Shown in pieces: positions 1 through 64,000 of a DNA stretch of 64,000 nt (position 1 is its first letter; every line of letters starts with the position of its first letter). The stretch covers positions 4,036,169-4,100,168 of the forward strand of contig NC_087386.1 in assembly GCF_963675165.1 (NCBI RefSeq), read 5' to 3'. The translations under genes and the position numbers were made by a program. Source of the DNA: Halichondria panicea (lineage: Eukaryota; Porifera; Demospongiae; Suberitida; Halichondriidae). Under the pieces are notes generated by a model, which was not told where the DNA came from, did not search any database, and was given only the letters and a program-made list of their open reading frames with translations.

Positions 1-484
1 TCACTGATCGTCCATAATCGTACCTGATCTTTAGGTCTTTTTCAGACCCAGTTGTGGCAATTGACCAATCAGGAAAATCGTTGCACAGACCAAGTGCTGT
101 GTAGTGCTCACAAACCTACATAGATATGTACATATACACGTGAAAGTGACATCCAGCATGGAAACACCCTATTATAGCACATGTGTTATGATAGGTATGT
201 ACATGTACAAAGTAACATAATAATACATAATGTACGCATAATTATAGCATACATACAAACCTTAGGTGACATCTATCAGGTGGAATTTTTTTCCAAGAGC
301 ACGCAGACGTCGCCGGTTGTACGCTATCAGCCACCAACCCAATCTTGTATCGAAGACTTCAGCACCAATGCCTCGTTGGGAGTAGTCCAGAACAGAGTGA
401 ACAGCTTCGACTTTGTTGGTACCACGCAGTGACTGGTAGTGGTCTAGGTGATGACCAGTGTGGTGGTAGTTCACTGTGCCAACC

Positions 485-1458
485 TTAACAAATGGCATGT
501 TGGAAGACAGCTATTACTCTACCCACATGAGCCACAGTTAAATTGTCCACTTTTAAACCTGCTGATACCGCCTGTGGTTGACATTGGCGATCCAGAGCGT
601 TCAAAACAAGGAGCATCCTTTTGGCAACAGATTCTGGGTCTCCTACAACTCTCCGAATATACTTCACACGTTCAGAGCGAGTGGGGGGTCCTTCAAGTTT
701 AGCTGCTTCCTTAGCCCTCAATAACTGCTCTCTGTCTGATTGGTGCTAAACAAACATTGCCTGGCTCAAGTCAACAAGAAATTTCTTCCGCCGAGGGTGT
801 TCTGCATTGATTTTGCGTAGTATTGCATTGAGCTTTACACGAAAGATAGTACGCCACAAGGCAGCCACACTTGTGCCTGGGTCACTATGTATAGGAGGAT
901 TACCGGGCTTGCTTTTCACAGAGGTAAAATCCAATGATGCCTTCATCAAATTCGAAATCAGGAATATCTGGGGCGTACACATACCAGGGCTTGATACGTG
1001 ATTCCTTTGGTGTCTTGATATCAACTGTTGACCATCCGGGCACTTTGTTGAAGTCGTCAGCTGCTGGATTGTAGTCACATGTGTACGTTCCGTCGGGTGT
1101 TTCGTACAGGTAGGGTTGTAACAGTTCTCTAAGCACTAATGACTCCCATTTATCAGATGTTCCGCAATATGAGGAGTAGGCAAAAAAGATATTTTCCAAT
1201 TGATGTCCTACTCCATGCTTGACATTTTCCTTCCACATGCGTGCCAGAAGATTGATCAATTCAGTATCATTGTATGGAAATTCCAATGGAAGTTGGAAGC
1301 TGACGATCGTCTTGGCACGAACATGCTTCGCCATAATGTCTAGGAACATCGAACAATCGAGGGGCATGTCGTTCAGGGTTCATTGGTAGTGGTCCTAGAA
1401 TAGAGGTGAAATCAAGTGTATACACATGCGAGAAAACGTACTCCACAGCATCATGCAT
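485..1458 (-). pseudogene. Decayed transposon-like protein, copy 1 (uncharacterised family)
   Basis: Minus-strand coding fragments run from about 1458 down to 485, in more than one frame. The upper part (1367-900) is an open stretch of 155 residues ending near FDEGIIGFYLCEKQ. The lower parts contain NAEHPRRKKFLVDLSQAMF (about 850-760) and ERVKYIRRVVGDPESVAKRM (about 690-620). The NAEHPRRKKFLVDLSQAM block recurs in the relic at 8290-8880, so the two are the same family. I know such blocks from uncharacterised, probably transposon-derived animal proteins, sometimes annotated with DUF6729; I am not certain of that name. Frame changes and the lack of a continuous ORF argue for a dead copy. No function is assigned. 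Confidence 0.5.
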
Positions 1459-2079
1459 TACCTGTGAAAGTTTTGCGTATATTATTTGGTGTTTGAGGTA
1501 GATAGCATGCGATAATGATTAGAGGTAGATTGGACAGTGTAGCCATTGTAAAGGTATGAATGGGGACTATACTGTTGTAATAAATAATGATAGATGTAGG
1601 GATCGGAGAGTAGCTAGATACACAAGGTATACTATGTGGTGAGCGGGCACTTATCTCCTTTCCGAGCGAGGTTGCTGTCAGGAACTAGCTGGAAGGCTGG
1701 CAGGTATGTTCAGGTTAGTAAAGTTGGAGCACATGTAAAGTTGGAGCACATGGTATTGCTTTAGACTGTGCATGCGCACAAAACCAATTTAACTTTTCTA
1801 CACTGAACGATCTTCACCTGGCAATTTAAGAATGTTTAGCTTTTCTATACTGAACGATCCTGAGCGTCCGGGGTGGGGGGCCACGCCCAACTACCTCTGA
1901 ACATGTGTATTGAGATAAACAATGTTTACAACACTTCAATAAGATAAACAACGTGAACAATAATTATAAATAATAATCATATTATACGTGCACAAATTCA
2001 AGGTATATATGTTCGTGTTCAGTTCACAGAGTTATAGTTCAGTCCTTCTGTTGAATAATTGTTAGTCGTTGAATGTGCT
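1459..2079. other. No recognisable gene
   Basis: AT-rich sequence without a convincing coding region on either strand. A short direct repeat of aagttggagcacatg occurs twice around 1720-1750. Nothing else is seen. Confidence 0.5.
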
Positions 2080-2329
2080 TTAAGTGCGTATCCAGCAGAG
2101 GCCTTGTTCGATTGTAAGGGGTGTTTCTTCGAGATCTGGTCCTCTCTCTATGCCGTGGCACGTACTCATGTCCGTGGAAAGGTGGGGGCGGGGGTACATA
2201 GGGGAGGTGAGGGAGAGCGCCGTGATGAAATTTAGGAGGGTATGGGAAGAATGGATTAAATGGAGGTGAATATTGTAGGAGTGGAAGGCCTCTGAAGGGT
2301 GCCGGTGGTGGAGAAAAGCTGTTTCCTGT

Positions 2330-2475
2330 AGAGCCAGTGCCAGTAATTGAATGTGGGCTGCTGTTTGCTGTAGTTGTAGTTGTAGTTGTAGGTTAGAGCC
2401 AGTGCCAGTAATTGAATGTGGGCTGCTGTTTGCTGTAGTTGTAGTTGTAGTAGAGCCAGTGCCAGTGATTGTGTT
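2330..2475. repeat. 65-bp tandem repeat, about 2.3 copies
   Basis: The unit begins agagccagtgccagtaattg and contains a run of gtagtt triplets. Copies start at 2330, 2395 and (partial) 2452. It inflates a minus-strand ORF at 2080-2520 rich in Thr/Gln/Leu, which is therefore not accepted as a gene. Confidence 0.85.
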
Positions 2476-2888
2476 GAGAGCTGTGGCTGGTGGGTTGGGA
2501 GCGGGTGACATGTTCAGCAAAGTTCATCCATATTGTCTTCATCCATATTTTCACTTCCTTCTTCCTGGATGTTTAGGTCATCCTCCGGATCGGACATTCT
2601 GAATTGGCTGTTTCAGTGGACTGAAGCATTTATCCCAGTGGCCTTTTATATAGGCAGAGTGGAAGTCATGATGTAATGAGGTGCTACAACTGGAAAAATG
2701 ATGTAAAAATGATGTTTGGGGTGCTTGGGGTGGAAAATCACATATTTTGGTCGCAGAGATGCATGCTTTTTAAGTATGGGCGTGTTTTGTGTTTTGTGTT
2801 TGTGTCTATGTGACTGTGTGCATGTAGTTGTAGTGTTGTAAATCGTAGCTTGGGAAACAAGGCATTGACGTAATAGTGTCAGTGTTAC

Positions 2889-3116
2889 TGGCGACACCAT
2901 ACAGGAAGAACTCTGATGCACAAATACACACAGGCTATTTGTACAAAAACAAAACCACAGGAGAAGTTTCTAGAACACTTCTAAATAAGAATATGCAACT
3001 AAAATAACCGCTAGAACTAACACAGAGGGCGACAGTTACTGTTTACAATAAATCATAAGCTATCTGAGATAGTTCTTAGTCCATATTGTGGTAACATAAC
3101 ATCTTAGGTTACCACA
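2889..3116 (-). repeat. Probable gypsy LTR fragment or solo LTR
   Basis: Read on the minus strand the segment starts tgtggtaacc and near its end has aaatagcctgtgtgtatttg followed by catcagagttct. This closely resembles the 3' part of the LTR of the complete element at 44389-48818, which has aaatagcctgtgtattttg and tatcagagttct. The flanking 5-mers are gttac and gttgt, an imperfect match, so the exact ends and the solo-LTR reading are uncertain. Confidence 0.5.
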
Positions 3117-3204
3117 GTTGTTGGAACTGCCCCACCGATCTGCACCGGTCCAGGTCCAGCCTGTTGAAGCACATTTTAAAAGTAGTTAAAAAACAGCTAG
3201 CAAA

Positions 3205-3660
3205 TTAACTTACAGAGAGAGAAGGGGTGGGTGGTTTAGGTCCACTAGTTGACGCAGACACAGTCACACCCTGCGATAATTGTGAACGTAAAGAGTTAGC
3301 AGCCTGTGAACTTAAAATAATACACAGTAAAAGTAGTTAAAACTAGCAAATTAACTTACAGAGAGAGAAAGGGTGGGTGGTTCAGGTCCACCACCAGTCC
3401 ATACTGTAGGGAGAGAAGCTATGGATCCACTAGTCGACGCAGACACAGTAATAATTGTGAACGTAAAGTAAGAAGAGTTAGCAGCCTGTGAACTTAAAAT
3501 AATACACAGTAAAAGTAATTAAAACTAGCAAATTAACTTACAGAGAGAGAAGGGGTGGGTGGTTCAGGTCCACCACCAGTCCATACTGTAGGGAGAGAAG
3601 CTATGGATCCATTAGTCGACGCAGACACAGTCCACCCTGCAATAATTGTGAACGTAAAGA
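3205..3660. repeat. Long-period direct repeats (three copies)
   Basis: The segment acttacagagagagaa followed by a gggtgggtggtt block recurs at about 3208, 3355 and 3536. Later copies add gtccatactgtagggagaga and ggatccactagtcgacgcag. Spacing is uneven (about 150 and 180 bp). It lies just outside the minisatellite arm at 3660-3833. Confidence 0.7.
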
Positions 3661-3833
3661 CAGAGAGAGACTGGTGATAGAGTTCCAGAGAGACTGTTGC
3701 TAGAGTTCCAGAGTGACTGTTGAGAGACTGGTGATAGAGTTCCAGAGAGACTGGTGATAGAGTTCCAGAGAGAATGGTGGTAGAGTTCCAGAGAGACTGT
3801 TGCTAGAGTTCCAGAGAGACTGAGCTCGGTTTC
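3660..3833 (+). repeat. Minisatellite arm, left (inverted partner at 5101-5420)
   Basis: Repeats of about 24-25 bp read gagagactggtgatagagtt then ccaga. The same words occur in reverse complement at 5101-5420 (ctggatctatcaccagtctc). Together they bracket the gene at 4046-4986 and probably form the arms of a mobile element. Confidence 0.7.
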
Positions 3834-4045
3834 AGCTCCACCCTGATCAGGTATTTTGCAGCCTACCTACGACGGGCTGGGGGATAAGGGACTGGGAGAG
3901 GGGGGGAAAAGAGGGGGCAGAAAGGGGGGAAAGAAGGGGGCAAATTTTTTTACAGTAGTTTTCAACCAAAATCAATAGAAACTTATCAAATTATTTCACC
4001 AAATCAACTCATTGATCTATTTTAACCAAATCAACTATTAATTAA
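3834..4045. other. Spacer with G-rich tract
   Basis: The text ggtttcagctccaccct here recurs in the same orientation near 5450, so it is a direct repeat flanking the inverted arms. A G-rich tract (3885-3945) and AT-rich sequence follow. No gene is seen. Confidence 0.5.
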
Positions 4046-4986
4046 TTAATTGGTGGATTGTTTTTTCAGCTTTTTAGCTTCGTTAGCTCTTCGCCAAGAC
4101 TCCTGGGTCCTTTCTTTTTGTTCTTTTTCAAAGGCCTCTAAGATACTTTTGGGGTCTGAGTAGGGGCACCAGATCTTGTTGGAGCGTCCCAACACACGAT
4201 GAATATCGCCATGAGGCGTTTTATCTTTATTAGTGCGCAGCTGGTGGCAAACGGAACAGAGACGCTTTCCCTCTAGACTTCTTTCCTGAAGAAAAAGTAC
4301 ATGTTAATGACAGACACTGCAATAATTGTTACCGCAATGGGGGTGACACCAAGTTTTAGCATTGAAGCCTGTGCTCGCTTCTGCCTTTCTTCAAGTTCCG
4401 GAGGGATCAATTTTGGTTTTTTGGTTTTTTGAGAGGGCTGGGCTTGAGTCCGCTTTTTGGGTGGATTCTGGCGAGCATGTTCCCGCCGCTCCTCTGCTCT
4501 GGTTGCATCACTGATTTGTTCAGGACCCAATGAAAATAGCATGGAGCCAGATGAACTGGAGGTGGCAGACGACAACGGGAGGGCCTTACGGGTGGCAGGG
4601 ACCTTACGTCTGGGAGCCAGAGGAGGCTCGAGTGTAACAGGGCCGAGCACAATGGTGGCAGCAGGGGGTTGATGGAAGGCAGGAGGCTGATGGGGGTCAG
4701 AGGGCTGAAGAATAGAGGCAGAGGAGCTTGCTTTCTTCGACAGCTTTCTAGCAGCTGCCTTAACGTGCCAACCACACGAACAAGTCTTTTTTCTTCGATT
4801 CGTTGAGAAAAAGGAGCCTCGCTGACGATCCTTTTGGCATTTATTGATAGACACAATGGCTGCCTTAACTTCCTTGTTGGATGGCTTTTTCCCTCTGCCT
4901 GTGAAAACAGGAAGACCCTCGGCCAAGTCCATCAGTTTGTTGGCATACGTTGCAATCCCATGAAAGTGATGGGACTTGCTACTCAT
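4046..4986 (-). CDS. Two-exon basic protein with C-terminal zinc-type motif
   Basis: Exon 1 is 4986-4333 and starts ATG AGT AGC. A 47-nt intron (4332-4286, GT donor, TTCTTCAG acceptor) joins in frame to exon 2 (4285-4046). The product is about 297 residues. The N-terminal two-thirds is rich in Lys, Ser and Pro, with the Cys pair of KKTCSCGWH. The spliced C-terminus has CSVCHQLRTNKDK, then HRVLGRSNKIWCPYSD, and a charged helix-like tail. The pattern C-x2-C with later H and C suggests a zinc-binding module. Ignoring the intron gives a shorter protein ending in a false hydrophobic tail. The gene sits between inverted minisatellite arms, so it is probably cargo of a transposon. I do not recognise the family. 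Confidence 0.55.
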
Positions 4987-5100
4987 CTAGTAAGACAGAT
5001 AACTGTTAGAACATTGTGTAGGTTTATATTAATAGGTTAGTAGGTTTATTTATTAGTAGGTTAGTAGGTTTATTTATCAGTAGGATTAGTATAGAATTAC

Positions 5101-5420
5101 CTTGGATTCTATCACCAGTCTCTTTGGAACTATATCACCAGTCTCAGTCTCTCTGGATCTATCACCAGTCTCAGTCTCTCTGGAACACCAGTCTCTCTGG
5201 ATCTATCACCAGTCTAAGTCTCTCTGGAACACCAGTCTCAGTCTCTCTGGAACACCAGTCTCTCTGGATCTATCACCAGTCTCAGTCTCTCTGGAACACC
5301 AGTCTCAGTCTCTCTGGATCTATCACCAGTCTCTGTCTCTCTGGAACACCAGTCTCTCTGGATCTATCAGTATCTCTGGAACACCAGTCTCAGTCTCTCT
5401 GGATCTATCACCTGGCACTC
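5101..5420 (+). repeat. Minisatellite arm, right
   Basis: Variable repeats of the words ctctggaacaccagtctc and ctctggatctatcaccagtc run through this segment. They are the reverse complement of the array at 3660-3833. Two overlapping ORFs here translate only this repeat and are not genes. Confidence 0.8.
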
Positions 5421-5499
5421 TATCAAGCTTGCTAGCTAGCTCGGTTTCAGCTCGGTTTCAGCTCCACCCTTGAGTATTTGCACGCTTACCTACGACCTA

Positions 5500-7884
5500 C
5501 GACTAACCTGCCACGTGGCTGTCTACTGCGCATGCGCAACCGGCGACCAACGACCTAACTTACCGTTGACCAACGACCTAGTCACACCTCAGACCTACGC
5601 ATTATGGCCTGAGCTAGAGCTATAGCTACTATACCCACCTCCACCTAGTACAGTAGCATACAGTGGCAGATTGAGATCGAGATCGAGCGCGAGTATTTGC
5701 ATCTGTGCAAAGCTTATCTTACTACCCACGTAAAGTACTTTCCATTGGCTCTATAATGGGTAGAATAATTATTGATGTAAAGCAATCTGTGTGTGTGTCA
5801 GGGGGAGGGGGGGGATATACCATTAAGCCTGATGATTTCATTTTTTGCACGCCTTCACTAGTCGATTCTATTCCCGTGGAGTTCTGTGTGGTAGACCCAC
5901 CTTTTGTGAGTTCGCATGTTCATTGTTGCCAGAAGAAGAAATGTTGTTTGGTGAGGGGATATAATAAACAGTACAAGAATATTTTGTTAGTTATACTCGA
6001 AGTTTTCCTAGGTTTTATTGTGGTTGAACGTTTTAGTGGTATAATTAGTAGGGCTCTCTAAAAGAAGAAATAGGTTCATCCGTACTGTATAATTATGTAG
6101 ACTAGCAATAGTGATTTTTTCTTTTTACAAAAACAGCCTTAATGGATTCTTTAAGATGCTGAACACGCATTAAACTTCACGACACATATAGATCCCAATG
6201 ATTTGTTGGCTTGTTGGCATTTCACTTTCCACATGGCATATCTGTTGAAATAGCCGGTTATATTATGAAGCTGCGAAAGAAAAACAACATGTGATAAAAT
6301 AATAGCAGCGCTGATTGTGCTCAGGAGTACAGTAGTCCCTAGGGCCTTACATATATTGGAAGCGACCCCTGCACAGTACGCCTTCGTTCACGAAAACTAA
6401 CCAGGACTTCTTTCTCATCCATGGTTTAAAGAGAAACACGTGTCGTGCTGTAACCAACATAATTATATACTGCTTTTACACGTGATTAGCAATCTGATGC
6501 CATAGAGACCTCTTAGACATTTAGAGGTCTGTCCATTATTATATAATGATGTTTATACAATCATACTGATATTAAATATGCATGCATATAAATATATCGA
6601 CAGAATAATGATAAGAGGCACAGACAAGAAAGAAAGACTCTGTGAATTGCTACTGGCACCATGTCCATACGAGGCTTTTTACCATGTAGGATGTAGACTG
6701 AAATGTTTTCTTGTTGCTCTAAGGAGGTTCTTGTAGCTTCTGATCCCTTCGATACTGCGATGGCCTCCATTATGAGTTGTTCACAACCTGGTTGCAGTTG
6801 TGGCTCAGAGCGTATGGTTTGTTTTGAATCCTTGTATTCCTGCACATGTTCTTCAAGGTATTGTAGGTGCTCGGGAAATGTGTATATAAGGCATTGTATA
6901 AGGCATTGTATAGGTGCTCTGGAAATGTGTATATAATTATAAGCAGTTTATAATTGTAATTAAGCAGTAGATCTGTATTTAAAAAGGAATGCAGCCAGTG
7001 CCCAATTGACGTAGAGCAAAATGAGCAGTTGACAAAGTCTTTTCCAGCTTGTCAACAGGTTGCCAATTTTAGTGACGGTGCATGCATTAATCAATGCCTT
7101 TCATCTGCCTTGCCAGTTGGATAAACTGTCAACCACCAACTCATTGCATGTCACATGTGGAGAAAATCTGGCTGAGAGCTGAGCTCTCCTAGTGCTCATC
7201 TTTGTCAAGGAGAAGAACCACATCACCGCTTGGGTCATCATACAGGAAAGGGAGTGTACCACTTAGACTACGCGCCATAATCTGTGAGAAACCCTTTGCA
7301 ACCTTTTGAGCACACATTAAAACCAATCTTCGCACAATTGGTCTTGCCCCTACCACAGCAGTCCCCTATCTCACGCTTCTCTCTTTTTCTCTCCTACGCT
7401 CTTCCTACGCTTCTCATCTTACCCATCGGCCCAGGATCTTAATAACACAGTCCTCCGCCGCCGTTGTCGCTGCACCGATCTTGAAACTGTGGCTGCAGTA
7501 CTTGGCCTGATTGACACCTCCTACTCTTCTTCAAATTGCCTTTCTTTGTCTCTTCCGCTTCATTATTTCCATTTTCTGAGCCTGAAACCTTTAAAAAAAG
7601 ATGTACAAATATCGTTGGTATAAGGTCTGCAAGCTTAGCTATAGACGCTCTAAGTACATAACTTTTTAATTGCATATGGGCTCAACTTCAGTGGTTTTGT
7701 ATTTATTAATTCAATTCACTTGTGTGGGAGATGCACAACTTTCTTCTCCACTTTCACTCACAATGTAAGTCTCACCTTCTTTCTCAATGGAACCTGCTTC
7801 TTCTTGCTTTCGTCATTTTGGCACAAAATTTGTCACACTCGTTCACCTTTAGCTGGTCAATTGACAAAAATGAAACCAAGGTAG
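5500..7884. other. No gene supported
   Basis: An ORF at 5705-6061 (118 codons, plus) has no recognisable motif. A short tandem duplication of tataaggcattg lies near 6890-6935. A minus ORF at 7675-7439 is also without similarity that I recognise. Nothing here is annotated as coding. Confidence 0.4.
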
Positions 7885-8051
7885 TACTATATAGTGGGTA
7901 ATTTTCGAGGGGTAAACTATTCGTTATGTTCGTGGGCAAGCTGGACCTACACGAAAATGTTCCCCACCAAAACTTAGGCGTGGCTTACCGTAGCGCATGC
8001 AATGAAGGTAAACAAATTTTTTACCCCATGAACATTACCCGCTATAAGGTA
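7885..8051. mobile_element. Small inverted-repeat element (MITE-like)
   Basis: The left end reads tactatatagtgggtaatttt and the right end, in reverse complement, taccttatagcgggtaatgt. Both continue to a ggggtaaa word. The ends resemble those of the element at 62402-62677 (tatagcgggta core), so they are diverged members of one family. No coding capacity. Confidence 0.65.
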
Positions 8052-8289
8052 ATTGTTATTGTCTTCCAGCAGCTGCTTTCCTCTTATTAGGTGGCGTCTC
8101 CTTCTAAGCCTAGCTTACACGCTTTCAGCTGCACAAAATGTTCACTTTGTATGCTATATAGGTCCATTTTGTATACATACATGTGCACCGGCCTCTTGTT
8201 ATTCCTGTACATATCATTAATAAGCAGTAATGTTGCAGCATACATGTTGGCTTACTCGTCACTACTTTCATGATCACTACTTTTACCAT

Positions 8290-8880
8290 TGTCATCATCG
8301 CTACTCATCCCTCCACTTATTTCGCTAGTCCTTGCTTTCATCAAGCATTCTAAATCCCCCTCGTGTTGGGAAAGCATAGCCTGGCTTAAATCAACCAGAA
8401 ATTTCTTTCATCGAGGGTGCTCGGCATTCATCTCGCGACCAATTCTAAACATCAAATGCGGGATCACTCGAAGAGCCACCGCAACACCCGCAATCAACGT
8501 ACAAGTACATAGGAACTTTTTTCGACTTGTGACGATCGATTACCTCTGCCATGGCATTCTTTGCCCAGGAAAGCGCTGTGTCAGGGACAACATAGACACC
8601 ACAAACAATACCAAAATCGCCACATATGGTAAACGTTTGTCCACCACTTCCAACTACCCCACCCCCTAGGGTACACTTGACAACCTTGCGTTGGTGGTCA
8701 ACAGCAAGGCCGTGGTTACTAAGAGCAGCCCGGATCTCTCGCATTATGTGAGGTTTGTTCTCCCAATAGCACATCGCCGTTAAATGCGGTCTACCAGGAA
8801 CAAATCGGGCAGGAAATGGAGGAAAGGAATCACGGGCAACCACGTTAAGTTTGCCAACACCATGCATTGCATTCACCTAT
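8290..8880 (-). pseudogene. Decayed transposon-like protein, copy 2
   Basis: The ORF from 8876 to 8445 encodes 143 residues, including GKLNVVARDSFPPFPARF, TFTICGDFGIVCGVYVVPD and YLYVDCGCCGG. Just downstream in another frame (8440-8340) comes EMNAEHPR, a stop, then KKFLVDLSQAM. The last block matches the relic at 485-1458. The Asp of ICGDFG and of YVDCGCC could be acidic catalytic residues of an RNase H-like transposase, but that is inference. A frameshift and a TGA inside the conserved block show that it is inactive. Confidence 0.55.
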
Positions 8881-11800
8881 TATGAGAAGGATTTATATAT
8901 TATTACCAGAACTAGAGAGTGGCTGATTTTTAATAAGTGTATATAAGGCAGTAATATGTATACCGTAAGATCTCGATCAAGGAAACAACACTCTAATTAA
9001 GCGATATTTCGCTCACATATAGCACCATTGAAAACTGTGTACACAGTCTTGTGTGCATCAGCACCCGCGGTGCTTTCATTATTTTAAGTGACACTTTAAA
9101 TCGAGGTCTTAGGTAGCTATATACGTGTTGCCATCATCGCTACTCTCATTTAAGTTCAGGTTATGAAGACCATGATCACTGTATTCCACATCATAGAATA
9201 GCCGTTCACCTATAATGATTTGAAACCCTAGTGGAAAATGTTTAGCTTCATCCTATAAATGTAAGCATGTATGTACTCTTTATGGAATGTAAACGTAATT
9301 CACATCACTTCCTGCCGTATCTCCTCTGCTATAAACAAATCTTGACCTGGCCATGTACTGGACTTGAATTTAAAAAGAAGCACACATGTTCTTATGTTCT
9401 CGTTAATTTCATGTACAACCCGCAGTTACAGTATAATTATATGCACTGAGTAGGCTGGATACTGATAGTGGGGCTCGGGAAGAAGAATCTGAAGGACCAA
9501 ACTCTGTCCCTATCGAGATGACAAGGCAAATATATGATGATTCAAGTGTGACTGTCCTGGGCGCATACTGCTTGCTAATGGAATTGAAACGACTATGCAA
9601 ACTCCCCTTCGCTACAATGATTGTCCTACTCAATCTACTCCAGATCTCATTGACGGATAATTGTCCACCTACCATATGGACCGTATATACATGCACAGTA
9701 TAATTATGCATACAAGTGTAAGAAATATGTGAACGACTGAGTATTGTCTCTCCTCTGGGCTGTTGGGATCGACCCTCTCGTTGAATGCACAACACCATTT
9801 ATTTTTATTGTGATTTGCTGCGACGCCTGCGAGTAGGAGTGTGCAGCCCACAGTTCTTCTGATAAAAGCCAATGGTACGTTTTTCACCTAATTCTGTTAT
9901 AGTTGAATATAACACTATACGCAGGCAGAGCTACTGAGGCGATAAAAATTGGTTACCTTTGATCGAAGACGAGGAGATCTCTTCACTGAATGTGCTAACT
10001 TTTTGCCGAGCTAGGGAGAAGAGCAACAAACCCACAGACATTATAATGAAGTAAATCAAAGAATAGTATTTATGATCAAAGGCTATAGCAAGCAAATTAT
10101 TTACATACGTTTCTTGTGCCTGTGTTGAAACTCGACAGGTGATGACTTAAGTAGTTTTAAACTGAGATATATCAGCAGATATTTACTTTTTTCTTTGGCT
10201 AAGAGCGAACAATTTCTGTTCAGGCGAGAAAGTGGAAGGACCTGAAGCATTATTATACATACTTTCCCTCGATTTTCTGACTTCAGCCTTTCCACTTCAT
10301 TTTCGGGCACAGCGCCTTGGGTCATTGGGTCAAAATACATCGAAGGCTGGCCCAGCATCCACTCAAAATGTCACGGAAGTCGCAACTATAGTGGACTTGA
10401 ATTGTTTTTTGGCCAACTGCCTAGTTTCTAAAACGACATAATTCAAAAGGAATTGTTCCTGGTCAAGTTCCCGGTGTAAAGTTGCGAGTATGTTATACGG
10501 GAACTCATGCCTCAATGAACGCTAGCTAACACAACGACATAATTTACCCCAAGCATAGCATCAATTCGCATGTGTAAATCTGAGTAACTTACCCAACAGT
10601 TAAGATCTCCTCATTTTACATTACAAAACTAGCGTAAAAACATTAAAAATATGGTGGTGGGTTTGTGATGATTAATAGAACAGAAAATAGTCGGTAATCG
10701 ATCGGTTAATTATAAGTGGAAAAAAGACCAACGCTTTTTGGCTAAGGTATCTTATGCAAAGTTTAATGTTGTATCTACACATCCTATGCAACAATACCAT
10801 CACTGCGAACTTGCCTGACTTAGTTGACCATCAGAGACACCAGAGGGGAGATCACTAGTACAACACTGCCTGACTTAGTTGACCATCAGAGACACCAGAG
10901 GGGAGATCACTAGTACAACACTACGTTGACACAGTGGGGACATCATCCTGCCAAACTAGCATCAAACATGAAAGGAAGAGCCTGGAAGCGCTTAAGCAGA
11001 GGGACTTACCGTATCCAGAGAAACACATCGCTCCCTTGGTACAGATACCTTAATGCCTCGAGCTGTTTGTCCTTTTAGGACCAGATCTTGCTAGAGGAGA
11101 GAGCAGTAGAGAAGTCGCTGGAACTTGCTGATTTAGTAGCCATGAGTAGCTAGACTGGAAACCACTCCCTTTTTCAGCTAGTCTATAGTGACACGGATAG
11201 TTCCATGACCTTACGGAATAAGTATACAAACAGTTTACTATAGTATCTCCACTACCCATAATTATTTTGGGTAATACTTCGCATGCGCAGAACAGTGTAC
11301 ACTAGGCCTGCGGCCTGGAATCGAGGCAAGTTCTGCTGGTACTAAAATTTAACCTGTACTTAAACTACATTACATCATCTGTAATTGATCTGATTGGCTA
11401 AAAACAGTAGATTACATGGAAGCATAATCTACAAGAAGGTACTTATTCTACAGGAAATGGGCGCATATTCTACAGGAAGTGGACACATTCTACAGGAAAT
11501 GGACGCATATTCTACAGATAATTTGTAGGAAGTTCTTGGAATGGTGAAAGTGACAAGAAGATGACAAAAACATTATAAAAAACACAGAATGCAATAGTTT
11601 GTTCAGTCAACATCCATTCTTTCCATGTCCACTGTTACTTTGTATTGCTTTTTCCAGTTGGGCATGGGCGGCCAGGAAGCATCAAAAACACTTTAGCACA
11701 CTTTCTATTGAGTTTTTTAAGCCGGTCCAGTCTGCTCTATACCCCCCTCCACTCCCACCACAGAGCTTCATTCTTCTTCTTGTAGTGTTGCAGTCAGTTC

Positions 11801-13066
11801 TAGCATAGTTCTAGGTTCTTTTTACTCTTTCCAGTATCTTCAAGAAGCGTTTCACAAGCTTTACTAAGTTTTACTGTAGTTTTTCATTGTTTTGAAGCCG
11901 TCTTCTTGTCTTTTTCTGTCAACTGGTGTCTCTCACCTGACTCAGGTTGCACCGGTCAAGAATCTTGAATATACACGTAACATTTTCAGATCCTCAAAAT
12001 TCTTTTGAACAATTCCTAAAAGATAGTGGTAACCTGATTGGCTATACAGCCGAACAACAAGTGAGTTCAAAATCCTAGAATTGGCACTAATTTTCACCCA
12101 TATAATTATACAGAAAATATTGTGACCCAGGTGGTAAACTTGTTTCAAGTAGCTTCATATTGGACTATTTTTTGTTGCTTGGCTATCTTCTGGAATTGTT
12201 CTCTTTGTCAAGAGGCATTGTGAAACCACCTCGTACAAAAGTCACACCCCATCCACTTGGCTTCACATGACGTGGTTGCTCGCATACATGGCACCTTGAC
12301 TCGTCAATCTTCTTTGTGCGTTTTATTTATTTATTTGGGCTGGTGATCATACCCCCTTCAATCGACATTATGTATAGCAGAACAGAGGGCAAAGTAACTG
12401 ACTGCTATTCCGACTTCCGACTTCGACTTACATGAGAATTTAAATACCTCTGTTGCAGCTGAGAAAAAAGAAATTTACCACAGCCTGTTTATCGCTTAAT
12501 TAGAGAGCTCGCAAAAGCTGCGATAGTTATTTCTTCAAAGCTGTGTAACTTTTTGAATAGAAACTTTTATGAAATTATTTTTTGTGCTGGAGCTTATATT
12601 ATACCCGGCAATCACCATGCATGGGTCGTTAATCGCATAGGGAAGTGTAGACCTTTTGCATGCATTCTGCATGCATTCGTACCTTTGACACAATAAAGTG
12701 ACACATGCATGCATGCAGTACGTGGCACCCGTTCATGGGACAGCCCAAAATTGCGGCGACTCCCTCAGAATTAAGGTAGGACATAAATATTATATTTAGT
12801 GATGAAGTTAAGTATCGATTTGACCCACAATGTTTGTATCATGCAGTGGCACCTATCTGCCTGCATGGTGAGGTTTCATAGTCAAGCAACCTCATGCGCT
12901 ACATCGCATCTTGCATAATAGCACATGCTTGCACAACATTCGTGGATAGGTCAATTACATTTATGCATGCATTGCAGCACATAAAGGTATATACACCTAA
13001 CTGAAACAAGCCACGAGCAGAGACGATATAGCCTCAGGTAGGAGTCCACTGAGTGTGTTAGGGCTA
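8881..13066. other. Gene-poor interval
   Basis: No ORF here shows a motif I recognise. The contents noted are a tandem duplication at 10812-10921, short tandem copies of attctacaggaaatgg at about 11445-11515, a plus ORF at 11599-11808 without similarity, and many atgcatgc words around 12640-12720. Confidence 0.45.
10812..10921. repeat. Perfect 55-bp tandem duplication
   Basis: The unit starts tgcctgacttagttgaccat and ends ctagtacaacac. It occurs twice head to tail without a mismatch that I can see (10812-10866 and 10867-10921), which indicates a recent duplication. Confidence 0.9.
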
Positions 13067-13700
13067 CTAATTGAGTCGGTCGGGAACAAATACGGTACAT
13101 GATACAGTAGCTATTATTATAATTATTATGACAGTTCTTGCTTTTCCAAAGGAAAGAGTTGTAGTCAGAATGTCTTCCCTGTCAGCTTCTTGGAAATGCG
13201 AACCAAAAATAGGTACTGCATTGTCGAGATTTCTCAACAGGCCTGTGTCATCAATTCGATATAATGTTGATTGCACATCTAGCATTGAAAGAGTTGCCCT
13301 TTATTTTTCCTATGTCTGAAGGGTCATCGAAAATTGTCCGGAATGCAGTTTAGAATGCAGTCTGGGCGGCTGTAAATTCCCTGACAAAGAACTGGGGGTG
13401 CCAACAAGAGTAAGGGCAGTTTTAGCAGCGGTGGCCAATCATTGGACATATCTCGTACATCTTGAATTGCTTCAAAATGTATTGCTAACTTGACGTGAGG
13501 AGGGTTACTTTTAAAGGTATCTTTGCTGCGTCACTAGTTGGGGACTTCCAATCATGCCACCAAGTCATATAATTATATATTCAGCCTCATCGGAACGGAT
13601 TTTTTCTCCCAATACATTGAGCTGTACCTTGTCGTTTAGCACCCAAGTATTTGAATCTGGTTGACGACCACAGCTTCTCTATGTAGCACCCCCTTCATTC
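13067..13700 (-). pseudogene. P-loop ATPase family relic, copy 1
   Basis: Minus-strand fragments include GRQPDSNTWVLNDKVQLN (about 13680-13620), close to KQPDSDIWVLNDKIQLT in the copy at 57345-58770. The stretch around 13390-13420 parallels the part of that copy just after its Walker A motif (a run ending G-VP or GTP followed by FFV or FLV). A lower fragment (13285-13140) reads LRNLDNAVPIFGSHFQE. The Walker A itself is not clearly readable here and frames are broken. Identity as this family rests on the shared blocks. Confidence 0.5.
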
Positions 13701-14559
13701 TACTGTACAAAACTTATACTTTATACATGTAGATCTATATATACATGCTTCTTGAATATCAGACAATTTATTCATTTTCAAACATTGCAATCAAACTGCA
13801 ACATTATAATTGTAACGTGTACTACTATTACGTGTTACACCGTACAATATCAACAATTCCAAGCTTACACAAATCACACTTTGTTTTCTATTTAGTTTTT
13901 TAAGTTTATCAAATTGTGTTGTTACCGTGCCACTTAGCTCTGAGAATTGGGGTCTTAGCTCTGAGAATTCGCCACTTAATGACACGCTTAGGGTGATAAT
14001 ATTATTTTCGTCAGTGAAAATATAATTATGTGAAGGACTGATTTAGATATTTAAAGGAAGTAATTAGTTAGGTGTGATCCACAACAGTAATCTTATTTCT
14101 AGACTATTCTAGAATTAGTGTGGATACGCAGTTTCGATCTCAAGTAATATCTAGTATCAAAGTTTTCTGTTAGAACAATTTTTTTATCTCATTTTTTGAC
14201 AATCCATTCGGCCCAATGAGCTGGGAGAGAGTTGAGTACCAGTTCACGGATGTAGAGCTTGAGTTGCTTGAGGTAAGCCAGGCTACCAGAGTCGTCGGCT
14301 TCAGTTAACTGAGGTGCACTTGCTTTGAAGGTGGAGGCACTATTGAATAAAGCTTCGAGAATTATAGTCATGTATTTACAGGGCTTGAACTAAGAATTAT
14401 GATCTGTCACTATGCAATTATGTTCAGACAATCATGCATTCAATTAATCAATTAATTTTTAATTTTAAGAATGCGATGTTGTTAATAATGTTGTAAATGG
14501 ATCTATGCTAGTGTCAATCGGTATATCGAACTAGTATATAACACAAATATTTAACAATC
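13701..14559. other. Interval without a supported gene
   Basis: Two short minus ORFs (13985-13791 and 14371-14189) have no motif I recognise. The sequence is AT-rich. It may contain diverged exons of the neighbouring minus-strand relics. Confidence 0.35.
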
Positions 14560-15290
14560 AATTGTCTCTGTACAGTCCTTGCACTCCCAGCGAACTTTTG
14601 AGCAGAACACCATGTCAGGAATATCCGCACAGTGCTTGTGAAACCACTTATTGCATTGTTCACATGCAGCCCACTCCTCATTACCCCCTTCGGGCATCCT
14701 GCAAGTAGAATACAACTCAACTTCTTGCGATGTCCTAACACCTCCATTCGTACGCTTGCTAGTTACCGAAAAGCGTTGAAAGCATACATTTTCGAGACAT
14801 GTTTCCAGATGTGATCTGATTCTCTTTGGGTCGGATCAAACCCCAACACACAAGTCACGTGCTATGGCTATGGCAAGAATCCCACAGTCTGAGCCATCGG
14901 ATTGCCTCTGCACATCCATCATCTGTATTGTTAGGGTAGTAAGGTTGGGAATGATGGAAGATTTTAATGCAGAGTAGAAGGTGTCGTAAACATTTACAGT
15001 TCCGTCTTGGCAGCCAACATTGGACACCACGCACCAGTGAGCATTCTCTACGTTTGCGTTCTGAACAAAGTTTTCAGGATGAGGTTTAAAACCCCGACTT
15101 GTTGCAGCTGTAACCCGTGTATGTTTGGGAAGTGTTGGAGAAGTAAAAGTTGGCTCACTGTGATCACCGAATCAGTGAGCCAACCATTTGGATTTCTGAT
15201 TGTTTCGCCCGTTGAAGTGTACAGTTGATTAAAAACCCATGTGTTTGGCTGCTGCAAGCCTGTTGTTGCTGACGAAGGCAATCGTCTAAA
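14560..15290 (-). pseudogene. Ulp1-like (C48) cysteine protease with C-terminal PHD finger
   Basis: Reading down the minus strand: NPNGWLTDSVITVSQLLLLQ (about 15205-15145), NVENAHWCVVSNVGC (about 15045-14998), then VYDTF, DVQRQSDGSDCGILAIAIA and DLCVG. His of AHWC, Asp of VYDT and Cys of SDCG fit the Ulp1/SENP catalytic triad. After a break, MPEGGNEEWAACEQCNKWFH and KHCADIPDM lead to WECKDC (about 14700-14570). The C-x2-C, H-x2-C and C-x2-C spacing is that of a PHD finger. Coding blocks lie in different frames, so this copy is broken or has unresolved introns. It sits directly downstream, on the same strand, of a Mutator-like transposase, and Ulp1 genes are known companions of Mutator-like elements in plants. 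Confidence 0.7.
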
Positions 15291-16009
15291 TCTTCGTCGG
15301 AGATGTTCCTGACAGATATGGTCCTACTCTGGTGCCACCTGTACAAGTGAATGTCATTCTGGAGGCAAGGCATCATTTCATCAGGGGAGAAATTCTCAGA
15401 GAGTGTGCCACCCTTGCTGTACCGATTGTTGGTACCGATTGTTGAAGACTTGTACCACTCTGCACGTTAAATGCTTTGATGACATTCGAGCTCTGTGTAC
15501 AGCACAGTTTAAACGTTTTTTGTGGCCTTGTATCGTTTGAAACATTTCTTTTTTCATATTAAGATTCAGGGGGCAGTCCAAGTAGATGTGGAGCAGGTAC
15601 ACAGCTCTTCATCAGAAACGTCCAATACAAAATCGTCCAAGATTGTGGAGGAATTCTCATCTTCAGACGGCAGATCGTCAGCAGAGAGGGCTTCGGATGT
15701 GTTAGGCAGAGGGTCATCTGAGGAACAAACAGCAAAACCTTTAAACGTAACACAATTACTTTGCAGTAACTTTACCCAACACACTAGATGTGACGTCACA
15801 TGTCGTATGCAGCAGGTCGTTGGCAGAGAGAGCTTGGGTGTGTTCAGCAGTCGTTTATCACTTTCATTTTGTGGTTGGAGTGGAATGGACCAAGTCCTTT
15901 TGTTATAAGGACAGTCTTTAGATGTTTTTCGAGTGTGCGTGTGCACTGGCTTTGTATCGTCTTTCTCTTTTTTTTTTGGCGATCACTTGCAATTTTCACC
16001 TCTTTCTGT
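15291..16009 (-). other. Linker region between transposase and protease blocks
   Basis: A minus ORF (15946-15566) ends in an acidic stretch with SADDLPSEDENSST and DVSDEEL, followed by cysteines. It could be a linker or an N-terminal part of the Ulp1-PHD protein, but no domain is recognisable. Confidence 0.35.
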
Positions 16010-17509
16010 TCAACTTATTGTCTCTCTTTTTTGCATGGTCGTCGACACCATAGGTGTCTCTACCGTGCGCATGGGGGCTCTTCTTTTCTGGCGATCTTGC
16101 GTGCAATGCGGTTTTTCTTCACCTCTTGTTTTTTGTACTTTTCCCATGTCCCTCCTCGACACCATGGTAGACTGGCAGTTGCAGCCTCTTGTACAGATCC
16201 GTGATCCAGGCCCCTTTTTTCCAAGCGTTTGACACGTTTGCCTGCAGGAGCCCAAGGTGTAGTCTCTCTTTTCTGAGCACGTTGTGAGATGCCTCTGGCC
16301 AGTTGGAATGTCCTCTTTTCAGTTCAGGATGAACAAGTTCATCTCCCATTGCAGCTTGGTGCTTGATCTCAATTTTGTAGGCAAGAATGTGGAAAGGGCA
16401 TGTTAATTTGATCTGTATGGCTTGCCAGTACATTTGTACTCGGCACGTTCTTCACATTTACCACAACTGCAAATAGTTTTTGGATGAAACTCACACTTTC
16501 CTCCATGAATGTCGCTTATGTGATATGGGAGAGCACGCAGATGCCGACTCGCTTTCCGTGAGGATTTGTGAAAAGTTATTCCGGGATTGTTCCATGAATG
16601 CATGAATGCTTTAGACATGCACCCATAACCGGAGTGGTTTTTCCACGTCACAGACTCCACTTCTGGGAATGCTTTCTTGTTCCTATTGCATGTTCCGTGG
16701 CTGCTTTGCTGTATGACGAGTCAGCATTTTGCCAATTTATCTCCACATTCATACCTCGTTTGTTTAACTCGGTGAATGCAATTTTAGCTGCATAGCCCAT
16801 AGCCTTCTGCCCCTTTGGATGTGCCTTCATAGAGTGGCTCTTGTATTATACTGTCTCGTCCCCTCTGACACAGGTGCTTTCTAAACAGCAGGGCACAGTT
16901 ATTTCGTACGCTGAAAGTAAAGTTCTTACTGTGATACCCCCGTGTCATCCAAGCTCCATCAGCGGTCGTCACTGCTCGGTTCCATGATCCCAGTCTGGTC
17001 ACATCGATGTGTTTCATTGCTTCTTTGCATTGCTCATCAACCATTGCCTTCACCACGGGACACATTGTTCGTATAGTGTCTAGAAATGCTGGAGCACTAA
17101 CGGCATTTATTTCCAGCGTGTGCTGCAAGATCTTGAGGTATGTTGCGTGGGTACAGCCACTCAGGATAAATTGCAATCTGTACAGCAGCTTAGATCTTTC
17201 ATACTCGGTATATTGTCTATGGGAGACAATATGGTTGGATTGTATGACGCCATCAGATTGTGTGCATGCCTGCACAATTTGATTCTTGCGAAAATTTTCT
17301 TTTAACAGGGCAGATTCTTCAACAAGCCTTGCCCATTTCAACGTTCGTGTGTTATACCTGTGTAAGAGAAAATTGACTTTGATGGGGACACTTGTGTTGC
17401 TTTTTCCTGAATATGGTCTTTTTCCTAAATATGGATAGATGGTCAGCATAAACACACCTATTCGTAAACACAAGGAAGAGTTTTTTTCTTTCCAGGTAAA
17501 GAAACTCAC
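16010..17509 (-). pseudogene. Mutator-like DDE transposase 1
   Basis: The ORF 17509-16784 carries a long N-terminal region and then TTADGAWMTRGYHSKNFTFS, ALLFRKHLCQRG and EGTSKGAEGY. The reading continues in other frames with NWQNADSSYSKAA, SGYGCMSKAFMHSW, CSCGKCEERAEYKCTG and GHSNWPEASHNVLRK. Asp of ADGAW, Asp of NADSS and Glu of PEASHN are the likely catalytic acidic residues of the Mutator-like transposase domain family. Several frameshifts (near 16800, 16650 and 16420) show decay. Terminal repeats were not found by eye. The Ulp1-PHD relic downstream on the same strand probably belonged to the same element. Confidence 0.7.
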
Positions 17510-18484
17510 AAAATAATAAAAATTATGTAGACTAACTCCACTTAAAATGGCGGCAAGGAAAACAGCCTCTTGTGAGCTTTCAGTAGCCTTTTTTCGAAAT
17601 AATTATTTCTTCAACCCGCCCTCTATATACTGAAGTTACATTAGACTGTACCCTAAGCTTTAAAGTAAGACTGACCTCTGCATTTCAGCTGGACTTCCAA
17701 CTGGAAAGGATCACTAGATCTAGCTCATGAATAATTAATGAGCAAACGGTTGACCGTAACCTTACCACATACGCTTATAAAGAGAAGAGGGCATGCATAT
17801 CAGAGAAAGGATATATAATAATTATAAATAGGGATATAGAATCAAGTGGTAACAAAGTCAAGCAATTTTGTCTTTGCGTAAGACGGCTCTCCAGTGACTG
17901 GGGGAGTCATTTATTCCTAGGCATGAGTGACCGGGAGTCACTGGGGCCCAATTAAGAACAGAAAGCATGTGTACTTCTACGTATACAGCGTTTATCATGG
18001 TAATAATTATCACAACAAATAGCATCAGGCCTGTTTGTATTGTATCGTAAGTATCTTTCGTCCAGAGGGTATGAGTTCAATGGACGTTTTCAAGTTGTTG
18101 GTTTTCCGCTTTCTCTGTCCTTAGCTTTGTCTGCGTCTAACGAGATCATTTCTGATCAATCGGCCCTCCTCAATGTACACCCTCCGAGCCTTTTAGGGAA
18201 TAACTATATACACTATACTTAAATATAATTATCTTACCACCTTCTCTTTATCATTCCGCATGGGCGGAATGCTGTCCGATCTCCTCTGTTACTACACTAA
18301 GAGTGGCCCGAGTCTTCTACATTATACGATATAATACATAATACTCCATAAAGAAATATTGAATATGCATTTCATAGAACAGTCTACACAATACATAATA
18401 ATGGGTAAAAGAAAAAAATTGAAAATAGAACAGTCTACAATACAAGTCAAGTAATAATTATTGATGGTCAGTCTTTCTGGCTGC
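17510..18484. other. No gene supported
   Basis: AT-rich sequence. A pair of related words (ccagtgactgggggagtca and ccgggagtcactgggg) lies near 17893-17945. The plus ORF at 18040-18222 has no recognised motif. Confidence 0.4.
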
Positions 18485-18755
18485 TGGGACCTGGAATGGA
18501 TGCCCCACTTTCTTGCATTGCATCTGTGGTGAGAGTCAACTCACCAGTTGATGCACCCCCACTTTCTTGCATTCCATCTGTGGAGGGAATGGTGAGTTTA
18601 CATCATACGTAAAATACAATACATATAGCAGGAAGTGAGAGTCAAGTCACCAGTTGATGAACCCCCACTTTCTTGCATTGCATCTGTGGAGGGAATGGGT
18701 GGAGTGAGTTTACATCATACGTAAAACACAATACATAGCAGGAAGTGAGAGTCAA
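18485..18755. repeat. Tandem repeat of about 115 bp, two to three copies
   Basis: The words gagagtcaactcaccagttg, cccccactttcttgcattgc, gagtttacatcatacgtaaa and agcaggaagtgagagtca recur in order. Copies are near-identical with small indels. No coding content. Confidence 0.8.
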
Positions 18756-19118
18756 CTAGAGATTTGTATAGATGTAGGTCACGATACGGTCCCTTTAGAG
18801 AATGGGCTCACCAATTGCACCCCCACTTACAATGAAAATTGTAGCGCTTGTACAGACTCTGAATATTGCTAGACTAGTCGATAACTCACGGAAGCATGCA
18901 ATAAAAACTGGTATGAGACTGTTCATACTGCTCAACAGTCCGATGGTGGCAGTCGTAATTCTGATCTCATCAGCCGATAAATAAATACACACGGACAACG
19001 TCTAACTGGAGGGATAAAAGCCAAGCAACTAATAAATACGTGTGGCCGGGCCAGGCCAATGGCAACACAGGCAGTAAACATCGTGTGCAAACTTTTTAGC
19101 AAAAGTATTCATAATCAG

Positions 19119-19367
19119 TGTTACCACCTTGTAATGTCTTGTAATCAATAACTTAAATAATTAGAACTCTGATAGATATAAAACGTGCACAAATATTTAT
19201 ACAAAAACAGAACAGTAAGAATGTTCCAGAATAAGAAGTTACTAGATTAAACTAGTACAAGGCTAAGTATTTACTACTAACATCTAGAAGGTTCTACATG
19301 TATTAATATCCTGTTTACAAGTCCAAGGTTCTGGTGATTTCCTAAACCACATTACCAGATTACCACA
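19119..19367 (-). repeat. 3' LTR of gypsy element A
   Basis: On the minus strand it starts tgtggtaatctggtaatgtg and ends ggtggtaaca, giving TG...CA ends. Immediately inside (19368-19381) is a purine tract, taaagggggaggaa, which is the expected polypurine tract. The body has words shared with the LTR-like segment at 2889-3116. The matching 5' LTR is absent because the element is truncated. Confidence 0.7.
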
Positions 19368-22300
19368 TTCCTCCCCCTTTAAGTAGGGGAGGGTACATTA
19401 AGCGTTCGACTGGGCGGCGATCTCGTCTTGGGTAGGTCTTTCGCTGAGGTGGTGAATTGCGAGGTGATTCGATCGATGATTCACTTCCAGTCATTTCAGC
19501 TCTACTTGTGAAATACTCGAATGGGTTTTCTTCTTCTGTGTCTGCAAACTGACGGTCACGCATCTGATCGATGTGTCTGACAACAACGTTCCCATTCGAC
19601 AGCTTAACTTTATACATAGTCGGTCCAAGTATACTTGCAATCACCCCTGACATCCATTTCTTCGATGAGAGATAGTCTCTCACAGTGACAGTTTGTCCCA
19701 ATGTGAATGACCTCAATTTGGAGTGCTGGTCATGGTATTTCTTCTGTTCAAGTTGCTTGTCCTGCACAGTGGTTACTACATCCGATTTGAGCAGATCGAG
19801 TTTGGTACGGAATTTCCTTTGTAAAAAGAGTTCACTTGGTGAACGACCAGTAGTTGCATGCGGAGTTGCTCGATACCTTCCCAAAAATGTACTGAGTCTA
19901 GTGATTAGAGTGTGTCCATCATTTTCACTAGCTTGCATGGCATTCTTAAATGTCTGCACGAATATCTCGGCCAAACCATTTGTTGATGGGTGATAAGGCG
20001 CACTCCTTATGTGCTTGATACCTTGCTGTTTCATTGCTGTTTCGAATTCCTGTGAGGTAAACTGAGGGCCATTGTCTGAGACAAGTTGTTCGGGCAGACC
20101 ATATCTTGAAAAGAATGTAAAGAGAGCTTCAATGGTCAGCGGTAGTGCTTGACATTATGATTACTTCAGGCCACTTTGAGTGTGCGTCCACGATTATTAA
20201 GAACATCTTTCCTTGAAAGGGTCCAGCAAAGTCAATGTGGATTCGTTTTAGTGGTGCCGTAGGCCATTGCCATATGTGCAAAGGTGCTGAGGGGGGATTT
20301 AGTTTGTGTTCCTGACACGGTTTACAGGACTTAGATTGACTTTCAATGTCTTGATCTATTCCTTTCCACCACATATAACTTCTGGCGAGGGCCTTCATTC
20401 TCTGAATTCCTGAATGGCCTTCATGCAGAGTTTTGAGCACTTGTGCTTGGAGAGATTTTGGAACGATTACTCTGATTCCCCATAGTAGGCAGTCAGCCTC
20501 AATAGATATTTCATCTTTTTTAGAGTAGTAGTGTTTGAGCTCGTCTGGGACTTGAGTTGGCCATCCATCTCTTGTGTATCTTAGCACTTTGCTGAGAATT
20601 GGGTCCAACTTTGTGGCTTGTTGAACATCCTTGGAGGTTACTGGCAAAGACAGAATTTGAGAAATGTTGAAAATACGCACTCCTTCTCCTCCCACATCAG
20701 AATCCTGCATCACTGGTAAGGGTAGCCTGGAGAGACCGTCCGCATTGCTGTGAGATTCTGTTGGTTTATACTGTATCTCGTAGTTGTACGCCGAGAGCAA
20801 GAGTGTCCATCTCTGTAGTCGTGCAGTGGCCAATGTGGAAATTCCTTTCTAGGCTCCGAAAATCGCAGTGAGTGGCTTGTGGTCAGTTATCAGGGTGAAT
20901 TTTCTGCCATAGAGATATTGGTAAAATTTCTTGACACCGAATATAAGTGAAAGAGCTTCTTTTTCAAGTTGAGAGTAATTCTTTTCACTTGGTGTGAGAG
21001 TGCGTGAAGCAAATGAAATTGGTTTCTCACTTCCATCTGGGAGGTGTGAGATGACTGCTCCTATACCGTAGGCTGAAGCATCTGCTGCCATTTGAAGGGG
21101 TAGCTCAGGATTGTAATGGGTGAGGACATCCGCTGAAACCAATTGATCCTTGGCGTCTTGAAATGCTCGCGAACAGGTCTCAGTCCATTCCCACCTCCTG
21201 TTAGCTTGCAGTAGCTGATTTAGTGGATGGAGCAGACTTGCCAGGTTGCATATGAATTTCCCATAGTAGTTGATTAGTCCTAGAAATGAACGTAATTCCT
21301 GGATATTTGTTGGTTGAGGAGCATTGACTATTGCGTCGACCTTGTGTGAGAGTGCTCGAATGCCTTCCCTGTCAATCTGATGACCTAGATACTCCACAGA
21401 ATTTGTCATAAACTTGCACTTGTCCTTCAACCGAAAACCATGTTTTTCGAGTCTGGATAGCACTTCATTGAGGTTGTTCAGGTGGTCGTCCTCGCTATTG
21501 CCCGTCACCAGAATGTCATCAATGTAGCAAACAACATTAGGTACCCCTTGCAGAATAGTGTCCATGAGCCGTTGGAATATGGCTGGAGCAGAAGCAATGC
21601 CAAAAGGTAGACGTGTGTACTGATACAGGCCTTGATGCGTATTGATTGTGACATATTTTCTGGAGGACTCATCAAGTTGGAGTTGTAGGTAGGCTTGACG
21701 AAGATCCAGCTTAGTGAACTTGTGTCCATTTGCTAGAGTGGCAAACAAATCTTCAGGTTTGGGTAGTGGATATTGATCCACAGTGAGAACTTGATTTATG
21801 GTGACTTTATAATCTCCACATAACCGAATCTTTCCTTCAGGTTTTGGTACTGTCACAATAGGTGTAGCCCAATCACTAGAGTCAACTTTTTTAATGACTC
21901 CGTGCTTCTCAAGTCGATCTAATTCCTGTCCAACAGCATCCTTGAGAGCAAACGGCATTGGTCGGGGCTTGAAGAATTTTTGGTGTCGCCTCTGCTTGCA
22001 CATGGAGAGTAGCTTGCTGTGGTTGGATGGTTCCCAGTTCATCTTTGAATAAAGTGTCATGTCGATCCAGTAGTTCCTTGAGACCGAGTGAAAGATTTCT
22101 GACAGTGGCAATGCGCTGCCAGTTAAGTCGAATGTATTTCAACCAGTTTCTTCCAAAGAGATTAGGGCCATTTCCGGTAACTACAATCAGTGGTAGTTGT
22201 GCACTCTGTTTTTCGTATGTCACGTTTACATTGAACTGTCCAACAATCTTGAGTGGTTCATCAGTGTAGGTCTTGAGAATGAGAGTACTTTTCTTGGGTT

Positions 22301-22860
22301 TTAGCTTTGGAAGAATAGCTTTTCGAGTAACCCTCTGAAATTATAGAGACGGCAGCTCCTGTATCAACTTCCATTGACAATGTTTTCCCTTCAATCTCCA
22401 CTGAAACTTCAATAGGTGAAGTAGCAGCTGGTGTCGTGAGCTTCAAGTTGTAAAATTTTTCTGATTCTGAGTCGGTTTTTGTTGTCTCGTTAGTTTGAAC
22501 AGTATTTGTGTGCTGGCTTCTGGCTGGCTGGCTGGTTCAATCCAGTTGGCTTGGGTTTGGAGTTCTTGGCTTGTTTGGATCTGCAAGCTGGAGCAATATG
22601 TCCTCGCTTCCCACACGCATGGCAAGTAGCGTCCTTGAATTTACAATCCCTGGCCGTGTGGTTGGATTTTCCACATCTGGAACAGGTGGTTGGTAGTTGA
22701 GCCATCCGCTGTTTTGGTCGAAAGTGTAGCTTCTTGATGCCATGCTCATGACTATTGACAAAAAGAGCTGCAGCTTCCATTGCCAAAGCTTGTTCAATAG
22801 CTAAGACCAAGCTTTTAATTGTACCAAATACACCAATCAATACCAGAGCATGCAATTTTT
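19368..22860 (-). pseudogene. Gypsy element A gag-pol, truncated and broken
   Basis: From 5' to 3' on the minus strand: end of gag with two zinc knuckles (CSRCGKSNHTARDC and CHACGKRGHIAPAC, about 22690-22590); protease with MEVDTGAAVSIISE (about 22380-22340); reverse transcriptase with VVCYIDDILVTG (about 21535-21500); RNase H ending HKPLTAIFGA then a TAG; integrase zinc region with HEGHSGIQRM and CKPCQE; and integrase core with YHPSTNGLAE (about 20000-19970). The order PR-RT-RH-IN is normal gypsy order and the proteins are close to those of element B. Frame breaks lie near 22450, 22240, 20849 and 20130. The 5' LTR and most of gag are missing; the break is at about 22860, where DIRS-side sequence begins. 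Confidence 0.85.
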
Positions 22861-24480
22861 TTAGGGGACTACCCTAAGACCCCCTTGCAGGCGCACTTTA
22901 ATGTGTGTGCACATGCGTATCAGCTCCCCTTCTAAACTTTTTCCATGCTCTCTAAGTGATAACTCTCTTCCTACGCCACTGCTGTCAATAATTATGTTAT
23001 TTTTTCTGTGTGATATGAGATAGACCAAGTACACACCTCAGCTCAGGGCTGCTGTCGACACTCAAATCGCCTGGACAGAATATGAGCAGCCATCCCCTCC
23101 CTCAAAGCGAATGGTACAGAGCCACTCCCCCTCTCTGTTCAATTAATGTCTGTTACGCTAACATCGGTTGGTTAACGTCAGTAGCATCACCTACTACCCG
23201 GGCGTGGGAAGGGGTTGTGTTTTGCTATAAGCTCAACCCCGTGCCCAAGCCCGCTATGAATATCGTTTCACCCCTGCTGGAGGTGACCCTAATTAATGTG
23301 GGCTATGAATAGCATTAACCCTTGGGCAAGGGAGAATAAATAGGAGGAGCTTGCAAGTCCCCTCCAAGGAAGAAGTAGGTTAGTTTAGTCACCATAGCCC
23401 AAGGAAGTGTATGTAGGTAGGCATGTAAAATATGCATTAGATATACAACACCAGAAAATGACAAATGAATGAGTAATCAAGAGGTTTTGTCTGAAGCAAT
23501 AATTGAGGAGTAGCTCGCTAGTGTGTCCTTTGGAGTTTGGATGTACAATTGGTAGGCAGAGCTTTTCCATCTGCCTAACATCTGTATTACCGAGTCCGGA
23601 ATTCCCTGGCCTGGGCGGCTGCCGTGGCCAATTCTGAAGGAATGTCCTGCGTATTGGGACGAGTCTACGCCAAGATGGGACAATGCCTCGCGAATCTTTA
23701 GGATAAATCGGGACGAGGGCGACCATCTGCAAACAGGAATAAGAACCCTGGTCTGTTGCCTCGAATGGCCAAGTAGGACGCTACTGGGCATAGGGAAGTG
23801 TGGGTGCGACCAAATACGATTTCTACGCCTTTTCAGTTTTGGAGGTTTTTAAGCGTATCTTAGCGTATCTTTACTATCCGCGGTGATGAGATATCGTCGT
23901 CCTTGAAGCCGATATGTGAGGACGGCTCGAATGTTGACTCAGAAGGTAGTCATTTCCCCTGAGCGCATAAAACCAAAAAAACAGCATGAAGGCGTCTTAA
24001 TCGTGACTCCTTGCCTCAAAGAAGCCCCTGAGCTTCTGTAAGATATCGATTGTGATGGGAAGACGCTTTGGCGACTGTCCTGGCCTGCTCCATTTTGATA
24101 CCTTTTACCAGGTTTGGAAATGAGGAAATCATCGGGTCTGGGTAGTTATGAGCTAATTGTAATCGGCGTAGGGCCGAGAAGTAACGTTTTATTGTGGTGT
24201 GTGCCAGGTTGTCTCTTGCCAAGAATGACGCGAAACGGCATAGGTGAGTTTCTTGTAACGGTAGTGGTTGTATATACATTATTGCATTGAGTACAAAAGG
24301 TGAGGTAGCGAGTTTGAGCTGAGTTGTACGAGCGGTGCGTGCTGAAAGTAGAATTCCACAGCCTGGTCCAGTCTGGGGATGTCCAGTCTGGTTGGGTAGT
24401 GAGCAGAAGGTCAGTTATAGCTGGTAGGATTGGTATTGGGACTTTCAGAGCCTGGGGGGAGAGCATTGAGGCGTTGTTCC
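22861..24480 (-). pseudogene. DIRS-like element, 3' part with tyrosine recombinase
   Basis: Minus strand. The N-terminal core-binding domain runs from about 24480 (LLTTQPDWTSPDWTRLWNST, and then CRFASFLARDNLAHTTIKRY in a shifted frame). The catalytic part has FMRSGEMTT (first Arg, about 23960), AGHSFRIGHGS (His and Arg, about 23630), LGRWKSSAYQLYI (Trp box and nucleophile Tyr, about 23570). So the R, H-x-x-R, W and Y residues of a tyrosine recombinase can all be seen, but in more than one frame. The coding part ends near 23470. The remaining 22861-23380 is probably the element's 3' non-coding end. The 5' part of the element is at 35967-38243, beyond the nested transposon. Confidence 0.75.
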
Positions 24481-24486
24481 TAGACA
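24481..24486. repeat. Target site duplication, left (tagaca)
   Basis: The hexamer tagaca directly precedes the left terminal inverted repeat and is repeated at 35961-35966 directly after the right one. Confidence 0.85.
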
Positions 24487-25624
24487 TATGAGGTGCCGTT
24501 TGTGTCAAAACTATGTAAAAGTGAGACATATATATATGTCCATGGGTATTTATAAATGTCCATGGATATTTATATATATCCACGGGTATTTATAAATACC
24601 CGTAGACATTTATAAATGTCCACAGGTATTTATAAATACCCATAGACATTTATATATGTCCATGGGTATTTATATATGTCCATGGGTATTTATAAATGTC
24701 CATGGGTATATATAAATGTCCATGGGTATTTATAAATGTCCATGGGTATTTATATATGTCCATGGGTATTTATAAATGTCCATGGGTATATATAAATGTC
24801 CATGGGTATTTATAAATGTCCATGGGTATTTATTATATTAATGTCCATGGGTATTTATAAATGTCCATGTGTATTTATAAATGTCAATGGGTATTTATAA
24901 ATGTCCATGGGTATTTATAAATACCCGTAGACATTTATAAATGTCCACAGGTATTTATAAATACCCATAGACATTTATATATGTCCATGGGTATTTATAT
25001 ATGTCAATGGGTATTTATAAATGTCAATGGGTATTTATAAATGTCCATGGGTGTATATAAATGTCCATGGGTATTTATAAATGTCCATGGGTATATATAA
25101 ATGTCCATGGGTATATATAAATGTCCATGTGTATTTATAAATGTCAATGGGTATTTATAAATGTCCATGGGTATTTATAAATACCCGTAGACATTTATAA
25201 ATGTCCACAGGTATTTATAAATACCCATAGACATTTATATATGTCCATGGGTATTTATATATGTCCATGGGTATTTATAAATGTCCATGGGTATATATAA
25301 ATGTCCATGGGTATATATAAATGTCCATGGGTATATATAAATGTCCATGTGTATTTATAAATGTCAATGGGTATTTATAAATGTCAATGGGTATTTATAA
25401 ATGTCAGTGGAGGATGTGTGCTTTTCAGGGTGTGGTTTTGTTACATTACAAGTGGTAGTCACATGATAACCTGCCACATGGTCCACAAGAATGGCTGAAG
25501 GTGTGAATGTTGGAGTGTTGTCTAGTGCCCTGGCTGTTTCAATTCAGCAAGCAGTTAGCAGTGGTTAGTTACAGTTACCTCAAGTGCCAACAAGTGGTGC
25601 CAACCAGAGTCCCATTAGTGACAG
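24487..25624 (+). repeat. Left TIR: satellite array plus promoter and first exon
   Basis: Positions 24487-24530 are the unique tip. From 24530 to about 25410 runs a roughly 20-bp repeat of the type gtccatgggtatttataaat. Each unit holds two small palindromes (ccatgg and tttataaa). From 25410 to 25624 the repeat becomes unique sequence that includes the integrase start codon. All three parts are matched in inverted orientation at 35012-35960. Confidence 0.9.
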
Positions 25625-26966
25625 GTCAGTGACAGACTCTAGCAGAAAGTTTACCATACCGGCGGTATTACCATTACCCTATGGTAAACACCACGTACTT
25701 CAGTTTCCATAATTATACACGGGCAAGTCCCTTGTCACATAAGACGAGGTTCCACTGTGCTATATCTGTATAAACAATAATTCTGATACATAACTGTCTA
25801 TGTGTATATACAGGTCTGATCGTCCAGGAAGGCCGAGGTCCACTGTTACCATTGACGAAATACTGGAAATACGATCACTTCATTACAAATGGAATAAAAT
25901 TGCGTCTATCTTGGGAATATCAAGAGCAACTTTGTACAGACGATTAGAAGAAAATGGAAGATCCTCACAGGATGGGTCGATGTTGGATGATAATGAGCTA
26001 GATGATGTGATCAGTGGTATAAAAAGAGATCACCCGAATGATGGGGAACGACTTGTCTGCGGCCACTTAAGAGCAAGGGGATTAAAAGTTCCTTGGCAAG
26101 CTGTCAGGGATTCCATTCATCGAACGGATCACGAAAATGTCATTGCGCGTCGCTGTACTGTTGTTAGACGCCGTGTGTACAGTGCCCCTCACCCAAATTA
26201 TGTGTGGCACATTGATGGCCATCATAAACTTATAAGGTGGCGTTTTGTGATCCATGGTTCAATTGACGGCTTCTCCCGCACTATCATTTATGTGGCATGC
26301 ACCGACAACAATCGTTCAGAAACTGTTCTCCAGCTCTTCACTGACAGTATCAGGCACTATGGTGTCCCTAACCATGTGAGATCAGATCACGGTGGAGAAA
26401 ATGTGGAGGTATGGCGGTACATGATTGCTGCACACAATAATGATTACAGTTGTGTAATCACCGGGAGTTCTGTGCACAATGAAAGAATTGAGAGACTCTG
26501 GTGTGACGTTCATAGATGTGTTGGTTCCGTGTTTTCCCAAATCTTCCGATCTTTGGAAAGTGATGGACTTCTTGACCCCTTAAATGAAGTGGATCTTTAC
26601 TGTTTGCATCTGATCTTCCTGCCACGAATAAACAAATGTATTTCAGGTTTCGTAGATAGTTGGAATCATCATCCTTTATCTACTGAAGGCAATCGAACTC
26701 CATACCAACTTTTTTTTGAAGGTATGCTGCAAACAAGCGAGCAAGAACTTGGTACTACAGCTAATGTGGACACTTCTGATGTTGAAGGAGAACGTGTATC
26801 AGTGCCAAGAATTAAGTTTATACCATGCTCAATTTTAAAACAAAGTTTCCAAACTATAAATCCCCTTGAAGAAGCAGAAGATAATGGTAGAGGACTCTTT
26901 GTCGACGTACTTCATACTACAGGACAGCATCTTAATGCTACTTGCTCACAATGTATTTGGATGTAA
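25491..26966 (+). pseudogene. rve-type DDE integrase/transposase, one nonsense codon
   Basis: Exon 1 is 25491-25624 (start MAEGVNVGVLSSALAV, GT donor at 25625). Exon 2 is 25814-26966 (acceptor tatacag). The splice keeps frame (AG|G) and gives about 428 residues. Exon 2 begins with an HTH-like segment (ASILGISRATLYRRL), followed by the rve core: WHIDGHHKL (first Asp, about residue 183), VRSDHGGENVEV (second Asp), and NERIERLW (Glu). It should cut and join the element's ends in the nucleus. Exon 1 contains an in-frame TAG at 25566-25568, where the twin exon of the HECT gene has CAG, so this copy is probably inactive unless splicing avoids the stop. The gene converges on HECT; the two stop codons are about 150 bp apart. 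Confidence 0.85.
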
Positions 26967-27115
26967 TATTCAATTATTATAATTATGATAAGAATGAATG
27001 AAAGAATGAATAAATAAATGAAAAAGGAATGAATAATGTGATGATGAATGAATGAATGAACACAATGAAGTAATACAGCAGCTAAAATGTCAAAGTTGGA
27101 ACTGTTATATACTAA
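26967..27115. repeat. gaatga-type microsatellite between convergent genes
   Basis: An irregular array of aatga/aata units (about 26985-27062) fills the space between the integrase and HECT stop codons. No terminator signal was resolved beyond AT-rich sequence. Confidence 0.6.
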
Positions 27116-27812
27116 CTACGGACCACCACCAAAACCAGCAGAATCCAAAACGCTCATATCCATTTTTTTCTTAAACATCTCATATGGCAGCTCGTCAAAA
27201 GATCTTGGAAAGGTGATGCTTACGTCACATGTTGAAGTCTTAGGGAGAATCTTTTCATTTGTGAAGTGGACACTAGGGATACAAGGAAACCCAGCTGCTG
27301 GAAGCCTCCTAGAGCCAGAGATAAATTGTAGAATGTCACCAATCGACACACCTGATTCATCACCATCTGTGTTGGGATAAATGCTGTAATGTGTAACTGA
27401 CAAACGATAAATGCTTAGTATGTACATATACAGTGCTGTATAAATGTGTGTAACTGACCAGAGCAATCCATGACATAGTTGCTCCACATGAGGTAAACAG
27501 CCTCCTCTGACTTTCTTTTGTTGCTTCCTCTTTCCGAGTAGCTAGCCACAAACCAGTCTAAGAGGTCACCACCATCAACATCAAACGCAATTGAGGTGGC
27601 AAGGAACGAATGCATGTCATCAGGGTATTGGACCATCAAAATTTCCAGCTGGAGGGTCTCCCTCAATCCCTTCCTTAGCTGTTGCAGCTCAGCAAGAGGG
27701 AGGAAATACACAAAATGGAGCCACACTGTCTTCAGGATCTCCTCCTTATCTGAGATCTGCAGCGAGCTGGTTGGTTTCTGGTAGCCACACTCAAAGCGAA
27801 GCTCAAGGTGCT

Positions 27813-28102
27813 TGTCATGAGCCCCCGGCTGCGCCAAGGCTCGCAGTTGACTTAAACAGAACACGATCCAAGTAAATAGGAGTCTTCTATAACTTTAACA
27901 TGAGAACAGAACTGCACATAACTCCTTCTCTAGCTATTTTATACAGACACATGCACCAAAAATCTAGATTGTTCTACAACACCCACAAAGTTCTAGAATA
28001 CTGAACCTCTGGAAGGTTCTTAACACATAAAGTTCTGGTCCTTTACCACGGAATGTTCTAGTTCTTAATTAAACCAGTCACAGAATGTTCTAGTTCACCA
28101 CA
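27813..28102 (-). repeat. 3' LTR of the Gmr1-type element
   Basis: 290 bp, TG...CA ends. It matches 32801-33090 except for one C/T difference (near 28064 versus 33052). The tract just inside (28103-28117) reads agaaggggagaggaa on the minus strand, a good polypurine tract. Confidence 0.95.
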
Positions 28103-30015
28103 TTCCTCTCCCCTTCTCCTGCGACATTCATGTCGGGGTGAGAAATAGGCAATCGGGAGAGGGCGTCTGCGTTTTGGTTGTCTTTGCCCTTCCGATAGCG
28201 GACAGAAAAGTTGAATGGTTGCAAGGCCAGGCTCCATCGGATGAGACGATTGTTGTTCTCTTTCATTCGCTCCATCCATTCCAGGGAGTGATGGTCCGTC
28301 TGGATTACAAAGGGTCGTCCTAGGAGGTAGACTCGGAAAGCTTCAACAGCGAGTTTAATTGCCAGGCACTCCTTCTCCACGGTCGAGTAGTGTTCTTCTC
28401 GGTTAAGGAGTTTTCGGCTAAAATATCCTACTGGGTGTTCAGCGCCATCCCCATCAGTTTGGCTGAGGACTGCCCCTACACCTCGCTGGGATGCATCGGT
28501 TTGGAGGACAAAGGCTCTCGAAAAGTCTGGATTGTGCAATATCGGCTGTGACAACATCTGCTTCTTCAGGGTCTGGAATGCTGTCTCACAAGCTGGTGTC
28601 CATATTACTGTTGAGGGTAAATTCTTTCGGGTGAGGTCGGACAGGGGGGCGGCAATGGAGGCGAAATCCGGGATAAACCTCCTGTAATATCCAGTTAATC
28701 CAAGGAAACAACGCACTTCTTTTTTCGTTTTTGGTCTTGGAAATTCCATCATTGCCTCTAGTTTTGTTTCCTCTGGTTTCACCACTCCACTCCCAACGAC
28801 ATGGCCTAGGTATATACAGTGGGCCATCCCAAACTGACATTTGCTGAGCTTCATGGTTAGGCCGGCATCTTGGATCCGCTCCAGCACCTGACGTAAATGG
28901 TAGAGGTGGTCCTTCCAATTGGAGCTGTAGATTACAACATCATCTAGGTATGCTGCAGCATATTCTTCCAGTCCTTGCAGTACCCGGTCCATTAGCCTCT
29001 GGAAAGTTGCCGGTGCGCCTTGCAAGCCAAATGGCATAACATTGAAGTGATAAAGACCAAAAGGGGTTACAAATGCCGTCTTCGTCTGGGCTTTCTTGGT
29101 GAGGGGTACCTGCCAGTATCCTTTTGTCAGATCCAAAGTGGTGATGTACTTAGCTTGGCCTAGTCTGTCGATCATCTCGTCAATGCGGGGCATTGGGTAT
29201 GCATCTGCCTCAGAAACTCCATTTAGATGTCGATAGTCAACGCAGAATCGCATAGTACCATCTTTCTTCTTCACCAATACAATAGGGGCTGACCATTCAC
29301 TTGTCGAAGGCTCGATCACTCCATGTTCTAGCATTTCCGCAATTTCTTTCTTCACTGTCTCTCGATAGGCATGAGGTAAGCGGTAAGGAGGCAACCTGAT
29401 TGGGCGTGCCGTTCCGGTTTCAATGTCGTGCTCAATGATTGCTGTCCGTCCTGGGGTGTCTCGCATAGCTTCTACGAATTCGTTGGTTAGCTGACGGAGG
29501 TCATACTGTTGGGTCTCTTCCAGTCGCTTGTCCAGGACAATCTTCTTTGTGATACCGTCACTTTCTTTCCACAACGGGAGTTCATCCGTTAATTCTCCTC
29601 TCTCTTCCTCCGCCAAGAGGTTTGGGATCGTGGGGGTATTCCACTTTCGCAACATGTTGATGTGGAAGACTCTTCTCCGCTTCTTGTGATCGAACATGTC
29701 CACTTCATATGTCACCGGTGAAATCACTTTCTTCACGGGGTAGGGACCTTGCCACTTCGCTAGGAGTTTGTTGGTCGAGGAAGGTAGAAGGACTAGTACG
29801 TTGTCCTCTACCTGCAGCTGCCTCTCTCGTGCATTTCGATCATACCACTTCTTTTGGGTTGTTTGGGCCTTCTTCAGATTCTCACAAGCTAGCTCCGACA
29901 TCTTGGCGAGTTTTTCTTGAATCGTCAGGACATAAGAAACGACACTCTGTAGATTTCTTGCTAGATTCCCACGATTCTTTGAGCACATCAAGAGGTCCTC
30001 GCACCTGCCTTCCAT
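28090..30015 (-). CDS. Reverse transcriptase-RNase H ORF of the Gmr1-type element
   Basis: 641 codons. The first part (about 30000-29640) is really the tail of the integrase, with WQGPYPVKKV and RRRVFHINMLRKW, a chromo/SH3-like C-terminus. The RT follows with SEWSAPIVLVKKKDGTMRFC, the active site AAYLDDVVIYSS (about 28960-28920) and FLGLTGYYRRFIPDF. RNase H has LQTDASQRGVGAVLSQ, VEKECLAIKLAVEAF and TDHHSL. The stop codon overlaps the LTR edge. The N-terminal ATG is probably not the natural start: the protein is likely made by frameshift from the upstream ORF, or a single-base indel separates them. Confidence 0.9.
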   Translation of the reverse strand: MEGRCEDLLMCSKNRGNLARNLQSVVSYVLTIQEKLAKMSELACENLKKAQTTQKKWYDRNARERQLQVEDNVLVLLPSSTNKLLAKWQGPYPVKKVISPVTYEVDMFDHKKRRRVFHINMLRKWNTPTIPNLLAEEERGELTDELPLWKESDGITKKIVLDKRLEETQQYDLRQLTNEFVEAMRDTPGRTAIIEHDIETGTARPIRLPPYRLPHAYRETVKKEIAEMLEHGVIEPSTSEWSAPIVLVKKKDGTMRFCVDYRHLNGVSEADAYPMPRIDEMIDRLGQAKYITTLDLTKGYWQVPLTKKAQTKTAFVTPFGLYHFNVMPFGLQGAPATFQRLMDRVLQGLEEYAAAYLDDVVIYSSNWKDHLYHLRQVLERIQDAGLTMKLSKCQFGMAHCIYLGHVVGSGVVKPEETKLEAMMEFPRPKTKKEVRCFLGLTGYYRRFIPDFASIAAPLSDLTRKNLPSTVIWTPACETAFQTLKKQMLSQPILHNPDFSRAFVLQTDASQRGVGAVLSQTDGDGAEHPVGYFSRKLLNREEHYSTVEKECLAIKLAVEAFRVYLLGRPFVIQTDHHSLEWMERMKENNNRLIRWSLALQPFNFSVRYRKGKDNQNADALSRLPISHPDMNVAGEGERNVVN

Positions 30016-32722
30016 ACATTAGTTCAAAGGGAGAAAATCCGGTTGATGACTGGGGTACTTCACGGTAGGCAAACAGCAAATACGGAATTAGTTGGTCCCA
30101 GTCTTTTCCTTCTTCATTGGCGGTTTTGCGAAGCATGGACTTCAAGGTTTGATTGAAACGTTCTACTAATCCGTCCGTTTGAGGGTGGTAAGGGCTGGTC
30201 TGGATCGGCTGTATCTTCAACAAGCGGTAGAGCTCTGCTAGCAATCCAGATGTGAAATTAGCTCCTTGATCAGTCAGGATCTCTCGGGGTATGCCTACTC
30301 TTGAGAAAAACATTATCAGCTCCTTGGCTACGTGCTCAGCATCTATGGTTCGTAGGGGGACAGCTTCTGGGTACCTTGTACTATAGTCGCAAATCACCAG
30401 GATGTAGCGGTTTCCCGTGCGGCTACGAGGAAGAGGACCCACGATATCCATAGCAATACGTTCAAACGGCTCTCGAATGATGGGTAGGGGAATCATTGGT
30501 ACACGCTGCTTTTTCCCCTTTGATGTCCTCTGACACTCTTCGCACGATTGGCATAGCTTCTTCACATCTTCGAATACTGTCGGCCAATAGAACCGCTGGA
30601 GAATCCGTTCTACGGTCTTTCGCTGCCCCATGTGGCCAGCCATTGGAATATGGTGAGCAAGGGACATCACTAGGCTACGGCACGACTCTGGTAGCACCAA
30701 CTGCTGTATCGGGCTGCTGTCTTCGCCATGGGGTGAGATCCATTGACGGTAAATCAGTCCATTTTCTTCGTGAAAGACCATCTTGCTGGCTCCAGTAGCA
30801 CCGTTCATTGCTTCTCGAATACCTTTAAGCGTGACATCTTCTTGCTGCATTCGTCGCAACTCAATGGGGGACAGGTCCAAGGGGTGTGTCTGCTTGTTTT
30901 GAGCCACTTCACGCCTCTGCTGCCTCTTCTCTCTCCTAGTTAGTTGCTGGTGTTTCTTTACTTCGAGAAAAAGATCTGGGTCCATCTCTGCGCCAAGTGG
31001 CATCTCAGCAATTTGGTCATCGGTTACGTCCAAGTCCGTTAGCATCTCGGCTTGTTGGTCATCAGGAGTGTTGGGAGTGTTTGGAACCATCTTGGCCACT
31101 TGGTCATCAGGCATCTCATCAGTGGATGTGTCGGACGTGGTAGTAGGCTGTTTGATTCCCTCCTGTTGTTGTATCTTCTCCAGTTCCACTCTTTCTTCTT
31201 CGTTTTTCTTGGCCTGGGCTCTGGTCATTACGGCAAGGGCTTCTTCAGTCCGAACTGTCCCTTCCTTATTCTGTAACATTTCGAGTAGGTCTGCCACATC
31301 TCGTCCGAGTAGCACTGGTACTGGGAGGGTCTTTGAAATTGCTGCTTCGATTTGGTGTCTTTCTTCTCCGAGGCCAATTTCTACACTTACGAGTGGATAT
31401 TCTCGAACGTCTCCGTGAGCACATCGGATGCGAACTCGTCCTAGTTGCTTCTTCTGTGGTAGCAGATCACTTCTCACCATTGAACGGGCACAACCGGTGT
31501 CAAGGACAATCTCGTCTACTGCTTTTCCCTCCACTGTGCCGGATCGTGTAATCTGGGGGTTGATTTTCTTCTCCAACTTGTCCTCATTCATGTACACCAA
31601 TTCAGTTTCTTCTGTGAATAGATTTGACTTGCTAGGGCAATTTGCGGCAATATGTCCGGTCTCTTGGCAGTTGTAGCATTTGATTTTGTTCCATTCCATC
31701 TTTGTTTTGTTGGCCTCCCTTCGTCCTTTCTCTGTCCTTCGATCAGCCATAGCCTTCCTACAGTCTTTGGCAATATGGCCCTTTATCTTGCAGTAGTGGC
31801 ACGTTTTGGTTGCTCCGCTCTCACTGCTGGGCCGACGAGTCTCTCGTGGCGGTAACTCCTTAGGATCAAGTTGACGGGAATGAACATAGCTGTCGGCCAG
31901 TCTTCCCGCTTCTTCTCCGGTAGTGGGCTTTCGGTCGCCCAACCAAATTCTCAGGTCTCTAGGCATCCCCTCCATCAGTTGCTCCACTACAATTTTCTCC
32001 TTGAGTGCTTCCATCGTGGTGCAGCCTGCTGTCCATTTCTCCAGGAGGTCTCTCAGTTTTGTTGCGAGCTCCAGGTACGCCTCCCCTTCGGCCTTCTTCG
32101 TAGTTCGGAAGCGTTTGCGGTACGTTTCTTCGCTAATATCATAGCGTTGCAGTATAGCTCTTTTCACGTCCTCATAGTTCTTAGCTTTCTCTACATCCAT
32201 TGCAGCAAAGGCCTGCTGGGCTCTCCCCATAAGTTGTGGCGCTAACTTATGGGCCCAGTGCTCTTCTTTCACTTCAAAGGCTGTCATCAGTCGCTCAAAC
32301 GTAGTCAAGTATGCCTCAATGTCTTCTTTTTCCGTGAGTTTGGCTAGGTTCAAATGTCGTAGATCTTCCGCTCGTTTCGCCTTGATCTCCTCTCGACTCT
32401 GATTTAGGTCCATCCAGTTTCTCATCATCTCCACCTGACTTTGCATCATTTGCATTCTTTGTTCACTTTCTCTCTCTCTACGTTCCTGTTCTTCTGCTCG
32501 TTCTCGCTCTCGTTGTCTGTTCTCTTCTTCTCTTGCTCTGGCCCTTTCCGTTTCTGCCTCGTCACGGCTCCGGCGATCTTCCAGCAGCATCTGTAGAAGT
32601 TCAGTCACTCCAGTTCCTGTCTCTGCCATCGTTATTACAGCTTGGTCACTCTCCACGTCTTGTTCTGTTTCGTTCGCCGATTCTCCTAGGTTGTAGATTC
32701 TGCCAGTCCTTGTCACCGACAT
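29882..32722 (-). CDS. Gag-protease-integrase ORF of the Gmr1-type element
   Basis: 946 codons from an ATG 79 nt inside the 5' LTR. A coiled-coil stretch rich in Arg/Glu (residues about 60-120) precedes the capsid-like region. Two zinc knuckles follow: CHYCKIKGHIAKDC and CYNCQETGHIAANC. Protease active site: VLDTGCARSMV. Integrase: H-H-C-C zinc region (HHIPMAGHMGQRKTVERIL, CQSCEEC), then core MDIVGPLP, LTDQGANFTSG and YHPQTDGLVERFNQ with the D, D and E residues. The ORF leaves the integrase frame at SKKSTE and ends 30 or so codons later, while the continuation is in the next ORF at offset +1. Confidence 0.92.
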   Translation of the reverse strand: MSVTRTGRIYNLGESANETEQDVESDQAVITMAETGTGVTELLQMLLEDRRSRDEAETERARAREEENRQRERERAEEQERRERESEQRMQMMQSQVEMMRNWMDLNQSREEIKAKRAEDLRHLNLAKLTEKEDIEAYLTTFERLMTAFEVKEEHWAHKLAPQLMGRAQQAFAAMDVEKAKNYEDVKRAILQRYDISEETYRKRFRTTKKAEGEAYLELATKLRDLLEKWTAGCTTMEALKEKIVVEQLMEGMPRDLRIWLGDRKPTTGEEAGRLADSYVHSRQLDPKELPPRETRRPSSESGATKTCHYCKIKGHIAKDCRKAMADRRTEKGRREANKTKMEWNKIKCYNCQETGHIAANCPSKSNLFTEETELVYMNEDKLEKKINPQITRSGTVEGKAVDEIVLDTGCARSMVRSDLLPQKKQLGRVRIRCAHGDVREYPLVSVEIGLGEERHQIEAAISKTLPVPVLLGRDVADLLEMLQNKEGTVRTEEALAVMTRAQAKKNEEERVELEKIQQQEGIKQPTTTSDTSTDEMPDDQVAKMVPNTPNTPDDQQAEMLTDLDVTDDQIAEMPLGAEMDPDLFLEVKKHQQLTRREKRQQRREVAQNKQTHPLDLSPIELRRMQQEDVTLKGIREAMNGATGASKMVFHEENGLIYRQWISPHGEDSSPIQQLVLPESCRSLVMSLAHHIPMAGHMGQRKTVERILQRFYWPTVFEDVKKLCQSCEECQRTSKGKKQRVPMIPLPIIREPFERIAMDIVGPLPRSRTGNRYILVICDYSTRYPEAVPLRTIDAEHVAKELIMFFSRVGIPREILTDQGANFTSGLLAELYRLLKIQPIQTSPYHPQTDGLVERFNQTLKSMLRKTANEEGKDWDQLIPYLLFAYREVPQSSTGFSPFELMYGRQVRGPLDVLKESWESSKKSTECRFLCPDDSRKTRQDVGASL

Positions 32723-32780
32723 ACAGATCTACCATTCGCTTCTCAAATTTGTGGGTCTCGAAAAACCACTGTCTTCGACT

Positions 32781-32798
32781 ATCCCACCGCTGCCACCA
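32781..32798 (-). other. Primer binding site, tRNA-Leu type
   Basis: Two bases inside the 5' LTR the minus strand reads tggtggcagcggtgggat. Its complement, atcccaccgctgccacca, matches the 3' end of animal tRNA-Leu (AAG-type) plus CCA as I recall it, over 18 nt. Confidence 0.75.
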
Positions 32799-32800
32799 AT

Positions 32801-33090
32801 TGTCATGAGCCCCCGGCTGCGCCAAGGCTCGCAGTTGACTTAAACAGAACACGATCCAAGTAAATAGGAGTCTTCTATAACTTTAACATGAGAACAGAAC
32901 TGCACATAACTCCTTCTCTAGCTATTTTATACAGACACATGCACCAAAAATCTAGATTGTTCTACAACACCCACAAAGTTCTAGAATACTGAACCTCTGG
33001 AAGGTTCTTAACACATAAAGTTCTGGTCCTTTACCACGGAATGTTCTAGTTTTTAATTAAACCAGTCACAGAATGTTCTAGTTCACCACA
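32801..33090 (-). repeat. 5' LTR of the Gmr1-type element
   Basis: 290 bp, followed on the plus strand by the target duplication gtgct at 33091-33095. It presumably holds the promoter. One difference from the 3' LTR means a very recent insertion. Confidence 0.95.
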
Positions 33091-35011
33091 GTGCTCATCA
33101 GTGAATGACCTGAGTTCCTCAACATTCACAATAGTTAGCATCTGTAGAAATGTAGTAAAAACAGGCACAGGCACACACACGTACACACGCAACCTTCTCA
33201 AGATTCTGCCGAACTTCGAAGTCAGGTATATCTTGAAGGTCTGGAGAACTCCTCACTTCGTCAAACACAATATAGTCTGCAACAGCACGGCTGAAGCACA
33301 CTGGGGGTGGCCCACCTTGTACTAAGCTGGTTGCAACGATCTTTCCAGTGATGTAGAACTTATTTTCAGCTAAGGCATGAACATTGTGCACTGGTACAGC
33401 ATTCTCAGGCCAGCCTGTGAAAAGGCCACTCTTGTCAAAGAGCTCCCTCATGAGTACACTGAACAGCTCTCGCCTGGGACCTCCATCATCCACTGAAATC
33501 TCCCCAATGAAGGTCACCTTCAGCATCTTTGAGGTGTGAAAGGAAGGTTTGGCGAAAGCACACAATGCATCTTGTACAATGTGACTACGGCGTACACATA
33601 TCCGTTGTCGATCTTCCTCATCAGCTGCACCAGTTAGTACTCTCAACTGATGTTGGAGAACTACGTGCTTGGATACAATTAAATTTGTTTTGCGAACCCC
33701 CCTAAAAGATAATAAATGAAACACGGTCATGTTTCAAATTTAGTCAATACCTTTCTTCCAAATCACGTTGAGGTGCAAGAGAAAACTCCACTTTGGGAAG
33801 CTCATCGTCAGTGCCGCTACCTGACATATCGTCGGGAGACTCTTGTGTCAAATCGATAAGGCTTCTGTAAACATCGTAAGACCTAGACAGAAAAATAAGT
33901 GTTATCATGCATGCAGCATGCACAACATAAAGTAATACCTGTGTGCACTTTCTTCCTTAGGTGTTTTTTTGATAGACTGAGGACGAGGTTTCTTACTGGT
34001 GTTTGAGACAGACGTAGGAGGTGTTTCCTCAGATTTGCGAGAGCCATCCTTTCCTGCATGTTCCCAATCATCGCCTGACTCCAAATCTGAGTCCTATTGT
34101 ACACACATAAATCATGTGCATGGTACAAGGTCTCTTACCTCAACATCTGGCAATGTAAGCTCATCTTGGGCCAAAATATAAATTGGATTCTTGTTAGTTC
34201 CTAGCTTTGCAACTTGTTGTGGTGTCCACGTAAAAGTTGCAGATTTTGAGGGAATAGTGAGTGATTTTGATCCAGCTCCAGTGCATTGAAGAAAGACGAA
34301 GGGAAAGTCCTCTCGGCTTCGCATCTGGCGACTAAACACAGATCGTACCTCCATCTCCATCTCATTTTCTGTCATTAAGGAAGTAAGGCGTATTTTGCCC
34401 ATCAAACCCTTAGAAGCTAGTTTAGCACGGGACTTGCCACGGGGAAATGATATTGGGGATTCACCATCTTTCTTTGGAATGCACACAATGTCTCGATCCC
34501 ACACTTGCAGAGTGCTTTCTTTGGATTTCGATTTCTTCTGTCCTGAGCCTCCTTCACTTCCTCTCTTCCTTTTTAGATAAGATGGTAAAATCACCCGTGC
34601 AGATGAAGGACCTCTGCTGTATGCATGATGGCATGGTCCATAACAAACAGCAACTTTTCAATGTAAAAACATACCTAAGGTAAAAACATTTACGCCTACA
34701 AATTTAACCGCAAAAATCTCATTCCGCGCCTAATCAGAAGCAGCGGATGTTTCCCAGCTAATCCAACAACCGACATCAGCATAAAGCATAAAGCATAAAC
34801 TCAAACTCTGCCAAGATTTAATTGTGAAGAGCTACTAAGCTACTAGTATTAATATGGCTTCCACATGCTTGAGGCTACCATTTGAGAGCGGCTTCTGATC
34901 AAGTATACACTGCTATATCAAGTGTCACCCTGCTAAATTATTGTGGGCTGATGCATGATCAAATGCTGCCTATATCTGAAACTTTCATGGGTCTGTACAC
35001 TACATTTGTAC

Positions 35012-35960
35012 CTTTGACTGGAAGTGTGCTGACTTTGATTGGCAGGGACTTGAGGTGACTGTGACTGTCCACTGCTAGCTGCTTGCTGAATTGCAACAGC
35101 CAGGGCACTAGACAACACTCCAACATTCACACTTATTGAGCCTTCAGCCATTGTTGTGACCATGTGGCAGGTTATGTAACAGTCATGTGACTATCACTTG
35201 TAATGTAACAAAACCACACCCTGAAAAGCACACATCCTCCACTGACATTTATAAATACACATGGACATTTATAAATACCCATTGACATTTATAAATACAC
35301 ATGGACATTTATAAATACCCATGGACATATAATAAATACCCATGGACATTTATATATACCCATGGACATTTATAAATACCCATGGACATTTATATATACC
35401 CATGGACATTTATAAATACCCATGGACATTTATATATACCCATGGACATATATAAATACCCAAGGACATATATAAATACCCATGGACATTTATAAATACA
35501 CATGGACATTTATAAATACCCATGGACATTTATAAATATCCATTGACATTTATAAATACCCATGGACATATAATAAATACCCATGGACATTTATATATAC
35601 CCATGGACATTTATAAATACCCATTGACATTTATAAATACACATGGACATTTATAAATACCCATGGACATATAATAAATACCCATGGACATTTGTAAATA
35701 CCCATGGACATTTATATATACCCATGGACATTTATATATACCCATGGACATTTATATATACCCATGGACATTTATAAATACCCATGGACATATATAAATG
35801 TCTATGGGTATTTATAAATACCTGTGGACATTTATAAATGTCTACGGGTATTTATAAATACCCGTGGATATATATAAATACCCATGGACATTTATAAATA
35901 CCCATGGACATATATATATGTCTCACTTTTACATAGTTTTGACACAAACGGCACCTCATA
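35012..35960 (-). repeat. Right TIR: first HECT exon, promoter and satellite array
   Basis: Inverted match of 24487-25624. The tip (35917-35960) is identical to the left tip. The array (about 35250-35916) has fewer units and several aataaatac variants. The inner part includes the start codon at 35151 and the whole first HECT exon, with donor GT at 35011-35010. The following bases, 35961-35966, are tagaca. Confidence 0.9.
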
Positions 35961-35966
35961 TAGACA

Positions 35967-37330
35967 AAGCATCGGCCCCTATGTATACATTATTAGATAT
36001 GGACCGACGAAAATATAAAATTTCATTTTGCTGCCACAAAGGTGAGACACTGCATCAGGTGCATTAATGAGTTGTCTTTTACTGCCACCACTGCTCTGAA
36101 TGGAAATGGACCGATAGGCCTGGCCAATGTCTCCCCCAAACTAACGATGCTATGACTATAGGCGTCATTTCCTTTGCCGCAATGTACTTTGCCGGTGGCC
36201 ATTTGTATTGAAACCACTGATTGCCCGAAAATATTCCGCACCCCCAGAAGCCTGACGCGTCTGAGTAGACGTGTATGTGTGGGTGTTGGTTGGTAGAGCA
36301 TTGATGTGCCGTTCCAATGTCTAGTGAAGGTACATTATATCAGATCGTGCCGCAACGTTGAGACGTATATATCCGTCGAGATGATTGACTATTGTTGCTA
36401 GGTCAATTAGGCGGCGAAGAAAGGATCTGCCCTGTATGACTACCTTAGCGGCATGTTGAAGGTGACCGATCAGGGACAGTAGATCTCGTTTTCGTGTGGG
36501 TTTTATGTTACCCCATTCTTGCAACGATTGGCACAGGCGGGCCAGTTTGTCTGCTGGTAGGCAGATAATGCGAGCTCTTGAGTCCAATTCCAAGCCTAAG
36601 AAGGTGATGCACGACGTCGGGCCTGGATTCTTCCAATGGAACGCCTAGGCCTTCGCATGTTCTTTTAATGATAGACAGGTTGTTACTGCAATGAGGGGAG
36701 TCTGCGGGGCCAATGGTTATATAGTCGTCCTGATAGTGGAAGATTGGCTGTGCTCCGTTTTGTTCGATGATCCATTGGAGAGCATCTGCCAGTGTGGTGA
36801 AAATGAACGGTGCCGGTCGTAGGCCGAATGGCAAGACTTTGTCCACTAGGATCTCATTGTCCCATTGCATCGTCAGTAAGTGTCGGTCATCTGGGTGGAC
36901 CCGGCACGTTGCGATAGGCATGTTTTACGTCAATTTTTGCCCCGGGAGAGACTATTTCGTCAATTTTTACGTACGAAACCGAGCAGAGGGTCTTGTCAAT
37001 CTCGTTGTTGACGCTATGTCCGTCTGGGGATGATAGGTCTCCTGCATTTGCCCGGTTTGGGTTTTTGGGGATGACGCCGAAGGGGCTAATTTTGTTTGAA
37101 GCGATGCGTCCGGCTACCCTTTCTCGTAGATATTCCGTGACGATTTGGGGTGATCAATAGCTGATCGCATGTTGGAATGAGCGCTCACAAAGCTGACAGA
37201 ATGGTTATTGAAACCTATCCTGAAGCCGTTGGTTATGCCCAAGCTCTTTATCTGGGTGGTTGTATAACCCCTGTGCCCATGCTGTTAGGTTTAATGGGGT
37301 CACAATGTTGCGGAGGTGGGGTGGGAGCTT
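35967..37330 (-). pseudogene. DIRS-like element, reverse transcriptase and RNase H part
   Basis: Minus-strand blocks in several frames: TNGFRIGFNNHSVSF (about 37230), ISPFGVIPKNPN (about 37080), SSPDGHSVNNEIDKT (about 37030), LPFGLRPAPFIF (about 36835), IFHYQDDYITIG with the YQDD active site (about 36740), LLSLIGHLQHAAKVVIQGRS (connection, about 36460), and an RNase H-like tail to about 36030. The GFRIGF, FGVIPK and VND-like signatures are characteristic of DIRS RTs. Stops and frameshifts make it inactive. The gene is interrupted at 35966/24481 by the integrase-HECT transposon. Confidence 0.75.
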
Positions 37331-37476
37331 GAATGGGGTAGTGGATTGGTGGAGCGATAAGGCTAAAAGTTGGTCCGTGTAGGGGTATGCGATTCTGTGG
37401 GGGAGAAGTGAATGGTTACCTTTTATTTTATTTAATCTACTTTTTTTTGCATTCTGTATCCCTGTACACCTCCAAA

Positions 37477-38243
37477 CTACTTTAATTTGTATTGATAAGA
37501 ACCCAACACACGCACGAGCACTTGGTTCAGTGGTTCAATTGGTTTCATATCCAATGCTGCTTCAATTGCTTCCATGATTGCTTCCATGTCCCCTGCACAT
37601 GGGTTCGGGGTGTGGGCCTTGGCATATACGACATAGACGACATAGTGCCTAAAATTGCACTTCAAGCCGTATTTGCACACATTTCTATTGAAGTTCACGC
37701 ATATAAGTCTGGTTGAGCTTGTGTCGGTGTAGGCTGCCCGTTTTGCGTGGCCGTTTTTTTGGTAGTTCCCGGGTTTTAGCATATGGACAATTCGGTTGCA
37801 CATGGTCTACCGAGTGGCAGTTCCAACACCAGCTGTCCTGCTTTAGCGTTTGATTGTGACATAGTCTATTTTCGACCAGTCGGTGTTAGCCGCGTCCGCC
37901 GCTTCCGCCCTGAAGCTATTGTCGTAGGCCACCCACAATGGCCTACGGAACCGTTGACGCGATTGTTTTCTGGTACAGGAGAAGCCCTTTCTGGGTACCT
38001 TGAGAGGATGACAGCCGCATATATGGAGAAAGATTGGAGCCACGTCTCGAAGTCTGGTATGAGCCGCTTTGCTGGTACTACAAAGAGATTGCCAACTTTT
38101 TCAAGTGTCGTTTTTATTTCGGAATTAGAATACGATAGAGCTGACTCAATGTCTTTGAGAGCCATCGCAACAACTGGGTCCGGTGTACAAAATCTCAGCA
38201 CTTTTGCATAGAGTAAAAACGTAAAATCTACCAATGCACACAC
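37477..38243 (-). pseudogene. DIRS-like element, gag-like region
   Basis: The ORF 38243-37866 includes DFETWLQSFSIYAAVILSRY and PERA, resembling the conserved core of DIRS gag proteins. The ORF 37803-37477 has RLICVNFNRNVCKYGLKCNF and RH, a C-x8-C-x5-C-x3-H zinc finger, then further Cys/His. They are in different frames. This is the 5' coding part of the element continued at 35967-37330 and 22861-24480. Confidence 0.65.
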
Positions 38244-38518
38244 AATCTAGCTAAAGGTGCTTGGAAAGTCATCAAAAGCATTTATAACAGCTTGAAAAGT
38301 CATTCTTCTAGTAACTCCCTCTATCTCTCTCTCTCTCTGCAGCTGCTAACACATCGGACATTGATGCCACCCTCCGTTTCGTATTTCTGAATCTGGGAAG
38401 TGAGAATGACACTTCGTTCACATGTACTACTGAGGGGAACTATTTTCTCACACAACATGGAATGAGCGCGCGTGCGCATTACATTCATAGGAATAATTAA
38501 AGGGTGTGTCCAAAGAGA

Positions 38519-39760
38519 TCAATTTCCCTTATTGGGGCCAACACAGTAATTGCTTACCATAAACACCTTGATCTGAAATAAAACAACGATTGGTTTTAAA
38601 CACCCTACGAGAAATTTCTTTCTCTTTACCTCGATCAGTGACTTGGTTTTGCAGAATGAAACGATTTCCTGTACCGTGGTAGTCAGTAGCTCTAGAGAAG
38701 TAGGTACCATAGTAGCAGGCCTAGCCTGATTAGCAGCAAATTTAACCACATCTTCGAATGGCAGAGACTCTTTGCTGTGTTCCAAAACCTGCAGTAATTA
38801 TACTGACCTTTTTGAAAAAAGAGGAGAGTGGCCCAGTTTTTGCACGTCCTTTCACTAAATACTCCCCTCAATCTGTCTTTAACTATCAGCACTTCTTCGC
38901 GCAACTTCTTAGGTTGCTCTCCCAGAGCAATTGCATACTTCACCTCTGTTCACTAGGTCCGCAAACACCTCTTCTTCCTTGTCACCACTGGGTCCAATTA
39001 TTGTTATGAGGCAAAAGTTTAGAATCGTGGCACGAGTGCACACCATGAAAAGAATTGTAGATGAGTGTAAAATGAGGTTTAAATTTTTTGGTACCTTTCC
39101 TCTTTCTTTTAATTACTCGCAACTAGAGGAATTGAAAGTGGCTTTAGTGGTCCACTGCGCAGATTTGCTGTTTGGCAGCCATTAAACAAATCTACGATCA
39201 GGCTGTTGATGTCCACACTGCTGCCTTTTTATGTGGCCTTAGGGAGGTCATCAATGGCATATGGCAATGAAGAGAGGGAATGACCTCTCGAGGAAAAAGG
39301 CCTTAACGTACATGGATGACTGTATCGAACCTATAGATTAATTGATGTCGATTTCCCTGTCTCGGAGGCCACAACAATAGGACAACCAGACAGTACTTCA
39401 ACAATTTTCGAATAGTGCATGGCCATGACACCACCACTGACCATGAGCAAACCAGCCAGGTAGTTGTGTTTCAGCGCAACCTTCATTGCTGAAAGGAGGC
39501 AAGAGTAATATATGATCGATCAATAAATGTTGACTAATAATGATGACGTCTATGTGTGATTTACCTGAACACTGCCGTTCAGCACCCACACCTTCTCACA
39601 AGGCTGCAACCCTATAACACACGCTGCCTTCTTAATTGGCAACTGTCCGGTAGAATTCTTCAAAAATTGAAGGTAGGACCCAAACTGCTACTCATTGAGA
39701 ACCAATGACATTCCTCCACAGTGACTCCCAAATGAGCCGTACACTGCCGATTCCATGGTG
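38519..39760 (-). pseudogene. P-loop ATPase family relic, copy 3
   Basis: Minus strand. CEKVWVLNGSVQ (about 39585-39550) parallels SDIWVLNDKIQL in copy 2. HNYLAGLLMVSGGVMAMHYS (about 39470-39410) parallels NNYVPASMLIASAGLAMHYE. IVVASETGKSTSINL (about 39380) carries the Walker A GKS/T. PYAIDDLPK (about 39260) resembles the acidic Walker B-like YDDPSD of copy 2. A further exon-like block is MVPTSLELLTTTVQEIVSFC (about 38710-38650). Stops and frame changes are frequent. The order on this strand puts the OTU/CXC-like module (40573-41045) upstream. Confidence 0.55.
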
Positions 39761-40572
39761 AAAAAACATTGCCTGCATGCATAAAACTAGTGACGTTCTA
39801 TAATGTTATTTCAAAAACATGTTATCTTTCACTTCAATGCTCCGTTTCACCACAGCCATGTAGCCAGTGTTACCACCAGCTTCAACCAACGATGTAAGTT
39901 TCATTGCAAAATCTCCCTTGCTGTCAGACAAGGAGCCATCTTTTTGCACCAAGTGCATGCTACATGTTTCCCAGCTGATGGAGAAGTTAGTTTCTGGTCT
40001 GCCACTCCTAGTAGGTGTACTCGTACTCTACATGTTCAGAAAAATACTTAATCTGTGTAGCAATATCCATATGCATGCAACTTACTGAGATTCCACTCTG
40101 TTGACTCAAAACTACAGTTTCATCCCATAATGTGATCAAAGCTTTTAGAAAAAACCACACATCAAATGCAAACTCTTGTCTATTGCTATTGCATGCATGC
40201 ACATGGTTCAGTCAGCTGCAAATTGCATGACTGCATGGCACAAAATTGTTGATGAACGAAATCTGATACCCCAATTAACCCATGGTCATGTATATAACGC
40301 AGCTCACGCATATTTTTGTAGAATTAGAGATTCAAGTTAATTGACACTCTTGATATAATTATACAGTGACTATTATATATACCGCATGGAACAAGTGACC
40401 ATGCATAGTTTCTTGTTATAATTTATGGTACGTATTATGCCAATACCACAATTGATAACATGTAATTGAGTAAACATGTAATTGAGTATATACTAATGTT
40501 TGTCCCGAAAAATGTACATTATCTTTGCAGTCACTTGAGACAAACTTTTGCATTCGATATGCGGAGAAGGTT

Positions 40573-41045
40573 CTACTGTGCAAAAACTAGCGTTACTGTA
40601 GTAGTGACGTGATTGTAGGCATCATAGCATGATTTAGTATAAAAAAATTCACAGAGAATTTCTTGAAGAACAACAGATTCAAAAGAGGACCAAGCACCAC
40701 GTTTTATTTCTTCTCCTTTATCTTCACCAAAGCGTTTGCTGATATAGGCAAACAAATTTGAAGATCATGGGGATGCCGCTTTATCCGTGTTTTCTTTTTG
40801 AGAGGCTTTTCTTTTTCGCCAAAGGGATTTTTGCAGCCATTACACCTGCAAGCGCTCGAACATGCCTGATTGTTTTTTAAGCACAAACATCTGCTTTTAT
40901 ACATTCAACTTGTGGCAGGAGATCCTTTACTATTCACCCCACAATTGCATTTCAATTTTTTAGCTGCATCAAAGCCAGTCACCCCATCTGTAGTGACGGG
41001 ATTTACACCGTCATAATGCCCCTTGCCACCTTCATAGTAAACTAA
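40573..41045 (-). pseudogene. OTU-end/CXC-like cysteine-rich module
   Basis: Minus strand. VYYEGGKGHYDGVNP (about 41040-41000) resembles the end of OTU-type cysteine proteases, where a late His lies in an HYD-like motif. KLKCNCGVNSKG is followed, in the ORF from 40904, by SRCLCLKNNQACSSACRCNG and CKNPFGEK, a CXC (tesmin-like) cysteine pattern. The catalytic Cys and Asp of an OTU domain are not seen here, so only the end of the domain is proposed. Downstream lies the P-loop relic copy 3. Confidence 0.45.
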
Positions 41046-41073
41046 AAAAACAGTTACGTTGTTAACAGCATTC

Positions 41074-41127
41074 TCTAGTGTAATGTAGGGGTTGCTGAGA
41101 CGGTCTTAGAATTTCTGGTGTAATGTA
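41074..41127. repeat. 40-bp tandem duplication split by an insertion
   Basis: A unit starting tctagtgtaatgtaggggtt occupies 41074-41113. The second unit starts at 41114 (tctggtgtaatgta), is interrupted by the element at 41128-42870, and finishes at 42871-42898. This explains the identical flanks of the inserted element. Confidence 0.8.
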
Positions 41128-42870
41128 CACTGTTAAAAACGGGGTGTTAATCAACACACTAAATTTTATTGGTGAATGTCAGTGTGTGTTAATGAGCACC
41201 CCAGTGTTCACTAACACACGAAGTGGGTTAACAGAACACACCAACTGAGTAGTGTGTAACGTAACACACACACTTCACGTAAAGGAACACACTGATACCC
41301 TAGGCCCAACTGTAATTCATACACACTATGCTTTTTACACCACTGTACAGGCAAAACAGCCCAGAGATTATGTCACAATTATAAAACTTATAATCGATAA
41401 CAACAAATATCTACGCAACAAACTTTTATGGATAACCATTAAACAAAAACATATTAAAGGTTTCAAGTTACTATATAGCAGTTAATCTTGTGAGTAAACC
41501 ACAGCCAGCTGCACCTGCACAGAGAATTATATGAGTATGAGTACAGTGGTGTAATAATACTACATTTCAATGCTGCTATAACAAATGGGAGCCAGCTAAG
41601 AGAAAATCAGTTCATATAATATTATATATAGCTTGGTCCAGTGTATAAAATTGACAATGGGGGCTTGAGAGAATTTGCATACTGAATAGATCAACTTTTT
41701 AACTTATCTTTAGTATATCCTGCTGTTATCTTGGCTCTCAGAGCAGCCTGGAAAGACTACTGCTGCATTCTCTGTCTCATCTTGTGCCATGTGGCCACTG
41801 GCTCTGGATCACATGATCAATTTTCCTGCTATCTAATTATAGAACAGATAGACTAATTATAGAATGCACATGCGCAGCAGTGCAGTTGCCGTAGCAATCT
41901 TCAGAGCAGCTGCTTTTCTTTTTGATCAAGTCCACGTACCAAGTCTAGTCCTGATCCTTTGAGAAGTCTTTAGACCCGTACTGTTCTATGCATTCAGAGC
42001 TCAAGGGGAAGAGAAGTTTTCAAGTCATAAAGTAAGAGTGAACTTATTAATTGCAATTATGGTAAATAACTGTGCTCATGTAGAAACAAACGGGCATTAA
42101 GTTGAAGGTCAATTTCCAGCCACTCTAAAGCTGTTGTGATGCTACTGTTTAGGTGAGTTTTTAAATTGTAAAGATGTTAATCTTCTATAGATAATATAAT
42201 TATGAGGTTTTTGTCAAGTTAAGTCCCTTCACACCGTGCTGTTCTTTGCTCTAAAGGAGAGCAGAAGTATCAAGTCATCAGCACAAAAGGTAAGAATGAA
42301 CTAGTGATTAATTAATTACAGCCATGTCTTGTTTTATGTACATAGAAAAAAGGTCCGTCATAAAGTTGGACGTCAATCACTCTGAAGCTGATTGTAACGC
42401 TGCTGTTTAGGTGAGAAATTGATTCTGTTATTCAGGAATAATAATTTTCTATTATAGGTGGAGCGCTGTTAATGTTGTCAAATCTTTGCGAGGGAGCAGA
42501 AATCAAACCTGCAGAGGGTACCAAACGATGTAACTATTTTGTACACTTTCTTAGATAGATTAGTCATAGGATGTTTTACTTCGTTCACTGTTAATCATTT
42601 AATTTGAAGTATGCTGTATCAATGCAATGTCTCTTGTTGCTATGACAATGTGATGTACTTGTAACACTTATATGCATGTCATGTGAGCACATTACCTATA
42701 CAGTGCGTGCTATGTAAACACTTATATGCATGTCATGTGAGCACACTACCACCAGTGTTGATTAACACACTCCAGAGTGTGTGTTGATCAACACATCTCA
42801 GTGTGTTAAACTTAAACAGTGCAACGAGCACACTAAATGCGTGTTAATTAACACACCATTTTTAACAGTG
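41128..42870. mobile_element. Non-autonomous TIR element, 1.74 kb, TA target
   Basis: The ends are cactgttaaaaa and its inverse tttttaacagtg, flanked by TA on both sides. The subterminal regions (41140-41290 and 42750-42855) are full of gtgttaatcaacacac-type palindromes. Internally two diverged direct copies of about 200 bp (about 41940-42150 and 42230-42415) share cactctaaagctg-like and ctgtttaggtgag words, with a third partial copy from 42460. No ORF. The TA target fits Tc1/mariner-type mobilisation. Confidence 0.8.
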
Positions 42871-43247
42871 TAGGGGTTGCTGAGACGGTCTTAGAATTAC
42901 GAAGTTCACAAATAAGGCATTTGACATGGCTAGAGGCATTAAATTCCCAATGCTACTATCGAAATACCCACTAACAAGAAATTTAGAAGTTTCTTCCTGA
43001 TACTCGTCTTGCTGAAGTGTAGTGAAACACCGATAGTGCTCTCGCTTCTATTGTACTACCGCAATATCATTTGGGGGCATGGCTTTCATTTGCGAGCTAT
43101 TTAGCCATTACAGTAGACGGTAAGCGTTAAAACGTTCGATCTGGAGTTCCACGTGCAGGATAGGGCCTATATTTAGCATAGTTAACCAGTTAACAAGATT
43201 ACAGAGAGTTTTGATCCACAATTATATGGTCTAGATTTTTCTAAACT

Positions 43248-43783
43248 GGGTGTGTCCATAGATAGAGTAGAAGAGGGATTGGAAACGGAAGTGATTCACG
43301 TGATGTTTTACAATGAAGTCTACGTAGTGGCTCTGGGACTCCCGCAAAAGCCCGGGAAACTTATTGTGTCCAAAGCATACATCTTAGAGCTACCCCCATT
43401 ACTGAATCACATGCCCCCTGATAGTAGGTATCAATTGGAAACCGTGAAAGAAAATATAATCTCGATTGTCGTGAAGTAGCTAGAGGTACACAGAGCGCTT
43501 TTTCATGCTTGTGTTCCTATAGTACCTTTGATATAGCTAAGGCTTTGTAACTAAATAGTGTCCTGTGTCCCAAATGGCCTCAAGTATTAGAGAAAGTTGA
43601 TGTTTAGCAGCAGAACTGCTCATGGACTTCTTACAGAGAGCAAAACAATTCTCATGAATTATTCATGTTTTAGCCCTCGTGTTAAAAAGTAAGCCTCGAT
43701 TAAAACCGCAGAGATACACGGATGGTACTTCAAGGGTACTTCCATTTTTCCAATCCCTTTTCTACTCTATCTATGGTGTGTCA
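43248..43783. mobile_element. Inverted-repeat element, 0.54 kb
   Basis: The left end has tgtccatagatagagtagaa then gagggattggaa. The right end is its reverse complement near 43745-43783. The ORF at 43252-43479 starts inside the repeat and has no recognised motif. Target duplication not resolved. Confidence 0.6.
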
Positions 43784-44149
43784 CAGCAAAAAAGTCTATA
43801 AATTGAATAACACAGGATGTTTCTAAAAAAAACGTTTTGTAATATTGAACAGATATGTTTTCTAAGCGGAACCATTTTTAGCTATTCACTAAAAATGGCT
43901 TGCTGTACCTCTTCTGGGTGATATTTCTTCTTGATTCTTGAGGTAGGCACTAGTAGGATAGTGCTTTAAGTATAGTAAAGGACCTATGTCTCTACTGGCA
44001 GCAGTTTCATAGTCAGACTAACCGTTAGAGACAGAAGGTGTTCCAATTACCGGTAAGACATTCCAAAAAGATCACGTGATCTAGAGGTAAATTAGGGACA
44101 GCGTGTATGCGCATTGGCACCATACCCATAAGAAGATAGTAGGGGGGTG

Positions 44150-44388
44150 CTCCTTGCAGCAAACTATATAGTTTCTCAGTTCTCTGGTACTCCATGCAGT
44201 ATCTATCCGCAACAAACTAGTTCCCCGGTTCTCTGGTACTCCATGCAGTATCACTCAACAACCTAGTTCCCCAGTTCTTTGGTTCTCTGGTTCTCTGGTT
44301 CTCTGGTACTCCATTCAGTATCACTCGCTCCCCAGTTCTCTGGTTCTCTGGTATACTCCATGCAGTATCACTCAACAAACTATATATA
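44150..44388 (+). repeat. Minisatellite: ttctctggtactccatgcag type
   Basis: Irregular units of agttccccagttctctgg, ttctctggtactccatgcag and tatcactcaacaa. The array resumes at 48824 after gypsy element B and occurs in reverse orientation at 61550-62045. Confidence 0.8.
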
Positions 44389-44632
44389 TGTGGTATCCTT
44401 ACGACATGGAACTAACATTAAGATAAAGACTTGTGATTCCGTAAATACTGTACTGTAAACCTGTGATTCCGTAAATACTGTGTTGTGTTAGTTCTAGTGG
44501 TTTCATGTTCTTATTTAGTCATTTCTGTACTATTGTTCTAGAAGGTTCTTTCTAGTATTGTTTTTGTATAAATAGCCTGTGTATTTTGTATGTATCAGAG
44601 TTCTGATTTAATGAATTATTGAAGTTATCTCA
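44389..44632 (+). repeat. 5' LTR of gypsy B
   Basis: 244 bp. It contains a repeated word, tgtgattccgtaaatactgt, and tataaatagcctgtgt near its 3' third, a possible TATA-like promoter element. Confidence 0.95.
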
Positions 44633-44633
44633 C

Positions 44634-44646
44634 TGGCGACGAGGAT
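44634..44646 (+). other. Primer binding site, tRNA-Ser type
   Basis: The text tggcgacgaggat starts one base after the LTR. Its complement atcctcgtcgcca fits the 3' end of an animal tRNA-Ser (GCT type, from memory). Mag-lineage gypsy elements are known to use tRNA-Ser. Confidence 0.65.
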
Positions 44647-44669
44647 TGTGGATCAAGTAGCCTACAGCA

Positions 44670-46979
44670 ATGGCAGCCACACACTATGGAACTCTCAACA
44701 ATTACAGACCAGACCAAGAGTCTATCAAGACCTACCTGGATCAGGTAGACCTCTACTTCACGGCGAATACAGTCCCTGATGATAAGCAAGTACCTATTCT
44801 CCTCAGCTCCATTGGTGCAACGACCTACAGTCTTCTATGTGACTTGCTTGCACCTGAGGCTCCCAAATCGAAGACAAAGGGAGAAATATTTGCTGCACTA
44901 CGGAAGCACTACGAACCGACACGAGCGGTGATCGCAGAACGTTTTCATTTTCAAAAAAGGGATCAAGTCCCTGACGAATCTTTAGCAGAATACGATGCAG
45001 CTCTACGCAAGCTGGCAACACACTGCAATTTTGGGGCGTATCTCACTGAAGCCCTACGTGACCGTTTCGTTGCAGGACTCCGAAGCGAAGCAATGCAAAG
45101 AAGACTATTAGCCGAAACAGAACTTACTTTGAAGAGAGCAATGGAAATCGCACAGGGAATGGAAGCAGCAGAAAGCAACACCAGAGCACTCAAGGCCAGC
45201 AACCCCTCCATCAAGAGCATACAAAGCAAAAGGAGACCGCAGCCAAACCAACCTTGTTACCGCTGTGGAAAGTCGAATCACTCTGCAGCTGATTGCCGTT
45301 TCAAGGATGCAGAGTGTCACTCATGTGGAAAGCAGGGACACATAGCACCAGCCTGCCGCTCCAACCCACCCTCTCAGTTCAAGAAGACAGAGAAGAGACG
45401 ATTCAAAACTCACCTAGTGGAACCAGATGGGAACAGCTCGACTGACTCAGAAGCTGACACTTACCACCTATACCGATTGACCGAGCCTTCTACACAGCCG
45501 ATCACAGTTACAGTCAAGATCGAGGATACTCCACTCAAGATGGAAATCGATACCGGAGCTGCAATATCTATTATCTCTGAGGCCACCAGAAAGGCCAAGT
45601 TCTCTAAATTCAAGCTGCGTAAGTCAAATATTTTGCTAAAGACATATACAGATGAGGCTATGATGGTAACGGGTCAGATTAATGTGTGTGTTAATTATGG
45701 AGAACAGGTGGCTCGGCTGGTGCTGGTGGTGGTTGCTGGAAGTGGACCAAGTCTTTTTGGACGCAATTGGCTGAAGTACCTCCAGTTGGACTGGAAATGT
45801 ATTGCAACTGTCAAATCTCCCCCTGCAGGTACACTAAAGAATTTGTTACACGAATACGATTCATTGTTCAAGGACGAGTTAGGTACTGTGACCTCACACA
45901 AAGCCACTCTCAGAGTACGGCCAGATGCTACTCCTCGGTTTTTCAAACCACGTCCTGTTCCTTATGCAACCAAAGAGGCTATTGGAGATGAATTGGACCG
46001 CATGGAGCAACAAGGTATCATCCAGAAAATACCTAGCAGTGACTGGGCAGCACCGTTGGTCGCAGTTCCCAAGAAAGACGGACGTTTTCGACTCTGCGGC
46101 GACTATAAAGTGACTATCAACCAAGACCTTGAAGTTGATCAGTACCCCTTGCCTAAACCCGAAGACCTATTCGCAACACTAGCAAATGGCTCCCTTTTCA
46201 CTAAGCTTGATTTGTCACAAGCGTATCTACAGGTCGAACTCGATAAGGACTCTACCAAATACGTGACTATCAACACCCATCAAGGGTTATACCAGTTCAG
46301 CCGACTTCCTTTTGGCGTGGCGTCAGCCCCAGCAATATTCCAAAGACTGATGGACACCATCCTACGTGGAGTGCCTCACGTTATCTGCTACTTAGACGAT
46401 CTGTTGATAACAGGAGTGGATGAAGAAGACCACCTACACAATCTGGAGCAAGTCCTCAAACTTTTTATGGAACACGGGTTGCGATTGAAGAAGGAAAAAT
46501 GTATCTTTTTGGCCAAGTCGGTAGAATATCTTGGTCATCAGATCAGCAAAGAGGGAATCCAAGCTCTTCCAAGTAAAGTTGATGCTATTGCACAGGCTCC
46601 AGAACCAAAGAATGTTCAAGAACTTCGCTCCTTCCTCGGGTTGCTGAACTACTACGGAAAGTTCATCAAGAATCTCTCTAGCATCCTTTACCCAATCAAC
46701 CAACTTCTGCAAGCGAGTCATAAGTGGGAATGGACACAGGAATGTCAGGAAGCTTTTACAGAAGCAAAGAAACAACTTACATCATCTGATGTGCTCACCC
46801 ACTATGACCCGGACCTACCAATCAACATGGCTGCGGATGCGTCAGCCTACGGCATTGGAGCCGTTATTTCTCATGTACTACCAGACGGGACTATGCTCAA
46901 CTCGAGAAAGAAGCACTGGCATTGGTATTTGGTACCAAGAAGTTTCACCAGTATTTGTATGGCAGGAAATTCACGTTAA
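44670..46979 (+). pseudogene. Gypsy B gag-PR-RT-RH (5' part of polyprotein)
   Basis: Starts MAATHYGTLNNYRPDQ. Gag zinc knuckles: CYRCGKSNHSAADC and CHSCGKQGHIAPAC (about residues 195-230). Protease: MEIDTGAAISII. RT: SDWAAPLVAVPKKDGRFRLC, VICYLDDLLITG, FLGLLNYYGKFIKN. RNase H begins with MAADASAYGIGAVISHVLPD and then breaks. Element A continues there with EKPISFASRTLTPSEKN, which is missing here, and frame is lost (about 46888). The residues after that point are not native. Apart from this the frame is open over 735 codons. Confidence 0.9.
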
Positions 46980-48562
46980 TCACTGATCACAAACCTCTGA
47001 CAGCTATATTTGGCCCAAAGAAAGGAATACCGTCCCTAGCAGCTGCTCGTCTCCAACGTTGGGCAATTTTTCTCTCAGGTTATGATTACAATATCCAATT
47101 CAAGCCCACTCAAGCACACAGCAATGCTGATGCATTATCACGTCTCCCCTTGCCAGTACAAGATTCATACGAAACGGCTGACATTAATGCTATTCACACT
47201 TTCAATGTGGCTCAAATCGAAGCTCTTCCTGTAACATCTCAGCAGGTGCAGACGGCTACCCGACGTGACCCAACCTTAAGCAAGGTGTTAAAGTATGTCA
47301 AATCAGGATGGCCACAGAAAGTGACACCGGATCTACAACCATATTTCAACCGCCGTCTTGAAATTGGCATCGAAAGTGGTTGCTTGATGTGGGGAATTCG
47401 CACAATCATTCCACAGAACCTGCATGCAAAGACCCTTCGTGCTCTCCATGAGAACCACCCTGGAATGTCCCGAATGAAGGCTATTGCCCGCAGTTACGTA
47501 TGGTGGAGTGGACTCGATAAAGACATCGAAAACCAAGCAAAAGCGTGCCTATCGTGCCAGGAACAAGCCTCTAAACCTGCAGTAGCACCACTCCATCCTT
47601 GGGTTTGGCCAAACAGCCCATGGAAAAGGATCCATATTGACTACGCTGGTCCATTCTTGAACAAAATGTTTCTAGTGGTTGTAGACGCCCATTCCAAGTG
47701 GCCAGAAGTGATTCAGATGTCTTCCACTACGTCTCAAAACACGATCGAGGCACTGCAAGCACTATTTGCTCGGTATGGACTACCAGAACAGATTGTTTCC
47801 GACAATGGTGCACAATTCACATCCCAAGAATTTAGCGATTTTGTTCAAGCCAATGGCATAAGACACATACGAAGTGCTCCATACCATCCCTCCACGAACG
47901 GCCAAGCTGAACGATTTGTACAAACGTTCAAAAGAGCCATGAAAGCTGGAGAGAGAGAAGGACTGAGTTTGAAAACAAGATTGGCTCAGTTTTTACTGTC
48001 ATACCGCTCAACTCCACATGCTACCACTAACGTCTCACCGAGTGAACTGTTCCTTCAAAGAAAAGTACGTACACGATTCGATCTCCTCAAACCAAACACA
48101 GAGGGAAACGTATCTGACAAGCAGATGAAACAGAAACAGCAACATGACAAACATGCTAAACCAAGGACGTTCTCTGTTGGTCAACAAGTAATGCTCAAAG
48201 ATTTCCGAACAAACGGTACATGGCTTCCAGGAAGCATTGTACAACAGACAGGACCAGTATCTTACAAAGTGGAAATTGGTGATGGCAGGATACTACGTCG
48301 ACATATCGACCACATATGTGATAGAACTCATTCTCTTTCCACCACCGAGTCGTCACAAGACGATATAACAAATCCAAACGATTTCGACGATACGGCAGCT
48401 CACAAGGATTTGCAAGATTTTGAAGTTTCTCCTGATCAGTCAACTGATCCGTCTCCGACCCCACCTGATGAGTCACCCTCGACTGGTGCATTAACAGCTC
48501 GACAATATCCGCAAAGAAATCGCAACAGGCCTGATCGATATGGTGGGTACACTAACATTTAA
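46922..48562 (+). pseudogene. Gypsy B RNase H end and integrase (3' part of polyprotein)
   Basis: Resumes the pol frame, with FHQYLYGRKFTLITDHKPLT (RNase H, His of TDHK). The integrase zinc region has HENHPGMSRMKAIARSYVWW and CLSCQEQ. The core has IDYAGPF, VVVDAHSKWPEV, IVSDNGAQFTS and YHPSTNGQAERFVQTFKRAM, giving D, D and E. The C-terminus GQQVMLKDF...ILRRHIDHIC is the usual gypsy tail. The ATG at the start of this ORF is not the natural start. Confidence 0.9.
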
Positions 48563-48574
48563 CAGGGGAGGAAA

Positions 48575-48818
48575 TGTGGTATCCTTACGACATGGAACTA
48601 ACATTAAGATAAAGACTTGTGATTCCGTAAATACTGTACTGTAAACCTGTGATTCCGTAAATACTGTGTTGTGTTAGTTCTAGTGGTTTCATGTTCTTAT
48701 TTAGTCATTTCTGTACTATTGTTCTAGAAGGTTCTTTCTAGTATTGTTTTTGTATAAATAGCCTGTGTATTTTGTATGTATCAGAGTTCTGATTTAATGA
48801 ATTATTGAAGTTATCTCA
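48575..48818 (+). repeat. 3' LTR of gypsy B
   Basis: 244 bp, the same sequence as 44389-44632, followed by atata. Confidence 0.95.
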
Positions 48819-48823
48819 ATATA

Positions 48824-48990
48824 GTTCCCCAGTTCTCTGGTTCTCTGTTACTCCATGCAGTATCACTCAACAACCTATACTGACTGTTCCCAAGTTCTCT
48901 GGTACTCCATGCAGTATCTACATCAACAAACTAGTTCCCCAGTTCTCGGTACTCCATTCAAGTTTCCCAGTTCTCTAGTGCCTCAAAATA
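48824..48990 (+). repeat. Minisatellite, continuation after gypsy B
   Basis: The same agttccccagttctctgg and ttctctggtactccatgcag words as at 44150-44388, so gypsy B split one array. Confidence 0.8.
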
Positions 48991-49023
48991 TACTTCTCAA
49001 TAAGGTGAACAGCAAGCGTACGT

Positions 49024-49494
49024 CTAGTCTCATGAATCAGCCGCCGTTCTTTTGGAACCACCGTCTGAGCACTCTTGTCATGAAGTCATTTCAAAATGGA
49101 ATGTTGATTGCTCACAAAACCAATGGAATGTAATTAAATCGTGATCTTACGCCCACACATATTTCCTAATTGTTATACAAATCGCCAAGCGAAGGCATCT
49201 CTCTCTACTTGTGTTTTGCTGTGGTTCTAAATCTGTGCCCAAGGACGCCTGCTTGCCTTGCTTATGCTTCGTAGCAGCTTCTATGTATGAAGTGTTTACC
49301 ATGCGTAATGCATGCGTAATGATTATCCAAATGCGTTGAGCAAAGTGCAGTTCTTTGCTGCCTCCAAGTTCATCACCTGACTGGACTTCTGCAATTTGAT
49401 TGGTCAAGACGAAATTCCGTCTTGGCACATAAAACGATGACAAGAGTGCTCAGACGGTGGTTCCAAAAGAATGGCGGCTGATTCATGAGACTAG
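49024..49494. mobile_element. MITE, 471 bp, with 7-bp target duplication
   Basis: TIRs of about 55-60 bp start ctagtctcatgaatcagccg. Target duplication cgtacgt at 49017-49023 and 49495-49501. No coding capacity. The superfamily is not determined by eye. Confidence 0.85.
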
Positions 49495-50039
49495 CGTACG
49501 TCACCGTATTATCACCACTTTTTGTCCAAACTTAAGGGGGGGGTATACCATTTTGTACTGTATTTTTGGTATCCATCATAACTTCCTCGTTTTGCATCCT
49601 CTGCTTATAAAATTGACATCAGCATGCAGCTCATTCGTTGTTCTTTCTAATGCTATGCTTATGTTTTGCATACTTACTCTCCAAGGTGAAGTACTGCCAC
49701 CTGATGTGGTTTTTTCTATATATTCATAACTCAAACCACAATTGGACTAACCCCTTCCCACTTTGTGTACACTTAAAACTAACCACAAATCTATTGATTG
49801 AATGATGGATTTTTTTTATCTTTATACAGAAGAGAGTGCCAATAAATTTTTATAAGGAACTTACAAAAGATTGATACATATACATTGTATAGATTGTATA
49901 CTCAATCAGAATCAAAATTCCATCATTCATTTGAAAGAGTAGGAAGAGAGCTTTCCAATGGTATCTTAAAGTTGGCTCAAGTCCAAAGATTGAGCTAGTA
50001 ATTTTTTTTTCAATATAAAAAACAAGTTTTTCACAAAAA

Positions 50040-52022
50040 TCAAAAGTTTCCTGCTAAGTACGTAGTACCCTCTTCATCAATGTGTTCTTGCTCTGTACGT
50101 TTATCCCTGAGATGTAATGTCTGCCTCCTCTTCTTTGTTACTACCTCCATCTTTGACTCTGACCTCTTGATGCGTTCATAATCTTCAGCCTTCAAATAGG
50201 AGGTGCAGAGTGGGCCAACAGGAATACCAAGCTGGTCCATAAGCTTCACTAAGGCCTGTTTTCCACTGTTGAAGACGATAACAGCCTGGCCAGTTGCAGC
50301 CTGAATGGTGTCCAAACCACAATACTCAGTTTTTGGTGCGCGCGCCCATACAAAAGCATTGAAACTTTCGTTTCGATTTTGTGTAGCTCCGAGCAAGCAC
50401 TTCTCAAGGAGCTTTGGCGAACACAATGATCGCCATTGAGGTTCCAGATAATCCTTGTAGTCTGCTGAAATTGTGGTGTGATGGCGTGGTGTATCTTCTC
50501 CATTAGCCACAGCACGCTAGAATTTGCACCAGCTTTCCTTGCCTTTGGGGCAACAATAATGGCAAGGGTTGTCATCAGTTGAGAGTGAGTGATAAAATAT
50601 CGCCCAACAAGCATCTGTCATATTCTCAAGATCTCCAGTGTTGCCCCGTATTGCATTTCCATAGTATTGTTGTAGAATATGAATCATGTCATCCAGCAAT
50701 TTACCTTCTGGCACCTTCACATTTTCCAACTCATTCTCTAAAATCTTCAACTTCTTCTCCCCTTCTCTCTGCTCTCCGACTATCTTGTCTTTTCCTGTGC
50801 CTTTCTTAGTACCTCTCCTTCTGCACCCATACTGCTGCTTCACCTCCTTTATCTTGTCCTTCAATGTCTTCTCCTTCTTCTTTGCGTCAACTCTGTCTCT
50901 CTTAAATAACGTCCTGGCCAGCTTCAACTTGGGCGTCACTCTCTTCTGCACATGACCTACGCATTCGTGCTTGATGATTGCAACATCCCCGTATGGTTGA
51001 TGCTGGTTCAGGTGCGTGAGTGACTTGCAATCCCCATCTGAAATCATCTGGGTGTAGCGAAGGTGGTATTTTAACACAGACCGATTCCAAATCTTGAGGA
51101 CTCCAGCACATTCCATTGCCGGAGAAGAACCCTCATGGTTAATCGCACACTTTGTCCGATGGCCTTCCATCCACTTGACATATTGCTCTGAATCTTCTCC
51201 CCACCTGGTTTTTTGCCGTTCACAAGCATTGCACCTTTTTGACAGAATTTCATAGTCCAGCACCTGCCCACTTTCCCAGCTGATAACCACCACAATACCA
51301 TATGTAGCTGTAAATCCACGCTTCGACCATGTTCCATCACATGTCACAGCAATATCGATAACTTCTGTGGGCTCGGTGCCATGCAAAACATGCAGATATC
51401 TAGCAGCAGCAAGCATATCATCCAATGCAGCTTCCTTAGATGCAGAACCAATAGCCTGGTTATGAGAAGAGAATGCATGTTTGGTGACAGGCGGAAGCAT
51501 ATCCATTATTCCACAGAATGACGCCATGCTAGAATGTCCTCGGCCTATGAATCTCATAGCTAGGACGGATCTGGCATTCAACGCCTTGGACTTGTGAGCG
51601 TAAGGGTTAGACATCACAAGCTCATAGTCACATTCATCATTCGTGCAAACAGTTTTCATATGTGATACCAACCCTCTTCTTGAAGCTAAACTCTCCGAGA
51701 GGGTAAGAGGAGATTGACAGGAAGGACATACACCATTATCATTCAATTCCTTCATATATTCCTGACAGTCGACGAGGCGGTACCCCTGAAGTAAATGCTT
51801 AGAGTCTAACTTGCATGTTTGGGTGTCTTGGCCATCAGCTGTGGAGGTGCTGGGGCTACCAGAGATTGCGAACTTCTTGCCACTGGATGTCTGAACAGGT
51901 TGAGGCCTCTCAACTGGAGCTGGAGTCTCAGCTTGATCTGGTGATGTCTGTGGAGGCTGCTTCCACTTTGGTGTGCCTTTAAATCCTTTACAACGCCTTT
52001 TCCTGCCATAGCTAGCAGCCAT
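50040..52022 (-). pseudogene. DDE transposase of the TTAA element, one in-frame stop
   Basis: Starts MAASYGRKRRC, basic. The N-terminal zinc ribbon has CPSCQSPL and CTNDECDYEL (about residues 95-135). SVLAMRFIGRGHSSMASFCG leads to the catalytic domain: AVTCDGTWSKRGFTATYGIV (first Asp), MISDGDCKSL (second Asp), and NRNESFNAFVWARAPKTEYC (Glu). KHECVGHVQKRV is a family landmark. A coiled, Lys/Glu-rich insert lies between the second Asp and the Glu. The reading is one frame of about 660 codons broken only by TAG at 50519-50517, right after KESWCKF. It diverges from the RecQ gene across a 243-bp intergenic region with promoter module 1. Confidence 0.8.
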
Positions 52023-52082
52023 TGCATGTCAATGAAGTTGTATAGCTAGCTAGATCTTATGAAAAAGAAATGTGGCAGGTGG

Positions 52083-52159
52083 GTTCAACCTAGCTGGGCG
52101 GAGCCCGGCACCCGTTCCCAACGGGTGGCCGGGTGACACGCTTATATAGGATTTGTACT
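52083..52159 (+). promoter_or_regulatory. Divergent promoter module 1 with stem-loop and TATA
   Basis: Reads ggttcaacctagctgggcgg, then a stem-loop (52104-52133, cccggcacccgtt / aacgggtggccggg with one bulge), then gcttatataggatttgtact with a TATA-like core at 52142-52148. It lies between the transposase start (52022, minus) and the RecQ start (52266, plus). An inverted copy is at 54139-54212. Confidence 0.65.
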
Positions 52160-52265
52160 GCTGCACTGAGAAGTGCAGCCCAATCAGATTGCAGTATTGC
52201 AAGTGGTTGGTTAACACCCACTTAGCTAGGTGGGTGTGCAGCTGGGCGGAGCTGCCTTGAGCAAA

Positions 52266-53706
52266 ATGGAGAAAGTTACACAAGTTGTCACAGAAGCTGC
52301 TAACGAGCTTGGAAGTAGTCACTTCTTTTCTGAGAGACAGAGATGTCTTTGCTGTATTGCCTACTGGATTTGGAAAGAGCCTTTGCTATGCTTGTTTGCC
52401 TGCAGCATTTGACAAAATATTGGAGAAGGAGAAAGGTCATTCTATTGTAGTAGTAGTAGTTACTCCAGTCCTCTGCTGGCCATCATTCATGATCAGGTAT
52501 GTAAGGCTAGATAGAACATACATATAATTATACGTACATGTGCATATGAGCTGTTTACACATAACTAGATCATTCTAAGCTGGAGGCTTTTATTCTATTA
52601 TTATATAGGTAGCCATCTATTGTTCTAAAGGCATCTCTAGCACATATGTCTCGGGCGAGATGTCTGATGCAGCTACAATGGATGCGATCTTCCACGGAAA
52701 GTATCAGCTAGTATTCTTTACACCTGAAATGATCATCAGCAAGAAGCATTGGAGAAGACTTCTGGGGGGAGATGTGTATGCTAATAGACTCAAGGCTTTG
52801 ATAATCGATGAAGCTCATTGTGTGAAGAAATGGTATGTATTTGACTCATCGTTTATTATTAACATGTGTACCAATAATATTATTGCAGGGGTGAGACTTT
52901 CAGGCAAATGCTGTTGAGAATTAGAGAAGTGCGCAGCCTCATTCCAACATCAGTTCATGTGATGGCGCTAACAGCAACAGCTACCCGAAGTGACATTTCA
53001 TTCATTTCTCGTATTGTTGGCCTAAGAAACCCATTTGTCATTACGAGAGTCCCAGTAATCCCAAATTTGATTTATGCTGTTGGATTGTTCAAAAGTATAC
53101 CAGAGACATTCCAAAACTTGGCCCAGAAATTGGTAATCGAGAGAAACAAGTTTCCCACAACAATCATATATGGACGTTCTTTTGGTGTGTGGTGACATGT
53201 ACCTCTTCTTTAAGGATTACCTTGGAGCTGCATTCACAAATCCTGATGATGCACCTGATCTTCCTGAATTTCGCCTCGTGGACATGTTTACAAGTGTCAC
53301 TGATCCAGCCCATAAATCTGAAATCATTCGTTTATTTAAGGGTGATGGCAATCTTCGCATTGTTGTAGCTACTATGGAATTTGGTATGGGTGTTGATTGT
53401 CCCAACATTCGGTAAATCATTCATGTTGGCCTGTCAGACGATATCAGTAGCTATGTACAAGAGACTGGTAGAGCAGGTCGAGATGGTAAACCATCACGTG
53501 TAACCCTTTTGAAGGCAAGAATTTACCATCAAGTTGATAATGAGATTAAAGAATATGCTTCAAACTTCAACACTACAGATTGTAGAAGGGATAGTCTTTT
53601 CCGAAATATTGACAATTACAAACATGTTGATCTCGGTTTCAATTGCTTGTGCTGTGATATTTGTTCTAAGTCATGTTTATGTGGACAGTGTGACCCTAAG
53701 ACTTAG
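52266..53706 (+). pseudogene. RecQ-like DNA helicase, broken
   Basis: Start MEKVTQVVTEAANELG. Exons: 52266-52496, 52609-52832, 52889-53706. Motifs in order: VFAVLPTGFGKSL (Walker A), LLAIIHDQ, KALIIDEAHCVKKW (DEAH box), HVMALTATAT (motif III), RIVVATMEFGMGVDCPNI and SYVQETGRAGRDG (motifs V, VI), then RecQ zinc Cys in CLCCDICSKSCLCGQC. An ATP-driven 3'-5' helicase would be expected. Defects: frame changes near 52310 (with loss of the Q-motif region), 52470 and 53190, and TAA at 53413 inside NIR-IIHVG. It converges with the small gene at 53749-53994. Such a gene inside a transposon suggests help in unwinding or repair at excision sites (inference). Confidence 0.8.
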
Positions 53707-53748
53707 TTACTTCTTTCAGCTAATTACAAATTTTATTTTCATTATTAC

Positions 53749-53994
53749 CTGTGCTTCAAGAAAGCTGCTATATCTACCGAAACATTTCCTGCACATTTTG
53801 GGCAATCTGTTTTTATCACTGCCATTTACAATACTGTTAATGTCGACATCAGCACACATCTGTTCTTCCTCATTCTCCAGTAGCATTGTCCACAGGTCCA
53901 ACACTTCCTTTCCAGCTGGACCATCAAGAGCTCTTCTGTTACCAGGCCTTGATAGCTCATCCCCACATCCAAAACATTGTAGCACTTGGGCCAT
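53749..53994 (-). CDS. Cysteine-rich (ZAD-like) protein, first exon
   Basis: MAQVLQCFGCGDELSRPGNR, then ... MCRKCFGRYSSFLEAQ. Two C-x2-C pairs separated by about 60 residues recall ZAD-type zinc domains, which dimerise. The exon ends at a GT donor (gtaataatg, 53748-53741), and the next exon was not found before the RecQ 3' end, so the gene may be truncated. It starts about 150 bp from promoter module 2. I do not recognise the exact family. Confidence 0.5.
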
Positions 53995-54138
53995 TCTTGC
54001 TCAGTACTTTATTTATTTAGTAGCAAAGTCATGTTGTTCAGTGCCAGCCAGTGTGGTGCAGTGCGGTGCATATTGCGTTTAACACCCACTTAAAATGATT
54101 ATATTCATGATGCTCCAAGCAGTATTACATAACACACA

Positions 54139-54212
54139 AGTACAAATCCTATATAAGCATGTCCCCCGACCTCCCGTCAGGGACGGTCGGGCTCCGCCCA
54201 ACTAGGTTCAAC
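54139..54212 (-). promoter_or_regulatory. Divergent promoter module 2 (inverted copy of module 1)
   Basis: On the minus strand: ggttgaacctagttgggcgg, a stem-loop (about 54164-54191, cccgacc(g)tccc / ggga-ggtcggg), then gcttatataggatttgtact. Flanks are nearly the same as in module 1 but the stem bases differ and still pair. It lies between the cysteine-rich gene (minus, start 53994) and the Ras-like gene (plus, start 54303). Confidence 0.65.
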
Positions 54213-54302
54213 CTGCAGACCAGCCCCACCTCTTTTCACATGTAGTCCTCTATCTATTTATGTGAAACTGTGCTGTAACAAAAGATTATTAGAGAGAAGC
54301 AC

Positions 54303-54830
54303 ATGACAAAAATGGAGTATAATATTGTGGTGATTGGCGCCAACTTGGTGGGAAAAACTTGTCTTATCAACAGGTTTGTACGAGGTACCTGTGTCTTAGA
54401 TAATTATGTTCCAACACTTAAAGACTCTTACAGGAAGACCATTTGCTTTGATGGGGAAAGCTGCTTGTTGGAAATATTGGATACTGCTGCATGTGCTGGG
54501 GGACAATCTCTTTCTGTGTCAACAATATCTAAAATCAGAAAAGGAGATGCCTTTGTCTGTGTATTTGCAATAGACTGTGTCAATTCATTTCACATTGCAA
54601 TTGACCTTGCAAAAAAATAAAATCTATCAAGTCTGAGCAGAATATAAAGGCATCGATAATGATGGTTGGAAATAAGTGTGACATTAGCTCAGAGAGACAG
54701 CAAGTGACCCTGAAAATGGTTCGTACTATTCCAAGTGACAAGTGACATCCGTTTCTTCGAAGCTTCAGCAAAATGTGATAGAAATATTTCTGGGGCCTTT
54801 CGTTATGCAATTCAAGATATTCAAGTTCAA
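54303..54830 (+). pseudogene. Ras-family small GTPase carried by the transposon
   Basis: MTKMEYNIVVIGANLVGKTC gives the G1 P-loop (GxxxxGKT). YVPTLKDSYRK matches the Ras effector/G2 region. ILDTAACAGGQ is the G3 region with Ala for the usual Gly of DTAG. After a frame change in an A-run at about 54612 come MMVGNKCDISSER (G4, NKxD) and FFEASAKCDRN (G5) in other frames. So all five G motifs are recognisable, but at least two indels break the protein. No C-terminal CaaX box was found. Ras-like cargo in a DNA transposon is unusual. Loss of the G3 glycine would affect GTP hydrolysis in canonical Ras (family knowledge). Confidence 0.75.
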
Positions 54831-55068
54831 AAGCAGCAAAGAGAAGAACAAAGAGAACAAAAAACTGACAAACAGTGTTGCACGATATGTTAGTTACATA
54901 ATTTCTAACATAACGTTTTTTCATATCACCCCCATATCCATATCATTGGCATTATGAATAATAGAAAAGCTATGAAACAGCTTACAAGAGAAGTCTTACA
55001 AATGAAGTACAAAAAAAAGAAAAAATCTTTTTTTACAAAATGTTCCCAAAAAATGGTATACTTCCCCC

Positions 55069-55339
55069 TTAACATTCCTTGAAAAATTTTGATAATACAC
55101 TGATTTTTTTTAAACAGTTCCTTTAATTGGATATACAGCAACATTCTCTATTAAAAAAAAAGACACTGTCAGCAACTTGAGAAGCAACATTGCTATATTC
55201 TGCTGAGTAAGTCAAATGGTGATAATAGTATCACCATATGAATTTTGGGTTGAATTGAAGCTGAAAATAACAATATCAATACCGAATAAGCACATCAAAT
55301 AGTAGCTAGCTATAGTGTAAATGCCTCAAGACTCAAAGT
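55069..55339. other. AT-rich spacer
   Basis: Between the TTAA element and the pogo-like relic. No gene or clear repeat seen. Confidence 0.4.
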
Positions 55340-57300
55340 TTTGTCAATAGATCAACTTGAACAGTTTTCACAGACGAACCGACAGTTTGTGTAATTCTTC
55401 CCGTAAACGCAGAAAACATGATACCAGTTACCGCAAACATCGCAGTCAATCCAAAAGATGTGACCTTCACCACAGCCTTCAGGATTTCTCTTGTGGCACT
55501 TTTCACACGTAGTATCAGATTCGTTACCATCTGAACACTCGTTTTGAAACGGGATGGCATACGCACTTTCCTTTTCGTCGACTGTATTCTTGAAGGTCCA
55601 GGATCTGATTCTGGAGGAATTGGGGACTTCTTTTTTTTTTGGTTTTGCTTTTGTCTTGTCCTGTTGCTCCTCATCTGCATTAATTGGAATCCGTCCCAGA
55701 TGGTATTGGAGTTGGAGATTTCTTTCTTTTGCGTTTCACAGTTTTCTTTTTGGTTTCTCTTTCCTGTTTCTTTCTGTTGTTCTCTTTTTCTCTCTCTTCC
55801 TTTCGCCTTTCACGTTTCAGTTCTTTGTCTTCTTTCTCTTTTTCCTCATCCTCCGTTAACACTCTGGCTTTGATAATTCGACGTTTTGGTTGAATCTCTG
55901 GCTCGTTAGCTGCTAAAATATCGGCTAGATTACTAGGAACCAGTCCAGCTTTCACTAAAGGATTAACCACAGGTCCTGCTGTTGAGCTACAGCTTGAGCA
56001 AATGCTAGTATTAGACACGTTAGGAGTGCTGAACAAAGTTGGTGAGAAACCACTGTTACTGGTGTGTTGCATTGGACTAGAAGAAACGTGGGAAACTGTG
56101 TCAGATGTCTGGCCATCGTTGGATTGATCGTCATCACTTGCTAGTACACCCGAATCTTGGCTAGCGGACGTCAAAGCATTTAGCGGATTTTCGACCGGCT
56201 TGTACATACTCGAAGGTGCCATCTTTGCATCGTCGACTACATTTCAATCAAAAGGGAAAATTCCACATTTCTTTTTGAGGGTGGTGATCGAAAATGCCAT
56301 TTCGAATGGCTCCTTCACGACACGCGCAAAATCACGTTTCGAAGCCATAAAATTCTTCTTAGAATAGCAAAATGCTCGCAAAGATCGGGCAAAGTGGGCT
56401 TTTAGAGCCTTAAAAACGGACACATCAAGGGGTTAAAGTGCGTGGGTCGTGTGAGGTGGGAGATAAAAGGATTAACTGATTTTCTCTGGCGAAATCGATT
56501 ACATCAAGGGTGAGGTGGGACGCATGACCATCAACCACAAGGAGGATTGGTCTTTCAGGAACAGCAAACTTTACAAACAACCACAGAAAAAAAAGCTCCG
56601 AATCAACCCACCCAGAGTCACTCCTGGCATACAAGAATCATCAGGCCCACCAAACCTGTACTGGCCTCCTGGATAGGCTTTCGGATATATTATCATCGGG
56701 GGAGAGCACCTCCTGCAGCTGATCCAGCACACAACATTGTGATGTGCTCTGTTGTGCCCATCGACTGAGAGTAGACTGTTTTGGCATTCTTGACAGTAAC
56801 CGCTTTCTCTTTTGATTCGTTTAAAGGGAGAAACGTTTCATCCGTATTATAGATCTGACGCTGTTTTCTCCAACAGATCGAAATATCGACTGACTACTTC
56901 AGGACTCAATGCCTCCGCTCTGGATCGCTCTAAATTGTCCATTTTCCGGAGTGTCAAGAATCAAGTAAACCAGTTCTTGCTTGGTCCGTTTTCAAAAGCG
57001 ATCAGCCTTGCCTGAAATTGCCCATGCAAAAGCGGTTGTCATTCTAGGGGTTAGTGGGAAACCATTTTTTGCCATATGAACGAGGTATGACACTAGGGCA
57101 TCCGGCTGTCAGAGGGCCTGGTTTTGTGCCATGCACAACTTTGCCTTTGGCTCTGTCATCCTGGGTACATTATACTTCTTGCGTATCCGCTGGTTGACAG
57201 TCATTTTTTCCTCAGCAAACACATCTGACAGTTTCTTGTCCACACCCCCTCTGACTGTCTCGGTTAGTACTTGATCCGCCAATTCTGTTTCTACTTTTAC
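55340..57300 (-). pseudogene. Pogo/Tigger-like DDE transposase with C-terminal PHD finger
   Basis: Minus strand. N-terminal helix-turn-helix area: EKMTVNQRIRKKYNVPRMT (about 57220-57160). GFPLTPRMTTAFAWAISGKA (about 57060-57000). NLERSRAEALSPEVVSRYFD. Catalytic core: IYNTDETFLPLNES (first Asp, about 56840), EHITMLCAGSAAGGALPPMI, SGWVDSELFFLWL, LLVVDGHASHL (second Asp, about 56520), PTSHDPRTLTP. The tail (ORF 56222-55680) has LVKAGLVPSNLADILAANEP and a Lys/Glu-rich helix, and then in another frame CEKCHKRNPEGCGEGHIFW, CDVCGNWYHVFC and FVCENC (about 55510-55365), a complete PHD pattern. Frame breaks near 57110, 56640, 56440 and 55690. Terminal repeats not found. Confidence 0.8.
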
Positions 57301-57344
57301 CTCTGGATACAGCCGTATAGTTTCAAATTTCTTTCCCAAGGAAA

Positions 57345-58770
57345 TGAACAGAGACCCTTGAGTGCTGTAAGTAGCCGGGTGTCATCAATTGCCACACCTG
57401 ATTCTGAGGCTGAAGCTATGGTAGCTGGCTCAAAGGAGATGAAGACTACACGGCTGCTCTCCCTGCATAGTATGTAAGCGTACAGTAAGTTTTGTACTCT
57501 ATTACAATACAAGTATAAACTCACTTGAAATTACTGTGTTGATGGTGACTATTCCCACATGTACAGACCTTGCAACGGTAGTGCTCCGGGAAGTGCATCT
57601 TGCACCAGCATTGAACGAGTTGTCAATCATGGACTTCACCTTTCCAATGTCTGATGGGTCGTCATAAACTGAGGGAAATGTTTTTCTACTGTTGAGTGCT
57701 GACGTCTGTGTGGCCGTAAAATTCCTCACAAAAAACTGTGGAGTGCCTAACAGGGCAAGAGCAGATTTGGCAGCTGTACTTTTGCCAGTATTCTTCGGCC
57801 CCACAGCGACAGGTGTGGGACACATTCCATACAGTGATAGTATATACTGTCTCATAGTGCATGGCCAATCCTGCACTTGCAATCAACATGGATGCAGGCA
57901 CATAGTTGTTGTTAACAGCCTGCTTGAGGCACACAAGAGTGTTGTCTAGTGCGTTTTGGGCGGTCATCTTCTCTGGAACAAACTTGCTGGAGCAACATTT
58001 GGCAGTTTCCTGTTTCCGATCATGCTGCCCAGCCAAATGAATTGAGATTCTTCTTGAGCCACCTTAATCCCAGATCCGGTCAGCTGAATCTTGTCGTTCA
58101 AGACCCATATATCAGAATCTGGCTGTTTTCCCAGACAAACAGCTGCTTTATTGATGTACTGTACTTTTGGAATCTCTTGGCGTAGCTATTCTCTGCAAAA
58201 GCTGTTTGTCATGTTCATCAACAGCTTGCTAAGCTCAGCACTATACAGTTGGCACATGAGAGAACCAGACTCCATGGATTCATTGAGGAATGCTGCTCTT
58301 TACATCTTTCATCGTGAAAAAGCATTGCAAAAGTGCATGAACCACAAAACCAGTGTCAAAAACCATAATCATAGCAATACATGGTGTCAGGTAACTAATA
58401 ATTATACCATCTCAGTGTGCCAACAGCCACAATTGTAGTACCACAAACCATTTATCAATAAAATCGTGTAATACAATACTTACTGTTCATCCCCTCCAAG
58501 GACATCAGTGACCACCACAATCCACCCTGCCTCCATCCCTTGCAGTTTCATCTTCATTTTTACACTGCTGATGTGGAAGTTGCTCTCCTCTGTAAATTTC
58601 CATTTGGCAACTCACAGCCCATGACACCATCTAAGAGAGAGTATTTTTCACCGGACATCCTTGATTATTATGATTGTACTTACTTCTCACAATCACAGTC
58701 CTGTGGCGACTTCCAGATTGACTGCCATTTAGACTGCCATACTCGCTGAGCACGTCTTCTTCAGTGTCAC
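57345..58770 (-). pseudogene. P-loop ATPase family, copy 2 (best preserved)
   Basis: Exon-like blocks on the minus strand: LSEYGSLNGSQSG (58750-58655, with a GT donor), LQGMEAGWIVVVTDVLGGDE (about 58545-58480), KQPDSDIWVLNDKIQLTGSG (about 58130-58075), NNNYVPASMLIASAGLAMHY (about 57915-57855), then VAVGPKNTGKSTAAKSALAL with the Walker A motif (about 57800-57745), TFPSVYDDPSDIGKVKSMID (Walker B-like Asp pair) and SVHVGIVTINTVISSE. A frameshift lies at about 57850. The ORF 57524-57297 (RVVFISFEPATI) may be its last exon. This is probably a nucleic-acid-dependent ATPase of a transposon; I do not know the family by name. Relatives lie at 13067-13700 and 38519-39760. Confidence 0.6.
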
Positions 58771-59300
58771 CTACGTGTATATTAATTGGTTACGGTTAAT
58801 CACAAGATTGTATGTGCATGCATGATACCCGATCTATAGCAACTGTAGAGTCATGGGAAAGAAACGGTTATCATGTTAAGTTTATGTAGTTAAACAAGCA
58901 TGACATTTCTGTACGCTATCAACATTATTTTCTCCTAACCACAGAATCTGTATAATTATGTATGACAGTATAAGCACAATCAAGCTACTCTTGGTATAGT
59001 ACAATGTAACACATTCATGGGTCTGGGTGCGGTACGGTGCAGACAGCAGTGTAAAAGTTTTTTAAATTACAGTAGTCTCGAATGCATGAGCATGCAACTT
59101 ACACATGTTAGTATCCTGTAGATATTGTGTCTAGCTGCTCCTGCTGTAACTCAAGTCGATAGTAGCTAGCTCTCAGTTCACTGCACTCTACACTGCACAC
59201 TGGACGTAGATAGACAATAAGATCGGCAGCGTGCTATTGCATGTGTAGGTATTTGTGCGCATGTCTTTAAATCTAGATCCTTTAGGCCATAATTATAGAA
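58771..59300. other. No gene supported
   Basis: AT-rich spacer between a minus-strand and a plus-strand relic. It may hold the promoter of the MULE gene that starts at 59301. No motif was resolved. Confidence 0.4.
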
Positions 59301-61450
59301 ATGGCAGAATCAATGGATACAGTAGAATCAATAGATACAGTAGTTCCAACGTATCAATGTAAATATTTTCCTAAGGAGTACAAAAGCAAGAGCGGTCTGT
59401 TCAAACACTGCAAAGTACACCATCAAGAACAATGGGAGGCAGACAAGGAAAATGATACGTGCATATCTACAGATGCTGGTCACATTGAGTGCGACAAATG
59501 TCCTGCTAAGTAAAGTTTCTACCCATTTCTAACCCTAACCCTAACCCTACATAATATTTATTATAGACCTATACATCATATACTTATAGTTAACTTATAC
59601 ATTAGTCACAATAATAATTATAGATCTACATAACAAAGCAGTATTAATTATTAGATCTACTTCCCTATTGTATTTGGTGGTTATATCTTAGACGGAAAGA
59701 CTATAAAGACCTATATAATTATTTACTTTTAGTCTAATCAGGGTGTACAATCAACTACAATGACAGTCATACTTATTTTTACTCTTCAATTTTTTCTATA
59801 GATTTCGTAATCTTGATCTGTTGATTAAGCATAGAGCTGAGAGTCACAACATCGAAGCAACATTTCCACTCACACATTTTTGTCGCTAAACCAGTTTTGA
59901 TTGGAAAAAGAGTACTGAGCTTGACTCTAACTCGCTATACGTTCAACAGTGCTCGATGCAATCATCACAGTCCAGTCGTAGATGGTACTATTATTGTAAT
60001 CGTGGTGGGAAATACAAGTCCAAAGGCGAAGGTAAAAGAAGTATTAAGGAGCAAGGTACAAGCAAAATCGGTTATTGTTGCACAGCAAACATGAAAGTTG
60101 TGCAAGATGTATTGTCTGGCGACGTAACAGTGAGATTTTGCACTATACTCATAACCATACCATCACTTTGGGTCATCTTCCAATTCCTGATGACTCACAA
60201 ATGCTTATAGCCCAGCAACTACAAGAGGGGGTGGCTATCGAGAAGATTTTCGACAATATTCGAGACAATGTGAAAGGTCTGTTACGTGGCTCCATATCAT
60301 CAACAGGCAAGACGTTCTCAATATTAAGCGACAATTTAATATTGAGGGTGTTCAAAAGCACAAAGATGACCAACAGAGTGTCTATGCATGGGTAGTGGAA
60401 TTGCAAGAACTTGAATATGACCCTGTCACTATTTTCAAACCCCAGGGCCAAGAATGTGCTACCAACACATCTTTAGCAAAGAATGACTTCCTCTTGGGGA
60501 TTCAAACAAAGTTTCAATCTGAAATGATGAAAGCTTTTGGAGAGAAGCTCATATATGTATAGATGCAACGCATGGAACAAATCATTATGACTTAAACTAG
60601 TCACGATACTTGTGTTGGACGATTTTGGTGAAGGAATTCCTGTGGGCTGGCTGTTGAGCAATAAAGAAGATGGTACTGTACTGAAAGCATTTCTAAGATC
60701 ATTGCTCGCAAGAACTGGACCAATTCAAACAAAATATTAGTATTTTTCTTTGTGGAAACAAGTTTTTGGAGCACAGCCAAGGAAGTTGCTATGTGCCTGG
60801 CATGTCGATAAGGCATGGAGAGCAAAACTTCCAGTCATAACAAACAGTGAAAAGAAAGCAATTGTGTATTGTTGCCTGCGGACTATATTTCAATCACTAA
60901 AATAATGTTAGAGAATTTCGTAAAATGATGCAACAGGCTATTACTTGGATGCTTTCTGACTCAGATACAGAGATTTTTGGCAAATACTTTCAAACGTTTA
61001 TTCAGCGCGATCTGAACAGTGGGCATACAACAATCAAAACTAAGTACAGAGGACTTCTAAATAAACTTCAACAGTTTTTAGATGATGATGGCTGTGATGA
61101 AGAAACATTTCAAGCTGGAATATCACCCCTCACTAGCGCTGTTGGTGTAATGAACAGCATGAAGAATAGTAATGTTCAACAGCTAAAGCAAAAAGAATTG
61201 CACTAAATACAAACAGTCCATGTCAACCCAGGTTCCATTCATCAAACGAATTTTCACTCTCAAAACCTACAGCAATTAAAATGGACGAGTGCAAAGGTAA
61301 TCTCTCACAATTATCAGTGAACGTCTGCGGCATGTGTTTTCGAGAAGAATTACGAACAGAAGACAGTACTAACACTGCAGTCGACTGGATTGAATGTTCC
61401 GAATGCTGTGGTTACACATGACTTGTGCAAATATTACTGAGAGGTCTGAT
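59301..61450 (+). pseudogene. MULE transposase with N-terminal C2H2 fingers and C-terminal PHD
   Basis: Exon 1 59301-59509 starts MAESMDTVES; first finger YQCKYFPKEYKSKSG..HCKVHH lacks its second Cys. The intron (59510-59801) restores CDKCPAKFRNLDLLIKHRAE and SH, a good C2H2 finger. Then EGKRSIKEQGTSKIGYCCTA, THNHTITLGHLPIPDDSQM, IAQQLQEGVAIEKIFDNIRD, FLLGIQTKFQSEMMKAFGEK, CIDATHGTNHYD (first catalytic Asp, about 60555), LDDFGEGIPVGWLLSNKEDG and LLCAWHVDKAWRAKL. Between the last two the usual second-Asp segment is deleted (about 60735). A PHD finger follows (VCGMCF, IECSECC, HMTCAN, FVCSFC, about 61325-61480). Many frameshifts make it inactive. Confidence 0.8.
59529..59549. repeat. Short interstitial telomere-type repeat
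   Basis: The text aaccctaaccctaacccta lies just after the first MULE exon, inside its intron. About three (CCCTAA) units. Confidence 0.9.
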
Positions 61451-61549
61451 TTAGATTCATTTGTTTGTTCTTTTTGTACTATCTCTATCAGAGATCTAGA
61501 ACTGGGGAACGTAATCTACTATATAGAAGAGCTTACCATAATTATTGTT

Positions 61550-62045
61550 GAGGAGACACTGTGTAACTAGGGGATCTAGAAGAGCTTATCATCTTTTTGA
61601 GAGACACTGGAGTACCGGAGAGCCAGAGAAATAGGGAACTAGAGAGACACTAGAGTACCAGAGAACTGTGGAACTATAGGAGAGCTTACCATCTTTTAAG
61701 AGACACTAGAGTACCATGCAGAGAACCAGAGAACTGGGGAACTAGATCTAGGAGAGCTTACCGTCTTTTTAAGTGACACTAGAGTACCAGAGAACCAGAG
61801 AACTGGGAAACTAGGAGAGCTTACCATCTCTGAGACACTAGAGTACCAGAGAACCAGAGAACTGGGGAACTCTAGGAGAGCTTACCATCTTGAGAAGCTA
61901 AGAGTTACCAGAGAACCAGAGAATCAGAGAACTGGGGAACTAGGAGAGCTTACCATCTTTGTGACACTAGAGTACCAGAGAACCAGAACTAGATCTAGTA
62001 GAGCTTACCGTCTTTGTGACACTATAGAGTACCAGAGAACCAGAG
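61550..62045 (-). repeat. Minisatellite, inverted relative to 44.1-49.0 kb
   Basis: Units of about 75 bp: gagagcttaccatcttt, gacactagagtaccagagaa and ccagagaactggggaacta. In reverse complement the latter words are those of the arrays at 44150-44388 and 48824-48990, with up to about 30 matching bases in a row. Confidence 0.8.
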
Positions 62046-62330
62046 ACGAGGTCGTCCCAAGAGTAAGTGTCTGAATAACTAATTGTTACAATTTGTTTAT
62101 GTAGAGAGTATACCGTTACAGATGACTCAAGGCAGAGACAAGATCGTCCCAAGAGTAAGTGTCTGAATTATTTACCCTTCTTTATGTAGAGAGTACTGTC
62201 ATAGACGACTCAATGTCTGAATCAATTAAAACAATTATTGTTATTCCCCTGGTTTATGCAGAGACTGAGAGTACGGTTGCTGATGACTCTAACCCAAAGC
62301 GAGATTACCATCACTGATACCCAGACTGAT
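62046..62330. repeat. Direct repeats with exon/intron-like edges
   Basis: Three related blocks: gaggtcgtcccaagagtaag with tgtctgaat, a T-rich stretch, tttatgtagagagta and gatgactcaa. The gtaagt-like and atgtag edges look like small repeated exons but no protein could be assigned. Confidence 0.45.
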
Positions 62331-62401
62331 TAATGTGCTTGTGCTAGTGAAAGTATAAGTTTTATTTGATCTCTATAATTTTTTTCATCATGAATATATT
62401 A

Positions 62402-62677
62402 TACCGTATAGCGGGTATATTTCGAGGGTATAAATTTTCGCAGATGGACCATACAAAGGATTTCGCGAATTTTATTTTCGTGGTCTGAGTTCCAGCCTTT
62501 TGGCGCATGCGCACATCAACATGCAGCTGTACCTCCACACCATTAGCCTCGAATCCATAGTACTGAACACGCCTACTATTATAAATTTTCGTGCATGGGT
62601 ATAAATTTTTGCGGTACAGGCTCAATCCGCAAAAACCGCGAACATTTATACCCTCGAAATATACCCGCTATACGGTA
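62402..62677. mobile_element. MITE with TA target, ccgtatagcgggtatatttc ends
   Basis: TIRs of about 34 bp: taccgtatagcgggtatatt...and the exact inverse at 62650-62677. TA on both sides. Internal second-order repeats of ataaattttcg type are also inverted. No ORF of its own. Confidence 0.9.
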
Positions 62678-62801
62678 ATTCATTTGAGAAAGCCCTTGGG
62701 ATCGAAGCTATGATATGCGAGTGACTCAGCAGAAATTATTGCTGCATGGACATACAATGGCCCCCAAAGGCAGGAGGTGGCTACATCTACATGGATGATC
62801 T

Positions 62802-63237
62802 TCATGCACTGGAGCAAGTGGTATCAAAGGGAGCCCCACCGCTGGACTGTTTGGGGGCCTTAATCTCAATAATTACTATGCGCAGATGGGAGGGTTTGTT
62901 AAAAGAACGATCGTTCTTCCTTGCAGTTCCCCCTCTTGAAGCCTCACTGGATACACGGGTACGCTTCGATTTTGGGATTACCCCAAACCTATTCACATGA
63001 ATACCAGGGGTGTCCACGGGCAAGGGGCCAATTACTCTGTTCAATGAGCATTCTGTGCCCAAGTAGCACCTGAGCGTTATCTCTCGCCGATTGCAGGTTA
63101 CTGTTTGTACTCTGAAATTGCCCGTTTATGAGAGATGGGTCTACACCAATGCGAAAACCCGATGTAATGCCACGAACAATGTAGGCCACAAAGTCCCTGT
63201 CTGGGTGGGATGCTAGTAGCCTCTCCCACTCTGCCAC
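62802..63237 (-). pseudogene. DIRS-like reverse transcriptase fragment
   Basis: Minus strand: ERLLASHPDRDFVAYIVRGI then TSGFRIGVDPSL (about 63220-63140), QVLLGHRMLIEQSNWPLARG (about 63080-63020) and IHVNRFGVIPKSKRTRV (about 63000-62950). These are the N-terminal landmarks of DIRS RTs. The catalytic part is absent. A 38-bp inverted repeat (gcaagtggtatcaaagggag) brackets the fragment at about 62812-62850 and 63258-63295. Confidence 0.7.
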
Positions 63238-63289
63238 GACATAAGGTGTAACAATGGCAGTCTAGCGGTGGGGCTCCCTTTGATACCAC

Positions 63290-63740
63290 TTGCTCCACGA
63301 AGTGATTGGGGCGGCTTGTTGCCTGGGTTTCTTCGGTTTTCTCCGATGTGGCGAAATGACTGTGCCCAATGATGACATCCATCTTGCCGTCTGTCATATC
63401 AGGATCTGGCGGTGGATCACCAGGACAAGCCCAACACCATCAAAGTACGCATTAAGGTGTCCAAAACAGACCCCTTTCGTGAAGGTGTGGACGTCTTCTT
63501 GGGTCGGACTGAAGCAGATTTGTGTCCTGTAACAGCCCTGTTGAACTACCTTTGTGCTAGAGGTTCTTCGCAGGGTCCCTTATTTGTTTTCGCGGACAGG
63601 AATTGTTATCTCGTTCTCGATTTGTTGATCGGCTGCGAAAAGGTTTGCGGGAGGCCGGTATAGACCTTACTACTTATTGCAGCCACAGTTTCCGTATTGG
63701 CTAAGAAGGGTGTGGAAGACATTAGTTAGGGGTTGCGGGA
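63290..63740 (+). pseudogene. DIRS-like tyrosine recombinase fragment
   Basis: Plus strand: GFFGFLRCGEMTVPNDDIHL (first Arg, about 63335), then KVRIKVSKTDPFREGVDVFL, DLCPVTALLNYLCARGS and GPLFVFADRN, then YCSHSFRIG (His and Arg, about 63680), directly followed by a stop. The C-terminal box with the nucleophile Tyr is missing, and the frame shifts at about 63400. It is head-to-head with the RT fragment on the other strand, so the source element has been rearranged. Confidence 0.7.
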
Positions 63741-64000
63741 TGGGGTCAACCCCCCCTCCCCTCGGGGAACGCCTTTGCCAAATCTCTACACAATGGCCAT
63801 GTCTTAACTTGGTTGCTGTGGCTTATTTTACAGTGTATAAGATTAGGTGGTTGGTGTTGAGAAAATACGAAGGTGTTAACTAAAATTAATGGCAGCTCTT
63901 AATCTTGCACCTACCACTACCAATAGCTAGCGTTCTAGTGCAGAGCTAACTGGAGTAGCAACACTCGGTGAACAAGTTTTGCTACGAACTCTTCTGAAAA
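63741..64000. other. No gene supported
   Basis: After the recombinase fragment only short ORFs remain. A C-rich run (aaccccccctcccctcgggg) is at about 63748-63767. The window ends here. Confidence 0.4.

Follow-up and report, generated by a model that had tools for sequence, protein, structure and literature searches.

The presence of a DDE transposase gene, a RecQ-like helicase gene, a cysteine-rich reading frame and a Ras-like GTPase gene within one pair of TTAA-flanked ends in the sponge Halichondria panicea raises the question of whether a single transposon owns all four. An initial annotation of the 64,000-nucleotide stretch of DNA containing them (referred to here as the window) proposed exactly this, describing a new transposon type defined by RecQ and Ras. 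The TTAA flanks and matched ends that it reported are present, and delimit the following:

49532..49535, no strand: TTAA, left target-site copy of the outer element
49536..49554, plus strand: left end of the outer, Kolobok-like element
49536..55068: the outer element, TTAA-flanked, about 3.4 kb without its nested insert
55050..55068, minus strand: right end of the outer element
55069..55072, no strand: TTAA, right target-site copy of the outer element

The two 19-bp ends agree at 17 positions, and the four coding regions lie between them in the order and on the strands claimed, with none of the three larger genes (transposase, helicase and Ras) intact. The genome searched comprised 131 Mb in 39 contigs, in which the exact end pattern occurs four times and its reversed control not at all. 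Allowing up to three mismatches, TTAA followed by the end is found at six places compared with three for the control, and the two places with three mismatches are at chance level. Only two full outer copies exist in the genome, at different loci. The second, on contig C12, has TTAA on both sides, flanks that differ from those of the window copy and a partly decayed left end, and its right block is 97.7% identical to that of the window. A deletion derivative of the outer element is carried on contig C2. This fragment (74% by BLAST) was considered as an old independent copy and dropped, as alignment identified it as a deletion derivative; its aligned parts are nearly identical, and it is therefore no evidence of age.

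A genome search with the whole 5.5-kb stretch split it into a middle repeat and outer parts. The middle part recurs in at least 21 other single-piece, near-full copies, 94-100% identical and without the outer parts, these copy numbers being lower bounds from the 40 of 350 first-look candidates that were scored. Its features are as follows:

52082..52090, no strand: GGTTCAACC, left 9-bp duplication of the nested element
52091..54204, no strand: nested AcademH-like non-autonomous element, 2,114 bp, with inverted repeats at about 52091-52159 and 54139-54204
52285..53706, plus strand: broken, intron-containing gene for a RecQ-like helicase, part of the nested element
53716..53994, minus strand: cysteine-rich reading frame, first-exon remnant of a DUF6589 gene (38% over 77 aa to L071:4868-5284, a locus described below)
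54205..54213, no strand: GGTTCAACC, right 9-bp duplication of the nested element

The outer copy on C12 lacks the middle part, and its joint has one GGTTCAACC where the window has two; the C12 joint is the empty target site and the window its filled form. Given the inverted repeats of the middle part, its 9-bp duplication and this empty site, Ras and RecQ are not the gene set of one element. The window very probably holds two nested DNA transposons, a Kolobok-like element with Ras as cargo and an AcademH-like insert, which landed between the two divergent genes of the outer copy, as the empty site shows. The order and strands of the four genes would also suit one transposon type owning them all, from which the C12 copy had lost RecQ and the cysteine-rich gene by deletion, but the clean single target site at C12 and the many copies of the middle part without outer parts leave this reading next to no probability, and the empty site refutes it. 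A further copy of the ends without RecQ was also the refutation that the initial annotation had named for itself, and the C12 copy is of this kind, having kept Ras and being without RecQ and the cysteine-rich gene. The proposed new type thus falls, since a nested element of another family owns both missing genes. The combination of Ras and RecQ is an accident of nesting. Of the two, RecQ is ordinary and Ras alone is unusual, and the case illustrates how one transposon inserted in another can look like a novel composite set of genes.

The nested copy is an internally deleted member of a multicopy family, and its helicase is dead. Its helicase gives Pfam matches to two DEAD pieces (2.5e-6 and 5e-5) and a weak Helicase_C piece (0.003), and is interrupted by introns, by a stop codon (53413-53415) and by a break in the frame. 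The stop is common to 20 of 28 fetched copies, a sense codon standing in its place in five and the position being unreadable in three, so this subfamily multiplied although it encoded no functional helicase, and was presumably moved in trans. The cysteine-rich reading frame has no Pfam match. The ends of the inner family are found 234 times in forward and 225 times in reverse orientation when no more than one mismatch is allowed, compared with 0 for the control, and the end pairs, among those listed, span from about 58 bp to more than 5 kb. Exact 9-bp duplications flank 24 of 30 loci, namely the window and 23 others; for five of the remainder the stretch fetched contained no paired ends, and the sixth is a 5.4-kb copy, L071, without a duplication. 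Two other 5.4-kb copies have exact 9-bp duplications.

L071 has an open RecQ gene on one strand and a DUF6589 gene on the other (1871-5284, minus strand; PF20231, of unknown function in Pfam). The DUF6589 gene is described by an eight-exon model, the last exon of which matches DUF6589 at E 2.5e-36 in Pfam; the model is our own, and the annotated protein, P0001, disagrees with it over two of the joints and terminates prematurely. By comparison with this gene, the window copy kept RecQ and the first exon of the DUF6589 gene and lost the DUF6589 core. The association of the two genes is not confined to L071. The 63 places with DUF6589 matches merge into 51 loci, and a RecQ match lies within 3 kb at 36 of these, tail to tail in all 36, with none that near at the other 15; by chance, about 0.005 would be expected per locus. 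The count used 84 of the 118 helicase places, those left out being mostly short pieces, some of them of included copies, and the omission can only lower the number of pairs. On account of this tail-to-tail pairing, DUF6589 is probably the transposase of AcademH-type elements, which gives an uncharacterised Pfam family a likely role. GDN and GDQ motifs are conserved across the sponge DUF6589 proteins, an AlphaFold model of one such protein has a mean pLDDT of 37, and the open-licence literature searched contained no mention of DUF6589. The DUF6589 and RecQ proteins of the full-length relatives would move the inner element in trans.

In published descriptions, Academ elements carry RecQ (PMC3627910), and duplications are 9 or 10 bp for AcademH and 3 or 4 bp for AcademX, with a link to helicase and nuclease (PMC10045372). 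The title of the AcademH report (Kojima 2020) names animals and fungi (PMC10045372, PMC10799480). The nested family resembles AcademH as so described in its 9-bp duplications, its helicase gene (RecQ-like, broken in the window and open in L071) and its animal host; the window copy differs in being internally deleted and in having a stopped helicase. The inner element matches an ordinary, non-autonomous AcademH-like element, an assignment made by features and published descriptions rather than reference sequences. Its 9-bp duplications and long inverted repeats could also be those of a Mutator-like element with a captured helicase and zinc-finger exon, and maize Mu is described as giving 9-bp duplications (PMC2774946). 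That origin is very unlikely, however, because full-length relatives with the same ends encode DUF6589 and RecQ, and the two are paired at 36 of the 51 loci. No Mutator- or MULE-type domain was matched in Pfam among the seven L071 reading frames scanned.

Several shorter and longer forms share the ends of the nested family. Seven remnants of 58-68 bp on C1, C2 and C3 (L041 and L087-L092) consist of the ends back to back, with exact 9-bp duplications in six and one mismatch in the seventh, and their inner joints differ within the end hairpins; abortive repair may have produced them, or they may be very small mobile units. Five MITE-like copies of 289-322 bp lie on C1 (L043, L047, L061, L063 and L068), four of them with exact 9-bp duplications. 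Three of the MITE-like copies have nearly the same duplication, and may therefore be duplicated stretches. A 9.2-kb end pair (G000, C1:9779770-9788977) contains a stop-free RecQ match and DUF6589 pieces (the best 80% identical), and is possibly the parent type of the 2.1-kb family.

With the insert removed, the outer element retains a transposase and the Ras gene. The transposase is divided as follows:

50517..52022, minus strand: first part of the outer DDE/RNase H transposase (PF20700)
50040..50510, minus strand: second part, with the NESF glutamate, split off by an in-frame stop

The Pfam match to PF20700 has an E value of 9.8e-58, the stop lies at 50517-50519, and the second part is 60% identical to P0081 over 170 columns. 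Relatives were aligned in two sets, one of 25 and the other of about 63 (64 database rows and the window reading frame), drawn from the 120 listed of 253 relatives found. D229, D329 and D331 are invariant, C354 and H357 nearly invariant, and an RNase H fold is present in the modelled relative P0106, which is itself without CxxH. The outer element accordingly has the DDD/E residues, RNase H fold and C/DxxH of a Kolobok transposase, together with a TTAA target duplication in both the window and C12 copies and GGGGG ends that conform to the 5'-RR / YY-3' termini of Kolobok. It fits Kolobok by these features, the comparison being with the characters of the group rather than with reference sequences. 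Kolobok lineages differ in the accessory genes that they carry, which in the part of the source seen are nucleases, a RecQ helicase and KolX, with no Ras-family gene among those described there (PMC9587614); the outer element carries Ras. The same source assigns RecQ to KolobokH, whereas the RecQ gene here belongs to the nested element and not to the Kolobok-like one. For a transposase relative of 41% identity (C1:6760284-6761503), a TTAA/GGGGGG end lies some 450 bp upstream of the reading frame. No Ras was seen near that end, and no second end was found within the 4 kb fetched. The absence of Ras where examined indicates that Ras is no fixed part of the wider transposase lineage.

In the window, the Ras gene has the inner element on one side and the right end on the other, and it occupies the same place in the C12 copy. 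It is head to head with the transposase, no intron was seen in it, and it reads as follows:

54303..54620, plus strand: Ras-family reading frame of the outer element, first 105 codons
54621..54893, plus strand: rest of the Ras gene in other frames, ending EASAK ... CTIC

The same Ras end is a reading frame in the C12 copy (L006:4499-4681), and the C2 deletion derivative contains a partial Ras. Since two full copies stand at different loci, each with its own TTAA, Ras has moved with the outer element as cargo. The claim that all five Ras G motifs are readable held in part. The window gene matches PF00071 (E 6.8e-16), and the element Ras retains the Ras-family characters of an effector loop with Thr35, NKCD, EASAK and a CaaX-like end, CTIC; its G1 motif, GANLVGKT, is without Gly12 and Gly13, and its G3 motif, DTAACAGGQ, is interrupted by three residues. 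The best sequence matches among solved structures are canonical Ras proteins (H-Ras and K-Ras), with which it shares most of the effector loop and the CaaX-like end. Unlike them, it has the three-residue G3 insertion, is intronless and is borne on a transposon.

A database search with the element Ras returned 68 proteins. P0012 is the same gene (99%), and P0013-P0016 are 47-52% identical to the query; other rows covering at least 77% of the query have 32-44% identity, and three short, ordinary-looking Ras pieces (P0071, P0078 and P0079) reach 50-53% over half of the query. P0012-P0016 too are without Gly12, Gly13 and the DTAGQ motif with Gln61, and so without the residues of the normal GTP switch that canonical Ras has. 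In the element Ras and P0013-P0016 the effector loop reads Y-[VI]-P-T-L-[EQK]-D-S-Y (for example YVPTLEDSY or YVPTLKDSY), in which Asp33 and Ile36 are changed relative to H-Ras, as is Glu37 in two rows. P0013 closes with CTIS where the element Ras has CTIC. In a 36-row tree the element Ras and P0013-P0016 form a clade with support of 100/100 and a long stem, placed beside canonical Ras including that of the host (92/85), this sister relation being less sure than the clade itself because several host rows were flagged as long branches. Support for the clade in a 19-row tree is 100/99. The genome places close to P0013 are the two element copies only (E 4e-34 and 3e-31; the next 6e-21), and all 10 that were fetched of 15 other Ras-family places fall outside the clade. 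The clustering proposed in the initial annotation thus yielded a strongly supported clade that excludes the GTPases sampled from the host genome. Recent copying from one of the host Ras genes sampled, which that annotation had named as a further refutation, was rejected on the same grounds. No relatives of the clade were found in viral and prokaryotic contigs.

Loss of Gly12, Gly13 and Gln61 in Ras results in poor GAP-stimulated hydrolysis. As Gly12, Gly13 and DTAGQ are replaced in the element Ras, poor GAP-stimulated hydrolysis is likewise predicted. The proposed outer element would then be a cut-and-paste transposon of about 3.4 kb, sitting in TTAA and carrying as cargo an intronless, atypical Ras that GAPs could not switch off and that may keep most of its effector surface. 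If made, such a protein would be expected to influence host signalling, or to serve as a GTP-bound adaptor, instead of switching on and off in the normal way.

There is an even chance that the Ras gene has no role and is only a passenger: a diverged Ras, which may have been a host gene in a different sponge lineage, would have been captured on one occasion and would now be decaying. The gene is frameshifted in both copies, after 105 codons in the window; over those first 105 codons the two differ by three nonsynonymous changes and one synonymous, and hence show no sign of selection. The presence of only two full outer copies and the lack of Ras at the 41% relative also fit a passenger. Against this, the two copies are broken at different places, which suggests that the gene was open in their ancestor, and the related P0013-P0016, in which these unusual substitutions recur, have open reading frames of 136-190 aa. 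A more far-reaching reading of these sequences is that a Kolobok-like lineage in sponges has for a long time had a Ras clade to itself, whose members could not be switched off, the host cell behaving as though Ras were on and the transposon gaining through expansion of stem or germ cells; this is unlikely. Two of P0013-P0016 are encoded on contigs of 3,748 and 3,301 bases, near the 3.4 kb of the outer element, which is their only link to a transposon.

No report of a Ras or other GTPase gene in Kolobok or other DNA transposons was found in the titles and abstract openings of the open-licence literature, and, as far as this search shows, a Kolobok-like element with an atypical Ras has not been described previously. 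With a Ras-carrying DNA transposon, the accessory genes of Kolobok named above (nucleases, RecQ and KolX) would be joined by one for a signalling protein. Were the Ras clade transposon-specific and under selection, it would represent a cut-and-paste element acting on host cell signalling.

Elsewhere in the window, a 388-aa reading frame at 25800-26966 (plus strand) contains an integrase core domain (PF24764, E 2.8e-78) and is not obviously part of a retroelement. Pfam matches also identify reading frames of three Gypsy-like retroelements at 20129-22111 (minus strand), 28090-32722 (minus strand) and 44670-48562 (plus strand), and a SCAN domain is present together with a zinc knuckle in one of the gag regions.
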